55,644 bases of DNA from Candidatus Omnitrophota bacterium (GTDB taxonomy: Bacteria; Omnitrophota; Omnitrophia; JAHJGZ01). The notes below the pieces were generated by a model that was not told the origin of the DNA, searched no databases, and saw nothing but the letters and a program-made list of their open reading frames with translations. Position numbers and translations under genes: made by a program. This document shows positions 1 to 55,644 of this stretch, one piece after another; within the stretch, counting starts at the first letter, position 1; each line of letters begins with the position of its first letter. Location of the stretch: NCBI GenBank assembly GCA_018823795.1, contig JAHJGZ010000134.1, positions 1-55,644 on the forward strand, given 5' to 3'.

Positions 1-188
1 CATAACTGGCCGCTTTTTTTTTAGTGTAACGTTTGCACTATAAAGCAGTAACCCCTTTTATTATTACGTACAAAAAAGTGCTCATATACACCCCTCTTAA
101 TAGGAAACAAATCACTTAACAAGCATCCGATTTATGATACAATATTCCCCTCAAAAAAAGAGTCCAATCCACTCATAAAAGAAAGGAT

Positions 189-1112
189 ATGACAATGAAA
201 GTACTCATAAAAATAGCGGTTATTCTTGTTATCCTTGTGGTTATTCTGGCGGTAACAAAAGATTTCATTATTAAAGGGGTGATTGAAAAGGGTGTCGCCT
301 TTATGACCGGCTTACGGCTTGAGATACAATCTCTTAACATCAGCATATTAAAAACTCGTGTCAGGATACAAGGGCTTATTATTTATAATCCGCAGGGGTT
401 TGAGGAGCGGATTATGCTCGCTATGCCGGAGATCTTAATCGATTACCATCTCGGGGATATAATCAAAGGCCTTATTCATCTTGAGTCGGTTATCATTGAT
501 TTACAGGCGTTTAACGTCGTTAAGAATAAGGATAACATTTTAAACCTTGATTCTCTTAAGGTTGTACAAGAAGGGAAGGAAAAAGAGAAAGAGAAGCGAG
601 ATGTCGTTACAAAAAAGAAAAAAGGAAAAGCCCCTCGGTTTCAGATAGATTATTTAAAATTGAAACTGGGAACTATATCATTTAAAAATTTTACCAATCA
701 AAAAAGATTTCCGACAAGTAATGATTTTGTCTTTAACCTTGATGAAGAATACACCAATATTACACGACCGGAAATAATCATTGCTATTATTGTACAGAAA
801 GCAATTTTGAAAGCTTCGGTAGCAAAGCTTTCTGGCTTTGACCTTGATAGTATTCAAGGTGCCGTAACAGCAGCGGTTGGTGATGTTCAAAAATTTGCGA
901 CTGAAGCACTTGGTTCAGCGAAAGCGTTAGCTGGCGGTGCGATTGATACGGTAAAAAAACTTCCGGTCTCTGTCGATGGAGTTAAAAGTCTTGGTGGAGG
1001 GACTGCGGTGAGCGCGAAAGAAACCGCTGAAGAAGCGGTAGTGGCGTTGAAGGATCAAGCAAGTAAACTCAAGGGACTTGCGGGTAAATTAAAAACGTCT
1101 CTCACAAAATAA
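189..1112 (+). CDS. AsmA-like / membrane-anchored hypothetical protein
   Basis: 307-aa ORF, N-terminal TM segment then AsmA-like pattern (LRLEIQSLNISILKTRVRIQGLIIYNPQGF); family call tentative. Confidence 0.5.
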   Translation: MTMKVLIKIAVILVILVVILAVTKDFIIKGVIEKGVAFMTGLRLEIQSLNISILKTRVRIQGLIIYNPQGFEERIMLAMPEILIDYHLGDIIKGLIHLESVIIDLQAFNVVKNKDNILNLDSLKVVQEGKEKEKEKRDVVTKKKKGKAPRFQIDYLKLKLGTISFKNFTNQKRFPTSNDFVFNLDEEYTNITRPEIIIAIIVQKAILKASVAKLSGFDLDSIQGAVTAAVGDVQKFATEALGSAKALAGGAIDTVKKLPVSVDGVKSLGGGTAVSAKETAEEAVVALKDQASKLKGLAGKLKTSLTK

Positions 1113-1133
1113 AGACTTCTCAAATACCGGCGT

Positions 1134-2474
1134 ATGGTAAAGAGGAAAAATACGATGATACAAAAGATAAAGCAGTTTTTAACCGTTGATATTTGGCGTA
1201 TGCGCCTCAAAACACTGCCGCGCAGTAGGTCAATTTTGATTAATTCTTTGCGAATTATTCTGCTTGCATTACGTGGATTTGCCGAAGACAAATGTATGCT
1301 GCGCGCTTCAGCGTTAACCTTTTTTTCTTTGCTTTCAATCGTGCCGGTTGTTGCGATGGCATTTGGCATTGCAAAAGGATTTGGTTTTGAAAAAATACTC
1401 GAAGCCCAACTGATCGAAAAATTTCAAGGGCAAGAAGAAGTTGTTGGGCGTGTCATTGAATTTGCGCAGGCATTTCTTGAAAACACAAAAGGCGGACTCA
1501 TTGCCGGTATTGGTATTGTGTTATTATTTTGGACGGTCATTAAGGTTCTGGGAAACATTGAATATTCGTTTAATGACATATGGGGTATCAAAACTCCGCG
1601 GACCTTAATACGTAGGTTTAGTGATTATCTGGCCATTATGTTGATTTGTCCTATTCTTCTTATCCTCTCAAGTAGCATTACGGTTTTTGTAACCAGCCAA
1701 GTAGCATTGGTTACCGAAAAAATTGCTTTGTTGGGTGCGTTTAGTTCTCTGATTATGATAATGGTCAATATTATTCCGTATGGCGTGTTATGGCTTCTTT
1801 TTTCATTTATTTATATTGTCATGCCAAACACCAAGGTGAAGTTCTCCTCGGGAATATTTGCCGGTATTATTGCGGGGACCATTTATCAAGTGGTGCAATG
1901 GGTTTATGTTGCATTTCAAGTCGGCGCGTCAAAATATGGAGCGATTTACGGAAGTTTTGCTGCCCTCCCACTTTTTCTTGTGTGGTTGCAGATGAGTTGG
2001 CTCATTGTGTTGTTTGGCGGGGAACTTTCATTTGCCCATCAAAATGTCGAAACATACGAGTTCGAACCGGACTGTTTACGGGTAAGTTATGCATTTAAAC
2101 GTTTAGTTTCATTACGGGTTGTCCATACTGTTGTTAAGCAATTTACCGCAGGTGAAAAACCAATGACGGCTTCGCAGCTTTCACATGCATTAGAAATACC
2201 CATTCGTCTGCTGCAGCAGATCCTTTTTGAGCTCATTGCCTCCGGCATTCTTGTCGAAGTAAAACAAGACGATGAGAGAATGACCGCCTATCAGCCTGCT
2301 CGTGATAGTGCAGTATTGACTATACAGTATGTTATTGAAGCGCTTGATTCACGTGGCAGCGATCTTTTGCCTATCCACCAATCGTTTGAACTTAAGCAGC
2401 TTGATGCGGCGTTGCAGACATTCAGCCAGGCGATTGCAACCTCCCCCGCCAATCTGTTATTACGGGATTTGTAA
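1134..2474 (+). CDS. YihY/BrkB family membrane protein with C-terminal winged-helix-like region
   Basis: 446 aa, multi-TM, RASALTFFSLLSIVPVVAMAFGIAKGFG and GGELSFAHQNVETYEFE motifs typical of YihY/virulence factor BrkB. Confidence 0.85.
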   Translation: MVKRKNTMIQKIKQFLTVDIWRMRLKTLPRSRSILINSLRIILLALRGFAEDKCMLRASALTFFSLLSIVPVVAMAFGIAKGFGFEKILEAQLIEKFQGQEEVVGRVIEFAQAFLENTKGGLIAGIGIVLLFWTVIKVLGNIEYSFNDIWGIKTPRTLIRRFSDYLAIMLICPILLILSSSITVFVTSQVALVTEKIALLGAFSSLIMIMVNIIPYGVLWLLFSFIYIVMPNTKVKFSSGIFAGIIAGTIYQVVQWVYVAFQVGASKYGAIYGSFAALPLFLVWLQMSWLIVLFGGELSFAHQNVETYEFEPDCLRVSYAFKRLVSLRVVHTVVKQFTAGEKPMTASQLSHALEIPIRLLQQILFELIASGILVEVKQDDERMTAYQPARDSAVLTIQYVIEALDSRGSDLLPIHQSFELKQLDAALQTFSQAIATSPANLLLRDL

Positions 2475-2623
2475 GTATTGTTCGTATAAATTATTTTCAT
2501 AATTATTATAAAAAATGGGAATGGTGAGGCTTTTAATGTTCTGCCTTAGCATTTGTATTGCTTTTTTGAAAATGGTACAATCATGTCAACTTTCAAAGAG
2601 GGAAATAACCCGGTGATACTCAT

Positions 2624-4330
2624 ATGAAATCGATTATACGCATTGGTATGGTTCAGATGAATGCGACGGTCGGTGATCTTAATGCCAACAAAGGGAAGAT
2701 ACTGCAGTCAATTGCGAATGCGCGTACGAAGGAAGTTGATATCGTTATTTTTCCTGAACTTGCCGTGTGTGGTTACCCGCCCGAAGATTTGTTGTTGAAA
2801 AGACATTTCGTACAGGATAACATAAAAACGCTTCGCTCGATCGTAAAAGAAACCGCTCATATAACCGCAATTGTTGGATTTGTCGATACAGACAAAAAAG
2901 GAAACATCTACAATGCTGCGGCTATCATCCATAATAAAGTTATAAAGAAGATTTATCATAAACAAAAACTTCCGAATTACGGTGTTTTTGATGAGGCACG
3001 ATATTTTACACGAGGGGAAGAAAATTTCACGTTTTGTTTAGGATCGTTTTGCTTTGGCGTGAGCATTTGTGAGGACATGTGGGATCGGAAAGGAATATGC
3101 CACGAACAGGTGAAAAGTGGAGCCCAGGTATTGATCAATATCTCTGCCTCACCATTTCATACCGGCAAACGAAAAGAACGTGAACAAATGGTATGTCGGC
3201 GGGCGCGAGATGAACAGGCGTCTATATTTTATCTTAATCTCGTGGGTGGACAGGATGAGCTCGTTTTTGATGGTGGTAGTTTTATTGTGAATAATAAAGG
3301 AACCATCATTGCCTCAGGCACGTCGCTTAATGAGGATTTTATCTGTGCGGATATCAACACATCCTCATTAGGAAAAAAGAAAAAAATATTATCTTCGCCA
3401 GCTTTTAGTGTGGTGCTTTCGTTTAAAGAAAAAAGAAAAAGAGCCGCTATCACATGTCGTAAGTTAAAGGCATTAAACAAGATAGAAGAAATATACAAGG
3501 CGCTTGTTCTCGGGACACGAGACTATGTTCAAAAAAATGGATTTCAGAAAGTTGTTGTTGGCTTAAGTGGCGGCATTGATTCTGCATTGACTGCAGTCAT
3601 TGCCCATGATGCATTGGGAAAGAACAATGTTGTTGGTATTTCAATGCCCTCTCAATATTCATCGCCAGGAACACAGCGTGATGCCGAACACCTCGCACAA
3701 AAACTGGGTCTTCAATTTATTACTGTTCCTATTCAGCGTATGTATCAAGGATACCTTGATCTCCTTAAAAAGGAGTTTCATGGTCTAAAACAGGATGCAA
3801 CAGAAGAAAATCTACAAGCGCGTATACGCGGAAATATTTTAATGGCATTTTCTAATAAACAGGGGTGGCTTGTTTTAACGACAGGGAATAAAAGTGAGAC
3901 AGCCGTCGGGTATTGTACGTTGTATGGTGACATGGCAGGCGGTTTTGCCGTTATTAAAGATGTTTCGAAAACCTGTGTATACCGGTTAGCACAATACCGT
4001 AACCGTGTTGGAAAAAATAACGTTATACCCGAAAGTATTATACAGCGCGCGCCGTCTGCTGAATTACGTGCCGGTCAAAAAGATCAAGATACTTTGCCGC
4101 CTTATTCAACACTCGATGCGATATTAGAAGACTACATCGAAAGGGATAAAAGCTTTGAGGAAATTGTTGCTCAACGAGGAGAAGCGCAGACGGTGCGGAA
4201 TGTGTTGGCCATGGTTGATCGGAATGAATATAAGCGACGCCAAGGACCGCCCGGTATCAAGATAACGCCAAAATCATTTGGGCGCGATCGCCGTCTTCCC
4301 ATTACCAATCGATATCGACCAATGATGTAA
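2624..4330 (+). CDS. nadE: NAD+ synthase (glutamine-hydrolysing), nitrilase + synthetase domains
   Basis: Nitrilase-type N-term (FPELAVCGYPPEDLL, SICEDMWD), SGGIDSALTAVIAHDALG P-loop, TTGNKSETAVGYCTLYGDMAGGFAVIKDV. Confidence 0.93.
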   Translation: MKSIIRIGMVQMNATVGDLNANKGKILQSIANARTKEVDIVIFPELAVCGYPPEDLLLKRHFVQDNIKTLRSIVKETAHITAIVGFVDTDKKGNIYNAAAIIHNKVIKKIYHKQKLPNYGVFDEARYFTRGEENFTFCLGSFCFGVSICEDMWDRKGICHEQVKSGAQVLINISASPFHTGKRKEREQMVCRRARDEQASIFYLNLVGGQDELVFDGGSFIVNNKGTIIASGTSLNEDFICADINTSSLGKKKKILSSPAFSVVLSFKEKRKRAAITCRKLKALNKIEEIYKALVLGTRDYVQKNGFQKVVVGLSGGIDSALTAVIAHDALGKNNVVGISMPSQYSSPGTQRDAEHLAQKLGLQFITVPIQRMYQGYLDLLKKEFHGLKQDATEENLQARIRGNILMAFSNKQGWLVLTTGNKSETAVGYCTLYGDMAGGFAVIKDVSKTCVYRLAQYRNRVGKNNVIPESIIQRAPSAELRAGQKDQDTLPPYSTLDAILEDYIERDKSFEEIVAQRGEAQTVRNVLAMVDRNEYKRRQGPPGIKITPKSFGRDRRLPITNRYRPMM

Positions 4331-4357
4331 AACTGTGAAATTTCGAATGAGGAAATA

Positions 4358-4741
4358 ATGAAAAAGATTTTAACCTTTATGAGTGATCGGGCACAAAGCT
4401 TTCGATATGCATTTTCAGGAATAAAAGATATTTTAATGACTGAACATAATGCATGGGTTCACGCAATTTTTACTATTGTTATTTTATCGTTAGCGCTGTG
4501 GCTTCAAATTTCTTTTATAAAATTTGTCTTGATTATAATTGTCATTACTTTGGTGTGGGTTGCAGAAGCGTTTAATACGGTGCTTGAGATCGTTGTCGAT
4601 ATGGTTTCGCGGCGTTATTCAAAATCGGCACAACGGGCAAAAGATATTGCAGCAGGTGCTGTCTGTATTGCTTCGCTCGGAGCCGCTATCGTTGGCATAA
4701 TACTTCTTGGTCCACCACTGCTTGAAAAGTTAGGCGTATAA
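4358..4741 (+). CDS. dgkA: Diacylglycerol kinase / undecaprenol kinase family
   Basis: 127 aa, FRYAFSGIKDILMTEHNAWVHAI, VWVAEAFNTVLEIVVDMVS, AKDIAAGAVCIAS motif. Confidence 0.88.
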   Translation: MKKILTFMSDRAQSFRYAFSGIKDILMTEHNAWVHAIFTIVILSLALWLQISFIKFVLIIIVITLVWVAEAFNTVLEIVVDMVSRRYSKSAQRAKDIAAGAVCIASLGAAIVGIILLGPPLLEKLGV

Positions 4742-4743
4742 CA

Positions 4744-5217
4744 TTATTGCTGCTGTGGCTCTTTTTCGGTAAGCAATGATATACAGTCGCAGAATATTTT
4801 TTTCTCCCCTTCTTTCATAGAAACAATCTTTATGCCCACCTTACAGATACGTCCCAAAGAATCTCTTTTTATTGATCTAATTTTTCCTACTGCTTCAAAG
4901 TTATGAGTGCTTCCATCTTTTTGATGTAATGAAAAATATATCAACAAATTGGTCTTGAGTTTTAATGATACTTCGCGATCTTCATGAAAGAAACTCATTT
5001 CATTGCAACAGAGCCCCTCTTCTGTCATATCGGTAATCGTTGTGCCGCCTCGATGACTTTTTTCATGTATTTCAATAAAAAAGTGTGCTTTAATATTACA
5101 CGCAATCCTCTTTAATTGACGTCTCTCTTTTTTAGTAAATAGTGCAACTATTTTTTTAATAGCGTGTATCATCGCGGAGCCCTTCTTGTTAAGAATAGTA
5201 TACCACTTTTTCTTCAT
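4744..5217 (-). CDS. PilZ domain-containing protein
   Basis: ERRQLKRIACNIKAHFFIE ... TTITDMTEEGLCC ... GRICKVGIKIVSM, PilZ-like R..R / D.S..G pattern. Confidence 0.65.
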   Translation of the reverse strand: MKKKWYTILNKKGSAMIHAIKKIVALFTKKERRQLKRIACNIKAHFFIEIHEKSHRGGTTITDMTEEGLCCNEMSFFHEDREVSLKLKTNLLIYFSLHQKDGSTHNFEAVGKIRSIKRDSLGRICKVGIKIVSMKEGEKKIFCDCISLLTEKEPQQQ

Positions 5218-5410
5218 TAAAGGAAAAAATTGCTTTTGTGCGTATTGAGTTTACCCGATTTAAGGTCAACAAGTTGTTGTAGCGAATTTTATTGCAGAGA
5301 GGGTTTATTTTTGGGATAATATCCCCTCAAAGGGCAAAGATGTTTTCTCGTCTCACGGAGTGTATTAGTCGTAACCTATTAAGGTGTAGATATTTAAGAG
5401 GAGGGCAGAA

Positions 5411-6391
5411 ATGGTATTGATTATTGGTTTAGTCGTTGCTGTATTATTAGCATCGGGGCTCTGTTCAATGGTTGAAGCGGCTATCTTAAGTTTGCCGTTA
5501 ATGCGAGCAAAAGTGTTGCTTGAGGAGAAACGGCGTTTTGCTCAAGATGTAATGGCTATTAAAGAAGATATCCATACAGCCGTTGCCACTATCGTTATTT
5601 TAAATAATGCGATTAATATTATGGGCGCTATTTTTGTTGGACAACGTGTTTCCAGCTATTTTGGAAGTGAGTGGCTTGGAATTTTTTCCGCTGTTCTTAC
5701 CTTTGCTATTATTGTTTTGTCAGAGATAATTCCTAAAACAATAGGGGAACACCATAAAATTACTGTTTCTCTTACCAGTGCACGCACATTACGTCTCGTT
5801 ATGTGGTTTTTTCGGCCATTTATAGCTATTATTATTCTTATAACGAAGCCGTTTCGTCCTTTATCAAAGAGACCGTATATCACCGAGAAAGAAATTCAGG
5901 CGATGTTGCATCTTGGGCGTGATATGGGAACAATTGAAGTTGATGAGGTAACATTGATAAATCGTGTATTTAAGCTGAATGATCTACAGGCACAACAAAT
6001 GATGAAGCCGATTGATAAAATATGTGCACTGCCAGCGGGGAAAACGCTTGGCGAAGCTAAAGCAGATATTATTAGTGCCCCCTATAGTCGATTAGCAGTG
6101 TATGAAGACGATAAAGAGCGAAACATTATTGGTATTTGTCAGCACCGTATACTTTTGCGTGAAATAGCAAATGATAATTATAATGCACAGATAAAAGAAT
6201 TTATGCAAAAACCTATTTTTGTTAATGGAAATGAACGTGCCGACAATTTACTCGAAAAATTTCGCCTTTACCATCAACATCTCTTTATCGTTCGTGATCA
6301 ATATAATACCAATATTGGCATTATTACTATGGAGGATGTCTTGGAAGAGCTTTTCGGTGAAATCTACGATGAAAAGGATAGCGGTCGGTAG
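5411..6391 (+). CDS. CNNM/HlyC-CorC-like transporter (DUF21 + CBS domains)
   Basis: DUF21 N-term, SEIIPKTIGEHH, MMKPIDKICALPAG CBS pair, TMEDVLEELFGEIYDE. Confidence 0.9.
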   Translation: MVLIIGLVVAVLLASGLCSMVEAAILSLPLMRAKVLLEEKRRFAQDVMAIKEDIHTAVATIVILNNAINIMGAIFVGQRVSSYFGSEWLGIFSAVLTFAIIVLSEIIPKTIGEHHKITVSLTSARTLRLVMWFFRPFIAIIILITKPFRPLSKRPYITEKEIQAMLHLGRDMGTIEVDEVTLINRVFKLNDLQAQQMMKPIDKICALPAGKTLGEAKADIISAPYSRLAVYEDDKERNIIGICQHRILLREIANDNYNAQIKEFMQKPIFVNGNERADNLLEKFRLYHQHLFIVRDQYNTNIGIITMEDVLEELFGEIYDEKDSGR

Positions 6392-6415
6392 CCAATAAAA
6401 AACATTTTAATAGAT

Positions 6416-7546
6416 ATGGACACGATTGACATTACCATTATCGGTGCCGGTGTTATCGGATTGGCCGTTGCTTCTTGTGTGGCAGGTAAAGGAAGGTCTG
6501 TTTTTATTTTTGAAAAAAACGGTTCTTTCGGACAAGAGGCGAGTAGTCGTAACAGTGAAGTCATTCATGCCGGCATTTATTACCCTGCCCATTCATTAAA
6601 AGCAAAGATGTGCGTCGAAGGAAAACATCTTTTATGTGAATTGTGTGAGGCAGCACATATTCCTCATAAAAGAATAGGGAAGGTAATCGTTGCACGAGAC
6701 GTTGCAGAGATACCGCTCATTGAATCATTGATGAGGCGGGGGAAGAATAACGGTGTTGATGATTTATGTATCATTGATAAACGTGCATTGAATAGACTGG
6801 AGCCACATGTTTGTGGCTTTTGTGCGTTGCATTCTCCGTCAACGGGAATTATTGATTCGCACCGTCTTATGCAGGTGCTTTTATCAAAAGCAACAGAGCG
6901 GGAAGCTGATATCCTGTATGGGGTAGAAGTGCTTGGTGCAGAAAAGGTGCATGCCGGATATGTTGTCCGTTCACGAAATATGCAAGGGGATGAAAGTTCA
7001 TTTTTCTCCCGTATGGTCATTAATTGTGCGGGTATTAATGCAGACACGATTACACAAAGTGTTGGCATTAATGTTCAACAGGCAGGATATGTGGTATATC
7101 CCTGTAAAGGAGAATATTTTCGTGTTAATGCGGAAAAGGCATCGTTAATTAATCGATTAGTCTATCCGGTCCCTGATGCGGTCAGTTTGGGGATGCACCT
7201 TACACCGGATTTAGCCGGTGGGGTACGGATTGGCCCTAATGCGACATATGTAGACCGCAATCACATTATGTATGATGTAGGTGAGCAGCAACGGAAGGAA
7301 TTTTTTACTTTGGCACAGCGCTTAGTGCCTTCTTTAGAAGAGGAAGATATTTTTCCTGATACAGCCGGTATACGGGCAAAATTGCAAGGACCGGGGGATG
7401 AGATACGGGATTTTGTAATTGCACATGAAGATAAAAAAGGTTTTCCAGGATTTATTAATCTTTTGGGGATTGAGTCTCCGGGGCTTACCGCTTCGCTTGC
7501 TATTGGAAAATATGTTGGTACAATGGTAAATGAGGTATTACATTAA
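6416..7546 (+). CDS. FAD-dependent L-2-hydroxyglutarate oxidase-like (LhgO family)
   Basis: DITIIGAGVIGLAVASCVAGKGRSVFIFEKN, QEASSRNSEVIHAGIYYPAHSLKAKMCVEG, GIESPGLTASLAIG. Confidence 0.88.
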   Translation: MDTIDITIIGAGVIGLAVASCVAGKGRSVFIFEKNGSFGQEASSRNSEVIHAGIYYPAHSLKAKMCVEGKHLLCELCEAAHIPHKRIGKVIVARDVAEIPLIESLMRRGKNNGVDDLCIIDKRALNRLEPHVCGFCALHSPSTGIIDSHRLMQVLLSKATEREADILYGVEVLGAEKVHAGYVVRSRNMQGDESSFFSRMVINCAGINADTITQSVGINVQQAGYVVYPCKGEYFRVNAEKASLINRLVYPVPDAVSLGMHLTPDLAGGVRIGPNATYVDRNHIMYDVGEQQRKEFFTLAQRLVPSLEEEDIFPDTAGIRAKLQGPGDEIRDFVIAHEDKKGFPGFINLLGIESPGLTASLAIGKYVGTMVNEVLH

Positions 7547-7628
7547 TCAGAGTAGTTCTCATATTTCTGAAGCGAACGATTCAACGGTGAATACTTCAGG
7601 AGTGTTTGAAATTTAAAATAAGGCAGGT

Positions 7629-8759
7629 ATGATGGTTTCTCAAAAAAAAGAACTGCAACAATTGATCGATAATTGGCATATTGAGAAAGATGCAGCATTG
7701 CTCTATCGAACGGTTGCACGATTTGAACATGATGAAAAACGAAAGCGGATTTTTCATAACCTTTCTCGTTTTGAAGAGGAACATGCCGGCCTTTGGGAGA
7801 AAGAGCTTAAAGGACACGGTGGTGCGGTGCCGCATTTTAAACCTCGTTTTAAAACAAAGATCACCCTTTTTCTTATACAACGTTTAGGGCGCAGGGCGTT
7901 AATTGACGTGTTAGAGCGTAATAAACAATCAAAAATACGTGGTTATTTTAATCAACTTGAACTTTTTGCATCAGAAGCCCTTCGCGAGCGCATCAAGGAA
8001 CTATTTGCTATAGAAAAAAAACATGCGACAGTTTTACAGTATTTAAACGGGAAAGAGATTTCTCCTTTTGGCGGTGGTGAGTTCCACAGGGAGGGGGGCG
8101 GTATACGTGATATAATTTTCGGTATGAATGACGGACTTCTTTCAACGTTTAGCTTGGTTGCGGGTGTAGCAGGGGGAACCATGTCAAATAATGTCATCCT
8201 TCTTGCCGGTTTGGCGGGTGCTATTGCAGGAGCAATTTCCATGGCTGCTGGTGCATTTGTATCAACTCGTGCGGAACGGGAAGTTATGGAGCTACAATTG
8301 AAGATCGAAAAAAAGGAGCTTGAGCTTATGCCTGAGAGCGAGCAGAAGGAATTGGCTCATCTGTATCAACGAAAAGGAATTGATCGTGAACAGGCAGAAC
8401 GCATTGCGCATACCATTATGCAAGATAAAGATATTGCTCTTGATACAATGGCGCGCGAGGAACTAGGATTTTCTCCTTCACTGATGGTAGATCCCTTTAA
8501 AGCGGCTCTATTTTCCGGTATTTTTTTTATCATCGGTGCTGCAGTTCCTATTGTTCCATTTTTTATTTTATATGAAACATACGCGTTTCCCGCGGCAATT
8601 ATTTGTTCTCTCAGTTGCTTTTTTGTTATTGGTGCAAGCAGGACTATTATTACCGGTAAAAAGGCACTACAATCAGGAATGGAAATGTTTTTTATTGGTT
8701 CAGGGGCCGCAGCGATCACCTATGTCATTGGAACCGGTATAGGAAATATAATAAAATAA
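7629..8759 (+). CDS. Ferritin/rubrerythrin-like domain fused to VIT1/CCC1 transporter
   Basis: N-term EKDAALLYRTVARFEHDEKRKRIFHNLSRFEEEHA ferritin-like; C-term GMNDGLLSTFSLVAGVAGG, AGAISMAAGAFVSTRAEREV of VIT1/CCC1. Confidence 0.9.
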   Translation: MMVSQKKELQQLIDNWHIEKDAALLYRTVARFEHDEKRKRIFHNLSRFEEEHAGLWEKELKGHGGAVPHFKPRFKTKITLFLIQRLGRRALIDVLERNKQSKIRGYFNQLELFASEALRERIKELFAIEKKHATVLQYLNGKEISPFGGGEFHREGGGIRDIIFGMNDGLLSTFSLVAGVAGGTMSNNVILLAGLAGAIAGAISMAAGAFVSTRAEREVMELQLKIEKKELELMPESEQKELAHLYQRKGIDREQAERIAHTIMQDKDIALDTMAREELGFSPSLMVDPFKAALFSGIFFIIGAAVPIVPFFILYETYAFPAAIICSLSCFFVIGASRTIITGKKALQSGMEMFFIGSGAAAITYVIGTGIGNIIK

Positions 8760-8779
8760 GCGAAAGTAAAGGGTCACCA

Positions 8780-9472
8780 ATGTTATATGGTAAATTGCCT
8801 ACACGAACAAAAGAATGTAAAGAACAGTTACATGATATGTTGAAGGGGGAAGGTATCCGTGATAAGCGAATATCTTCTCAGATTGTTGATATTTTTTTAT
8901 CAACAGAACAACACGTTTCTGCCAGCGATTTTTCACTGCTCCTTCAAAAAAAAAGTATCACTATTGATGAAGAACTTGTTTCTATATCGTTGATGATATT
9001 AGCTGAATTTGGTTTTGCTATTGAGCGTCAATTCGAAGGTGAAGACATTAAACGATATGAACATCTACACCCGCGTGCGCATCATGATCATTTTATTTGC
9101 ATTAAGTGTAAAAACATTATTGAATTTAGTAGTGCCCAACTCGAAAAAACGCAGGAATCATTAATCTTTCAAAAAGGGTGGAAGCCTCTTTTTCATAAAT
9201 TAGAAGTGTATGGTGTCTGTGATGACTGTTCATATACGAAGAGAAGAGCAATTCCTATTTCGTTTGCTCAAGAAGATACGACGGTGCGATTGAGTAAGAT
9301 TGAGGGAGGGCGACCGCTCAGGAAGCGTTTAACCGAACTCGGTTTTGTTAAAGATGAAATGGTGCGGATAGTTAAAAATTCAAACTTTGGTCCTATTATT
9401 GTAGAAGTAAAAGGCGCTCGGTTTGCTATTGGGCGTGGGCAAGCGAACAAAATGCTTGTCTATGAAAAATAA
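8780..9472 (+). CDS. Fur-family regulator with C-terminal FeoA domain
   Basis: Fur-like HHDHFICIKCKNIIEF and CDDC; C-term LSKIEGGRPLRKRLTELGFVKDEMVRIVKN...ARFAIGRGQANKMLV is FeoA-like. Confidence 0.87.
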   Translation: MLYGKLPTRTKECKEQLHDMLKGEGIRDKRISSQIVDIFLSTEQHVSASDFSLLLQKKSITIDEELVSISLMILAEFGFAIERQFEGEDIKRYEHLHPRAHHDHFICIKCKNIIEFSSAQLEKTQESLIFQKGWKPLFHKLEVYGVCDDCSYTKRRAIPISFAQEDTTVRLSKIEGGRPLRKRLTELGFVKDEMVRIVKNSNFGPIIVEVKGARFAIGRGQANKMLVYEK

Positions 9473-9519
9473 ACGAGCATTTTGTATTAAAACGCAGATG
9501 ACGGTAAAGAGAAATTGCA

Positions 9520-10476
9520 ATGTCGTATCTATTAATTTGTATAGGATTTATATTCCTTGTAAAAGGGGCTGGTTTTCTTGTTGACGGTGCATCATCTATT
9601 GCGTGGCGATTACGGATATCTGACTTAGTTATTGGATTAACTGTTGTGGCGTTTGGTACCTCAGCGCCGGAACTCTTTGTTAATATTGTTGCCAGTTTTA
9701 AAGGTAATGCGGGTATTGCTATTGGTAATATTTTAGGAAGTAATATTGCCAATATTTTATTAGTTCTCGGTATTGCAGCAATCATTTACCCGTTGTCTGT
9801 AGCACGGGGAGCGGTATGGCGGGAGATACCGCTCGGTCTTTTTGCTGCCCTTTTATTTGGTGTATTAGCAAATGATTACTTTATGCATAAAAGTTCCGTT
9901 GTCGCTATAACGAGAGTCGATAGCATTATTCTTCTTTCCTTTTTTCTTATGTTTTTATTATATTCATTTAAAAGTGCACGTACCAGCGAGAAAGATGCTG
10001 AGGTTACACTAAGAAAACAGTATGGTTTTGGATCAGCATTTTTTTTAATTATAGTAGGCTTGGTAGGGTTAAGCATCGGTGGTACCTGGATTGTAAATGG
10101 TGCTGAGGATATTGCTCGTACCTTTGGTGTCAGTGATACGTTTATCGGACTTACTGTTGTTGCAATCGGTACCAGTCTGCCTGAATTAGCGACGTCAGTA
10201 GTAGCCGTTATTAAGAAACAACCTGCTATTGCTTTGGGGAATGTCGTTGGGTCGAATATTTTTAATATTCTTTTTGTGCTTGGCATCAGCGCGCTCATTA
10301 AACCGTTGCCATTTCAGGCCACTAATAATATCGACGTTGGTGTTATGGTTGTTGCGCACATACTTTTATTTACCGCAATGTTTACTGGCGGAAGACGGAT
10401 GCTTGATAGATGGGAGGGTATTGTGTTTGTGGGGCTTTATATAGGATACCTTTCCTTTCTCGTTATGTATGCGTGA
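9520..10476 (+). CDS. Calcium/sodium antiporter (CaxA/YrbG family)
   Basis: Duplicated VAFGTSAPELFVNIVAS and VAIGTSLPELATSVVA alpha-repeats, GNILGSNIANILLVLG. Confidence 0.93.
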   Translation: MSYLLICIGFIFLVKGAGFLVDGASSIAWRLRISDLVIGLTVVAFGTSAPELFVNIVASFKGNAGIAIGNILGSNIANILLVLGIAAIIYPLSVARGAVWREIPLGLFAALLFGVLANDYFMHKSSVVAITRVDSIILLSFFLMFLLYSFKSARTSEKDAEVTLRKQYGFGSAFFLIIVGLVGLSIGGTWIVNGAEDIARTFGVSDTFIGLTVVAIGTSLPELATSVVAVIKKQPAIALGNVVGSNIFNILFVLGISALIKPLPFQATNNIDVGVMVVAHILLFTAMFTGGRRMLDRWEGIVFVGLYIGYLSFLVMYA

Positions 10477-10590
10477 TTAATAAGGGCGCAACTGCAATTT
10501 CACGTGATTACGTTTATTATGATTGACCGGGAAAAATATTTGAAGTAAGCTTATACTAGATTTAAGAGTCCGCATGATACGATGAAGGTG

Positions 10591-10622
10591 CTCTTGGTAT
10601 TTTATTAATAAAATACCAAGAG
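10591..10622. repeat. 32-bp perfect palindrome
   Basis: CTCTTGGTATTTTATTAATAAAATACCAAGAG equals its own reverse complement. Confidence 0.9.
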
Positions 10623-10691
10623 TTAATTCCTGCCGGCAGGCAGGCGCGTGGCTATATTTTATTAATAAACAGTATAATTTTGGTGGGGGAT

Positions 10692-10752
10692 TTAATTCGC
10701 AGACGGCCTAACGGCCTATATTTTACATCGCTATCCTAATGCCGTAAATTAT
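10692..10752. repeat. Dispersed intergenic module, copy A
   Basis: TTAATTCGCAGACGGCCTAACGGCCTATATTTTAC matches the sequence at 18323 at 32/35 positions; followed by ...GCCGTAAATTAT. Confidence 0.75.
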
Positions 10753-10764
10753 AATCGAAGCCAG

Positions 10765-11041
10765 CCCCGTTAGAGATGCAACATGTATTATATATACATA
10801 TTACGAAGTAAAAAAGATAATCGTTTTATATACAGGTTTTACACGTGATTTACGGAAACGCTTCAGTCAGCATAATAAAGGGGCTATTGTTGCGACAAAA
10901 AGAAGGAAACCGTTTGAACTTATTTATTATGAAGCGTGTTTACATAAAGAAGACGCAATTAAGAGAGAAAAGTATTTAAAAACGGGGATGGGAAAACGTT
11001 TTTTACAAAATAGACTGAAGCGCTTCCTATCTCTAACGGGG
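10765..11041 (+). mobile_element. 277-bp TIR-bounded element containing GIY-YIG gene
   Basis: Perfect 13-bp TIRs CCCCGTTAGAGAT (10765-10777) / ATCTCTAACGGGG (11029-11041); subterminal inverted repeat GGAAACGCTTCAGTC (10854-10868) / GACTGAAGCGCTTCC (11013-11027). Confidence 0.85.
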
Positions 11042-11044
11042 TAA
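10783..11044 (+). pseudogene. GIY-YIG endonuclease-like gene, frameshifted
   Basis: Frame 1 MYYIYILRSKKDNRFIY then frame shift near 10829-10836 to YTGFTRDLRKRFSQHNKGAIVATKRRKPFELIYYEACLHKEDAIKREKYLKTGMGKRFLQNRLKRFLSLTG*; absent from ORF track because of the shift. Confidence 0.85.
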
Positions 11045-11058
11045 AGGAGGATGGAACA

Positions 11059-11463
11059 ATGCGATTTGTGATACCGTATTTAATTATTGTTTTCATGATT
11101 ATATTTTTCAGTACCTATTCGTATGCGCAAAGTGACACAACAGAAAATCTTTTGGATACAAGTTTAACGCTTGAGGCAGAAGATATCATGAATGAAGATG
11201 CCGCAGAAAAGATCGATTCTTTAGAAGAATTTATGGTAACCAAAGAGCTCGAAGGGAAGATAAAAACAGTCGGTGCTGATTTTATCGTTGTGATGATAGA
11301 AGAAGCTAAAGAGCTGCAATTAATTGTTGATGCGGAAACATTAATCTATATTAATGATGAAAAAAGTGAGCTGGAAAAAATTCAATCTAATGACGAGATA
11401 TTTGCCTATTATATTGAAGAACATGGCATCTTAAAATGTGATTGGGTTGAAATTTCACGTTAA
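11059..11463 (+). CDS. Hypothetical secreted protein
   Basis: 134 aa with N-terminal signal-like segment, RBS-like aaggagg upstream. Confidence 0.6.
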   Translation: MRFVIPYLIIVFMIIFFSTYSYAQSDTTENLLDTSLTLEAEDIMNEDAAEKIDSLEEFMVTKELEGKIKTVGADFIVVMIEEAKELQLIVDAETLIYINDEKSELEKIQSNDEIFAYYIEEHGILKCDWVEISR

Positions 11464-11477
11464 TAAACATCATACCG

Positions 11478-12389
11478 GTGCGTGTTATGATTTCAAGGCG
11501 GAATTTCCTAAAAACTCTTTTATCTTTTTTAATTGCTTTTTTCTTTTCACCACGTAAATTATTAAGTGTTTCTACTACCCCTCCTGCCGGTAATGTTATT
11601 TCAGTCGCACAAGGGAAAAATAAAAGTGAACTTATCCAAGCAGCACTTCATCCATTAGGCGGAATAGAGCGATGGATTCAAAAAGGAAGTAGTGTCGTCA
11701 TTAAACCGAATGCGGCATGGTCGCGGTTACCTGAAGAAGCTGCGAATGTTCATCCAGAATTGTTAGAAAGCTTAATCGGTATGTGTTATAAAGCAGGGGC
11801 ACGCACCGTGCAGGTGATTGATCATACCTGTGATAATCCATTAAGTGCGTTGAAAGTGAATCAAATAAAAGCAGCGGTTTCTGGAACAAAGGCAAAACTA
11901 CATGCGCTTGGCGATGAAAAAGATTTTGTTACCATTGATGTTCCAAGGGGAAAAAAACTCAAAAAAGTTGACGTAGCAAAGGAGATTATTGAAGCAGATG
12001 TATTTATTAATATGCCTATTGCAAAAGTGCACGGTGCTGCAACATTAACAGTGGGAATGAAAAACCATATGGGAGCAATAAAGGACAGATGGTTTTTCCA
12101 TACGCATGGCCTTCATCAATGTATTGCTGATGTGAGCACTGTTCTTCAACCGGATCTTATTGTTGTCGATGCGACGCGTCTTCTGCTTACGAATGGTCCG
12201 AAGGGGCCAGGAAAAGTCCGCATTGAAGATAAAGTGATTGTTGGAACGGATCAAGTCGCTGTTGATTCATATGCCGCAACACTTTTTGGCTATCGTGGCG
12301 CTGATATTGACCATATTCAAAAGGCATACGAATTAGGCCTTGGTGAAATCGATTTAGAAAAGATTACTATTAAAACAAGCAACGTGTAA
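11478..12389 (+). CDS. DUF362 domain protein with Tat-like signal
   Basis: SRRNFLKTLLSF twin-Arg-like leader, VVIKPNAAW, INMPIAKVHGAATLTVGMKNHMG, DATRLLLTNGPKGPG. Confidence 0.87.
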   Translation: MRVMISRRNFLKTLLSFLIAFFFSPRKLLSVSTTPPAGNVISVAQGKNKSELIQAALHPLGGIERWIQKGSSVVIKPNAAWSRLPEEAANVHPELLESLIGMCYKAGARTVQVIDHTCDNPLSALKVNQIKAAVSGTKAKLHALGDEKDFVTIDVPRGKKLKKVDVAKEIIEADVFINMPIAKVHGAATLTVGMKNHMGAIKDRWFFHTHGLHQCIADVSTVLQPDLIVVDATRLLLTNGPKGPGKVRIEDKVIVGTDQVAVDSYAATLFGYRGADIDHIQKAYELGLGEIDLEKITIKTSNV

Positions 12390-12448
12390 ACTGTTAAATT
12401 GCTTGGTTGTTATCATATAACAATGAGGCAGTTTAGCAGTTTATTTTT

Positions 12449-12704
12449 ATGAAAAAAACATAGTATTCAAATTCTTGCATTTCTTTTTATTGTTGCCTTT
12501 TTAAGCCGTTTCTTTTTTGAACATCTTCCCGAATATATTGTAGCCATGAGCCCTACGCTTCATATGGGCAACATGCAAGCCTTCATTCGGGGGGAGATAG
12601 CATGGTGGAGTGTTCTTGCTGCACTCATTCTCATCTTTATGGGAATACGATATAAAATGACTGTTCGTTATAAGGAGGTTCAACATGAGTTCAATCAAAA
12701 TTGA
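12449..12704 (+). pseudogene. Small membrane protein with frameshift after start codon (A7 tract)
   Basis: ATG + A7 leads to TAG after 4 codons; with A6 it would read MKKHSIQILAFLFIVAFLSRFFFEHLPEYIVAMSPTLHMGNMQAFIRGEIAWWSVLAALILIFMGIRYKMTVRYKEVQHEFNQN*. Confidence 0.55.
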
Positions 12705-12957
12705 AAAACCGACTGAGGAAAAACTAAAATCATTAAATATCAATTCATGGAGTTCATGGGGGTGTGAGGTAAGTACGTTTGACTGGGAATATTCTTCTGA
12801 TGAGCAGGCATATGCGTTGGAAGGAAAAGTAAAAGTAAAACCGGTCGCTGGTAAAGAGGTTGAAATTAATAAGGGAGACTTGGTAACCTTTCCGCAAGGG
12901 ATGCAATGCACATGGAAAGTGCTTGAACCAATAAAAAAAGTCTATCGGTTTTTATAA
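12685..12957 (+). CDS. Cupin domain protein
   Basis: 90 aa; WSSWGCEVSTFDWEYSSDEQAYALEGKVKVKPVAGKEVEINKGDLVTFPQGMQCTWKVLEPIKKVYRF, cupin_3 (DUF861)-like. Confidence 0.85.
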   Translation: MSSIKIEKPTEEKLKSLNINSWSSWGCEVSTFDWEYSSDEQAYALEGKVKVKPVAGKEVEINKGDLVTFPQGMQCTWKVLEPIKKVYRFL

Positions 12958-12967
12958 GGGTATCGAT

Positions 12968-13855
12968 ATGAAAGCAGCAATCATTGATCTTGGCGCAAAC
13001 TCGTTTCACCTAGAAATTTTTGATGTAAAACAAAAAAATATCTATAGCGTTGTTGACCGCTTTTCTTACCTTCATACCTTCGGTTCCTTTCTTGCGAATA
13101 ACGAGAAAATTTCGGTTGCCTCTGTCGGAAAAATGAGCGACCTCGTCGCGTCATTATGGAAAAGGGCAAAAAAAAGAGTGGTAAAGCATGTTGCGGTGTT
13201 TGGTACGAGCATTTTTCGTGTGAACCCGCAAAGTGTAGAGTTGTTTGACGCAATTTTTAAAAAAACTGGGCTTCTTGTCGATGTGTTAAGTGCACGAGAG
13301 GAAGCGCGAATCATCTTTGAAGCAGTCAAGCATAACCATGCTGTTGATAAACAGTCTCTCATTATTGATATTGGTGGCGGGAGCTCTGAATTTATTATTG
13401 CGCGCGGCGGAAAAATACGGTGGATGAAGAGTGTACCCGTAGGCACTGCAAGTATTATTGAGCGATCAAAGATAGCAAAAGGGAAACAAGACATTCTTTC
13501 TCAATATGACGGCGTTATTTCCTCTCTCAAAAGACATACGTTTAGTTCATGTTTCGGAACCTGTGGGTTTTTACGCTGTATTGCTTTCTGGTTAAAAAAG
13601 GGGACCTTTCGTTCTCGTGGAGCACCGGTTATACTTACTGCGGCCGATATCCATACTATGTATCGGTCATTGCAGTGCGGTTCTATCAAAAATGGTTCTC
13701 AAAAAGAGCGGAATATTACCTATGCAGGCAGCATGGTGCTTACCCATATTATAAAGATGATTAATATACGAAAGATTCTTGTTTCATCAGTCTCAACACG
13801 GGAGGGATATTTATTAAAGATGATTCGCAAGAGACTTCCGCTTGACTTGGATTAG
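12968..13855 (+). CDS. Ppx/GppA-family phosphatase
   Basis: IDLGANSFHLEIFDV, LSAREEARIIFEAVKH, LIIDIGGGSSEFII. Confidence 0.9.
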   Translation: MKAAIIDLGANSFHLEIFDVKQKNIYSVVDRFSYLHTFGSFLANNEKISVASVGKMSDLVASLWKRAKKRVVKHVAVFGTSIFRVNPQSVELFDAIFKKTGLLVDVLSAREEARIIFEAVKHNHAVDKQSLIIDIGGGSSEFIIARGGKIRWMKSVPVGTASIIERSKIAKGKQDILSQYDGVISSLKRHTFSSCFGTCGFLRCIAFWLKKGTFRSRGAPVILTAADIHTMYRSLQCGSIKNGSQKERNITYAGSMVLTHIIKMINIRKILVSSVSTREGYLLKMIRKRLPLDLD

Positions 13856-13979
13856 TAAGTATGATACAACCAATTCATTCCCCCTACCTTTATAATGTTT
13901 TTTCAAGAATAATAACGAAAAATCGGGTTAAAAGCAAAAAGATGTAGGTTGTATATCCTCAGCGATACAGTAAATATAT

Positions 13980-15107
13980 ATGAATAAACTTAAGAGTATC
14001 GGTAGAAGGCTTTTACGTCTCATTACCGTTCTTACATTGCTCTATGTTTTTTTAGTCAGCATTAAATTAATGGGGCATGCATTTAAAGGATTCGGTGAGG
14101 GCTTTGCCGAAAGTCTTATCCAAACAACGTCAAACCCTTTCGTTGCCCTCTTTATTGGTATTTTGGCAACAAGTATTATACAGAGTTCTTCAACAACGAC
14201 CTCTATTGTTGTCGGTATGGTTTCAGCCGGCACCCTTACCGTATCCGGGGCAATCCCTCTTGTTATGGGGGCTAACATTGGAACATCAGTTACGAATACA
14301 TTAGTATCTTTTGCCCACGTTACTCGTAAAGAAGAGTTTAAACGGGCATTTTCCAGTTCCTTGATTCATGATATATTTAACGTTAGTTGTGTCATTATTC
14401 TCTTTCCGATAGAAATGACGACTCATATTCTGGAGAAAACGGCATCGGTATTAAGCATGCAGTTTGCTCATTCTGCGGCATTTAAATTTACAAGCCCCCT
14501 GAAGGTTGCTATCAAGCCTGTTATTCATATGTTCGACATTCTTTTTCAAGATTTAATACATCTCCCGGGTAAGTTAAATTACGTGGCAATGTTGTTCTGT
14601 GCCCTTGCTTTGCTTTTTATAGCACTTTTTTTTATTGTACGGGTGATGAAATCTCTTGTGATAAAACGAACAGAAGTAATATTTGATAAAGTGTTAGGGA
14701 GAAGCGGCGTTATTGGCATCCTTATGGGGGCTCTCTTTACTGCCATTATTCAAAGCAGTTCAGTGACAACGTCTCTTATGGTACCACTTGCCGCTTCAGG
14801 AATTGTTACGCTAGAACAAATCTTGCCGATTGTATTAGGGGCAAATCTTGGAACCACGGTTACCGCAATTTTAGCTTCACTTGCTGGAACACAAGTAGGG
14901 GTGACCATTGCGTTTGTACATCTTCTTTTTAATACGGTTGGTATTTTAATTTTTTATCCATCGCGATTTATGCGCGGCATGCTGTTAAAAGAAGCACGAA
15001 GTTTGGGTGAAATGTCTTTACGTTCACGGAAATATGCTTTTATGTATGTTGCAGGCGTTTTTTTTATCATTCCACTAATACTTATATTTTTATCGAAACT
15101 ATTTTAA
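13980..15107 (+). CDS. Na/Pi cotransporter family protein
   Basis: Duplicated QSSSTTTSIVVGMVSAG / QSSSVTTSLMVPLAASG motifs, GANIGTSVTN, GANLGTTVTA. Confidence 0.93.
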   Translation: MNKLKSIGRRLLRLITVLTLLYVFLVSIKLMGHAFKGFGEGFAESLIQTTSNPFVALFIGILATSIIQSSSTTTSIVVGMVSAGTLTVSGAIPLVMGANIGTSVTNTLVSFAHVTRKEEFKRAFSSSLIHDIFNVSCVIILFPIEMTTHILEKTASVLSMQFAHSAAFKFTSPLKVAIKPVIHMFDILFQDLIHLPGKLNYVAMLFCALALLFIALFFIVRVMKSLVIKRTEVIFDKVLGRSGVIGILMGALFTAIIQSSSVTTSLMVPLAASGIVTLEQILPIVLGANLGTTVTAILASLAGTQVGVTIAFVHLLFNTVGILIFYPSRFMRGMLLKEARSLGEMSLRSRKYAFMYVAGVFFIIPLILIFLSKLF

Positions 15108-15123
15108 AGAGGAGGCAGGTGTC

Positions 15124-15816
15124 ATGTTTAAAAATTTATTAAGTTTTTGGAAAGGGAAAGATTTTCTCTCAAAAGTGCTTAACGAGTTTGAACAAATGAT
15201 GATCAATGCAGAGGGTATGTTTAAGGCGGTGTGTGAAAAATTGATTACGGGAAAAGGCAAGGAAGGGTTAGGCGATAGGATCTATGAAATAGATCGGCAG
15301 ATTAATCAGTTTGAAAGGGATATACGAAAACGTATTATCGAACATCTTGCCCTGCAGCCGTCAGTAGATGTTCCGGTCTGTTTAGTTCTTATGAGCGTCG
15401 TAAAAGATGCTGAGCGGCTTGGCGATTATGCAAAGAATCTTTTTGAGGTCACTGAGATGATGAAGGGGCCTATGGATAAAGAGCTTTTTCGTTCCTATTT
15501 TAATGAAGCAGATAAAAAATTAATCCTGCTTGCTGAAAAGACACGGAGCGCCTTTATTAAATCCGATGAAGCTCTTGCTCGTGAAATTTTAGGCATTGAA
15601 CGGGAAATTGTGGTCAAATGTGAAGAGGCTATTAAAAAACTTGCGAATGGGAATCTCTCATCTAATCTTTCAGTATGTTTTACCTTAATAGCACGATATT
15701 TTAAACGAATAGCAGCTCACCTTGTCAATATTGGCTCATCCGTCATTGTTCCTATTGACCAACTTGATTTTTTTGATGAAAGCGAACGACAGAAAAACAT
15801 GAAGAGTACATCGTAA
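15124..15816 (+). CDS. PhoU-like protein
   Basis: Two PhoU-like helical repeats, SVVKDAERLGDYAKNLFEV. Confidence 0.85.
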   Translation: MFKNLLSFWKGKDFLSKVLNEFEQMMINAEGMFKAVCEKLITGKGKEGLGDRIYEIDRQINQFERDIRKRIIEHLALQPSVDVPVCLVLMSVVKDAERLGDYAKNLFEVTEMMKGPMDKELFRSYFNEADKKLILLAEKTRSAFIKSDEALAREILGIEREIVVKCEEAIKKLANGNLSSNLSVCFTLIARYFKRIAAHLVNIGSSVIVPIDQLDFFDESERQKNMKSTS

Positions 15817-15968
15817 TGCGCCACCGTACACTTCTGCAAACAGTATTGGTACTTTTGGTAGCTCTCATTATTTCATCATGTTCTTCCTCTCGAACATTAC
15901 GCCAAAACTCACCAGAAGAACAAACGCAGAGTTTTTTTCAGAACCTATTTTCGAATCCGTGGAAATAA
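15816..15968 (+). CDS. Small putative lipoprotein (50 aa)
   Basis: MRHRTLLQTVLVLLVALIISSCSSSRTLRQNSPEEQTQSFFQNLFSNPWK*; lipobox IISSC; not in ORF track (below cutoff). Confidence 0.55.
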   Translation: MRHRTLLQTVLVLLVALIISSCSSSRTLRQNSPEEQTQSFFQNLFSNPWK

Positions 15969-15972
15969 TTAA

Positions 15973-17913
15973 TTACACCCTCAGTTGCTTCTCGGCATCT
16001 ATAATATCTTTGTTGATAAGATTGAGGGCATGGTGTGCAGTTTCTTTTAAATGCTGCTGTGCGCCGTGTGCGCTGCAGATTTGCCGCAGAAGCTGAATTA
16101 CCATACGAAAATAGCGCACAATTTCTCCTTCATCGACAGAAGCAATTTCTATAATGTCGGAAAATTTCTTTCCTTTGAGCCATGCTTCTAAGGCAGGAGC
16201 AAGATTGAAATGACACGATTTTGAATAGGGGCGAATTGTATGTTTATGTTCTTTGCTGTGAATGCGACGAATATAACTTTCTGTATGACGAATAAGTTGT
16301 TGTATCTGTTTTGAATACGAAGGGATATAATCTCCTTTGCGGGGCTCAAAAATCAAGCCAATGAGAATAATGCTTAACTCGGTTTCATTAAGTGTATCAA
16401 GAAAACCATCTGCATGCATTTCAGACAGGGCTAATTCATAGCCGTAGAGTGATGATGCAAACTCCCCCTTTGGCGTTACCGTTTCTTCAGTCATATATTC
16501 CATTTCTTCTAAGAGTTTTAATTTACGTTCGAGGAGATTGTAGCCAACGCGGCGTCTTTTTTTTGAAGATTGAAAAAAATGAAAGGAACGTGGATACACC
16601 GATAGCAAATTCCGTCCAAATTGCTTATATAAATTGAGGACGGTGGCATAGGTTGCATTGAATTGACTGGTTACTTCTTCAGATTTTCCGTAAATGATTT
16701 TTTGTACTTCATGATATGAAATATATCGTGGATTAATACGGGAATACACAAATCCACATTCGTCCATGCCTCGTCGACCGGCCCGCCCTGCCATTTGGTA
16801 ATAATCACGCGTACGTAAGTTGCCGAAATGAGTGCCGTAAAATTTTCTCAGTTCATCAAATACCACGCTGCGGGCAGGCATGTTTATGCCGAGGGCGAAT
16901 GTCTCTGTGGTAAAGATCAGTTTGAGTGCTCTGTGCGTGAAAAGTTGTTCAACCACTTCTTTTAAAGTGGGCAGCATTCCCGCATGATGATACGCAATTC
17001 CCCGACGCACAAGGTCAAAAAGTTCTCGGGCCGACCGTTCTTCGGTTAAATTGTACTTTTCACATAAGTCCCAAAAGAGAGCGCGGGTGTTTTCTTCTTC
17101 CTCAATTGCAAGAAAATTAAATGACATCATTTCTTCTGCCAGGCATTTTGCGCGGTGGCGGCTAAAAACAAAAAATATACAAGGGAGTTCTTTTGCATCT
17201 TGAATATGGCTTACGAGGGCGGCAAGACGGTTTGGTTTAATTTTAGGAAAATGTCGACGCCCTCGACGATGACGATATTCATGATGCCAATCATCGCAGT
17301 GTAAAAATCCTTGTGTGCTTAACGCTTTACTGCTGCGCACAATGTGTCCCTGGCATTGAAACCGGTGTTCAAGAGGAACTGGCCGTTTTGCTTCGATAAT
17401 GACGCGAATGGGGCGGTTGTGAATCGATTCTATCCACTGGGCCAGTTCTGTGATATTTGGTACCGTAGCACTTAAACAAACAAAGTTGATGTGTGATGGT
17501 GAAAACATAATTGATTCTTCCCATACCGTTCCTCGTTCGACATCGTCTAAATAGTGCACCTCATCAAAAACAACCCATGCAACATGTTTCACCCGGTTTA
17601 TATTTTCAAATAAGGTGTTACGATATATTTCCGTAGTCATAATAAGAATAGGTGCGTGTGTGTTGATGGAGACATCTCCGGTAAGGATACCGACCTTTTC
17701 TTCTCCATAACGGGCACGAAAATCACGGTACTTTTGATTACTCAATGCTTTTATCGGAGCAGTATAAATAGCTGATTTACCAGAAGACATGGTTTTTTCA
17801 ATGGCATATTCTGCAATGACTGTTTTTCCCGCACCGGTCGGTGCAGACACAATAATGGTTTCATCCTTGTCTATATGTGCAATGGCCTGTTTTTGAAAAT
17901 CATCGTAGATCAC
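15973..17913 (-). CDS. DEAD/DEAH-box helicase, Ski2-like
   Basis: SAPTGAGKTVIAEYAIE, VFDEVHYLDD, CLSATVPN, YHHAGMLPTLKEVVE, TTETFALGINMPARSVVFD, YYQMAGRAGRRGMD. Confidence 0.93.
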   Translation of the reverse strand: MIYDDFQKQAIAHIDKDETIIVSAPTGAGKTVIAEYAIEKTMSSGKSAIYTAPIKALSNQKYRDFRARYGEEKVGILTGDVSINTHAPILIMTTEIYRNTLFENINRVKHVAWVVFDEVHYLDDVERGTVWEESIMFSPSHINFVCLSATVPNITELAQWIESIHNRPIRVIIEAKRPVPLEHRFQCQGHIVRSSKALSTQGFLHCDDWHHEYRHRRGRRHFPKIKPNRLAALVSHIQDAKELPCIFFVFSRHRAKCLAEEMMSFNFLAIEEEENTRALFWDLCEKYNLTEERSARELFDLVRRGIAYHHAGMLPTLKEVVEQLFTHRALKLIFTTETFALGINMPARSVVFDELRKFYGTHFGNLRTRDYYQMAGRAGRRGMDECGFVYSRINPRYISYHEVQKIIYGKSEEVTSQFNATYATVLNLYKQFGRNLLSVYPRSFHFFQSSKKRRRVGYNLLERKLKLLEEMEYMTEETVTPKGEFASSLYGYELALSEMHADGFLDTLNETELSIILIGLIFEPRKGDYIPSYSKQIQQLIRHTESYIRRIHSKEHKHTIRPYSKSCHFNLAPALEAWLKGKKFSDIIEIASVDEGEIVRYFRMVIQLLRQICSAHGAQQHLKETAHHALNLINKDIIDAEKQLRV

Positions 17914-18103
17914 AATAAATACATTATAAGTAAGTTGCTCGGAAAAGGATAGTTAAAAGTGTTAACATTGGCATTATGTACCTTGGAAATTGGCGGCCAT
18001 GAAATTCCATTGACTTTTTAGTAAATTTCATTAGTATAGGTATCTACAATTTACATGTAGACACAGCTTAACGAACGTCGTGAAGTTAAGTTGCTAGTCT
18101 GAA

Positions 18104-18150
18104 TGTGTCCAGCACCCAGTATATAAAACGGATTCTGGGTGCTGGATACA
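18104..18150. repeat. Inverted repeat/hairpin
   Basis: TGTGTCCAGCACCCAG (18104-18119) / CTGGGTGCTGGATACA (18135-18150), 15/16 complementary. Confidence 0.85.
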
Positions 18151-18195
18151 TTGCTTGCCACAACCTAATATGGCAGGGGTAACTTGAAAACAGTA

Positions 18196-18233
18196 CCCCG
18201 GTTAGACGATAGTTGATACGCTGTCTAACGGGG
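18196..18233. repeat. Inverted repeat resembling the CCCCGTTAGA TIR family
   Basis: CCCCGGTTAGAC (18196-18207) / GTCTAACGGGG (18223-18233), one extra G on the left arm. Confidence 0.6.
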
Positions 18234-18290
18234 TATGTGAAGACATAACTTATGGAGTTTGAAAAACGACATAAGTTACTAGTCTGACCA

Positions 18291-18324
18291 AATACTTTAC
18301 CTGCCAGTCGGCAGGTAAAGTATT
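18291..18324. repeat. Perfect 15-bp stem inverted repeat, 4-nt loop
   Basis: AATACTTTACCTGCC-AGTC-GGCAGGTAAAGTATT. Confidence 0.9.
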
Positions 18325-18381
18325 AATTCGCAGACGGCCTTACGGCCTACAATTTACGTCACATATGTTCCGTAAATTGTC
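18323..18381. repeat. Dispersed intergenic module, copy B
   Basis: TTAATTCGCAGACGGCCTTACGGCCTACAATTTACG...CGTAAATTGT; 32/35 match with 10692 copy. Confidence 0.75.
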
Positions 18382-18401
18382 TGCTCATTAAAGGAGATAA
18401 C

Positions 18402-18746
18402 ATGGCAGAAGAAGAGAAAAAAGAAGAGGCGAAGGAAGAAACAAAAGAAGAAAAGAAAGAAGAAACAAGAGAAGAAAAGAAAGAAGAAACAAAAGAAGAA
18501 AAGAAGGAAGAAACAACGCCGGAGAAGAATGCGGAACACGTAGAAAAGCCGGCTGAGGGGCAAGCACAGGATGCTCAGCCAGCAGGCGAGACAGCAAAAG
18601 GTCCTGCAAAAAAGAAAAAGATAGCGCGAATGGATATTAATGAGATTGAAAAAGCGTTAAAGCACGTAAAGGAAAAAATGGGGGGTATGGGCTCTCATTA
18701 CGCTCAACAACTTCTCAAAAGGAAGGATGCGTTAAAACAACAATAA
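18402..18746 (+). CDS. Glu/Lys-rich low-complexity protein
   Basis: 114 aa, EEKKEETKEEKKEETREEKK repeats, basic C-terminal helix. Confidence 0.7.
   Translation: MAEEEKKEEAKEETKEEKKEETREEKKEETKEEKKEETTPEKNAEHVEKPAEGQAQDAQPAGETAKGPAKKKKIARMDINEIEKALKHVKEKMGGMGSHYAQQLLKRKDALKQQ
18435..18518 (+). repeat. 24-nt tandem repeat, ~3.5 copies, inside CDS
   Basis: GAAGAAACAAAAGAAGAAAAGAAA at 18435, 18459, 18483, partial at 18507. Confidence 0.85.
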
Positions 18747-18842
18747 GTGAATCTTCGTGTCTCATTACGCAGAATCTATTCTGTTGTATAATTCTAAGTA
18801 TTAGTATCCACTCAATTAAAAAGGAATGGTAAAGGCCCTAGC

Positions 18843-20021
18843 ATGGAAAAAGGGAATCTTCTCGTCGGACAAGCCGGGGGATGTACCGCGGTTATTAATC
18901 AATCGTTGGTAGGTATTATTGAAACAGCAAAGAAGAGTCATGCTGTTGAGCACGTGATTGGTATGCGTAATGGTATCCTTGGCGTTCTCCGCGAAACATT
19001 TTTTTCGTTAGATACGTTCGACAAAAAAACACTTATGTTGCTTAAAAATACACCATCGTCGGCACTCGGTTCGTGTCGGTATAAATTAAAAAATAAAGAT
19101 TATAAAGCGGTCTTAGCGAGTCTTAAAAAGCAAAACGTTCACTATCTGCTGCTCATCGGTGGAAATGATACGGCTCAAACGTGTCTTCAGATTGCATACT
19201 ATGCACGAGAGAAGGGGTATCCGCTTTCTGTCGTTGCTGTTCCAAAGACGATTGATAATGATCTTCCCTGTATGGATCACACGCCTGGCTATGGCAGCGC
19301 TGCAACATTTGTTGCCTGTGCGACACAGGAAGCCGGTAAAGATACCGAAGCCATGAAAGATGTTGATCCGGTAAAAATTATAGAAGTGATGGGTAGGAAT
19401 TCCGGTTGGTTAGTAGCTGCCGCAGCGCTCGGTAAACGATGTGAAGAAGATGCACCACACCTCTTGTATTTTCCTGAACGGCCATTTGATGAAAATAGAT
19501 TTTTGGATGATGTTAAAAAAGTATACGATCGAATCGGTTATGTTGTTGTTGTTGTATCAGAAACAATTCGTGATGCCCAGAAAAGTCGTATTGGTGCAAA
19601 AAAATCGGGTATTATTGCTGACCTTTTTGGCCATCAGTATGTTGAAGGAACCGCTGTAAAATTATGCCAGTTGGTTGAAAAAAAATTGAAGCTCCGAGCA
19701 CGGTTTGATAAACCCGGCACAATACAGCGCATGTCAATGAACTATATTTCTCCTACTGACCGTCGAGAGGCATATATGGTGGGGGAGGAAGCGGTTCGCT
19801 TAGCCGTCAAAGGGACGTCAGGTATTATGGTGACCCTTGAACGAATATTGCAGAAGCCGTATCGATGTCGGGTCGGATCTGTGAAGATTGAAAAAATTGC
19901 GGGAGTTGAAAAATATTTGCCGAATTATTTTATTAATAGAAAAGGAAACTTTGTTACCAAAGCCTTTTATGACTATGCTCTGCCCTTAGTGGGGGAACTT
20001 CCTACCTTTATTCGGTTGTAG
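18843..20021 (+). CDS. 6-phosphofructokinase, probably PPi-dependent type
   Basis: GQAGGCTAVINQSLVG, LLIGGNDTAQTC, VPKTIDNDLPCMDHTPGYGSA, EVMGRNSGWLVAA. Confidence 0.87.
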   Translation: MEKGNLLVGQAGGCTAVINQSLVGIIETAKKSHAVEHVIGMRNGILGVLRETFFSLDTFDKKTLMLLKNTPSSALGSCRYKLKNKDYKAVLASLKKQNVHYLLLIGGNDTAQTCLQIAYYAREKGYPLSVVAVPKTIDNDLPCMDHTPGYGSAATFVACATQEAGKDTEAMKDVDPVKIIEVMGRNSGWLVAAAALGKRCEEDAPHLLYFPERPFDENRFLDDVKKVYDRIGYVVVVVSETIRDAQKSRIGAKKSGIIADLFGHQYVEGTAVKLCQLVEKKLKLRARFDKPGTIQRMSMNYISPTDRREAYMVGEEAVRLAVKGTSGIMVTLERILQKPYRCRVGSVKIEKIAGVEKYLPNYFINRKGNFVTKAFYDYALPLVGELPTFIRL

Positions 20022-21360
20022 CTGTAATCTTTCCGTTTAAATCTTTCACCAGCTTTTTTATTTCCGTTAATGATGCATACCCTATCTCATCGGTTTTTAG
20101 TGAGTAAACCGAATTATTGTGCAACAACGGCTCAGTATCAATAAAAGGGTATTGCTTTACAACCGTGGCATAATCTTTCGTATGCGGAATGGGTGAGTAT
20201 TGCACCAGTTTTACCATAAGGCCGAGATGGTGAACAAAGCGGATTGAATCGATGACTTCTTCTTTGTTTTGAGCGGGAAGTCCAACCATGACATAGACTT
20301 CAATCTCTTCATTTCGATAGCCGGCTTTCAGCAGGTTTTTCTTTGCCCACACGAGTTCTTCGTTGGTTGCTTTTTGACTTGAAGAATGTTGGATTCTACT
20401 CGTTGCCGACTCAAATGACAACCGTATCGTTTTAAACTGAGCGCGATAGAGAAAAACTGCCACTTCGTCAGTGATAGAGCGTATATTTAAACCATTGGGC
20501 GTATGAAATTGGACAGGAAGCTTTTCATCAATTATTTTTTTTGCGAGCGGAAGAAACCGTTTTTCAGCATGGATAAGAAGGGCATCGTCATAAAAAGCAA
20601 TGTTATTGATGTGAAACGTATGCACATAATGGCATATTTCTTTAAAAACCTTTTGAGGGTTACGCTCAATGAACACAGGTTGAATAATGCGCGATGCACA
20701 ATACGTACACGCATGCGGGCAGCCAAGAGACGTGAGCATGCTAATAGCAGTAACTGTATTATATAAATGATAGGCAGGGTAGGGGAGTGCATCAAGATCG
20801 GTTATGACCTTTTTATAATTTCGCGTTTTACCCGATACGGAATCTGCAATTTTAAGAACATCGATTTTCCCCTCTCCGGTAATTACGTGATCAGCACCTG
20901 AATATTTTTTTGCATGAGCGGTACACACGGTGGCATAAATGCCTCCCAGTACAATCGGAACATTCGGAAATATTTGTTTTACTTGATTAATTGCTTCAAA
21001 AACTCCCGGGTACCAATAACTCATCATGGAGGTGACAATGACCAGGTCAGGTGATGATTTCTTTTCTAATTCCCGCTCGAAGACTTTTAGTGGTATGCCG
21101 TGTCGTTTGAATTTTCGTGGAATATCTTTTATGACGAGGGGCTTTTCTATTTCCTCGGCATAAAATTTACCGGTCGCATATTTTTTAGTTTTAGTGGCGT
21201 TTTGAATGGCAGGATGAAAGCGGTCTATACAGTCAATAAGGCTTACCTTGTAGCCGAACGGCTCAAGAAAACTGCCAATATAAAGAAGCCCGAGCGGTTT
21301 TACCCAGAGGTCAAACGCCGCAAAATCGTATATCCAGGGGTTGATGAGTAGTATATTCAT
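20008..21360 (-). CDS. B12-binding domain radical SAM protein
   Basis: N-term NILLINPWIYDFAAFDLWVKPLGLLYIGSFLEPFGY, LGCPHACTYCASR (CX3CX2C). Confidence 0.9.
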   Translation of the reverse strand: MNILLINPWIYDFAAFDLWVKPLGLLYIGSFLEPFGYKVSLIDCIDRFHPAIQNATKTKKYATGKFYAEEIEKPLVIKDIPRKFKRHGIPLKVFERELEKKSSPDLVIVTSMMSYWYPGVFEAINQVKQIFPNVPIVLGGIYATVCTAHAKKYSGADHVITGEGKIDVLKIADSVSGKTRNYKKVITDLDALPYPAYHLYNTVTAISMLTSLGCPHACTYCASRIIQPVFIERNPQKVFKEICHYVHTFHINNIAFYDDALLIHAEKRFLPLAKKIIDEKLPVQFHTPNGLNIRSITDEVAVFLYRAQFKTIRLSFESATSRIQHSSSQKATNEELVWAKKNLLKAGYRNEEIEVYVMVGLPAQNKEEVIDSIRFVHHLGLMVKLVQYSPIPHTKDYATVVKQYPFIDTEPLLHNNSVYSLKTDEIGYASLTEIKKLVKDLNGKITATTE

Positions 21361-21456
21361 TATAGGATACCATTCGTTTTCGTTACTGTAATCGTTGCTA
21401 GGGTATACCGATTTTTCCCTTTTGTACAGAAGAAACCCGTGTACCGCTTTGCTAAT

Positions 21457-21479
21457 GACTACGTAGCCACTACGTAGTC
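21457..21479. repeat. Inverted repeat
   Basis: GACTACGTAG-CCA-CTACGTAGTC. Confidence 0.85.
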
Positions 21480-21568
21480 AATCTTATAAAGACTAATAAC
21501 AATATGTATATCAATAGGTTATGAATTTACTAATTATTATTGTGTGCGTGTCATCCGGTACATTAGGC

Positions 21569-21594
21569 GGTGCTGCAGTGCTGCATGCAGCACC
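21569..21594. repeat. Inverted repeat
   Basis: GGTGCTGCA-GTGCTGCA-TGCAGCACC. Confidence 0.8.
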
Positions 21595-21740
21595 AGACGT
21601 AAAATAAGGAATCTATTAACTGCTCTAAAGGGGTTTTTACAACCGGGGCGGTTGACATGCTGAGTGGCCAATTCAAGGAAAAACCATTTGCCAGCGAAAG
21701 GGGAGTTTGCTAGTATTAATTCGCGTGCTCATCATTAATA

Positions 21741-23129
21741 TTGAAATGTACCGATACTGTACCAACAATGGAACATGAATCTCCTCATATTTTATTAATT
21801 CTGTGTCCGCCGTTTTGGACCAAGCTACCACCGTTGGGGCTCGCCTATCTTTCTTCATTTCTTCAGTATTACGGATACAACGTAATCATACGGGATTTAA
21901 ATATTTCTTTCTACCATAAAGCCGCTGAGAACGTACAAAAGCGATGGTTGGTATCAGAAGATATTTCGTTTCAGGATAATTTTTTCACGAAGCTTTTAGA
22001 AAATATTCCGGATGAAATTGAACAAATAACTGATGATGTGGTGCGTCAGCAATTTACCATTGTTGGCTTCTCGGTTTTTCGGAGTAATCGCATCTTTAGT
22101 TTGCAATTAGCAAAGAGAATAAGATCGAAAGCACCGCACATAAAGATTATTTTTGGCGGACCGGAGATGATGGCATTGCGTTACGGCTCATCCTTTTGGA
22201 ATGCTGATGACATACGGAACGTTGTCGATGGCGTTATTATTGGCGAAGGGGAACGGGGATTCATGGACGCAGTGAATGGAGTGTCCTCAGGTAAAGCACT
22301 TCCCTTTATTATTCATGCGGAAGAATGCCACGATTTAGATTGCTTGCCACCGCCTACGTACAAAGGGTTTGATCTTTCACTCTATGATCGAAAACGGGCA
22401 TTACCCTTTTTAACGAGTCGCGGGTGTGTGCGCCGCTGTGAATTTTGTGCTGAGCGGTTACTTTTTCACAGTTTCCGGATCCGTTCTCCGCAAAATATTG
22501 TCGGAGAAATTGAAGAGCATCAAGACAAACGGAACATCGTGTGGTTTACTTTTCATGATTCCTTAATCAATGGCAATGTAGCACTTCTTCGCAGATGGTG
22601 TCAGTTACTTGTTGAGCGTAACATTAAAATTAAATGGGAAGCACAGGCTGCCATTCGTGATGACATGGATAGTGATTTGTTAAGACTGATGAAACAGGCA
22701 GGATGTTTTAACCTTTTTGTGGGACTTGAAAGTGGTTCTTCTCGGGTAGTGCGATTGATGAATAAAGGATACACCCCGGAAGTTGCAAGACGATTTTTTC
22801 AGAAGTGTAAAGATGCTGATTTGCATTGTGAGGTGAGCCTTATTGTGGGATTTCCCGGAGAAGGGGATGAGGAGTTTCTTGAGACCGTATCGTTTCTTGA
22901 GGAAAACAAGACGATTATCCCTAAGATTGCACAAGTGAATGCCTTCCAGCTTTTAGCAGGAACACCCATTGCGCGTAAATTGTATGCCGGTGAACACATG
23001 GATGTCTTTGCTCGTCAGCATGATCGATCGTTGAAAAGAGTTAATTATCTAATAAAATTTTTGAAAGAACATGCTTTTTCGTACACCCCTGCCTTTATCG
23101 GGAATTTAGTACATGAAAGACCCTACTAA
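21741..23129 (+). CDS. B12-binding domain radical SAM protein
   Basis: LLILCPPFWTKLPPLGLAYLSSFLQYYGYNVIIRDLN, SRGCVRRCEFCAER; probable start at the ATG 21741 or internal ATG 21768. Confidence 0.9.
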   Translation: MKCTDTVPTMEHESPHILLILCPPFWTKLPPLGLAYLSSFLQYYGYNVIIRDLNISFYHKAAENVQKRWLVSEDISFQDNFFTKLLENIPDEIEQITDDVVRQQFTIVGFSVFRSNRIFSLQLAKRIRSKAPHIKIIFGGPEMMALRYGSSFWNADDIRNVVDGVIIGEGERGFMDAVNGVSSGKALPFIIHAEECHDLDCLPPPTYKGFDLSLYDRKRALPFLTSRGCVRRCEFCAERLLFHSFRIRSPQNIVGEIEEHQDKRNIVWFTFHDSLINGNVALLRRWCQLLVERNIKIKWEAQAAIRDDMDSDLLRLMKQAGCFNLFVGLESGSSRVVRLMNKGYTPEVARRFFQKCKDADLHCEVSLIVGFPGEGDEEFLETVSFLEENKTIIPKIAQVNAFQLLAGTPIARKLYAGEHMDVFARQHDRSLKRVNYLIKFLKEHAFSYTPAFIGNLVHERPY

Positions 23130-23862
23130 ACGAAAAATATTAATTCTTGGCGCAATGCGAGAGGAAATAACACCGCTCGTCCGCCTTTTTGGTAAAAAGG
23201 TATTTTCAGCACACAAGGGGAAAATCATTGAAACCGTAGCAGGTGAAAGTACGGTTTATTTTTTTGTCACGGGTGTCGGCAGAAGGAATGTTGAGAAGCA
23301 GTTGTGTGCCATTGAGGACACCATCCGTGCTGTTGATCTGGTCGTATTGGTTGGTATTTGTGGTGCCACTGATAAAACGCTCAACGTGGGGAATATTGTT
23401 ATTCCAGACAAAATTGTTTCCCCAGCCGGCGAAGACATCCCCATAGATGAAACAATGCGCGCATATGTCCTAACCAATGCATTTCAAAAAAATATTTTTT
23501 GTACGGGAACGTTATTGACCGAAGATAAACTTTTTACATTGTCTGAGAAAAGGAGCGTTTCTACCTCGCGCCCCGATGTGCGCATTGTGGATATGGAAGC
23601 GTATTACATTGGAGAGTATTTACAGAGAGAACATGTTCCTTTTTTGGTTGTAAAAGCTGTGTCAGACGGACTTTGTTTTTTATTTCCAAAAGAAAATTTT
23701 TTGGCAGAACATTTTAATGCGAAAGGGTTTAAAAAGAAAGTGAAAGCACTGCTGTGCCAACCGATCGACTCAATCAAACTACTTGTTTTAAAATATAACA
23801 TCGCAAAAGCGGTTGCTATTAATGTACAGTATGTTGCAGCGATTGTGAAGAGTATGGTATGA
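23113..23862 (+). CDS. Nucleoside phosphorylase/nucleosidase (MTA/SAH nucleosidase-like)
   Basis: ILGAMREEITPLVRLF, GVGRRNVEKQL, GICGATDKTLNVGNIVIPDKI, VDMEAYYIGEYLQRE. Confidence 0.82.
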   Translation: MKDPTKRKILILGAMREEITPLVRLFGKKVFSAHKGKIIETVAGESTVYFFVTGVGRRNVEKQLCAIEDTIRAVDLVVLVGICGATDKTLNVGNIVIPDKIVSPAGEDIPIDETMRAYVLTNAFQKNIFCTGTLLTEDKLFTLSEKRSVSTSRPDVRIVDMEAYYIGEYLQREHVPFLVVKAVSDGLCFLFPKENFLAEHFNAKGFKKKVKALLCQPIDSIKLLVLKYNIAKAVAINVQYVAAIVKSMV

Positions 23863-24707
23863 CGACGACATTAACTGAAATACATTGTGAGCGGGTGCTT
23901 GCGCCGTCAGGGATTAACCTTGGCGATTATGTCATTAATCCGTATCGCGGGTGTAGTATTGGTTGCCGGTATTGTTACGTGCAAAAAAATAAAGCCATCC
24001 AGAAACGTCATGCACCGTGGGGATCATTTGTTGATGTAAAAATAAATGCGCCAACAATTTTGCGAAAAGAATTACAGTCAAAGAAAGTTAACCATGTGCT
24101 GATTGGATCGACAACAGAGGTGTATCAGCCATGTGAAGAGCGCTACGGATTAATGCGAGAACTCGTGAGCATTTTGAATGATTATGATGTAGCGTACACT
24201 ATTCTTACAAAGTCATCGTTAATCGTACGCGATGTTGATGTATTAAAAAAAGGCAGAGAGACCGAGATTTATTTTACGGTAAGTCCTTTGACTAAAGCGA
24301 TTTGCGATGTGCTTGAACCACATTCTCTTCCCTTTCATAAACGTATTGCAACGGTTACCGCCTTGATCGAAGCAGGAATTAAAACTCGCGTGTACGTTAA
24401 TCCGGTCATACCACATGTGGTTAATCCCGAAGAAATTATGAAGATGTTTTCAGGAATTGTTTCGTTCCTTGATTTTGAAGGAATCAATGTAAAAATGCTT
24501 AATTGGGATGAACTCCGTTCAGTGTTACGACAATGTTGCAATGATCGCTTGTCGATGATTGATGCTGTGTGTTCTCATGAGAATATTTGGAATCGGTATT
24601 GGGATGAATTGCGATCCGCTATTGTTGAAATGAATAAAAAATATGATTATTCAATACGGACATTTTTTCATCCCTTTTCGTCCTATTTCGGAGTTCTAAA
24701 TTATTAG
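23859..24707 (+). CDS. Radical SAM protein, SPL (spore photoproduct lyase-like) family
   Basis: NPYRGCSIGCRYCYVQ (CX3CX2C), GSTTEVYQPCEERYGLMRELVSIL, ILTKSSLIVRDVDVLK. Confidence 0.87.
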   Translation: MTTTLTEIHCERVLAPSGINLGDYVINPYRGCSIGCRYCYVQKNKAIQKRHAPWGSFVDVKINAPTILRKELQSKKVNHVLIGSTTEVYQPCEERYGLMRELVSILNDYDVAYTILTKSSLIVRDVDVLKKGRETEIYFTVSPLTKAICDVLEPHSLPFHKRIATVTALIEAGIKTRVYVNPVIPHVVNPEEIMKMFSGIVSFLDFEGINVKMLNWDELRSVLRQCCNDRLSMIDAVCSHENIWNRYWDELRSAIVEMNKKYDYSIRTFFHPFSSYFGVLNY

Positions 24708-24817
24708 TTAAAGAGAAAAGAAACCTTTTAATAAGGTATTACCTTATTGACAAAGAAAACTTCTTATGGCATAGTAATTAGTAGTCAATGGTATGTTTTT
24801 AATCAATTTTTCAGGGA

Positions 24818-25168
24818 ATGAGAGCTATGCCCGAGAAAGAAAAACAGCCAGAAAAGACTGAAGAGGGTACAATGGGACAAGATGTTTCTTCTCCTCTGGA
24901 AGGAAATAAAAAAAGCATTGATGATATTATGAATAAAGTAAAAAATATTGAACGTGTCTTAGATGTTAATGTAGAAGTACGGGTAGAAATTGGTGAATTA
25001 AAGGTGAAACTTAAAGAGGTTTTGGATTTGCAGAACGGTTCCATCATCGAACTTGAAAAAAGTGTTGAAAACGCTCTTTTTGACTTACAAGTTGGCGAAA
25101 AAGTGGTTGCTCAAGGTGAAGTTGTCACTGTTGGAGAGAATTTAGGTATACGCATCGTTAAAAAATAG
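24818..25168 (+). CDS. FliN/FliM-type C-ring (SpoA) domain protein
   Basis: VLDVNVEVRVEIGELKVKLKEVLDLQNGSIIELEKSVENALFDLQVGEKVVAQGEVVTVGENLGIRIVKK. Confidence 0.85.
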   Translation: MRAMPEKEKQPEKTEEGTMGQDVSSPLEGNKKSIDDIMNKVKNIERVLDVNVEVRVEIGELKVKLKEVLDLQNGSIIELEKSVENALFDLQVGEKVVAQGEVVTVGENLGIRIVKK

Positions 25169-25317
25169 CTTAACCCCCGCCTTATTTTAACCATTAAAAC
25201 ATTGTAATTTTTCATACAAATACCCCTTTTATGAGTAAGAATTCTTCATAATCACACACCATAGATCAATTTTTCTGTTGTAACCAACTAGCATTAAATA
25301 AGATACAAAAATACCCA

Positions 25318-25341
25318 CACCCCTTCTCAAGGGGTGTTTTT
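25318..25341 (+). terminator. Rho-independent terminator
   Basis: CACCCCTT-CTC-AAGGGGTG followed by TTTTT. Confidence 0.8.
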
Positions 25342-25446
25342 GAGCCTTAAAAAGACCTCCCTAACCTATGTAATCTTATTGTCACTCAATAGGTTATGTG
25401 TTAAAATACAACCCTTTTTACAACAGCAATTTTCAACGTTCAACAT

Positions 25447-26283
25447 ATGGAAAAGGTATCGGTCTACATTCCTGTTTACAACGGCGCATTGTATCTTGAT
25501 AAAACACTTGAGGGGATACTTCAACAGACAATTCCTTTTGCTGAAATTATTATCATCGACGATGGATCACAGGATAATTCTGTACAGATAGCTCAACAAT
25601 ATCCCGTTAAAATTATTTCTCATAAAAGTAATCAAGGTATTGCGTTAACGCGCAATACCGGTGTCCAGCATTGTTGTTATGAACTAGTTGCTTCAGTTGA
25701 TGCGGATTGTGTTCTTGATAGGCGATGGCTTGAAAGATGTCTTCCGTTTTTTGATAATCCATCGATAACTGGTGTTGGTGGAAAACTAGATGAAGCCAAA
25801 GAGGATACGTGTGTCAATGCGTGGCGGAGCATACATCTCATTCAGCATTTTGGTGAAACAGTAAAAGAAGTTTCTTTTCTGCCGGGAAGTAATACTCTTT
25901 TTCGCAAAAAAGAGTTATGTTCTATCGGATTGTACAATGCATATTACCGTTTGTATCATGAAGATATTGATTTAAGTGAGCGATTAATTCAAGCAGGGAA
26001 AAAACTTATGTACACATCGAAGGCACAGGCATTTCATATCAAAAAGGATACCTTGCGTTCAGTGATGAGAACGTGCTGGGGCTTTCGCCATAAGGATTAT
26101 CCGCACACTGGTGTTGTATTGACGAAAGACATGTGGCGTGAATGTGTGCATAGTATCTCAATAGTGATAAAGGATGTATTTCACAAGCGTTTTCGATTGC
26201 TGCTTATTGATGGTGTTTATCTTTTTATTCAGACCTATTTTTGTATTAAAGCATACTTTTTAAAGACAATTAATTTTAAATAA
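25447..26283 (+). CDS. Glycosyltransferase family 2
   Basis: VSVYIPVYNGALYLDKTLEGILQQTIPFAEIIIIDDGSQDNS, ASVDADCVLD. Confidence 0.92.
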   Translation: MEKVSVYIPVYNGALYLDKTLEGILQQTIPFAEIIIIDDGSQDNSVQIAQQYPVKIISHKSNQGIALTRNTGVQHCCYELVASVDADCVLDRRWLERCLPFFDNPSITGVGGKLDEAKEDTCVNAWRSIHLIQHFGETVKEVSFLPGSNTLFRKKELCSIGLYNAYYRLYHEDIDLSERLIQAGKKLMYTSKAQAFHIKKDTLRSVMRTCWGFRHKDYPHTGVVLTKDMWRECVHSISIVIKDVFHKRFRLLLIDGVYLFIQTYFCIKAYFLKTINFK

Positions 26284-26295
26284 CGCTCGTAACGT

Positions 26296-27336
26296 ATGAT
26301 GGCGACAGAACCAATATCAATAATTATTCCTAACCGCAATGGAAGCAGTGTCTTAGGTGACTTGCTGCAATCAATAAAAGAGCAGAATTGTGGCACAGAG
26401 GCCCTTGAAGTCATTATTATTGATGATAGCTCGCGTGATAATTCATTAGAAATTGTTCGGACGGTATATCCCGAGGCTCTTATCCTTCACAATGGTAAAC
26501 AAAAGGGGGCTGCCTATTCGAGAAATAGGGGAATCGCCGCTGCCCACCATACGTGGCTTTTGTTCCTTGATAACGATGTGGTGCTTACCCCGCAGTTTAT
26601 TTCTTGCTTGATGCGGGAAGCGTGCGGGGTTTCAGCCGCTTGTTTTCAACCAAAAATATTGTTTCAGGATAATCATAATGCCATTAACAGTACGGGTGGC
26701 ATTGCAAACATGTTTGGTTATGCATGGGATCGGGGAATTTATGAAGAAGATACGGGGCAATATGATGAGAGAAAAAGGATATTTTTTGCTTCATCTGCCG
26801 CAATGCTTATCCGACAGGAGGATATTCGAGCGGTGGGGATGTTTGATGCTGATTATGTGTATTTAAACGAAGATTTTGATGTTGGGTATCGGCTCAAGAT
26901 GATCGGACGGGAAACACTCTTTATCCCCCAGGCGGTTTGTTATCATCGGATGAGTCACACCATGGGCAGAGATAACCCGACGGTTAAATATTTAATGGAG
27001 CGTAATAGAATGATAACGCTTCTTAAAAATTATGAAGTGAAAACGCTCTTGACTCTTTCCGTACAGATAACAAAACTTACCTACGCTAAGTATAAAACGT
27101 ATCTTTCACGCTATGCTGAAAGAAAGATGCATTTTGTTTTTGCTGCGCTCAAAAGTTGGCTATGGATACTCGTACATATGCCCATGATATTGATTAAAAG
27201 GCGAGCGGCACAACGCCGCCGCTCTGTATCAGACAAGACAATCTTTACTATGATGGGGGAATACCAGGCATATTTTCCGCACTTTTCTCCCCTCGCGAAC
27301 GAGACGGTTTGTGTTAAGGAAGGATCAATCTCGTAA
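26296..27336 (+). CDS. Glycosyltransferase family 2
   Basis: ISIIIPNRNGSSVLGDLLQSIKEQ...IIIDDSSRDNS, LLFLDNDVVL, YLNEDFDVGYRLK. Confidence 0.92.
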   Translation: MMATEPISIIIPNRNGSSVLGDLLQSIKEQNCGTEALEVIIIDDSSRDNSLEIVRTVYPEALILHNGKQKGAAYSRNRGIAAAHHTWLLFLDNDVVLTPQFISCLMREACGVSAACFQPKILFQDNHNAINSTGGIANMFGYAWDRGIYEEDTGQYDERKRIFFASSAAMLIRQEDIRAVGMFDADYVYLNEDFDVGYRLKMIGRETLFIPQAVCYHRMSHTMGRDNPTVKYLMERNRMITLLKNYEVKTLLTLSVQITKLTYAKYKTYLSRYAERKMHFVFAALKSWLWILVHMPMILIKRRAAQRRRSVSDKTIFTMMGEYQAYFPHFSPLANETVCVKEGSIS

Positions 27337-28484
27337 TGAATGAAATGGCATGCACTGTTGATACTATTGAGAAAAAACAAGTAGGCGATTTAAAAATTGC
27401 GCTGGTTCATGATTATTTGAATCAATTCGGTGGTGCAGAGCGATGTTTAGAAGCATTACACGAGCTTTTCCCACAGGCACCGATTTTTACGCTTGTGTAT
27501 GATAAGCGGGCACTCCCTGCCTATGAGAGTTGGGACATTCGCCCATCATTGTTACAATATGCACCGGGAGCGAAGCAACATTACCAATATTATTTATGGT
27601 CATTTCCGTTGGTGGTTAAGACGTTTGATGTGCAGGACTTTGACATTATTATTTCAATTTCACATGCATGGGTTAAAGGGATCCGGACCAATACTCGGCC
27701 ACATATTTCTTATTGCCTGACGCCTATCCGCTACGCATGGGATTTGTATGAAGAATATGCAACGCATGAGTATATTCCTGCTGTGGTGAGGAAATGTCTT
27801 CCCCTTATTGCGAAGTGTTTACGCACGTGGGACAAAAAACAAGCGCAGGGAGTAGACCAATTTATTGCGGTTTCAGAGACGGTGGCGAAACGGATAGCCA
27901 ATTATTATGGACGAACTGCTGAGGTGATTTATCCACCGGTTGATACGGGTTTTTATTGTATTAACAAAGAAGTTCAAAGAGAAGATTTTTACATCACCGT
28001 GTCACGGCTTAAGGCATACAAACGCATTGATCTTGTGATAGAGACATTTAATCGGTTAGGCTATCCACTAAAAGTTATTGGCAGTGGCCCCGAGCTTAAG
28101 CGCTTACAAAAACGTGCCAAAGGGAATGTTAGCTTTTTGACTCATTTGAACCATAACGAAGTGCTGAACTATTATCAAAAGGCAAAAGGGTTTGTTTTTG
28201 CAGGCGTAGAGGATTTCGGATTAGTGATGGCCGAAGCGCAAGCAACGGGGCTTCCGGTTATTGCCTACGGCAAAGGAGGAGCAACGGAGATTGTCGAGGA
28301 TGGCATTAGTGGTGTTCTCGTCCCCCACCAAACGGCAGAGGATTTTGTTGAGGCGATACAACGGTTTGAAGCGATGACGTTTGTCGTGGAAAAAGTACGT
28401 GCGGCATCATACCGTTTTGATCGAACACAATTTAAAAATAAAATAAGTAATTTTGTAATGAAGTACGTAGGGAAAAGCTCTTAA
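27336..28484 (+). CDS. Glycosyltransferase family 4
   Basis: LVHDYLNQFGGAERCLEALHELFPQAPIFTLVYD, SRLKAYKRIDLVIETFNRLG, EDFGLVMAEAQATGLPVIAYGKGGATEIV. Confidence 0.93.
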   Translation: MNEMACTVDTIEKKQVGDLKIALVHDYLNQFGGAERCLEALHELFPQAPIFTLVYDKRALPAYESWDIRPSLLQYAPGAKQHYQYYLWSFPLVVKTFDVQDFDIIISISHAWVKGIRTNTRPHISYCLTPIRYAWDLYEEYATHEYIPAVVRKCLPLIAKCLRTWDKKQAQGVDQFIAVSETVAKRIANYYGRTAEVIYPPVDTGFYCINKEVQREDFYITVSRLKAYKRIDLVIETFNRLGYPLKVIGSGPELKRLQKRAKGNVSFLTHLNHNEVLNYYQKAKGFVFAGVEDFGLVMAEAQATGLPVIAYGKGGATEIVEDGISGVLVPHQTAEDFVEAIQRFEAMTFVVEKVRAASYRFDRTQFKNKISNFVMKYVGKSS

Positions 28485-29272
28485 TGCGTATTGCTATTGA
28501 ACGAGCCATTATTTTATTGCGCGAATGGAAGATCATAAAAAATCTGACACTGCGCAATATCAAAGTAAAGTATAAAAATACCGTCTTGGGTTTTTTCTGG
28601 GCATTATTACAACCACTGTGTACGATCGTTATTTTTTGTTTTGTTTTTTCGTATGTACTTGAAACAGACACTGAAAACTTTCCTTTGTTTCTTTGTGTGG
28701 GAATATTGCCCTGGATGTTTTTTGCCAATTCATTAGGTGAGGCAACAGCGTCGGTGATTAGTAATAGCAACCTGGTGCTGAAAATTAATTTCCCTTTAGC
28801 CGTGCTGCCACTATCGTATTGTTTAAGCAATCTCATAGATTTTCTCTTTGCGCTTATTATTTTGCTTCCTATTCTGTATGTGTTTGGCACCCCCATCCCG
28901 TTAGTAATACTTCTTCATTTATTTCCGATCATTGTATGTCATTTGTTATTTATCATGGGGTTATCCCTTATGTTAAGTGTGGCACATGTCTTTTACAAAG
29001 ATATTGGCCATTTACTTACCGTTGTGCTTATGTTTTGGTTTTATTTAACACCTATTTTGTATCCACTGACACAAGTTCCTCAAGAAGTGCTGGCTTTCTA
29101 TTATCTTAATCCGACAATTTATTTTATTGAAGGATATCGAGGGGTGTTATTCGATAGTGCGGCGCCTCAGTTGTTGTTGTATGGAAAGATGCTGGGTGTT
29201 GGACTTGTGTTTTTGCTGACCGGATGGTTGGTTTTCATTAATAAAGAGCGAGACATGGTAAAGGAATTGTGA
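28484..29272 (+). CDS. ABC-2 type polysaccharide export permease (Wzm-like)
   Basis: LRNIKVKYKNTVLGFFWALLQPL, multi-TM, LSVAHVFYKDIGHLLTVVLMFWFYLTPILYPL. Confidence 0.92.
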   Translation: MRIAIERAIILLREWKIIKNLTLRNIKVKYKNTVLGFFWALLQPLCTIVIFCFVFSYVLETDTENFPLFLCVGILPWMFFANSLGEATASVISNSNLVLKINFPLAVLPLSYCLSNLIDFLFALIILLPILYVFGTPIPLVILLHLFPIIVCHLLFIMGLSLMLSVAHVFYKDIGHLLTVVLMFWFYLTPILYPLTQVPQEVLAFYYLNPTIYFIEGYRGVLFDSAAPQLLLYGKMLGVGLVFLLTGWLVFINKERDMVKEL

Positions 29273-29273
29273 G

Positions 29274-29408
29274 CCCCGCTAGAGATAAAATTATGGTTTC
29301 ATTAATTAGCATGTGTGAAGTGAAAAAGTATAATTAATTTATAAAATGATTATGAAAAATACGGAAACGCCTCAAAACAAATAATAGCGTTTCCTATCTC
29401 TAACGGGG
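29274..29408. mobile_element. 135-bp non-autonomous relative of the GIY-YIG TIR element
   Basis: TIRs CCCCGCTAGAGAT (29274-29286) / ATCTCTAACGGGG (29396-29408); GGAAACGC (29363-29370)/GCGTTTCC (29387-29394) subterminal hairpin; TGAG flanking duplication 29270-29273/29409-29412. Confidence 0.8.
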
Positions 29409-29427
29409 TGAGCGTTAAGGTTTATCG

Positions 29428-32400
29428 ATGTTAAAAAAGATAATGGACAATACCAAAAGAAATGTGAACGAAATAAATACGTGCGCTGTCGAACTTAAGA
29501 ACGTTGGAGAAAGATACAATGTCTTTCACCACAAGATAGATAGCATCAAAGAAAAGATTCTTAAGCGGATGTCGATCGGTAAAGGCACACGACAAGAATT
29601 ATGGGCACTGAAGGATATTTCACTTACAATAAAAAAAGGGGAAGTGGTCGGCATTATCGGAGAAAATGGTTCGGGGAAGACAACCCTTTTAAAACTTATT
29701 GCAGGGATATTAAAACCTGACCGGGGTAACATTCATATTAACGGGACCATTGCCGCAATTTTACAATTAGGGGTTGGTTTTCATCGTGATTTGACCGGAA
29801 GAGAAAATATTTATCTTAATGGTGCGATGCTTGGTATTGATACGGAAACGATTAAAAGTAAGATTGATCAGATGATTTCGTTTGCCGAGTTAGAAGACTT
29901 TATCGACATGCCGCTTAAAACATACTCAAGCGGTATGGAAATGCGATTAGGTTTTAGTATCGCAGTGAATGTTGATCCCGACATTCTCCTTATTGATGAG
30001 GTGTTAATCATCGGTGACGTGGCGTTTCAACAGAAATGTATGCATCATATCGAAACTCTTAAAGGTCGCGGAAAGACCATTGTTGTCGTTTCCCATAGTA
30101 TGAATTTAATCGATCAAATGTGTGATAGAACATTTTTATTGCGAAAAGGGGAGTTAATTTGTCGTGGAAAAACGCGGGAGGTAATTAATTATTACTATCA
30201 ATGTTCAGGGCGTAAACGAGGTATTGCCCTTGCTTCCTATGCGGACGTTGAGCTTATTTTTAATAATGGACGCTTATTTATCTTTTGGAAAAAAAGAGCG
30301 ATTACTCCTGATCCGGGTATGTATGTGTCAATTACGCGGGGTGAAACGAGATTCTATTCCTTCCAAGCATACTGGAAAATGAAAACATCTTCACCGACAT
30401 CATTTGAAGCGGAAGGTTTTTTAGAAGCATTATCAACTACTATCACGTGGAAGACCAATCTTGGCCCCGATGGTTCACTGTATTTTGACATTCATGTTCA
30501 AACAGAAGCATCTGCTCAGGAGATGGACGTAAAATTTATTACTCTATTTGATAGTGATTATGAATCGTGGTTTTGTAATGTGAAGCGAGGAGTGTTTTCA
30601 GCGATGTATCATGGGGATGAAATGTGCCTCCATTCAACAATGGTACGACGCGGGGATTTTTTTGGCGTTGATGTTGCACATGATAAGGATGATGTTCTGC
30701 CGGGAATGATCTTTAGTATGACAGAAGAAAAAAACATTATTTCATTTTCGCATAAGGCCATCAACGGCAATTCTCATTGTCTTGAACTAAACTTTTCAAA
30801 AGGTAAAAGAAGGAGCGCCTTAATTAAAGGAAATATTTCGCTCTTTACTGATATAACAAAAATAGATGAGATCGTTCGACGTATTGAAGAAAAAGCAACG
30901 ATACAGAATAACACAATTCGTCTTCACTTTGATGATTATGATAGCGCAATTAAGGTTTTTTACCAAGATTGTGAAATAACGCAAGGGAAAGGGTTCTACA
31001 CCTCCTTGCTGTATCAAAATATTTGGTACAATTCATCAGCGATGAAATGGCATCGTGAAAGAGTGTCACCTTCCAGTATGAAATTGATTGGAACAATGCC
31101 GAACATTCCTGTTGTCCAGGAATGGCTTTTTGAATTACACGATAATCGGTTGGATGTCAAAACAGTGATGGAAACGACTGAAGGTGGCACCTTTTCCCAT
31201 CCGCAGCTTGTTGTATTAGCTAATAAGGAGTACAACGAATGGTTTCAAAATATTTCGAAAGGTGTCTGTCTTGATTTCAGACATGATATACCATGGGAAG
31301 AAATTCCACTCCCGCATGACATTTCGGTTGATTTTTTCGCCATTGCTCAGGATAAGGGGGATGTACCGGCATTAATTTTTACCGACTATTCAAAAAATCC
31401 TAACATCAAACGTTCCCTTTCGAATACTATGCAACAAGGTCCTGCACGAGCGGTTAGTTTTATTTCGAATGCGCAAGTGTCGCGAGAAACATTTTATATA
31501 CGGTTTTATTTTGATGAGTACGATCTCCTTTCGAATATTGTTCGAGCCATTCTTGGGTTGTACGTATTAGAAATCTTGTTGGCTTTCGAAGCACATAGTA
31601 TCACTGAGGGAGCTGTTCAAGTTGTTTTTGAAGAAAAACAATTGAGAATATTTTTTGATAGTGAAGAAGTAACCGGCGGTGTTGGTTTTTATAGTTCGCT
31701 GCGGGTAGGCAATCTTTGGCATAACTCATCTACTATGCGGTGGCATTACGAAAAGATATCGTCGCAGTGTATGAAATTAACGACAACAAAAAAAACGCCT
31801 GCCGTATTCCAAGAATTCATTTTTGAAGTTACAAAAGATGCTTTAGAAATTAAGGCGGTGATGAAGACAACTGACGGTAACATGTTCTCCCAACCACAGC
31901 TCGTACTCCTTGCGAACAAAGAGTACGGAGAATGGTTTTACAATTCTGCACAAGGACGATGTTTTGATTTTAAGCACGATATGATATCAGAAGAGATGCC
32001 GCTTCCGAGTGATGCGGATGTTTCATTCTTTGCCTTAGCATCGGATGAGGGAGATAAGCCGGCATTTACCTTTACTGATTGCAGAAAAAATGGAGCGGGA
32101 CGGATCGTGCTTTATAATACCCTTGAACACGGAGCGGCGCGTGCATTAAGTTTTATCTTGGATGTGCAAACATCACAAGAAGAATTTCATGTGCTGGTTA
32201 ATTTCCTTTCAAAAGCAACGTTAAAACGACTCATCCAACCAAAGATGCAGTCCATTCTTGATTCGCAAAGTATAACCTCAGAACGGCTTCAGGTAGTATT
32301 TGAGACGCAACGGTGGCGCGTGTTGTTTGACGGCGAAGAGGTAACAACGGGGGTTGGTTTTTACAGTTTGTTGAAGGTTAATAATATTTGGTACAACTCT

Positions 32401-35400
32401 TCGTCTATTAAATGGCAACGCGAAAAGATATCGCCGCAGTGTATGAAAATAAGAGGAGTGATAAGGAGTGCGTCGGTGCACCAGGAATGGCTATTTGAGG
32501 CAAAAGAAAACGAGTTGGAAATTAAGCTGCTGATGGAAGCTGATGATAGTGAATTTTCAAATGCGCAGGTAGTTATACTTGCGCATAAAGAGTATAACGA
32601 ATGGTTTTTAAATAAAAGTAATGGAAAATGTTTTGATATTAAGCACGATGTGCGGTGGGAAGATATCCCGCTCCCGAGTGATGCGGAAATGGAATTCTTT
32701 GCTATGACTGCTAAGCAAAAAAACATTCCCGGTCTTATGGTGGCTGGTTGTATGAATCAGGGTATACAACTTAATCTTTCTAATACGACCCAGCAGGGCG
32801 TGGGGCGTGCATTGCGTTTTGTATCGAACAAAAAACTTTCGCGGGAAGAATTTCATGTGCGATTTGCTTTTTTATCTACGAAGCGTCTGCATAAACTGAT
32901 CAGTGAGAAGCAAAAAACACTTGTTGAAAAGAATAGCATCACCGCGGGTCGAATCAAGATATTATTTAATGATGACCGATTAAGCATTTATGCGGACGGA
33001 AAAGAACTTTCGGGCGGGGTTGGATTTTACAGTTTATTGCAATCGAATCATAATTGGTACAGTTCATCAACGATTAAGTGGGAGATGGAGAAGGTTGCGC
33101 CGCGGTGCATGAAATTGACCGGTTGTATGAAAAGTATTTCAGTAAAACAAGAGATATTGTTTGAAGTAGGAGAAAAAGGATTTGAGATAAAAGTAATGAT
33201 AGAAGCAGAGGGAAAGAAGACATTTTCACAACCGCAGGTTGTTGTATTGGTAAATCAAGAATATGAGGAATGGTTTTACAATATGACGCAAGGGCGGTGT
33301 TTTGATTTTAAATATGATACGGTGTGGGAAGAGATACCATTGCCTGATGAGAAGGAGGTTGCGTTTTTTGCGTTAGCGGCGAAAGGGGAGGACAAACCAG
33401 CCTTTCTGTTTACCGATTGCACGAAGAATGAGAGAGGAAGAGTGGCGTTGTATAACACATTAGAGCACGGAGCGGCCCGAGCGATAGGGTATATATCAAA
33501 CGTACAAGCATCACGAGAAGAATTTTGTGTACGATTTGATCTTGTCGCTAAAGAAGAGCTCCAAAGGATTCTTCGGATGAGGATGACGGAGGTGCTTGAA
33601 TCACGAAGCATCCAATCAGGGCCGTTGCAGGTGGTCTTTGAAGCTGAGAAGTGGAAGGTTTTGTATAAAGGGGAAGAAGTAACCGCGGGGATAGGTTTTT
33701 ACAGTTTATTACAATTAAATAATATTTGGTACAACTCATCAGGGATTAAGTGGGAGCGGGAAAAATTATCATCTCAGCGTATGAAGTTAAAGGGAACGCT
33801 GCAGAACACAACGGTACAACAGGAATGGCTTTTTGAGATAAGGGAGAGCGGATTAGAAATTAAGCTTTTAATAAAATCAACGGATGGAAGTGGGTTTACC
33901 AACACGCAGTTTGTCATGATGGCAAACAGGGAATACAACGAATGGTTTTATAACGTTGACTACGGGAAGTGTTTAGATTTTAGATATGATACATCATTTG
34001 AAGAGATATCATTACCGAATGACGAAGCAGTAGAATTATTTGCGTTGACAGCTGAGCAAGAACATATGCCAGCACTTATTCTTACGCCGTTAGATAGGAA
34101 TAGTAGTGACATGAGATTATCGTTGGGGAATATACGACAACGAGAGATCGGCCGTGCAGTGAGTGTCATTTCAGAAGAGAAGGTAACGGAGATGGCATAT
34201 CGTATACGATTTGATTTTGTTGGTAAAACGATTATCCGCAAAATTATGCATGCGATGCTCGGATTACGCCTCATAGACGTATTAATGATGTTTGAATCAA
34301 GAAGTATACAAGACGGAACATTACAAGTGTTGTGCGAGGAAAGCCGAATGCGGATATATATATATGGTGAGGAAATAACAGAAAATGTTGGATTTGCGAG
34401 TTCCTTACAAATAAATGGCAGTTGGTATAATTCATTAACGATTCAATGGATACAAAAGAAAATATCACAACGGAGCATGAAATTAACGGGTTTTCTGGAA
34501 AATACTTCTATTATACAAGAGGTCCTTTTTGAAATAAAAGAGAATCAATTAGAAATTAATGCGGTTATCGAGGCAACTGACAAGAGAACATTTTCACAAA
34601 CGCAATTTAGATTTTTTATAAATAAAAAATATAAAGAATGGTTTTATAACATAAATAGTGGAAAGTGCTTCGAGTTTATGCCTGATACAACATGGGAAGA
34701 GATTCCGTTACCGAATGAAACGCCCGCAGATTTTTTTGCTATAACAGCTGAGAACGAAAATGTTCCCGCACTCATGGTGACTGACTGTACACAGAACCGC
34801 AATGTGAAACTATCTCTTTATAATGCAGTACAGCCATATGCAGCCCGTGTTTTAAATTTTTCTATAAATACAGATACAATACGCGAAGATGTTCATGTGT
34901 GTTTTAATTTTGTTTCCAAAGAGATGATTGATCATGTAATGCAAACTATCTCTGTGCTGCGTATGATCGAAGTAATATCTATCTTTGATTCTAACAGTAT
35001 AACATCTGGTCTCCTACAAGTGCTTTTTGAAGAGCATGCAACAAGAATTTTTTATGACGGGAAAGAAGTTACCGAAAGTATAGGGCTTTACAGTTCAGTA
35101 CAATGCGGTGATTTTATATATGATATTTCGAAATTTCAATGGAAGAGGCAGAAAGTAACATCCTCAAGTATGAAATTAATCTGGGAGGCAAAGAATTTGC
35201 CTATCATTCAAGCATGGATGCTTGAAGTTAAAGACAATACGTTAGAAGTACAAATAATGATCACAACAAGTGAAAACAGCTCATTCTCATATCCACAGTT
35301 TGGTTTTTTAGTAAATAGCGTGTATGACAGATGGCTTTATAATATTACCACTGATAATGGTATTGACTGTAAGTCAGATTCTACATGGGATGAACATTCT

Positions 35401-37659
35401 TTGCCGAATGATTTAGCAGTAGATTTTCTAGCAATCAGTGCCGAACAAGAACAAACACCGGTTATTATTTTTAATGATTGTCAGGAGAATCGTAATGCAC
35501 GACTGTCTCTTCACCGTCTTTCACAACATGGTATTAGCCGTGCAGTTAATTATCTCGTTGATACGAATGTGCAACAGAAAGAGTTTCATGTTAGATTCGA
35601 CTTTGTTTCTAAAAAGGAGCTCGATCGTATTGTTACAAAGAGGCAAAAGAATTTAGAGGAACATCTAAAAAATGATTTGGAAAAGAGAACCATCCGCAAT
35701 CATCGTGCAAAACTTTCATTTAATAAGGGGAAGTTTTGCATTTTTGCAGGTGGTACTGAATTAACCAAAAAAAATGGTCTATCTTCAAGTTTCCGCATCA
35801 ATGATAATCTGTATCATTCAATATCAGCATTTGATTGGGAGTATCAGATTAAAGATGATAACACACTCAAATGTGTTGGCAAAACGTCACTTTTTCCATT
35901 AACGCAGATATGGCAAGCACAATTGCAGGATAACATTATTACGTTTACGTGTAAATTTGCTTCACACAAAGAGCTTACGCTCAAAGATGTAAATGTTGAA
36001 TGCATTGTACAACCTTTTTATGAACAATGGCTCATGGGAATAACGCAGGCTCCGTTCGTTTCTGTTAAAGGCGATATTGATTGTGCAAATGTCCCGTATC
36101 CATCAGGAGATTGGCCAGAAATAATAGGAGTACGTACGGTACAGGCAGCACCTAATATTATTATTCGAGACATGTCGGATAATTCATTTCATCCCATGGT
36201 AATAAACTTTAATGATGAACTCGGTTGCCGTTCACTCAACGCAGGGAAGAGTAGCATAACAATTAGAAAAGGAGAAGAGAAAGTAATTTCTTTTACCGTG
36301 GAATTAATAAATAATAAAAATCTGGATAGCCTCCTCAAACAAAAACAGCATATGCGAACCTTACAACAAGGTACTATTAAGTTATTCTTTTATGATAAAA
36401 AGGTTCAAATATCTAAAAATGGTAATCTTGTCACCGATGAACACGGAATGTATAGTGTTCTACGAATAAAAGAGCAGGAGTATTATTCTTTGCAACAGCC
36501 AACAACCTATACAAAGCGGTCCGAAAGTAAAATGGAGTTTAGTGTTGCGTATCCATTTGGCAGACAAATATGCACGTGGACAATCCAAGCGGATGACTCG
36601 GTAACTGTTACTATTGATTTTGATTTTTCCTCTTTTGATTGTATGTACCAGTTTCATTTTTTTCTCCAACTACAAAAAGTTTACAGCAATGATTGTATCT
36701 TGCGTGATGGTAGTAAACAGTGCATGACGCCACATGGTTTGATTAGTGGCAAAAGTAAAGGGAATTTTTATCTTCTTTTTAAAGATGAAAACCATCCACA
36801 GGTGCCCCTTGCCATAGGAGGCGGTTTTAATTGTTCAGATACCATTGAATACGAAATTCATGACGTAAAGGATATTCATTGTAAGCGTATTGCTATACGA
36901 AAACCCATTCATGAGGGCGAAGGCCCATTTCAATGTGATTTTATTTTTGATACAAAGGCTTGTTACTTTCATCGGGAACAGATAAGCAATAAGGATACGA
37001 TTTTTTGGATAAAACATGAGAGTAATTCATTATTGTCCAAAACAAAAGAAATCACTCGGTCAATGGGGCTTTATTGTTCATATTATGACCACCAAACAGG
37101 ATGGAATGATTGTATCCATCATGCGGTAAGGGAATACATAAAACTATCTCATAGCGAAATGCGTATGGTGGTTAAATGGAAACAAATACCTATGGAACAA
37201 TTATGGATTATAAAGTTTATTTCTGCCGATGAACTATCGTGGCGCATCATCAATAAAGTTTATAAGGAATTTCTTTTTGAAAAGGAACAGTTTAACGTTA
37301 TGCTCTCTCCGCTGTATCAACAGTGGATGTTAAATGGAAAAAAGGGGAATTTCCCCGATGTTTTTAGTAAGGATTATGGTGGGGATTGGGAGTGTGTAGG
37401 TAAAAGTACGGACTGTAGTCAACCATTAACTATTTTTCCTGCAACGAATGATAGGGAGACGCCAATAGTAACGGTTAATTTTACTCCGATAAAAGACGGG
37501 TATAGTAACAAGATAATTAATTCTGATGATATGTTTCAAGGGAGAGTTTTACAGTGCTCGCGTAATGGACAGATTCTTATGAACCCTGGCGAATATGATT
37601 ATTTTGAAAGTAGCGTTGCGTTAAAGTTAGAAAGAAAAAAACGAAAGAGCAAAGAATAA
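29428..37659 (+). CDS. Giant protein (2743 aa): Wzt-like ABC ATPase fused to ~11 tandem diverged ~225-aa repeats
   Basis: Walker A GENGSGKTT, signature YSSGMEMRLGFSI, Walker B DILLIDEVL; then repeat anchors G[FLM]YxS...W...S...W at 30316, 30991, 31684, 32356, 33022, 33694, 34390, 35083, 35776, 36445, 37066. Confidence 0.92.
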   Translation: MLKKIMDNTKRNVNEINTCAVELKNVGERYNVFHHKIDSIKEKILKRMSIGKGTRQELWALKDISLTIKKGEVVGIIGENGSGKTTLLKLIAGILKPDRGNIHINGTIAAILQLGVGFHRDLTGRENIYLNGAMLGIDTETIKSKIDQMISFAELEDFIDMPLKTYSSGMEMRLGFSIAVNVDPDILLIDEVLIIGDVAFQQKCMHHIETLKGRGKTIVVVSHSMNLIDQMCDRTFLLRKGELICRGKTREVINYYYQCSGRKRGIALASYADVELIFNNGRLFIFWKKRAITPDPGMYVSITRGETRFYSFQAYWKMKTSSPTSFEAEGFLEALSTTITWKTNLGPDGSLYFDIHVQTEASAQEMDVKFITLFDSDYESWFCNVKRGVFSAMYHGDEMCLHSTMVRRGDFFGVDVAHDKDDVLPGMIFSMTEEKNIISFSHKAINGNSHCLELNFSKGKRRSALIKGNISLFTDITKIDEIVRRIEEKATIQNNTIRLHFDDYDSAIKVFYQDCEITQGKGFYTSLLYQNIWYNSSAMKWHRERVSPSSMKLIGTMPNIPVVQEWLFELHDNRLDVKTVMETTEGGTFSHPQLVVLANKEYNEWFQNISKGVCLDFRHDIPWEEIPLPHDISVDFFAIAQDKGDVPALIFTDYSKNPNIKRSLSNTMQQGPARAVSFISNAQVSRETFYIRFYFDEYDLLSNIVRAILGLYVLEILLAFEAHSITEGAVQVVFEEKQLRIFFDSEEVTGGVGFYSSLRVGNLWHNSSTMRWHYEKISSQCMKLTTTKKTPAVFQEFIFEVTKDALEIKAVMKTTDGNMFSQPQLVLLANKEYGEWFYNSAQGRCFDFKHDMISEEMPLPSDADVSFFALASDEGDKPAFTFTDCRKNGAGRIVLYNTLEHGAARALSFILDVQTSQEEFHVLVNFLSKATLKRLIQPKMQSILDSQSITSERLQVVFETQRWRVLFDGEEVTTGVGFYSLLKVNNIWYNSSSIKWQREKISPQCMKIRGVIRSASVHQEWLFEAKENELEIKLLMEADDSEFSNAQVVILAHKEYNEWFLNKSNGKCFDIKHDVRWEDIPLPSDAEMEFFAMTAKQKNIPGLMVAGCMNQGIQLNLSNTTQQGVGRALRFVSNKKLSREEFHVRFAFLSTKRLHKLISEKQKTLVEKNSITAGRIKILFNDDRLSIYADGKELSGGVGFYSLLQSNHNWYSSSTIKWEMEKVAPRCMKLTGCMKSISVKQEILFEVGEKGFEIKVMIEAEGKKTFSQPQVVVLVNQEYEEWFYNMTQGRCFDFKYDTVWEEIPLPDEKEVAFFALAAKGEDKPAFLFTDCTKNERGRVALYNTLEHGAARAIGYISNVQASREEFCVRFDLVAKEELQRILRMRMTEVLESRSIQSGPLQVVFEAEKWKVLYKGEEVTAGIGFYSLLQLNNIWYNSSGIKWEREKLSSQRMKLKGTLQNTTVQQEWLFEIRESGLEIKLLIKSTDGSGFTNTQFVMMANREYNEWFYNVDYGKCLDFRYDTSFEEISLPNDEAVELFALTAEQEHMPALILTPLDRNSSDMRLSLGNIRQREIGRAVSVISEEKVTEMAYRIRFDFVGKTIIRKIMHAMLGLRLIDVLMMFESRSIQDGTLQVLCEESRMRIYIYGEEITENVGFASSLQINGSWYNSLTIQWIQKKISQRSMKLTGFLENTSIIQEVLFEIKENQLEINAVIEATDKRTFSQTQFRFFINKKYKEWFYNINSGKCFEFMPDTTWEEIPLPNETPADFFAITAENENVPALMVTDCTQNRNVKLSLYNAVQPYAARVLNFSINTDTIREDVHVCFNFVSKEMIDHVMQTISVLRMIEVISIFDSNSITSGLLQVLFEEHATRIFYDGKEVTESIGLYSSVQCGDFIYDISKFQWKRQKVTSSSMKLIWEAKNLPIIQAWMLEVKDNTLEVQIMITTSENSSFSYPQFGFLVNSVYDRWLYNITTDNGIDCKSDSTWDEHSLPNDLAVDFLAISAEQEQTPVIIFNDCQENRNARLSLHRLSQHGISRAVNYLVDTNVQQKEFHVRFDFVSKKELDRIVTKRQKNLEEHLKNDLEKRTIRNHRAKLSFNKGKFCIFAGGTELTKKNGLSSSFRINDNLYHSISAFDWEYQIKDDNTLKCVGKTSLFPLTQIWQAQLQDNIITFTCKFASHKELTLKDVNVECIVQPFYEQWLMGITQAPFVSVKGDIDCANVPYPSGDWPEIIGVRTVQAAPNIIIRDMSDNSFHPMVINFNDELGCRSLNAGKSSITIRKGEEKVISFTVELINNKNLDSLLKQKQHMRTLQQGTIKLFFYDKKVQISKNGNLVTDEHGMYSVLRIKEQEYYSLQQPTTYTKRSESKMEFSVAYPFGRQICTWTIQADDSVTVTIDFDFSSFDCMYQFHFFLQLQKVYSNDCILRDGSKQCMTPHGLISGKSKGNFYLLFKDENHPQVPLAIGGGFNCSDTIEYEIHDVKDIHCKRIAIRKPIHEGEGPFQCDFIFDTKACYFHREQISNKDTIFWIKHESNSLLSKTKEITRSMGLYCSYYDHQTGWNDCIHHAVREYIKLSHSEMRMVVKWKQIPMEQLWIIKFISADELSWRIINKVYKEFLFEKEQFNVMLSPLYQQWMLNGKKGNFPDVFSKDYGGDWECVGKSTDCSQPLTIFPATNDRETPIVTVNFTPIKDGYSNKIINSDDMFQGRVLQCSRNGQILMNPGEYDYFESSVALKLERKKRKSKE
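30316..37600 (+). repeat. ~11 coding repeats of about 620-700 bp
   Basis: Consensus GFYSSLxxxNIWYNSSxxKWxxEKxSxxxMKLxGxxxxxxVxQEWLFEVxxxxLEIKxxMExxxxxxFSxPQxVxLANKEYxEWFYNxxxGxCFDFKxDxxWEEIPLPxDxxVxFFAxxAExxxxPALxFTDCxxNxxxRLSLYNTxQHGxARAxxFIS; anchor spacing 675, 693, 672, 666, 672, 696, 693, 693, 669, 621 nt. Confidence 0.88.
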
Positions 37660-37763
37660 TGAGACTAAAGAGATTTTTTAATTTGGGATATCTTTTTTTT
37701 ATTACTATTGTTTATTATCTGTATTTAGTATATGCAAGAATCGTTAAGCAGAATCGCGTGTGA
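37659..37763 (+). CDS. Small single-TM protein (34 aa)
   Basis: MRLKRFFNLGYLFFITIVYYLYLVYARIVKQNRV*, start overlaps the giant ORF stop (TAATG); below ORF-track cutoff. Confidence 0.35.
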   Translation: MRLKRFFNLGYLFFITIVYYLYLVYARIVKQNRV

Positions 37764-37795
37764 TAGCCCATAATTAAATGGTATAGGGAAATATA

Positions 37796-39058
37796 ATGAA
37801 AATTTTGCTTGTACATCCACATGATATTTTTGATCACCATGAGCCGTGGACTATACGCATAGAGAATATTGCTCGCGAATTTGTTCGTATGGGGCATACG
37901 GTGAAGTTAATACACTTTCTTCAGGAAACATCGATAGAAAAACATACGCGTCATCCCTATGGTTTTGAAGTCATTTCACTCAGGCGGCGGGGAGAATGGA
38001 AACGTTTTATGAAAAACTTCCGAGAAATTCTTACCGAAATCGAGTGGGCAGATATCGTACATTTCCAAAAATGTTTTCATTATGTCAGCCTTCCGGTTCT
38101 TTTCGGATGTTATAAATTCCGAAAACCGGTGCATTATGATTGGGATGATTTAGAAGAAGCAATTTATGAGACTTCTGCGCATCCTCCGAGCAGGTATATA
38201 CATTTTTTTCTTAATACTTTTGAGCGTATACTTCCCACGATGGTAGATACGGTGTCTGTTGCGAGTGCGGAATTGAGAAGGAAATGTGTATCGTTGGGAA
38301 TTCCTTCCCAGCGAATTTTTAATACCCCTGTTGGTGCTGATCTAGGTACGTTTAATGGATCTGTTTCCGGTGAACGTATCAAAAAAAGATTTAATGCCGG
38401 TGGAAAGCTGGTTGTCTATATTGGGCAACTGAACGGAGCTCAGTATACACACTTATTTGTCAAAGCAGTAAGTAAGATACGGGAGAAAAATCCTCATACC
38501 CGCTATCTTATTATTGGTTCAGGGAGTAAGAGTAGAGACCTCCAGGAATTGGCAAAATGTTTGAAGGTCGATGATGCGATTATGTTTCTTGGTGCTCTTC
38601 GTCATGAAATGGTGCCACAGTATTTAGCTGCGGCAGATATTGCAGTAGCATGCTTTGAGGATAATGAAATAACGCGTTGTAAAAGTCCTCTCAAGGTAGT
38701 TGAATATTTATCGGCAGGAAAGGCGATTGTGGCAAGCGCTGTTGGTGAAGTGAAGACGATGTTAGAAGGATGCGGCATACTAGTAAAACCGGGAAGTTCT
38801 GATGCACTCGCGGAAGGGGTTCAACGATTACTTAACGATGATACGTTAATAGAAACAATGGGGTTATTAGCAAGACAAAAAGCTGAGGAAAAGTATAATT
38901 GGCCTCGAGTTGCAAAAGAATTGATCAATGCCTATGCCGTAGCTTTAGGGAAAAAGAAATCGATTGCATTAGAAATGAACGGGTATGCAAAAAAAATAGT
39001 ATTTAAAGAAGAAAATAGCAGTGTTGAAGAAATCAAACGAGAAGAGATTATCGTATGA
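37796..39058 (+). CDS. Glycosyltransferase family 4
   Basis: HPHDIFDHHEPWTIRIENIAREFVRMGHTVKLIHF, VYIGQLNGAQYTHLFVKAV, CKSPLKVVEYLSAGKAIVAS. Confidence 0.93.
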   Translation: MKILLVHPHDIFDHHEPWTIRIENIAREFVRMGHTVKLIHFLQETSIEKHTRHPYGFEVISLRRRGEWKRFMKNFREILTEIEWADIVHFQKCFHYVSLPVLFGCYKFRKPVHYDWDDLEEAIYETSAHPPSRYIHFFLNTFERILPTMVDTVSVASAELRRKCVSLGIPSQRIFNTPVGADLGTFNGSVSGERIKKRFNAGGKLVVYIGQLNGAQYTHLFVKAVSKIREKNPHTRYLIIGSGSKSRDLQELAKCLKVDDAIMFLGALRHEMVPQYLAAADIAVACFEDNEITRCKSPLKVVEYLSAGKAIVASAVGEVKTMLEGCGILVKPGSSDALAEGVQRLLNDDTLIETMGLLARQKAEEKYNWPRVAKELINAYAVALGKKKSIALEMNGYAKKIVFKEENSSVEEIKREEIIV

Positions 39059-40284
39059 GCCGTTTCAGTAATAGATATAAAAAAATAAGGCGTACTGTTT
39101 TGGAGATTATTGGAGCATTTGACGGAGTTTTTGCTTATAAAGGACCTCGATGTGTTCAAATTGATTTAACCAATGCGTGTAACAATAACTGCATCGGGTG
39201 CTGGTGCAATTCGCCATTGCTCGATGATTATAAGCAGACCTCTGATGCCACATTGCCAACAGATATGGTCCTTTCATTGTTAAATGAACTTAAAAACATG
39301 GGAACAGAGGAGATCTATTTTGCTGGAGGTGGTTAACCTTTTATGCATCCTGAAGCAATGAGGATTATTTCATATGCAAAGAAAAAAGGATTTATCGTAT
39401 CGATAAACACTAATTTTACTCTTGTAACAGAAGATATTGCACGGTACTTGGTAGAGAACAAGGTAGATCATCTTATTGTAAGCTTATGGGCAGGAACACC
39501 CGATGTATACGCTCAAACACATCCCAATAAAACTGAGGAAACATTCTATGAAATTAAATCATGTTTACAGTTTCTTAATCGTTATAAAAGGAGAAGAGAG
39601 AATGTTCCCTGCATTAAGATTTATAACGTCGTTTTTAATATGAATTACCAGAATTTTCCGTCTATGATTGATTTTGTCGTTGCCACCGAGTCTGAAGCGG
39701 TTGAGTTTACCCTCATTGATACGATTCCGGGGAAGACGGATAAACTTTTGCTTTCTGAAAAGCAGGCCGAAGAATTGCTTTTTATGGCAAAAAAACTTAA
39801 AGAGCAATTTGATAATGAAAATAATACTATATGTCTAGAAAATTACGAAACATTTTTAAGAAGACTTTCAAGCTCGTGTCAGGGAAATGGGGAATATGAT
39901 CGGGATATTATGCAAACAATCCCGTGCTATGCCGGTTGGACATTTGCGCGTATTGTTGCAACCGGTGATGTAAATTCATGCCTTAAATCACACCGCATTC
40001 CTATTGGGAATTTGCATAAAGAAACATTTCGTTCACTGTGGAATAGTGCACGGCAGCAGGAATTTCGGAGGAAGACAAGACGCTTCGATATTCATGACCC
40101 GTATTTTCGATTGATTGGTAACGATACCAATGCGGCTGTTGGGTGTTTTCGCAGCTGCGATAATATCGGACATTCACTTTTGTTACATAATAAAATTACT
40201 CGTTTAAATAAACCGGTAAAAGCAATTTTAAAAACGATGGCGGCTGTCGGTCGAACACGGAATTCTTTGTCTACAAGGAACTAA
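39055..40284 (+). pseudogene. Radical SAM/SPASM-like protein split by in-frame TAA at the GGE motif
   Basis: ORF 39055-39336 (NACNNNCIGCW CX3CX2C ... YFAGGG*) and ORF 39343-40284 are in the same frame; TAA at 39334-39336 followed by PFMHPEAM; C-term CYAGWTFARIVATGDVNSC fits CX12GX4C. Confidence 0.85.
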
Positions 40285-40285
40285 T

Positions 40286-41338
40286 ATGACACCTGGTACG
40301 TTATTGAAAGAGAAACAGCATACGACACAGACGGTATCTCCGTCGTTCTGTTGTTTTGGTATTGTTGATGAATGCATGTTTCGATGTAAAATGTGTTTCA
40401 AGTGGCAAGAAGATCGTTTGGTGAAGAAGGGGGAGGTGGTACCGTTTGATGCGTGGAAAAGGGCCATTATTTCTTTAAAACGCATCGTACCAAAACCAAA
40501 TGAATTTGTAATAAATTTTGGGGGTGGGGAAGCGCTCTTGAGAGATGATATCCTTGATCTAGTACGCTGTGCATCAGAAGAAGGCTTTATTACTAATATT
40601 GCTTCAAACGGATGGCTCATTAATGATCATATGGCACAGCGTATTGCTCAATCCGGTTTACGAACGATTAATCTTTCATTAGATAGTTTACGGGAAAATG
40701 TTCATGATGAGATGCGCGGGCAAAAAGGGGCAGCAAAACAGGTTTTCTCTGCCATTGATTGTCTACGACGTTATTCGAGGAGGTTAGAAATTGGAATTTG
40801 TACGGTACTTTATGATTCAAATATGAACGATATCCTCCCGCTTATTAAGTGGGTGCAAAAGAATGAGAAGGTGAATTGGATTGTATTCATGGCCGCAATG
40901 CAGCCAAACAATACACCGGTGGAAGAGAAATGGTATGAGGAAAAATTCTCATCTTTATGGCCACAACGAAAAAGAAAGATAACACGGCTTATTAACTATA
41001 TTAAGTGGCTTAAATGGTGGGGATGGAAAATCCAAAATCCGTATCATCAGCTTGATGCTTTTAAAAGATATTTTTCTCATCCGGAACAGTTTGTGAAAAA
41101 TCGTCCGTGTAATATGGACCGGGCAGTTCATATTAGTGCTACGGGAGATATCTTTTTATGTTTCCGATGGCAGCGGATAGGAAATATTACAACCGATGCT
41201 ATCAAGGATGTATGGCATTCTCAAGCGGCAGAGAAGGTGAGAGGAGACATCCGGCAATGTCAGGATAATTGTCATTTTCTTCTCAATTGTTTTTTTGAAA
41301 AGGAAACCTTTCCTTTTTTACCAATGAATACGAACTGA
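40286..41338 (+). CDS. Radical SAM protein, LWP-family, SPASM-like C-terminus
   Basis: CMFRCKMC, GGGEALL, SSLWPQ, CNMDRAVHISATGDIFLC, CQDNCHFLLNC. Confidence 0.9.
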   Translation: MTPGTLLKEKQHTTQTVSPSFCCFGIVDECMFRCKMCFKWQEDRLVKKGEVVPFDAWKRAIISLKRIVPKPNEFVINFGGGEALLRDDILDLVRCASEEGFITNIASNGWLINDHMAQRIAQSGLRTINLSLDSLRENVHDEMRGQKGAAKQVFSAIDCLRRYSRRLEIGICTVLYDSNMNDILPLIKWVQKNEKVNWIVFMAAMQPNNTPVEEKWYEEKFSSLWPQRKRKITRLINYIKWLKWWGWKIQNPYHQLDAFKRYFSHPEQFVKNRPCNMDRAVHISATGDIFLCFRWQRIGNITTDAIKDVWHSQAAEKVRGDIRQCQDNCHFLLNCFFEKETFPFLPMNTN

Positions 41339-41375
41339 GAATAAAAGTATATTTTTTTATTGAGGGATACTAGGT

Positions 41376-42425
41376 ATGGATAGTTCAATAACGCAAAATA
41401 TGAAAAGTGAAAGCCAGAAGAAAAGCATCAGCAAACCAGGTTTCTGCTGTTTAGGGATTATTGATAACTGTATGTTGCGATGCAAAATGTGTGAGAAATG
41501 GAAGGATGATTTAGTAACGCAAGGAATGACTGAGGCTACGACGGATCAGTATAAGACTTTTCTTCAACAGCTACGCACCATTACCGATGAGGGGTTTGAG
41601 CTTGATATTGGTGGTGGCGAGGCTCTGATGCGACCTGACCTTTTGGAGCTTATTTCATATGCGCGTGATTTAGGGTTTAAAACGACGGTTGCATCAAACG
41701 GATGGCTCATTGATAAAGAAATGGCGCGGCGTATTGTTGAAAGTGGTCTTACGAGTATTATTTTGTCATTTGATAGTCTGAATTCAGAAGTTCATGATTC
41801 GATGCGTGGCGTACAAGGTGTTCATGCACGTGTTGTGCAAGCGATAGAATATCTCCGTCTCTTTTCGAAGGATATTCATATCGGACTGTGTACGATTATC
41901 ATGGAAAAAACCTTAGACGGGATTATTGAACTTGTCGAATGGTCAAATAGCAGGCGAGACAAAATTAATTCAATTCTTTTTATGGCTGTTATGCAACCAA
42001 ATAATACGGTTAAACAAGATAAATGGTTTGACCAGGACTTTAATACTATCTGGCCACAGGATACCAAGAAAGTTGTCGCTTGTATCGATGAATTAATTCG
42101 CCGGCGTAATGAGGGACAGTGGATCGCAAATTCGGTTGAACAACTTAAAGCATTCAGATTGTATTTTCAACAGCCAAATAAATTTGTTAAGAAGACAGCG
42201 TGCAATATGGATCGTGGGCTTCATATAAGTGCTGTTGGCGATATTTTTCTTTGTTTTAAGTGGGACAATCTTGGCAACATAAAAAATGGTGCGGACATAA
42301 GCCAGGTTTGGTATTCAAAAGAAGCTGAAACGGTGCGAGAAAATATTCGTCAATGCAAAGATAATTGTCATTTTCTTCTCAATTGTTTTTTTGAGGGAGA
42401 TTATCCGTTTAAATGTGATGTGTAA
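41376..42425 (+). CDS. Radical SAM protein, LWP-family, SPASM-like C-terminus
   Basis: CMLRCKMC, GGGEALM, NTIWPQD, CNMDRGLHISAVGDIFLC, CKDNCHFLLNC. Confidence 0.9.
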   Translation: MDSSITQNMKSESQKKSISKPGFCCLGIIDNCMLRCKMCEKWKDDLVTQGMTEATTDQYKTFLQQLRTITDEGFELDIGGGEALMRPDLLELISYARDLGFKTTVASNGWLIDKEMARRIVESGLTSIILSFDSLNSEVHDSMRGVQGVHARVVQAIEYLRLFSKDIHIGLCTIIMEKTLDGIIELVEWSNSRRDKINSILFMAVMQPNNTVKQDKWFDQDFNTIWPQDTKKVVACIDELIRRRNEGQWIANSVEQLKAFRLYFQQPNKFVKKTACNMDRGLHISAVGDIFLCFKWDNLGNIKNGADISQVWYSKEAETVRENIRQCKDNCHFLLNCFFEGDYPFKCDV

Positions 42426-42449
42426 TTAATTTTTTAAAAGGTATTTGTT

Positions 42450-43487
42450 ATGGAACAAAGTGGACCACGCATTGATACGGTAAAGAAGCAGTCGATTGAA
42501 AAACCTGCATTCTGTTGTATTGCAGCGACCGACTATTGTATGTTGCGATGTAAGATGTGTAATAAATGGGATGAACCGCTTCCAAAGGCTGATGAAGTGC
42601 CGACACTCGATGAATGGAAACGCTTTATTACACAATTTCGGGATTTAGTTGATGAAGGTTTTGAACTTGATTTTGGCGGCGGAGAAGCTCTTTCTATGCC
42701 GGGGATTCTTGATCTTGTGGCCCATGCGAAAAAGCAAGGGTTCCGGACAACCATTGCATCAAATGGATACTTAATAAATAAAGAAATGGCTAAGTGGATA
42801 GGATCATCAGGCCTTGATGCAGTCAGTTTGTCATTAGACAGCGCTCGCCCTGCATTACACGACCGCATGAGAGGAACAGAAGGTGTCTATCAACGTGTTA
42901 TGGATGCACTTAATAATTTGACCCGTTATGCGCCACATACTCAAAAAGGATTATGCTGCGTTATTATGAACGAAAACATTGATGAACCCCTGCGTCTGGT
43001 GAGCCTGGCAGAGGAGAATAAAAACGTTAACTGGCTTTATTTTATGGCGGTTGTCCAACCGAATTACAGTGGGCCCCTCAATGATCAGTGGTTGGATGAA
43101 TTTCAATGTCTATGGCCGCAGAATATTGACAAGACAATGCATGTGCTTGATGAGCTGATAAAACTGAAACAACACGGCTCAAAGATTAGTAACAGGGTTG
43201 AACATTTACGTGCCTATAAAGCATATTTTAATAATCCTGCACAGTTTGTAAATAAAGCTCAGTGTATTGTTGGCGGCAGAGCACTCAGTGTGAATAGTTA
43301 TGGATTTATTCAAATGTGTCTTTTTAAGGATTTTATCGGAAATATACGTGAACATGACATTAGAGAGCTTTGGTATTCGCAGGATGCCGATCTTATGAGA
43401 GAAAAAGTAAAACAATGTACGTCGAATTGTCATTTGTTGCTTAATTGTTGTTACATTGAAGATGATGAAGAGCTGTATAAAGAGTAA
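42450..43487 (+). CDS. Radical SAM protein, LWP-family, SPASM-like C-terminus
   Basis: CMLRCKMC, GGGEALS, QCLWPQN, CIVGGRALSVNSYGFIQMC, CTSNCHLLLNC. Confidence 0.9.
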   Translation: MEQSGPRIDTVKKQSIEKPAFCCIAATDYCMLRCKMCNKWDEPLPKADEVPTLDEWKRFITQFRDLVDEGFELDFGGGEALSMPGILDLVAHAKKQGFRTTIASNGYLINKEMAKWIGSSGLDAVSLSLDSARPALHDRMRGTEGVYQRVMDALNNLTRYAPHTQKGLCCVIMNENIDEPLRLVSLAEENKNVNWLYFMAVVQPNYSGPLNDQWLDEFQCLWPQNIDKTMHVLDELIKLKQHGSKISNRVEHLRAYKAYFNNPAQFVNKAQCIVGGRALSVNSYGFIQMCLFKDFIGNIREHDIRELWYSQDADLMREKVKQCTSNCHLLLNCCYIEDDEELYKE

Positions 43488-43496
43488 TGTTTATTT

Positions 43497-44513
43497 ATGA
43501 ATCAAGAAACATATCATAATACAAAGCCACGTTATTGCTGTTGGGTACTTAATTACCGCTGCATGTTTCAATGTCGCATGTGCTACATTTGGAAAACAGC
43601 GCAAGACAAATGTGAAACAACGCTTGAGGAGAAGAAGCGTTTTGTCGACTCACTGGTTGGATTTGTTAACACTGATTTTGAATTTCATCTTTCTGGCGGC
43701 GAACCGTTGGTAACAGAAGGGATTTACGATATTATACGCCATATTTATCAGTATGGCTTTAAGATAAACCTTGTTACGAATGGATGGCTCGTTGATGAGC
43801 GTGTTGTTGAAAATCTTAGTAGTGCAGGACTGTCGTCTCTTACTTTTTCCGTAGATGGCATACAGGCTGCTACCCATGACTTCCTCAGGGGAAAAGCCGG
43901 ATCGTATGAACGAATAATGAAAGCATTATCTATTACAAAAAAGATACGCGGTGATATGAAAATATCAGTTTTATCTTTAATTACCGGGCATAACGTGGAT
44001 GAAATTTTGCCACTTGTTGATTGGGTGCAAGCTCGTGCTGAGTTAGATATGATCAGCTTTCAGGCTATCACCCAGCCATTTTCTAAAGCACGTGATGATT
44101 ATTGGTTTGAAAAAGAAGAAGATAGATTTTTATGGCCGCACGATAGTGCAAAGGTTTCACGTATTATGGATGAATTGCATGCTAGAAAAAAGAACGGACA
44201 GAAGATTGGGAACCATCCGAATCATTTTATCCACTTCAAACGTTACTTTGAAAATCCTAACCGGTTCTTGAAAACAATAAAATGTAATCTTGGCGATTAC
44301 GAGTTTCACGTTGATCCGTATGGCAAAGTCTTTTTTTGTTGCCTTACTCAGCCAATTGGTAATATCACGACTGATTCACTGCCGAATCTATGGGGATCGC
44401 CTCAAACACGAACCATACGAGATGACGTCTATCACTGTAAACAAAATTGTCACATTATGATTAATTGTTTTTTTGAGAATGAACTCATATTGCAGGATGA
44501 GGGAAAACAATGA
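43497..44513 (+). CDS. Radical SAM protein, LWP-family, SPASM-like C-terminus
   Basis: CMFQCRMC, SGGEPLV, RFLWPHD, CNLGDYEFHVDPYGKVFFC, CKQNCHIMINC. Confidence 0.9.
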   Translation: MNQETYHNTKPRYCCWVLNYRCMFQCRMCYIWKTAQDKCETTLEEKKRFVDSLVGFVNTDFEFHLSGGEPLVTEGIYDIIRHIYQYGFKINLVTNGWLVDERVVENLSSAGLSSLTFSVDGIQAATHDFLRGKAGSYERIMKALSITKKIRGDMKISVLSLITGHNVDEILPLVDWVQARAELDMISFQAITQPFSKARDDYWFEKEEDRFLWPHDSAKVSRIMDELHARKKNGQKIGNHPNHFIHFKRYFENPNRFLKTIKCNLGDYEFHVDPYGKVFFCCLTQPIGNITTDSLPNLWGSPQTRTIRDDVYHCKQNCHIMINCFFENELILQDEGKQ

Positions 44514-45583
44514 GATTGTTAACGAAGTTTTTTAAAAAAGAAAAAGCGCCGATTCTTCACAAAGAAGGCAAGAAAATACCGTCCTTTTGCCTTCTGGTCG
44601 TCAATAAACAATGTAATTTTCACTGTCGCATGTGTAATATGTGGAAACATACAGAAGATCCGAGCTCGTTAACGCTCGATGAAATGAAACAATTTGTTAG
44701 CGATTTGCGCTCGTTTGTTGATGAATCGATTTTTATTCATCTTATTGGTGGAGAAACGCTTTTATGGCCACACACGGTAGAACTGGCAAAGTTTATAACC
44801 GATACTGGTTTTAAAACGTCAATTACCACCAACGGCTATCTGATTGATGAACGAATGGCAGAACAACTGGTCAATTCTGGTATGAGCGGAATTTTTATTT
44901 CACTGGATAGTTTGGATGAGGTAAAGCATGACTTCATTCGAGGGATGAAGGGAAGTTATGCTCGGGTTATGAAGGCTATTGATAATCTGTCCACCTATCG
45001 TGCACGTTACTACACCGACACGAGTATTGGTCTTACCTTTACGCTCATGCAGCATAATATCGATGAGGCACTCGACTTTACTGATTGGGTGCAAGAAAAT
45101 AAAAAAATTGATTCACTCTTTTTTAATGCAGTGCTTCAACCGTTTGATAGCGGTGAAGAGAGTAAAAATTGGTGGCAGCGGGAAAAATATAAAGAAATTT
45201 GGCCGCATGACCTTGATGCCGTACATCATGTAATAGATAAGTTAATTGAACGAAAAAGGAACAATGGCTCTAAAATATGTAATCCTCCCGAGCAATTACG
45301 TGTCCTTAAAGAATATTTTAAAGATCCTTATCGTTTTCGACACAATATGCGGATTAAGTGTACGAGAGGGGATTTGGCGCCGGAAGTCAATGCCTCTGGT
45401 GATATTTCGATGTGTTTTTATAAGGAACCGCTCGGCAATATTCGCAAAGACAATATACGTGATGTTTGGTTTAGTGATGCAATGGTGCGAGCACGAGAAC
45501 ATATTAACCAGTGTGATATGGAGTGTGATCTAGCGGCGAATTGTTTTTACAAGATAGAAAACATTACGGACTATGTGAAATGA
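44510..45583 (+). CDS. Radical SAM protein, LWP-family, SPASM-like C-terminus
   Basis: CNFHCRMC, IGGETLL, KEIWPHD, CTRGDLAPEVNASGDISMC, CDMECDLAANC; ATGA overlap with previous gene. Confidence 0.9.
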   Translation: MRLLTKFFKKEKAPILHKEGKKIPSFCLLVVNKQCNFHCRMCNMWKHTEDPSSLTLDEMKQFVSDLRSFVDESIFIHLIGGETLLWPHTVELAKFITDTGFKTSITTNGYLIDERMAEQLVNSGMSGIFISLDSLDEVKHDFIRGMKGSYARVMKAIDNLSTYRARYYTDTSIGLTFTLMQHNIDEALDFTDWVQENKKIDSLFFNAVLQPFDSGEESKNWWQREKYKEIWPHDLDAVHHVIDKLIERKRNNGSKICNPPEQLRVLKEYFKDPYRFRHNMRIKCTRGDLAPEVNASGDISMCFYKEPLGNIRKDNIRDVWFSDAMVRAREHINQCDMECDLAANCFYKIENITDYVK

Positions 45584-46581
45584 TAACGGATGCAAAAAAT
45601 ATAAAAACGCTTCAAGCACCCAAAACGTGTTTGTTGACGGTTTCAAACACCTGTCATCTTAAGTGTCATATGTGCGACTTGTGGAAAAAAGATACGCGGG
45701 ATGAAGAGATGTCGATTGATGATGCTAAACGATTCATTGCTGCGTTGCAGGAATTTGGAGGTGGCCCCATAGAACTACATCTTATCGGTGGGGAGACGTT
45801 TGTCAAAGAAGGAATATTTGATCTTATTACGTTGGCACGAAAGAACGGCGCACGAGTTGTTGTGACGACGAGCGCCTACTCTATTACACGAGAAGTGGCA
45901 AAAAAAATAGTGCAATCTGGTTTGAACATGATCAATTTTTCTCTTGAAAGTCTCAACGCTGACACCCATGACTGCTTACGAGGTGTTCTCGGTGTTCATG
46001 AAAAGGTTATAAATGCTATTCAGTATGTTGCAGAAGAATCAACATCCATAGAAATGGCAATTAATACTATTATTACGAAGCAAAACATTCATGATTTGAT
46101 TCCTTTAGTCGAATGGGTGAATAGTCATGAGCGACTTTCTCAGATTTATTTTATGGCAGTAATGCGGCCATTTGGTTCTGATTTAGATGTAGATTGGTAT
46201 GATACCGAACGAGCAACCGCATTATGGCCTGACGATTCGATAACTATTAACAACGTACTAGACCGTTTGATAGAGATGAAACAAGACGGTGCCAAAATAG
46301 GAAACTCGGCAGGACAGCTACGAACATTTAAATCGTATTTTGAAAATCCGACAAACGTTATTAAACAACAAGGATGTAGACTTGGTGATGATGCCCTGAA
46401 TATTAATGCCATTGGTGATGCGTATCTTTGTTTTTTTATGGAAAAGTTAGGCAATATTCAAAAGCAATCTCCATGTGAAATGTGGTTTTCAGAAAAAGCG
46501 CATCAAATCCGTAAGAACATGAGACAGTGTAATCGAAATTGTGAATTAATCATAAACTGCTATTACAAAGATGAACAATAA
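45580..46581 (+). CDS. Radical SAM protein, LWP-family, SPASM-like C-terminus
   Basis: ORF track starts at 45541 but the ATG at 45580 (ATGA overlap with the previous stop) is the likelier start; CHLKCHMC, IGGETFV, TALWPDD, CRLGDDALNINAIGDAYLC, CNRNCELIINC. Confidence 0.88.
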   Translation: MITDAKNIKTLQAPKTCLLTVSNTCHLKCHMCDLWKKDTRDEEMSIDDAKRFIAALQEFGGGPIELHLIGGETFVKEGIFDLITLARKNGARVVVTTSAYSITREVAKKIVQSGLNMINFSLESLNADTHDCLRGVLGVHEKVINAIQYVAEESTSIEMAINTIITKQNIHDLIPLVEWVNSHERLSQIYFMAVMRPFGSDLDVDWYDTERATALWPDDSITINNVLDRLIEMKQDGAKIGNSAGQLRTFKSYFENPTNVIKQQGCRLGDDALNINAIGDAYLCFFMEKLGNIQKQSPCEMWFSEKAHQIRKNMRQCNRNCELIINCYYKDEQ

Positions 46582-46635
46582 GGAAAAGGGGCTATCAAAA
46601 TATTGAAACATTGGTAGCGAAGCGCGGCTGAGCAT

Positions 46636-47739
46636 ATGATTCGTTTTTTAAAAAAATATTGGATTATTTTATTATTGTTTATATTTATTTTAGGTGAATT
46701 TGCTATTCGCTATTCCCCTTTAAAATATTATCCTAATTGGAACTTTAGGATACGTATGTACCAATGTATTCGGTGGAATATAGAAAGGCACACAAATTTA
46801 TTTCAAAACCACACATATAACACAAGCGAAATCTTTTTCAATCCCAAAAACGAATATAAGATTAAACATATTGTTCGTAAACCTAGTGATACTGTTCGAA
46901 TTATATGTTTAGGGACCTCGTCTACTCAAGGGTGGCCCAACGCTATCTCGTATCCGCAGATATTAGAGGAGTTGTTAAAAAAAAATCTAAAACAAAAGAA
47001 TCTGAAAAATTCCAAAACGTACGAGGTTATTAATGCGGGAGTGGGAGGGTATAATTCTTTTAAAGTGTTAATTTATTTTAAAGATATTCTGCTCAAATTT
47101 AATCCTGACATAGTAACTCTTTATTTAGGTAGCAATGATAGCAACTATCCGTCTTGTAATAACTTAACGGATAAAGACGTCTATGAGTATATTAAAACAT
47201 CGGTCAATAAGTATCCATCAGTAAATTCTAATTACAACTTAACGACTTTCTTGTCTCTGTCACCTTTTGTTGCAAACGATGTAACATATAAAATTCTTAA
47301 GCAGCTTTATAAAAGCCGACTTTTTTTTGCTGTGAGCAATGGTGTCGGATACCTGAAAAACAAAATAAAGAATAAAAACGTGATGGAGGTTCCTCCCGAT
47401 CTATTTAAAGAAGTATTAACGGAATTTGTTACTCTAGCAAAAAACAATAATTTTACTCTCGTTATTATTCCGGAAGCACATAGTCTTTCCGAGCCTGAAA
47501 TTTTGCAGCAAATTAGTATCATGGAAGAGATAGCTTCTCGATATAATATACGTCTGATTGATGTACAGAGTGTGCTGCGTAGAAGTCGTGATAAGAAGGT
47601 ATTTCATGATTATGTGCATCCTACAGTGTTGGGGCATAAAATAATCGCACAAGAGATATATGAATCATTGGTAGCTACATATCCAGTGCTTTTTTCTGAA
47701 CTACCCAAAATATCAAATCGCAACGATAACAAAGTATAA
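46636..47739 (+). CDS. Membrane-anchored SGNH/GDSL-like hydrolase
   Basis: N-term TM; CLGTSSTQGWPNAISYPQIL (Ser), YLGSNDSNYPS (Asn), FHDYVHPTVLGHKIIA (Asp/His). Confidence 0.85.
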   Translation: MIRFLKKYWIILLLFIFILGEFAIRYSPLKYYPNWNFRIRMYQCIRWNIERHTNLFQNHTYNTSEIFFNPKNEYKIKHIVRKPSDTVRIICLGTSSTQGWPNAISYPQILEELLKKNLKQKNLKNSKTYEVINAGVGGYNSFKVLIYFKDILLKFNPDIVTLYLGSNDSNYPSCNNLTDKDVYEYIKTSVNKYPSVNSNYNLTTFLSLSPFVANDVTYKILKQLYKSRLFFAVSNGVGYLKNKIKNKNVMEVPPDLFKEVLTEFVTLAKNNNFTLVIIPEAHSLSEPEILQQISIMEEIASRYNIRLIDVQSVLRRSRDKKVFHDYVHPTVLGHKIIAQEIYESLVATYPVLFSELPKISNRNDNKV

Positions 47740-47743
47740 AAAA

Positions 47744-48766
47744 ATGAAAAATATTTTCAGCGAGCTTGAAAGTGAAAAGAAAATATCGGGGGAAAAAAGC
47801 TATCCAACGTCATGCTCATTGGTAGTCCTTAATCGTTGTCTTTTACAATGCAAGATGTGTCATATGTGGAAAGCTCCACGTGTTGACGATGAAGTGACCA
47901 TCGAAGAATTGAAACGTTTTGTTTCTACGGTTAAGGATATGTTAGTAGGAGATAAGGAGTTAATTATTAGCGGAGGCGAACCACTCTTAAAAGAAGGAAT
48001 TTTTGACTTAATTAGACATGCATCCGATAGAGGATTAAAGACTATTATGCCAACAAACGGTTATTTGATCACTGAGGAGGTAGCAAAGCGTTTACATGTA
48101 TCAGGACTGAAAGAAATTTTTATTTCACTTGATAGTAATAACCCGGCAACACACGACTTTTTGCGAGGGAAAGACGGCTGTTTTGAACGTGTTATGAAAG
48201 GCATTGAATATTTACATGCGTATTGCAGGGGGCTTCGTATTAATTTTTTAACAGTAATTTCAAATAAAAATTTACATGAAGTCATTACACTACTTCACGA
48301 GATAGAAAATGATAAACGAATTTCGGGTGTTTATTTTCAGGCCATTGCCACTCCTTTTTTTACCGGCTTAGGGGAAGATTGGTGTGAGAATGAAGAATTT
48401 GGCTGTCTGTGGCCGCATGAATATGAAAAGGTGGTAGATGTTATTGATGAAATCATTCATCTAAAACGCGAAAAAAATTATATGGTGCATAATCATCATC
48501 AACATCTAGAACTTTTTAAACGGTATTTTAAAAATCCACATTGCCGTGTTGAAAAACGGGGATGTTACCTTGGCGATTCTGTTATTAATGTTGATCACGT
48601 CGGAAACATTAACTTGTGTTGTTTTGATCAGCCCGTTGGCAACATCAGAACAAATGATATACAAAGGCTTTGGTTTTCAGACGATGTTAAGGGGCGGCAA
48701 GCGGTGATGCATCAGTGTGAGAGAAATTGTCATAATTTAGTAAACTGTTTTTTTAAGCCCCGTTAG
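47744..48766 (+). CDS. Radical SAM protein, LWP-family, SPASM-like C-terminus
   Basis: CLLQCKMC, SGGEPLL, GCLWPHE, CYLGDSVINVDHVGNINLC, CERNCHNLVNC; stop codon TAG lies within a mobile-element TIR. Confidence 0.9.
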   Translation: MKNIFSELESEKKISGEKSYPTSCSLVVLNRCLLQCKMCHMWKAPRVDDEVTIEELKRFVSTVKDMLVGDKELIISGGEPLLKEGIFDLIRHASDRGLKTIMPTNGYLITEEVAKRLHVSGLKEIFISLDSNNPATHDFLRGKDGCFERVMKGIEYLHAYCRGLRINFLTVISNKNLHEVITLLHEIENDKRISGVYFQAIATPFFTGLGEDWCENEEFGCLWPHEYEKVVDVIDEIIHLKREKNYMVHNHHQHLELFKRYFKNPHCRVEKRGCYLGDSVINVDHVGNINLCCFDQPVGNIRTNDIQRLWFSDDVKGRQAVMHQCERNCHNLVNCFFKPR

Positions 48767-48892
48767 AGATTATGTGAAAGTATAGATATTTATTATTTTT
48801 ATAGCCAGTTTTAAAAATAGATGAAGTGATGTCGCATACAAATTACGGAAACACTTCAAGATGAACAGAAGCGTTTCCTATCTCTAACGGGG
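48758..48892. mobile_element. 135-bp non-autonomous relative of the GIY-YIG TIR element
   Basis: TIRs CCCCGTTAGAGAT (48758-48770) / ATCTCTAACGGGG (48880-48892); GGAAACACTTC (48847-48857)/GAAGCGTTTCC (48868-48878) hairpin. Confidence 0.82.
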
Positions 48893-48915
48893 TAAAGATG
48901 GCAAGATAGAAACCT

Positions 48916-51117
48916 ATGAAAAGCAAAAACAACGAAATTACCTGGGCAGGACAAAAAGATGAAATGTCCTTTTGGCAGCGCATGCTTGATACTATGGGCA
49001 GCGTGTATGGTGAGGGTGTGAAAGCACCGTTTCGGAGTAAAAAACTTCGTTCATGCGACCTCATCATTACTGAGAAATGTAATTTGAGATGTACCAAATG
49101 TTTTTCATGGAAACACAATCAGCATAATGGATTGAGTATTCGACAATGTAAATCGATCATTGATTCACTCAGTAAAACCGGGGAACGTCCTTTTGAAATT
49201 AATCTGGGTGGGGGAGAACCACTTTTAATAGACGGCATTATTGATCTTATCAAGTATTGTAGAAAGAAAGGGCTTAATCCGGCACTTTCCACTAATGGAA
49301 CGTTGCTTACAAAAAATATGGCCAAGCAGTTAGCATTAAGCGGACTTGCCAGGTTAAGTATTTCATTGGATAGTTTACATCCAGACTCACATGATACGTT
49401 AAGTGGGGTCAAAGGATCGCATAAGAAAGTGATGGAAGGAATTCAGGCGATAACAGATTGTTGGAAGCGTGGTATGCTCAACATTCATACGGTGTTAACC
49501 GAAGTTAATCTGGACAGAATTATTGATCTTGTTGAATTTGTTAATCATCATAAGGTGTTAAGCGGCATTAATATCCAGGCACTGGCACAGCCATTTCATA
49601 CACCACTACAGGCGGATTGGTACAAAGATGAACAATTTGCTTTTTTGTGGCCGAATAATATAACAAAAACTCATGCTGTTTTGGACCGATTAATCGAGTG
49701 TAAAAACAAAAATTTTAAAATTATTAACCCGACACATCAATTTAAAGTCTATAAACTCTATTATCAATATCCTAAACGTTTTTCACGTAAATTCCGATGT
49801 AATTTAGGTGATTATAACGTGACGATCAATTCAAAGGGAATAGCACATCTGTGTCCTTTTAAAAAAGCATTATGCGATGTGACGAATAAAAAGTTAGAAA
49901 AACTTTGGTATTCATATCATGCTTCAAAACTTCGCTATGCTATGTACAATTGCCGCACGAGTTGCAATAACATACTCAATTGTTATTTTGAAGAAGAGAA
50001 CATAGATGCTTTTTTTATCGATACCGAGCAACAGAAACAAAATAGCAAAAGTTCCATTGTGGTTGTGGAGAATGACTTGAAAACGGGAGAAAAATCAGCT
50101 GTTCGGTTTTGTAATCTTTTGATAACACCGTGTTGTAATCTTGACTGTAAAATGTGTTACATCGGACGTAGCAGCAAAGAGAAGAAAAAACATTTTCACG
50201 CTCATGGTTTATCGATAAAGGAATGGCGGTGGATTATTCATTCACTACATCTCTTAGGCAATAAGAACATGCGTGTTTATTTCAGTGGCGGAGAGCCTCT
50301 TTTGTGGAAGGGCATCTTTAATCTAATTGCATTTGCTTATCGTAAAGGACTTTTTACCATGATTGGAACGAGTGGTTCCTCTCTGCATTATTACACGTTG
50401 CAAAGGATCCTTGCTTCCGGTCTTAATTTTCTCGAACTTTCTCTTGATAGTCATGATGCCGCAATACATGATTACCTAAGAGGGAAGAAGGGAATCCATA
50501 AGCGACTGATGAACGCTGCCACATGGCTCCATATGAAGAAGAAAGACCTTGAGATCGGCATTAGCTGTGTTATTTCTAAAGTGAATCTGGCCGGGCTACT
50601 GTCATTTGTTGATACAATTGAGCGTGATGATCGTTTCTCAAGTATCTATTTTCAAGCGTTAGTTCAACCATATGACAGCCCACCACAAAAAGAATGGTAT
50701 CGATTAAAAGAGTTCTCATTTTTATGGCCAGATGATAAGGAAGCGCTTAATTATGTATTTGACGAATTGATCGTACGGAAGCAGAAAGGAAATTCTAAGA
50801 TAGGTAATTCACCTGAGCAGCTTCGTTTGTATCAGTATTATTATAACAATCCTGAAGACATTAACCGTGTCAAAACATGTACTCTTGATGCTTCGGCTAT
50901 AACAATTAACTGGCTTGGCTATGTAAGCTATTGTGATTATTTAGGTCCCCTGGGAAATGTGAAGGATTTTCATCTTGAGCAGCTTTTAACCTCAACGATG
51001 TCAGATATTAGAAAACAAGAAATAAAGCAGTGTCAGATTTATTGTAATTCTGTTGGAAATATAATGATTCAACCTGAAAAGCGAGAAGAGGTGTCCTGTG
51101 CCTACAGAAATGCATAG
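48916..51117 (+). CDS. Double radical SAM protein (two LWP-family domains in one ORF)
   Basis: Domain 1 CNLRCTKC...GGGEPLL...AFLWPNN...CRTSCNNILNC; domain 2 CNLDCKMC...SGGEPLL...SFLWPDD...CQIYCNSVGN. Confidence 0.9.
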   Translation: MKSKNNEITWAGQKDEMSFWQRMLDTMGSVYGEGVKAPFRSKKLRSCDLIITEKCNLRCTKCFSWKHNQHNGLSIRQCKSIIDSLSKTGERPFEINLGGGEPLLIDGIIDLIKYCRKKGLNPALSTNGTLLTKNMAKQLALSGLARLSISLDSLHPDSHDTLSGVKGSHKKVMEGIQAITDCWKRGMLNIHTVLTEVNLDRIIDLVEFVNHHKVLSGINIQALAQPFHTPLQADWYKDEQFAFLWPNNITKTHAVLDRLIECKNKNFKIINPTHQFKVYKLYYQYPKRFSRKFRCNLGDYNVTINSKGIAHLCPFKKALCDVTNKKLEKLWYSYHASKLRYAMYNCRTSCNNILNCYFEEENIDAFFIDTEQQKQNSKSSIVVVENDLKTGEKSAVRFCNLLITPCCNLDCKMCYIGRSSKEKKKHFHAHGLSIKEWRWIIHSLHLLGNKNMRVYFSGGEPLLWKGIFNLIAFAYRKGLFTMIGTSGSSLHYYTLQRILASGLNFLELSLDSHDAAIHDYLRGKKGIHKRLMNAATWLHMKKKDLEIGISCVISKVNLAGLLSFVDTIERDDRFSSIYFQALVQPYDSPPQKEWYRLKEFSFLWPDDKEALNYVFDELIVRKQKGNSKIGNSPEQLRLYQYYYNNPEDINRVKTCTLDASAITINWLGYVSYCDYLGPLGNVKDFHLEQLLTSTMSDIRKQEIKQCQIYCNSVGNIMIQPEKREEVSCAYRNA

Positions 51118-52144
51118 AGATGTTTTTGTAGATGAACGTGATAAACATATTCGTAAAGATGTGATGAAACCACACTGTTGTGACTTTATTGTATTAGAAA
51201 ATTGTATGCTTAGTTGCAAAATGTGTCACATGTGGAAATGCAAAGAAAATTATAATCAGGTGCCCGCTCTTTATTATGAAAAATTTATTGAATCACTCTA
51301 TGAATATTTTGGCTCTGAGATGCAAATTCAGATGGTAGGAGGAGAGCCACTTCTTAAACCGGGGATCATTGATCTTATTACAACTGCATCGAAAAAAGGT
51401 TTTTTTACGACACTGACATCAAATGGCTATCTTATTGATAGAAAAATGGCAAGTGCACTGATCGATGCACGTATTTCTTCTATAGCGCTCTCTCTTGATA
51501 GTTTAGATAGTGCTATTCATGACTTTCTTCGTGGAAAGCAGGGGGTTCATAAACAAACGATGAAGGCATTGAAATATCTTACACAATACCGGTATCCGGA
51601 ACAGAGCGTTTGTATTGTGACGACCATAATGCAGCCTAATCTTGACGATCTTATTGCTCTGGCTGATTGGGCTGAAGGTCATTCAGGGATTGCGTGTATC
51701 AGTTTTCAAGTCCTGTCACAACCATTTTATACCAAAGAAGACGTGTCGTGGTATAAAAATCCAAAGTTTTCATTTCTGTGGCCACAACGCGAGAAAGAAG
51801 TTTTTTCTGTCATCGATGCATTGATTGAACGCAAACAAAAAAAGAAAAAAATAGGAAACTCTGTTAATCAATTAAATATATTTAAGAAATATTTTCAGAA
51901 TCCTGAACAATTTGTGAAAAAGGGCGGTTGTCATTTAGGATACAATTCATTGAGCGTAAATTCATCTGGCAATATCTATCTTTGCTTTGAACAACCACCG
52001 ATCGGCAACATTATGCGAGATCGCATAGAAGATGTATGGGAATCACCGATTGCACATGACGTACGCTCACGAATTAAAGCATGTAACCGAAACTGTAAAT
52101 TAATGATTAACTGTTTCAGCGAAGAAGGATTTTCAATTGAATGA
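51098..52144 (+). CDS. Radical SAM protein, LWP-family, SPASM-like C-terminus
   Basis: CMLSCKMC, VGGEPLL, SFLWPQR, CHLGYNSLSVNSSGNIYLC, CNRNCKLMINC. Confidence 0.9.
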   Translation: MPTEMHRDVFVDERDKHIRKDVMKPHCCDFIVLENCMLSCKMCHMWKCKENYNQVPALYYEKFIESLYEYFGSEMQIQMVGGEPLLKPGIIDLITTASKKGFFTTLTSNGYLIDRKMASALIDARISSIALSLDSLDSAIHDFLRGKQGVHKQTMKALKYLTQYRYPEQSVCIVTTIMQPNLDDLIALADWAEGHSGIACISFQVLSQPFYTKEDVSWYKNPKFSFLWPQREKEVFSVIDALIERKQKKKKIGNSVNQLNIFKKYFQNPEQFVKKGGCHLGYNSLSVNSSGNIYLCFEQPPIGNIMRDRIEDVWESPIAHDVRSRIKACNRNCKLMINCFSEEGFSIE

Positions 52145-53565
52145 GTAAGCCTAATTCAGTCTTATTAGTCCAGTCCCCTCCATGGGGTGTTTCAACCGTG
52201 CCATTAGGTGTAGCGTACCTTTCTACGTATTTACGCTCAAAAGGTATTTCAGTCGAGGTATTAGATCTTAATATTAATCTATATCGCAATGCCGCATTTG
52301 ATATACGGGAACGGTGGAGCACCAACGAATTTGAATATTGGGCATCTGGAGATATTCTTAAAGATACATGGTTCAATATTGAAACAATCGTTCAAGATAT
52401 TGTGAAACGGGATATACACGTCGTGGGTTTTTCAACCACCTTTGCTAGTATTCCGTTTCTTAATGAAATTATACAAATATTACGTGCGGCCAAGCCTGAT
52501 ATTACCATTATCGTGGGGGGGGGCGGCCCTTCGTATCGTGTACACCGTAATTTTTTTAGAAAAGATCTGGTAGATTATTTTATTATCGGTGAAGGGGAGG
52601 TTCTGTTATATGAACTTATTAAGCAACTATGGGCCGGCCATTCATCTTTTATCAATGCGACCTGTCATGAATGGAAAGATGAGCCTCGAGATCGGGCTTT
52701 ATGCCTTCAGGGCAAAAGAGCAACAAACCTCGATGAACTTCCATTTCCGACATTTGAAGAGTTTGATATTGAGAAATATATCGAAACAGATCTTTTGCCT
52801 ATTGTGATTTCTCGTGGATGTATTAATGCGTGCCACTTTTGCTGTGATTGGTTATTGAAAAGGCCGTATCGTGTGCGAAAACCCAACGTAATAGTAGACG
52901 AAATACAATGGTTAGTTTCCCGATATGGACGTCGACGGTTTGAATTTAGTGATCTTTTGGTTAACGGTGATTTGCAGAATTTTGAGACATTATGTGATTT
53001 ATTAATACGGAGAAAAATCAATATTGTATGGGGTGGACAAGCGACAGTAAGAAGTGAGATGACGCAGGAGCATTTTTTAAAAATGAAAGAGGCAGGATGT
53101 GGTGGCTTGACCTTTGGTTTTGAAAGTTTTTCTAATTCTCTTCTTAAGAAAATGAATAAGCATTTTACTGCTGCTGATGCAGCGGGTGTCATTCGGAGGG
53201 CAAAAAAAGCAGGAATGCTTGTTGAGGCAAATTTTGTTGTTGGATTTCCTGGTGAACAAGAAAGTGACATTGATGAAACGATTACATTTTTAAAAGAAAA
53301 TCGTGCTTTCATTGACCGTGTTAATAGTCTCAATATTTGTAGCATCGGACCTGGTATGAATATATGGGAAAGAGCGGAAGATTTTGGCATAAATAAGGAT
53401 ATTGTTAACGATTGGTATGCATGGCATACAGAAGATAAACAGAATACGATTGAAATACGAATAGATCGTCACAAAAGGCTTAAAACATTTATAGAAACTG
53501 AAGGATTTGGTCTTTCCTGGCAAAACATACGGAAAAATGAGCAAGAGATAAAGAGAGCGGTATGA
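52141..53565 (+). CDS. B12-binding domain radical SAM protein
   Basis: LLVQSPPWGVSTVPLGVAYLSTYLRSKGISVEVLDLN, SRGCINACHFCCDW (CX3CX2C). Confidence 0.9.
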   Translation: MSKPNSVLLVQSPPWGVSTVPLGVAYLSTYLRSKGISVEVLDLNINLYRNAAFDIRERWSTNEFEYWASGDILKDTWFNIETIVQDIVKRDIHVVGFSTTFASIPFLNEIIQILRAAKPDITIIVGGGGPSYRVHRNFFRKDLVDYFIIGEGEVLLYELIKQLWAGHSSFINATCHEWKDEPRDRALCLQGKRATNLDELPFPTFEEFDIEKYIETDLLPIVISRGCINACHFCCDWLLKRPYRVRKPNVIVDEIQWLVSRYGRRRFEFSDLLVNGDLQNFETLCDLLIRRKINIVWGGQATVRSEMTQEHFLKMKEAGCGGLTFGFESFSNSLLKKMNKHFTAADAAGVIRRAKKAGMLVEANFVVGFPGEQESDIDETITFLKENRAFIDRVNSLNICSIGPGMNIWERAEDFGINKDIVNDWYAWHTEDKQNTIEIRIDRHKRLKTFIETEGFGLSWQNIRKNEQEIKRAV

Positions 53566-54734
53566 TAACAAAACTCGATGAAAACACGCCGAAGATTGAT
53601 AAAACACAGCAGATAAACAAACCTAACTCCTGCGTTTTATTGCTTACATTAAGTTGTAACCTAAAATGTAAAGTGTGTCAGTTATGGTGTAACAAGGAAG
53701 ATCGCACTCATTTTCCTTCGCTTGATAAATGGAAAGCCTTTTTGGATTCTATAGAATATTTTATTAATAAGCCATTCACCCCGTTAGAGAATGCTGCTCA
53801 AGGGGAAAAGAATACAATTAAAAACAATGCCAATAGTAATGATACGGCAATATTAATAAAATCTGTTAAGGAGCGTCCTCTAACGGGGTTCACCGTCATT
53901 TTTGGCGGAGGTGAACCGTTACTTTTTAAGGATGAATTGCTCGTGCTTATTGCCTATGCACATAACAAAGGATTTCGTACTTCACTTGCAACAAGTGGTT
54001 ATCATATGACTGAAGAAGCAGTGAAAGAATTATGTGCTGCGGGACTTGATTATATCGCGTTTAGTGTCTATAGCCTTAATGGTCGAAAACAGGATTTCTT
54101 AAGAGGTGTACCAAGCAGTCTTAAAAAGGTGAAGGAAGCAATTGCGTTGTTTTCCCAGCATGGTTCGCATGTTGAAATTGCTATTGATACGGTTCTTATG
54201 GAACCAAACAGGAAGGATATTGTTCGTTTGACAAAGTGGGTTTTAAAACACAAAAATATTTCACGAATCATGTTTCAAGCTGTTATGCAACCATTCCACA
54301 CAAAGCCGTTAGGAGATTGGTATTCCGATAAGGAATATTCTTTTCTGTGGCCTCGTAATGTAAAAAAGATGATAAAGATCATTGATAATTTGAAAAAACT
54401 CAAACGGAACGAAACGAAAAACGGTCAAGGAAAAGTAACAAATTCTATTGCTCAATTTGAAATTTTTAAGCAGTATTTCGAAACTCCAAATCGATTCATC
54501 AAAAATAAACATTGTCCAACTTCTGGCAACGGACATTTTGGTATTGCTCCGGATGGAGCTATTACCTTGTGCCCGTATATGAAGGGTATCGGTAATGTAA
54601 AAGAATATTCTCTTGAGCATCTTTGGTATTCTCAGACAGCGTGCGAGAGAAGGGAAGAAATTTATTCCTGTAGCCGTAATTGTCACCATATTGTTAATTG
54701 TTGGTATGAAGAGGAAATGTTTACATCCATGTAG
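53562..54734 (+). CDS. Radical SAM protein, LWP-family, carrying an in-frame mobile-element insertion
   Basis: CNLKCKVC, GGGEPLL, SFLWPRN, CPTSGNGHFGIAPDGAITLC, CSRNCHHIVNC; 38-codon insertion just before the GGE region. Confidence 0.9.
   Translation: MITKLDENTPKIDKTQQINKPNSCVLLLTLSCNLKCKVCQLWCNKEDRTHFPSLDKWKAFLDSIEYFINKPFTPLENAAQGEKNTIKNNANSNDTAILIKSVKERPLTGFTVIFGGGEPLLFKDELLVLIAYAHNKGFRTSLATSGYHMTEEAVKELCAAGLDYIAFSVYSLNGRKQDFLRGVPSSLKKVKEAIALFSQHGSHVEIAIDTVLMEPNRKDIVRLTKWVLKHKNISRIMFQAVMQPFHTKPLGDWYSDKEYSFLWPRNVKKMIKIIDNLKKLKRNETKNGQGKVTNSIAQFEIFKQYFETPNRFIKNKHCPTSGNGHFGIAPDGAITLCPYMKGIGNVKEYSLEHLWYSQTACERREEIYSCSRNCHHIVNCWYEEEMFTSM
53779..53888. mobile_element. 110-bp TIR element inserted in frame within an rSAM CDS
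   Basis: CCCCGTTAGAGA (53779-53790) / CTCTAACGGGG (53878-53888), TTCA duplication at 53775-53778 and 53889-53892. Confidence 0.85.
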
Positions 54735-54858
54735 AAAACACAAAGTATCACAGATTTGGGACGCTTCATTCGCCCTGAATATATCAACCGTGGATTTGTG
54801 CATATTGATAAAGCAGCGGCATGACATAATAATATAGATAGTAATTTATTTTTAAATT

Positions 54859-55644
54859 ATGGCTATACAAAAAAAGATATTGAAGCAAAAAGTAAGTTTA
54901 ATTTTATTTGGCATCATAATCTTTTTTATAATACTTGAAACAGGATTATGGGTAGGTAGGTTTGTATGTGTATCTGTTCAAGAACATCGGAACATAATTT
55001 CTATTAAGAAGAAAGGGGCTTATCGTATCCTGTGTTTAGGGGAGTCTACTACAGCTGTTAGGGGTAGTAATTCATACCCTGGCCAACTCGAGCAAATATT
55101 AAATCAGGCAAATATAGGAATAGAATTTAGTGTCATTAATAAAGGTATGATTGGAATAGGGACGGGAACTATAGTTAAACAGTTAGAAGATAATTTAAAT
55201 ATATATAATCCAGACATGGTTATTACAATGATGGGTATTAATGATGGGCGGGAAGATATTATGTCTTATGATGATAGTAACTATTGTACAGCCTTGAAAT
55301 TTGTTCGAAGGTTGAAAACGTATAAGCTATTAAGACTCATATGGTTACATGGGATAGCTAAAGCTGAAGCCGGAGATGAAGAATTGCAAGAGCTTGTTAT
55401 GAAAAGACATTTTGATGAAGTGAAGGTGTATAAAAGCCAGAAAAATTATGAAAAGATTGAGGAAATATTGAAGAAGATATTACAAATGGATTCAAAGAAG
55501 ATAGATGCATGGAGTCAATTAGGGTGGTGTTATCGAGAACAAAAGAGATATGAGGAGGCAGAAAAAACTCTTAAAAAGGCCCTAGTGATAAATCCGGATA
55601 GGGCTGATAGTTATATACAGTTAGGATGGTGTTATCATGAGCAG
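54859..55644 (+). CDS. SGNH-like hydrolase fused to TPR repeats (truncated by window end)
   Basis: Open frame to the window end, absent from ORF track: N-term TM, CLGESTTAVRGSNSYPGQLEQIL, TMMGINDGREDI, then WSQLGWCYREQKRYEEAEKTLKKALVINPDRADSYIQLGWCYHEQ. Confidence 0.82.
   Translation, partial: MAIQKKILKQKVSLILFGIIIFFIILETGLWVGRFVCVSVQEHRNIISIKKKGAYRILCLGESTTAVRGSNSYPGQLEQILNQANIGIEFSVINKGMIGIGTGTIVKQLEDNLNIYNPDMVITMMGINDGREDIMSYDDSNYCTALKFVRRLKTYKLLRLIWLHGIAKAEAGDEELQELVMKRHFDEVKVYKSQKNYEKIEEILKKILQMDSKKIDAWSQLGWCYREQKRYEEAEKTLKKALVINPDRADSYIQLGWCYHEQ

Follow-up and report, generated by a model that had tools for sequence, protein, structure and literature searches.

Ten co-directional ORFs between positions 40286 and 54734 of the window, the stretch of 55,644 nucleotides of Omnitrophota DNA analyzed here, encode 11 radical-SAM/SPASM domains of a single family, as originally predicted, with two of them in the ORF at 48916. 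With a probability of roughly 0.6, these genes belong to a horizontally mobile, colinear series of radical-SAM enzymes that tailor a surface glycan exported by an ABC transporter, each enzyme carrying out one fixed step. Here, we infer the glycan substrate, the action on the polymer, the single step per enzyme and every type of reaction. The array ORFs are densely packed, several overlapping by at least 4 bp, and an SGNH protein gene and a B12-radical-SAM gene are interleaved with them. The array positions are labeled A to K in the features of the region, as follows.

25447..28484, + strand: three glycosyltransferases (GT2, GT2, GT4-like)
28484..29272, + strand: ABC-2 permease, closest to the polysaccharide exporters Wzm/KpsM (PF01061; NF050109 70 bits against a cut-off of 380)
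29428..37659, + strand: Wzt-like ABC ATPase, 2743 aa (PF00005), with 10 full copies and one partial copy of a ~200-aa repeat
37796..39058, + strand: glycosyltransferase family 4 (PF13692/PF00534; family F7, in 7 genomes)
39055..40284, + strand: radical SAM/SPASM gene of another family, split, with TAA at 39334-39336
40286..41338, + strand: radical SAM/SPASM, position A (PF04055 and PF13186; grouping with other A genes only 89/73)
41376..42425, + strand: radical SAM/SPASM, position B (PF04055; B group 98* in the large tree; 62% identity to G163)
42450..43487, + strand: radical SAM/SPASM, position C, the most conserved (group 100/100; up to 72% identity to orthologues)
43497..44513, + strand: radical SAM/SPASM, position D (group 100/100; AF2 pLDDT 93.1; best PDB match BlsE)
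44510..45583, + strand: radical SAM/SPASM, position E (group 100/100)
45541..46581, + strand: radical SAM/SPASM, position F (group 100/99; start at TTG 45541 or ATG 45580)
46636..47739, + strand: SGNH/GDSL protein with an N-terminal hydrophobic segment, interleaved (PF13472; same family in 9 genomes)
47744..48766, + strand: radical SAM/SPASM, position G (group 100/100)
48916..51117, + strand: fused radical SAM/SPASM, positions H and I (two PF04055 stretches; H 100/93, I 98/92)
51098..52144, + strand: radical SAM/SPASM, position J (group 99/98)
52141..53565, + strand: B12-binding radical SAM enzyme (PF02310 and PF04055; family F1; best NCBIfam matches below cut-off)
53562..54734, + strand: radical SAM/SPASM, position K (group 100/99)
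54859..55644, + strand: SGNH and TPR gene, cut by the contig end at 55644

All 11 window domains show the features of the radical SAM superfamily, namely, CX3CX2C and a partial TIM barrel with GGE, as judged from PF04055 scores above cut-off and an AF2 model. They also share WP, the Tyr of a K-x-Y helix and a SPASM-type CX(n)GX4C...CX3CX5C arrangement in a Cys-rich C terminus, and 25 columns are invariant in the alignment of the 11. Two further motifs that had been listed as shared, [QRT]P[FYN] and W-x, hold only loosely, and the ORF that had been placed at 45580 does contain a domain, its frame being listed from the TTG at 45541. The radical-SAM cysteines are all kept, and so are nearly all SPASM cysteines: those at reference (ref) positions 263, 281, 314 and 318 are present in 11/11 window domains, and domain I is without the last one (ref 324). 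PF13186 scored above cut-off in 7 of the 10 window ORFs. In a wider set of 155 domains (27 genomes), 153 retain the three cysteines of the AdoMet cluster, and only one of the five SPASM cysteines remains in group L. Identity of the window domains to the first one (40286) is 28 to 46%. For the named NCBIfam radical-SAM families (GeoRSP, AhbD, NirJ, TIGR04053, BlsE and others), all best scores were far under the curated cut-off.

The split gene at 39055 and the B12-type gene at 52141 are as originally described. The in-frame TAA of the former (39055/39343) falls in the codon of the GGE Glu and may reflect either a genuine nonsense mutation or an error in the MAG; the counterpart is a single intact gene adjoining the array in five other genomes. 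The B12-radical-SAM gene is placed between J and K also in genomes G101 and G031.

Regarding the origin of the array, the original prediction of a tandem expansion at this locus did not survive phylogenetic analysis. In a tree of 155 domains, every window domain clusters with genes of other genomes, and in a tree of 50 rows each has its own orthologous group, with strong support for ten and 89/73 for A. The groups extend to up to seven other Omnitrophota genomes. A single window clade is rejected by the AU test (p=2.6e-6) and, given the orthologues of each domain in the arrays of other genomes, so is expansion within the locus. The result is neither of the two outcomes that had been envisaged, a within-locus clade or a mixture of unrelated families; there is one family, divided into orthologous groups that run across genomes. 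That the domains are long diverged, and not a very recent amplification, was borne out by identities of 44 to 73% within groups versus 30 to 49% between them. The genes at 40286 and 41376, which had looked closest, are 46% identical, and groups A and B are the closest of all (49%), with A, B and C being each other's closest groups. Apart from A/B/C, neighboring position and relatedness gave no signal (Mantel r=-0.10, p=0.24), which rejects duplication neighbor by neighbor.

Decaying duplicates were also rejected, as dN/dS is low and the frames are mostly intact. The ratio was 0.04 to 0.11 (Nei-Gojobori, pairs with unsaturated dS) in 8 of the 11 groups tested (A, B, C, D, E, J, K and L), indicating purifying selection where computable. 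Since dS between the window and its orthologues is saturated, we deduce purifying selection on the window copies from their intact frames and conserved motifs. Most of the internal stops reported by the genome search appear to fall at match ends, 5' of the start codon.

Gene order is strictly kept. On the contigs of other genomes, 257 of 257 ordered pairs match the window order, a value reached by 0 of 20,000 shuffles (best shuffle, 176), with groups assigned from the tree by eye and two ambiguous genes excluded. A second, smaller array type (family f46, four to five genes) is likewise colinear (42/42). The genomes compared are fragmented MAGs; in them, copy number varies to some extent, and neighboring positions are sometimes fused (H-I in the window and G157, L-M in G101). 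Contig C34 of the same genome starts with the complementary C-terminal half of the SGNH-TPR gene cut at the window's end, followed by positions L and M, and in G031 the SGNH-TPR gene likewise lies directly before L. Therefore, C34 probably continues the window array, which would then comprise 13 domains in all.

The family was found in 39 of 386 Omnitrophota genomes in a phylum search, in which per-genome copy counts are lower bounds. Among the mapped loci, 19 genomes have at least three members, with a maximum of 16 in G163 and 12 to 13 in G031 and G101. A contig scan with a single protein query matched two loci, both from Omnitrophota, and one query against viral contigs gave no match. Plasmid-borne relatives were considered and rejected, the best matches including only TIGR04053 proteins of ~25% identity. 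The array block moves horizontally, as expected for a surface-glycan locus: G079 and G101 are 97% identical in rpoB versus 66% in the array, G031 and G157 are 65% identical in rpoB versus 71% in the array, and the family is absent, at the threshold used, from the other genomes of G031's genus. The array is older than the divergence of these genomes' copies and was later passed between lineages as one unit. The identical order of the enzymes in other Omnitrophota suggests an ancient radical pathway of several steps that builds an unusual surface sugar polymer, not a recent gene amplification.

The surroundings of the array are of glycan type. Neighbors common to array loci are an ABC-2 permease, an ABC ATPase with C-terminal repeats, glycosyltransferases and a WecA-like PF00953 gene, which adjoins the exporter in other genomes; a flavin oxidoreductase, PMT_2 proteins, SGNH proteins, B12-radical-SAM genes and a carbamoyltransferase also occur. 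In the window, the permease adjoins the ATPase within a glycan locus, the arrangement of a Wzm/Wzt exporter, with the permease scoring below its family cut-off. Wzm/Wzt ABC-dependent O-antigen biosynthesis, e.g., that of Aquifex aeolicus (PMC9445017), similarly combines an ABC-2 permease, an ATPase with C-terminal modules, a WecA-like enzyme, glycosyltransferases and horizontal mobility. Unlike in those systems, tailoring here is dominated by 11 to 13 radical-SAM enzymes, and the C-terminal modules have a different, repeated mutarotase-like fold that tailoring enzymes also carry. Because ABC_tran is its only Pfam domain, the window ATPase has no recognizable classical Wzt carbohydrate-binding domain.

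The ~200-aa repeat is present in 10 full copies in the window ATPase, compared with 3 to 5 copies in most relatives. Elsewhere, it occurs in fusions with B12-radical-SAM proteins and with radical-SAM/SPASM proteins, the latter usually having two or three copies; none of the array enzymes themselves carries it, and repeat number (3 to 10) does not track the number of array enzymes. Sequence searches of the repeat in Pfam and PDB gave nothing convincing. Its predicted structure (pLDDT 95.6) matched mostly carbohydrate-active proteins of the galactose mutarotase-like fold (E 1.8e-6, TM 0.60), including the N-terminal domain of GH94, aldose 1-epimerases and OpgG/OpgD. The repeat differs from these proteins in its identity of <12%, its length (~200 aa versus ~290 to 300 aa for stand-alone epimerases) and the lack of a Pfam match. 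From this model, the repeat may bind the glycan. It was found in 72 of 386 genomes and in 19 of 19 array genomes, a co-occurrence that is suggestive only, because the repeat model was built mainly from array loci, making it partly circular, and the statistic ignores relatedness. In the genome of origin, all but two repeat matches lie within the window ATPase; the remaining two copies are at C187:3937-6803, and several radical-SAM domains are encoded on that contig too.

As for the chemistry, the closest solved structure to the position D model is BlsE (TM 0.70/0.73), a cytosylglucuronate decarboxylase (PDB 7vob; TIGR04466). Both are single-chain radical SAM enzymes with a C-terminal auxiliary-cluster domain, and BlsE acts on a sugar; however, identity is 21%, and TIGR04466 scores at most ~60 bits against a cut-off of 400. 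Three positions are invariant within groups and different between groups, namely, ref 20 (two residues before the first cluster Cys), ref 66 (directly before GGE) and ref 93, and a barrel-strand Cys at ref 159 occurs invariably in A to C and in no other group. At the sequence level, such group-specific residues fit different substrates or outcomes per position. Together with the strict gene order, they favor the one-enzyme-per-step part of the original prediction, with a fixed colinear series being more probable than combinatorial chemistry. NeoN catalyzes Cys-dependent radical-SAM epimerization on a glycoside (PMC10991966) and, with other aminoglycoside radical-SAM epimerases, gives a precedent for inverting a stereocenter on a finished glycoside with Cys as hydrogen donor. 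Those enzymes differ in acting singly on small antibiotics, not as an array. In Aquifex, Wzt is known to recognize a modified glycan end (PMC9445017). The likeness to BlsE, the group-specific residues, and the NeoN and Wzt precedents lead us to favor stepwise radical tailoring of a glycan exported by the ABC transporter.

In such a pathway, glycosyltransferases would build the glycan on a lipid carrier in the cytosol, with the WecA-like enzyme of other genomes as the starter. The 13 radical SAM/SPASM enzymes (A to K in the window, L and M on C34) would then alter defined sugars or positions in fixed, non-interchangeable steps, with hydrogen abstraction leading to epimerization, dehydrogenation, decarboxylation or deoxygenation. 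B12 enzymes may add methylation and SGNH proteins acylation. Finally, the Wzm/Wzt-type ABC transporter, through its ATPase with many mutarotase-fold modules, would recognize and export the tailored polymer. A stricter version, which we regard as tentative and somewhat doubtful, is an assembly line in which the 13 paralogous enzymes, in fixed gene order, each handle a single position or step on a lipid-linked glycan and are coupled to the exporter via the shared mutarotase-fold modules, and only fully tailored polymer leaves the cell. Overall, colinear orthologues, low dN/dS, glycan neighbors, and a repeat common to the exporter ATPase and radical-SAM proteins support a glycan; counting against it are array enzymes devoid of the repeat, structural matches to peptide enzymes, an ATPase without the classical Wzt domain, and a repeat number unrelated to enzyme number.

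The main rival is sugar chemistry at the precursor level, where each array enzyme would make one unusual activated monosaccharide (a nucleotide sugar) before polymer assembly. BlsE, as well as DesII and BtrN, which are also among the structural matches of the D model, act on small sugar or cyclitol substrates, and the absence of the repeat from array members agrees with this. Nevertheless, the repeat is fused to neighboring radical-SAM and B12-radical-SAM enzymes, which argues for polymer-level action for those at least, and we consider this rival unlikely.

Less likely still is a RiPP pathway, in which SPASM enzymes would modify successive residues of a ribosomal peptide exported by the ABC transporter. 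Peptide maturation is the best-known role of SPASM enzymes, and after BlsE many of the top structural matches are peptide modifying (SkfB, a sactipeptide enzyme, anSME and SuiB), with the same fold and cluster-binding layout as the array enzyme. Moreover, a conserved ORF of 47 to 49 aa immediately precedes position A in six genomes (G101, G079, G150, G163, G061 and G157), e.g., L045:567-710 in G101, with the pattern NWQKF...GGLFYA..RGFKYLAWRN.C. However, neither the window nor G031 has this ORF, and in G214 and G242 a related sequence is found within larger proteins, so it resembles an accessory segment. Unlike in the SkfB, SuiB and anSME systems, neither a conserved precursor peptide gene among the small ORFs nor a sulfatase was found in the window, whose gaps are at most 155 bp; none of its small ORFs recurs elsewhere among the matches listed. 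The NCBIfam peptide-maturase models also score far below cut-off, and the neighborhood is glycan machinery.

It appears very improbable that the enzymes carry out successive radical reactions on a lipid chain or polyprenyl carrier: radical-SAM lipid enzymes exist, and a flavin amine-oxidase-like gene (F3) and a polyprenyl-phosphate transferase-like gene (F4) lie near the exporter in ten genomes each, but lipid enzymes match no closer than others, and the exporter and the repeat point to sugars. Ordinary local duplication of a redundant family without stepwise logic, as the mutual closeness of A, B and C and the copy number changes might suggest, is hardly credible against the AU test, strict colinearity, purifying selection on separate groups and group-specific residues.

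A literature search found no description of such arrays, and no similar set of 13 orthologous radical-SAM enzymes with a conserved order is known to us. Should the array indeed act on glycans, a phylum that still lacks isolates would use radical chemistry as one of its main ways of diversifying polysaccharides, and 13 related enzymes of differing specificity would become available for learning what governs substrate choice and reaction outcome in SPASM enzymes. The shared repeat provides a starting point for identifying the substrate.

Within the 3.2-Mb genome of origin, which encodes 118 radical-SAM domains, a profile search gave 14 clear family members: the 11 of the window (430 to 477 bits), two on C34 (379 and 323 bits) and one on contig C19 (219 bits). 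Since the next score drops to 107 bits, the family is distinct from the ~100 other radical-SAM domains of the genome. More dense radical-SAM runs, of other families, were observed on contigs C5 (1 to 13 kb) and C194 (11 to 26 kb). Giant ORFs are known in Omnitrophota (PMC10066038), and radical-SAM matches were also seen within open frames of 13,298 aa (C59:44030-44623) and 7,924 aa (C72:17140-17556, a weak match).

Follow-up and report, generated by a model that had tools for sequence, protein, structure and literature searches.

A mobile element family with inverted ends and TTYA target-site duplications inserted in frame in genes of Omnitrophota and other phyla

The last radical SAM gene of the window (the whole stretch of 55,644 nt analysed here, contig JAHJGZ010000134.1 of a Candidatus Omnitrophota bacterium) contains an in-frame insert of 110 bp. 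Judged by its sequence, this insert represents a nonautonomous (MITE-like) mobile element, of which the genome has dozens of copies, and belongs to a widespread, apparently undescribed family characterized by terminal inverted repeats (TIRs) and target-site duplications (TSDs). It is very probable that this family behaves like the Rickettsia palindromic elements (RPEs) but is apparently unrelated to them, that selection filters its copies for open in-frame insertions, and that prepilin leaders provide it with a safe harbour. The evidence consists of sequence and predicted structure and includes no transcript, protein or transposition data.

The following course of events is proposed. A recombinase preferring TTYA, whose existence is inferred, would insert the element with a 4-bp stagger; the TTYA target and the 4-bp duplication themselves can be read from the DNA. 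An insertion within a gene would persist only if element and duplication together amount to a multiple of three (3n) and the frame remains open. This pattern is found across phyla; the selection behind it is inferred. The host protein would gain a loop or linker of 10-65 residues, and survival is presumed to occur in surface loops. Insertions that are out of frame or contain stops would be lost from genes by purifying selection, again an inference. The preferred harbour would be the prepilin leader, in which the element may survive because its peptide is cut off.

In-frame palindromic elements have so far been treated mainly as a peculiarity of Rickettsia. Here, the same behaviour is displayed by a different element in several mostly uncultured phyla and in genes as critical as murE. 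The question whether mobile DNA seeds new protein segments can now be tested, as many independent insertions are available for which orthologues show the empty site. For annotation this means that, where predicted proteins of these phyla contain a 38-residue block of the type TPLE...LTGF, the block is mobile DNA and not a domain.

Table 1. Coordinates of the host gene, the inserted element and related elements in the window
Feature	Position	Strand	Remarks
Radical SAM/SPASM protein gene (host), 390 aa with insert	53562..54734	+	Pfam PF04055 and PF13186
TIR element, 110 bp, in frame in the radical SAM gene, peptide TPLENAAQGEKNTIKNNANSNDTAILIKSVKERPLTGF	53779..53888	+	absent from paralogues and orthologues
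TTCA target-site duplication, left copy	53775..53778	+	
TTCA target-site duplication, right copy	53889..53892	+	
Left terminal inverted repeat CCCCGTTAGAGA	53779..53790	+	
Right terminal inverted repeat, CCCCGTTAGAGG on the minus strand	53877..53888	-	
277-bp element, same ends, decayed GIY-YIG (URI-type) nuclease gene	10765..11041	+	candidate autonomous relative
135-bp element, shares ends and 3' part with the GIY-YIG element	29274..29408	+	TSD TGAG, intergenic
135-bp element, same class as 29274..29408	48758..48892	+	end gives the stop of the upstream radical SAM ORF 47744-48766

Copies, target site and candidate movers

With at most two mismatches, the 12-mer CCCCGTTAGAGA occurs 11 times in the window (1.8 expected; 11 reached in no shuffle). 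With at most one mismatch, it was found 114 times in the 3.19-Mb genome, compared with 11 for the reversed control. For the further analysis, stretches around TIR matches were used instead of the whole genome sequence. Its TIR pairs fall into size classes of about 95-110 bp, about 135 bp and 263-282 bp, the last with a single-domain GIY-YIG nuclease gene. When the 118-bp stretch of element and both TSDs was used as query in a BLAST-type search, matches elsewhere were only of TIR length, so that the family cannot be defined by its internal sequence alone. The 3' half of the radical SAM copy aligns with the pilin copies at C167, and on this alignment it is related to the pilin-leader copies of the same genome. 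The 135-bp class and the GIY-YIG members have in common their ends and the GGAAACGC...GCGTTTCC part. Of the features of a MITE, TIRs, a TSD and multiple copies without a transposase gene are present; as for an autonomous partner with the same ends, only the GIY-YIG elements described below come into question. The stop supplied by the second 135-bp element to the ORF preceding it reads CCCCGTTAG (P R stop). Other dispersed intergenic palindromes lie at 10700-10720, 18108-18145 and 18330-18350 (CAGACGGCCTWACGGCCTA, CAGCACCCAG...CTGGGTGCTG), and an ORF at 29428-37659 encodes 2743 aa with an N-terminal ABC-transporter ATPase followed by many repeated modules.

Across all organisms, the 4-mers flanking a TIR pair are identical in 122 of 179 cases versus 38 (maximum 61) in shuffles. 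They are nearly always TTTA or TTCA; rarer TSDs are CTAG, TTAG, CTAA and CTCA, and many pairs have imperfect TSDs. Since a varying tetramer agrees on both sides (TTTA/TTTA, TTCA/TTCA), it represents a true target-site duplication, which argues against a fixed flank of the IS200/IS605 type. Minimal members of 31 bp with little beyond one hairpin have identical TTTA flanks (loci L105, L106, L158, L164, L180). When 84,980 GTDB species genomes were scanned for the right end followed by TTYACC, at least 116 stretches matched. Among the matches listed are Omnitrophota, Patescibacteria (Uhr-, Kaiser-, Nealson-, Sung- and Levybacteria), Elusimicrobia, Planctomycetota including Scalindua, Nitrospiria, Deltaproteobacteria, Aerophobetes and others; one named carrier of the TIR family is Candidatus Velamenicoccus archaeovorus. 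By requiring TTYACC, this pattern is biased towards F-T frames; the modulo-3 result described below cannot arise from this. In 27 of 145 Omnitrophota genomes, the exact end plus TTYA was detected, with 80 matches in total and a single one in the reversed control.

The only gene found between these ends encodes a GIY-YIG nuclease and is carried by copies of 263-314 bp. In the decayed gene of the window, the last codons (SLTG) fall in the TIR. Better-preserved copies are present at C130 and C89 (L071, L092), the C89 copy being of the 282-bp type with an intact GIY-YIG protein, and GIY-YIG copies with these ends also exist in Omnitrophica 4484_171 and Parcubacteria RAAC4 (L176, L108). Inverted repeats of at least 11 nt flank 11 of 44 GIY-YIG genes in the class versus 2.3% of random pairs. 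These repeats include several other palindrome families, and GIY-YIG genes in the class are not in general flanked by the TIR described here. Therefore, the link is suggestive only, and the nuclease is a candidate mover that remains unproven.

Equally possible is an unlinked DDE transposase: The chances are about even that the family is moved by the enzyme of a YTAR-type IS (IS5 or IS701 kind) instead of the GIY-YIG nuclease. Duplications of 4 bp together with TIRs are typical of DDE elements, and the rarer TSDs of this family fit a YNNR target. On the other hand, a larger autonomous element, i.e. a TIR pair of 600-2500 bp with TSD and transposase, was not found in the loci examined, where GIY-YIG is all that the ends enclose. 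If the nuclease were the mover, its chemistry would be one by which TIR/TSD elements are not known to transpose. Several GIY-YIG elements end exactly at TAAAGGAG, where the next gene has its Shine-Dalgarno sequence. At L248, L254, L354, L356 and L340, other palindromes (CCCTTGACGTTTTGCCAT, ACCCAGCACCCAG, TGTCATTCCCGCGAAGGCGGGAATCC, ATCCAGACCGAGATCCTTCGGC) frame GIY-YIG genes, which suggests that small GIY-YIG genes and palindromic repeats are associated in general.

Elements in prepilin leaders

Using Pfam N_methyl, 21 prepilin-like genes were identified in this genome, 18 of them above the cut-off, plus one weak match. In 10 of the 21, an element is located exactly at the prepilin-peptidase motif G↓FTLIE, and its right end provides the residue that precedes the mature protein (...LTG↓FTLIE...). 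In one further gene, it is found higher upstream in the leader. Two of the ten motif-site genes contain tandem copies. In L067:6073-8479, two pilin genes display such copies head to tail and exactly one TSD apart (element-TSD-element-TSD).

The target TTYA corresponds to F-T of G↓F-T-L-I-E, and insertion duplicates F-T. At the right end, the last element codons CTA ACG GGG put Gly directly before the duplicated F-T, by which the prepilin-peptidase motif is restored; the left end gives G↓F-T-P-L-E and keeps Glu at +5. With Gly(-1) supplied by the final codon, GGG, prepilin peptidase is expected to cleave the leader as usual, and the inserted peptide would be lost along with it. This cleavage is inferred from the geometry of the motif. 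This adds a new idea, namely that the ends of the element correspond to a protease site and the insert would thereby be removed during maturation of the host protein.

Random placement among about 104,000 TTYA sites has a p of about 3e-31 for this accumulation. The value indicates only an order of magnitude, because copies may have been duplicated together with their genes: The pilin genes are clustered, and some of the cases may stem from duplication of genes that already contained the element. Among the 80 element ends found in the 145 Omnitrophota genomes, 16 are followed by FT[L/F][I/V]E (8 genomes, each of a different genus; none in the reversed control). The same junction is thus present in seven other Omnitrophota genera, and pilin cases were also detected in Patescibacteria, e.g. 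in Kaiserbacteria and Uhrbacteria. Some pilin copies (C167, C176, C62) contain stops or frame changes (indels) but hold an ATG. In these cases, the gene must start within the element, which supplies both start codon and leader. This means that not every copy is simply read through.

A more far-reaching hypothesis can be put forward only tentatively, and it is unlikely to hold. Protein processing at G↓FTLIE would serve as the excision step of the element, whose ends rebuild the peptidase site; from its prepilin harbour, the element would spread to other genes as open in-frame inserts, and a minimal GIY-YIG nuclease would be the mover. Little credence is given to the view that the prepilin copies are positively selected leader modules, for instance regulatory or chaperone-binding extensions, and not a parasite tolerated in its harbour. 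The element is present in about half of the pilin genes, and the C167 copies give different pilins a common start codon and leaders that resemble each other, M(Y/P)xKITxKSTVSFxKPxxxRSLTG. However, internal sequences differ between pilin clusters, pilins without the element are equally common in the genome, and the same family is also present in unrelated enzymes and in intergenic DNA.

In-frame insertions and comparison with known systems

For 132 elements with a perfect TSD, the host frame was taken on the empty site and, hence, independently of the element. For 38 of them, this site falls within a clear long ORF. In 36 of these 38 in-gene elements (29-191 bp), the length including the TSD is divisible by three, versus 47 of 94 outside clear long ORFs (p about 2e-15 against one third, 3e-9 against the 50% background). 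A survey of insert lengths modulo 3, which the sequence-only reading had proposed as a check, was thus strongly positive. The host frame through the element is likewise free of stops in 36 of the 38. For elements of at least 90 bp, this applies to 18 of 18 host frames compared with 12 of 36 in the two other TIR-open frames. Of the six possible host frames, three have no stop in TIRs and TTYA, and all but one in-gene insertion use these three orientations or frames. The readings are F-TPLE...LTG-F (26 insertions) and two of the NPVR...SNGV type (11). Since three different open readings are used, it is openness that is conserved, not the peptide itself.

Hosts in this genome comprise murE (the only one above the cut-off), murG of the mur cluster, a starch-synthase-like protein and an NHL protein. 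In other organisms, a DEAD helicase, SecA, UvrD, a P-type ATPase, cytochrome c and transglutaminase-like proteins are affected. In DapA, named from the sequence without a family search, the element is located right after Met-Phe. Hairpin-forming ends in essential genes such as murE would also fit a removal of the element at the RNA or translation level (splicing-like or by bypass, cf. mitochondrial byps), in which case the protein would never contain the insert. Such a removal would need neither a 3n length nor a stop-free frame, yet each is observed in 36 of 38 cases, and openness is specific to the host frame. It is therefore considered very improbable.

The suspicion that RPE-like logic operates here in a different family gained support from the in-frame position of these mobile elements with palindromic ends and from the 3n rule; no RPE sequence was compared. 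To our knowledge, RPE sequences differ from this element, and the ends look unrelated. Clear short TIRs, a 4-bp TTYA duplication and a range of 29-191 bp instead of one size distinguish the present family from RPEs. The same holds true for its preference for the prepilin cleavage motif, the longer relatives with a GIY-YIG gene and the occurrence in several phyla (Omnitrophota, Patescibacteria, Elusimicrobia, Planctomycetota, others). According to a review, RPEs are inserted in frame in unrelated protein genes including housekeeping genes, and the extra peptide is tolerated (Ogata et al., 2000, 2002, via PMC10969869). Both groups have in common a length of about 100-150 bp, palindromic character, multiple copies and in-frame positions in unrelated genes including housekeeping genes (PMC10969869). 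Because the family is not restricted to Rickettsiales and no sequence relation has been shown, the element is not filed as an RPE.

Similarity also exists to the MITEs ERIC and RU-1 to RU-3, small TIR elements that are mostly intergenic with some copies read within a gene (Delihas, 2007, PMC2759123; review PMC10969869). In contrast to them, the present family has different ends; nearly all of the in-gene copies that can be detected are 3n and open, and these copies affect core genes and occur in several phyla. Its 28-31-bp members resemble REP/RAYT palindromes (IS200/IS605-type TnpA), which are short hairpins beside a tetranucleotide (PMC2817692). However, a hairpin next to a one-sided fixed tetranucleotide without TSD is not what is found here: The same tetranucleotide is present on both sides and varies in concert, i.e. 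it is a duplication, and no Y1 transposase is linked to the family. Finally, the 277-bp element of the window and the copies in other genomes correspond to single-domain GIY-YIG (URI-type) nuclease genes framed by inverted repeats, for which no established transposition mechanism was found in a literature search. The search, which did not cover most subscription journals, revealed no earlier description of this element, of MITEs in prepilin leaders or of GIY-YIG palindromes.

The insert in the radical SAM protein

In the radical SAM gene, 53775-53892 reads TTCA-CCCCGTTAGAGA...CCTCTAACGGGG-TTCA. The ends of the element are CCCCGTTAGAG / CTCTAACGGGG, and the inverted ends are complementary to 83% over 24 nt. 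Element and TTCA duplication add 38 codons to the gene. From stop to stop, the host frame comprises 397 codons with the insert and 359 without the element and one TSD, and it is open both ways. The 38 residues are missing from all eight aligned neighbouring paralogues in the window. When 145 genomes of the phylum were searched, the two best orthologues (genomes G094 and G066; 47-48% identity) were found to align on both sides of the insert and to skip the 38 residues. At the equivalent place their DNA reads GATTTTAAT (L275) and GACTTTACG (L276), in a second excerpt GATTTTAATATG and GACTTTACGGTT; the TTYA target is present, but empty. Thus, the central proposal of the sequence-only reading, a 110-bp element that together with a TTCA duplication adds 38 codons, leaves the frame open and, once removed, lets paralogues align, was borne out by ends, TSD, copy number and empty sites. 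Homologous 38 aa in orthologues without TIRs, which would have refuted it, were not found. The alternative of ordinary protein sequence, a length-variable loop whose DNA has palindromic ends by chance, would suit the open frame and the tolerant place before β2, but has practically no standing given that the same ends occur genome-wide, the 4-bp duplications are exact, the radical SAM copy is akin at the DNA level to those in pilin genes and orthologues without the insert keep the target TTYA; this empty-site comparison rules it out.

In an AlphaFold2 model, the core of the protein has a pLDDT >90, whereas residues 76-106, which lie within the insert, are below 50. The insert connects helix 54-69 (together with a low-confidence helix 75-81) to strand 111-116 and is predicted to be a disordered loop before strand β2, which answers the earlier question whether the 38 aa could form a loop. 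In the radical-SAM fold, the active site is located at the C-terminal ends of the strands. Consequently, a loop before β2 is positioned on the far side, away from the active site. The description of the insert as lying next to a catalytic-core strand holds insofar as it precedes β2. A change of the catalytic core, however, is not indicated, as the insert is modelled as a disordered loop at the end remote from the active site. C32-x3-C36-x2-C39 (CxxxCxxC) and C318, C337, C370, C374 and C380 (SPASM cluster) are invariant in the alignment with orthologues. Most likely, the insert leaves the enzyme active; retained activity is inferred. A relative of the protein in the PDB was not detected by phmmer at E 0.001.

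About a dozen radical-SAM/SPASM paralogues are arrayed at 39343-54734, among them a two-domain fusion (48916-51117) and a radical SAM protein of the cobalamin-binding type (52141-53565). Similar arrays with many matches are present in four other Omnitrophota genomes (G094, G066, G051, G016).
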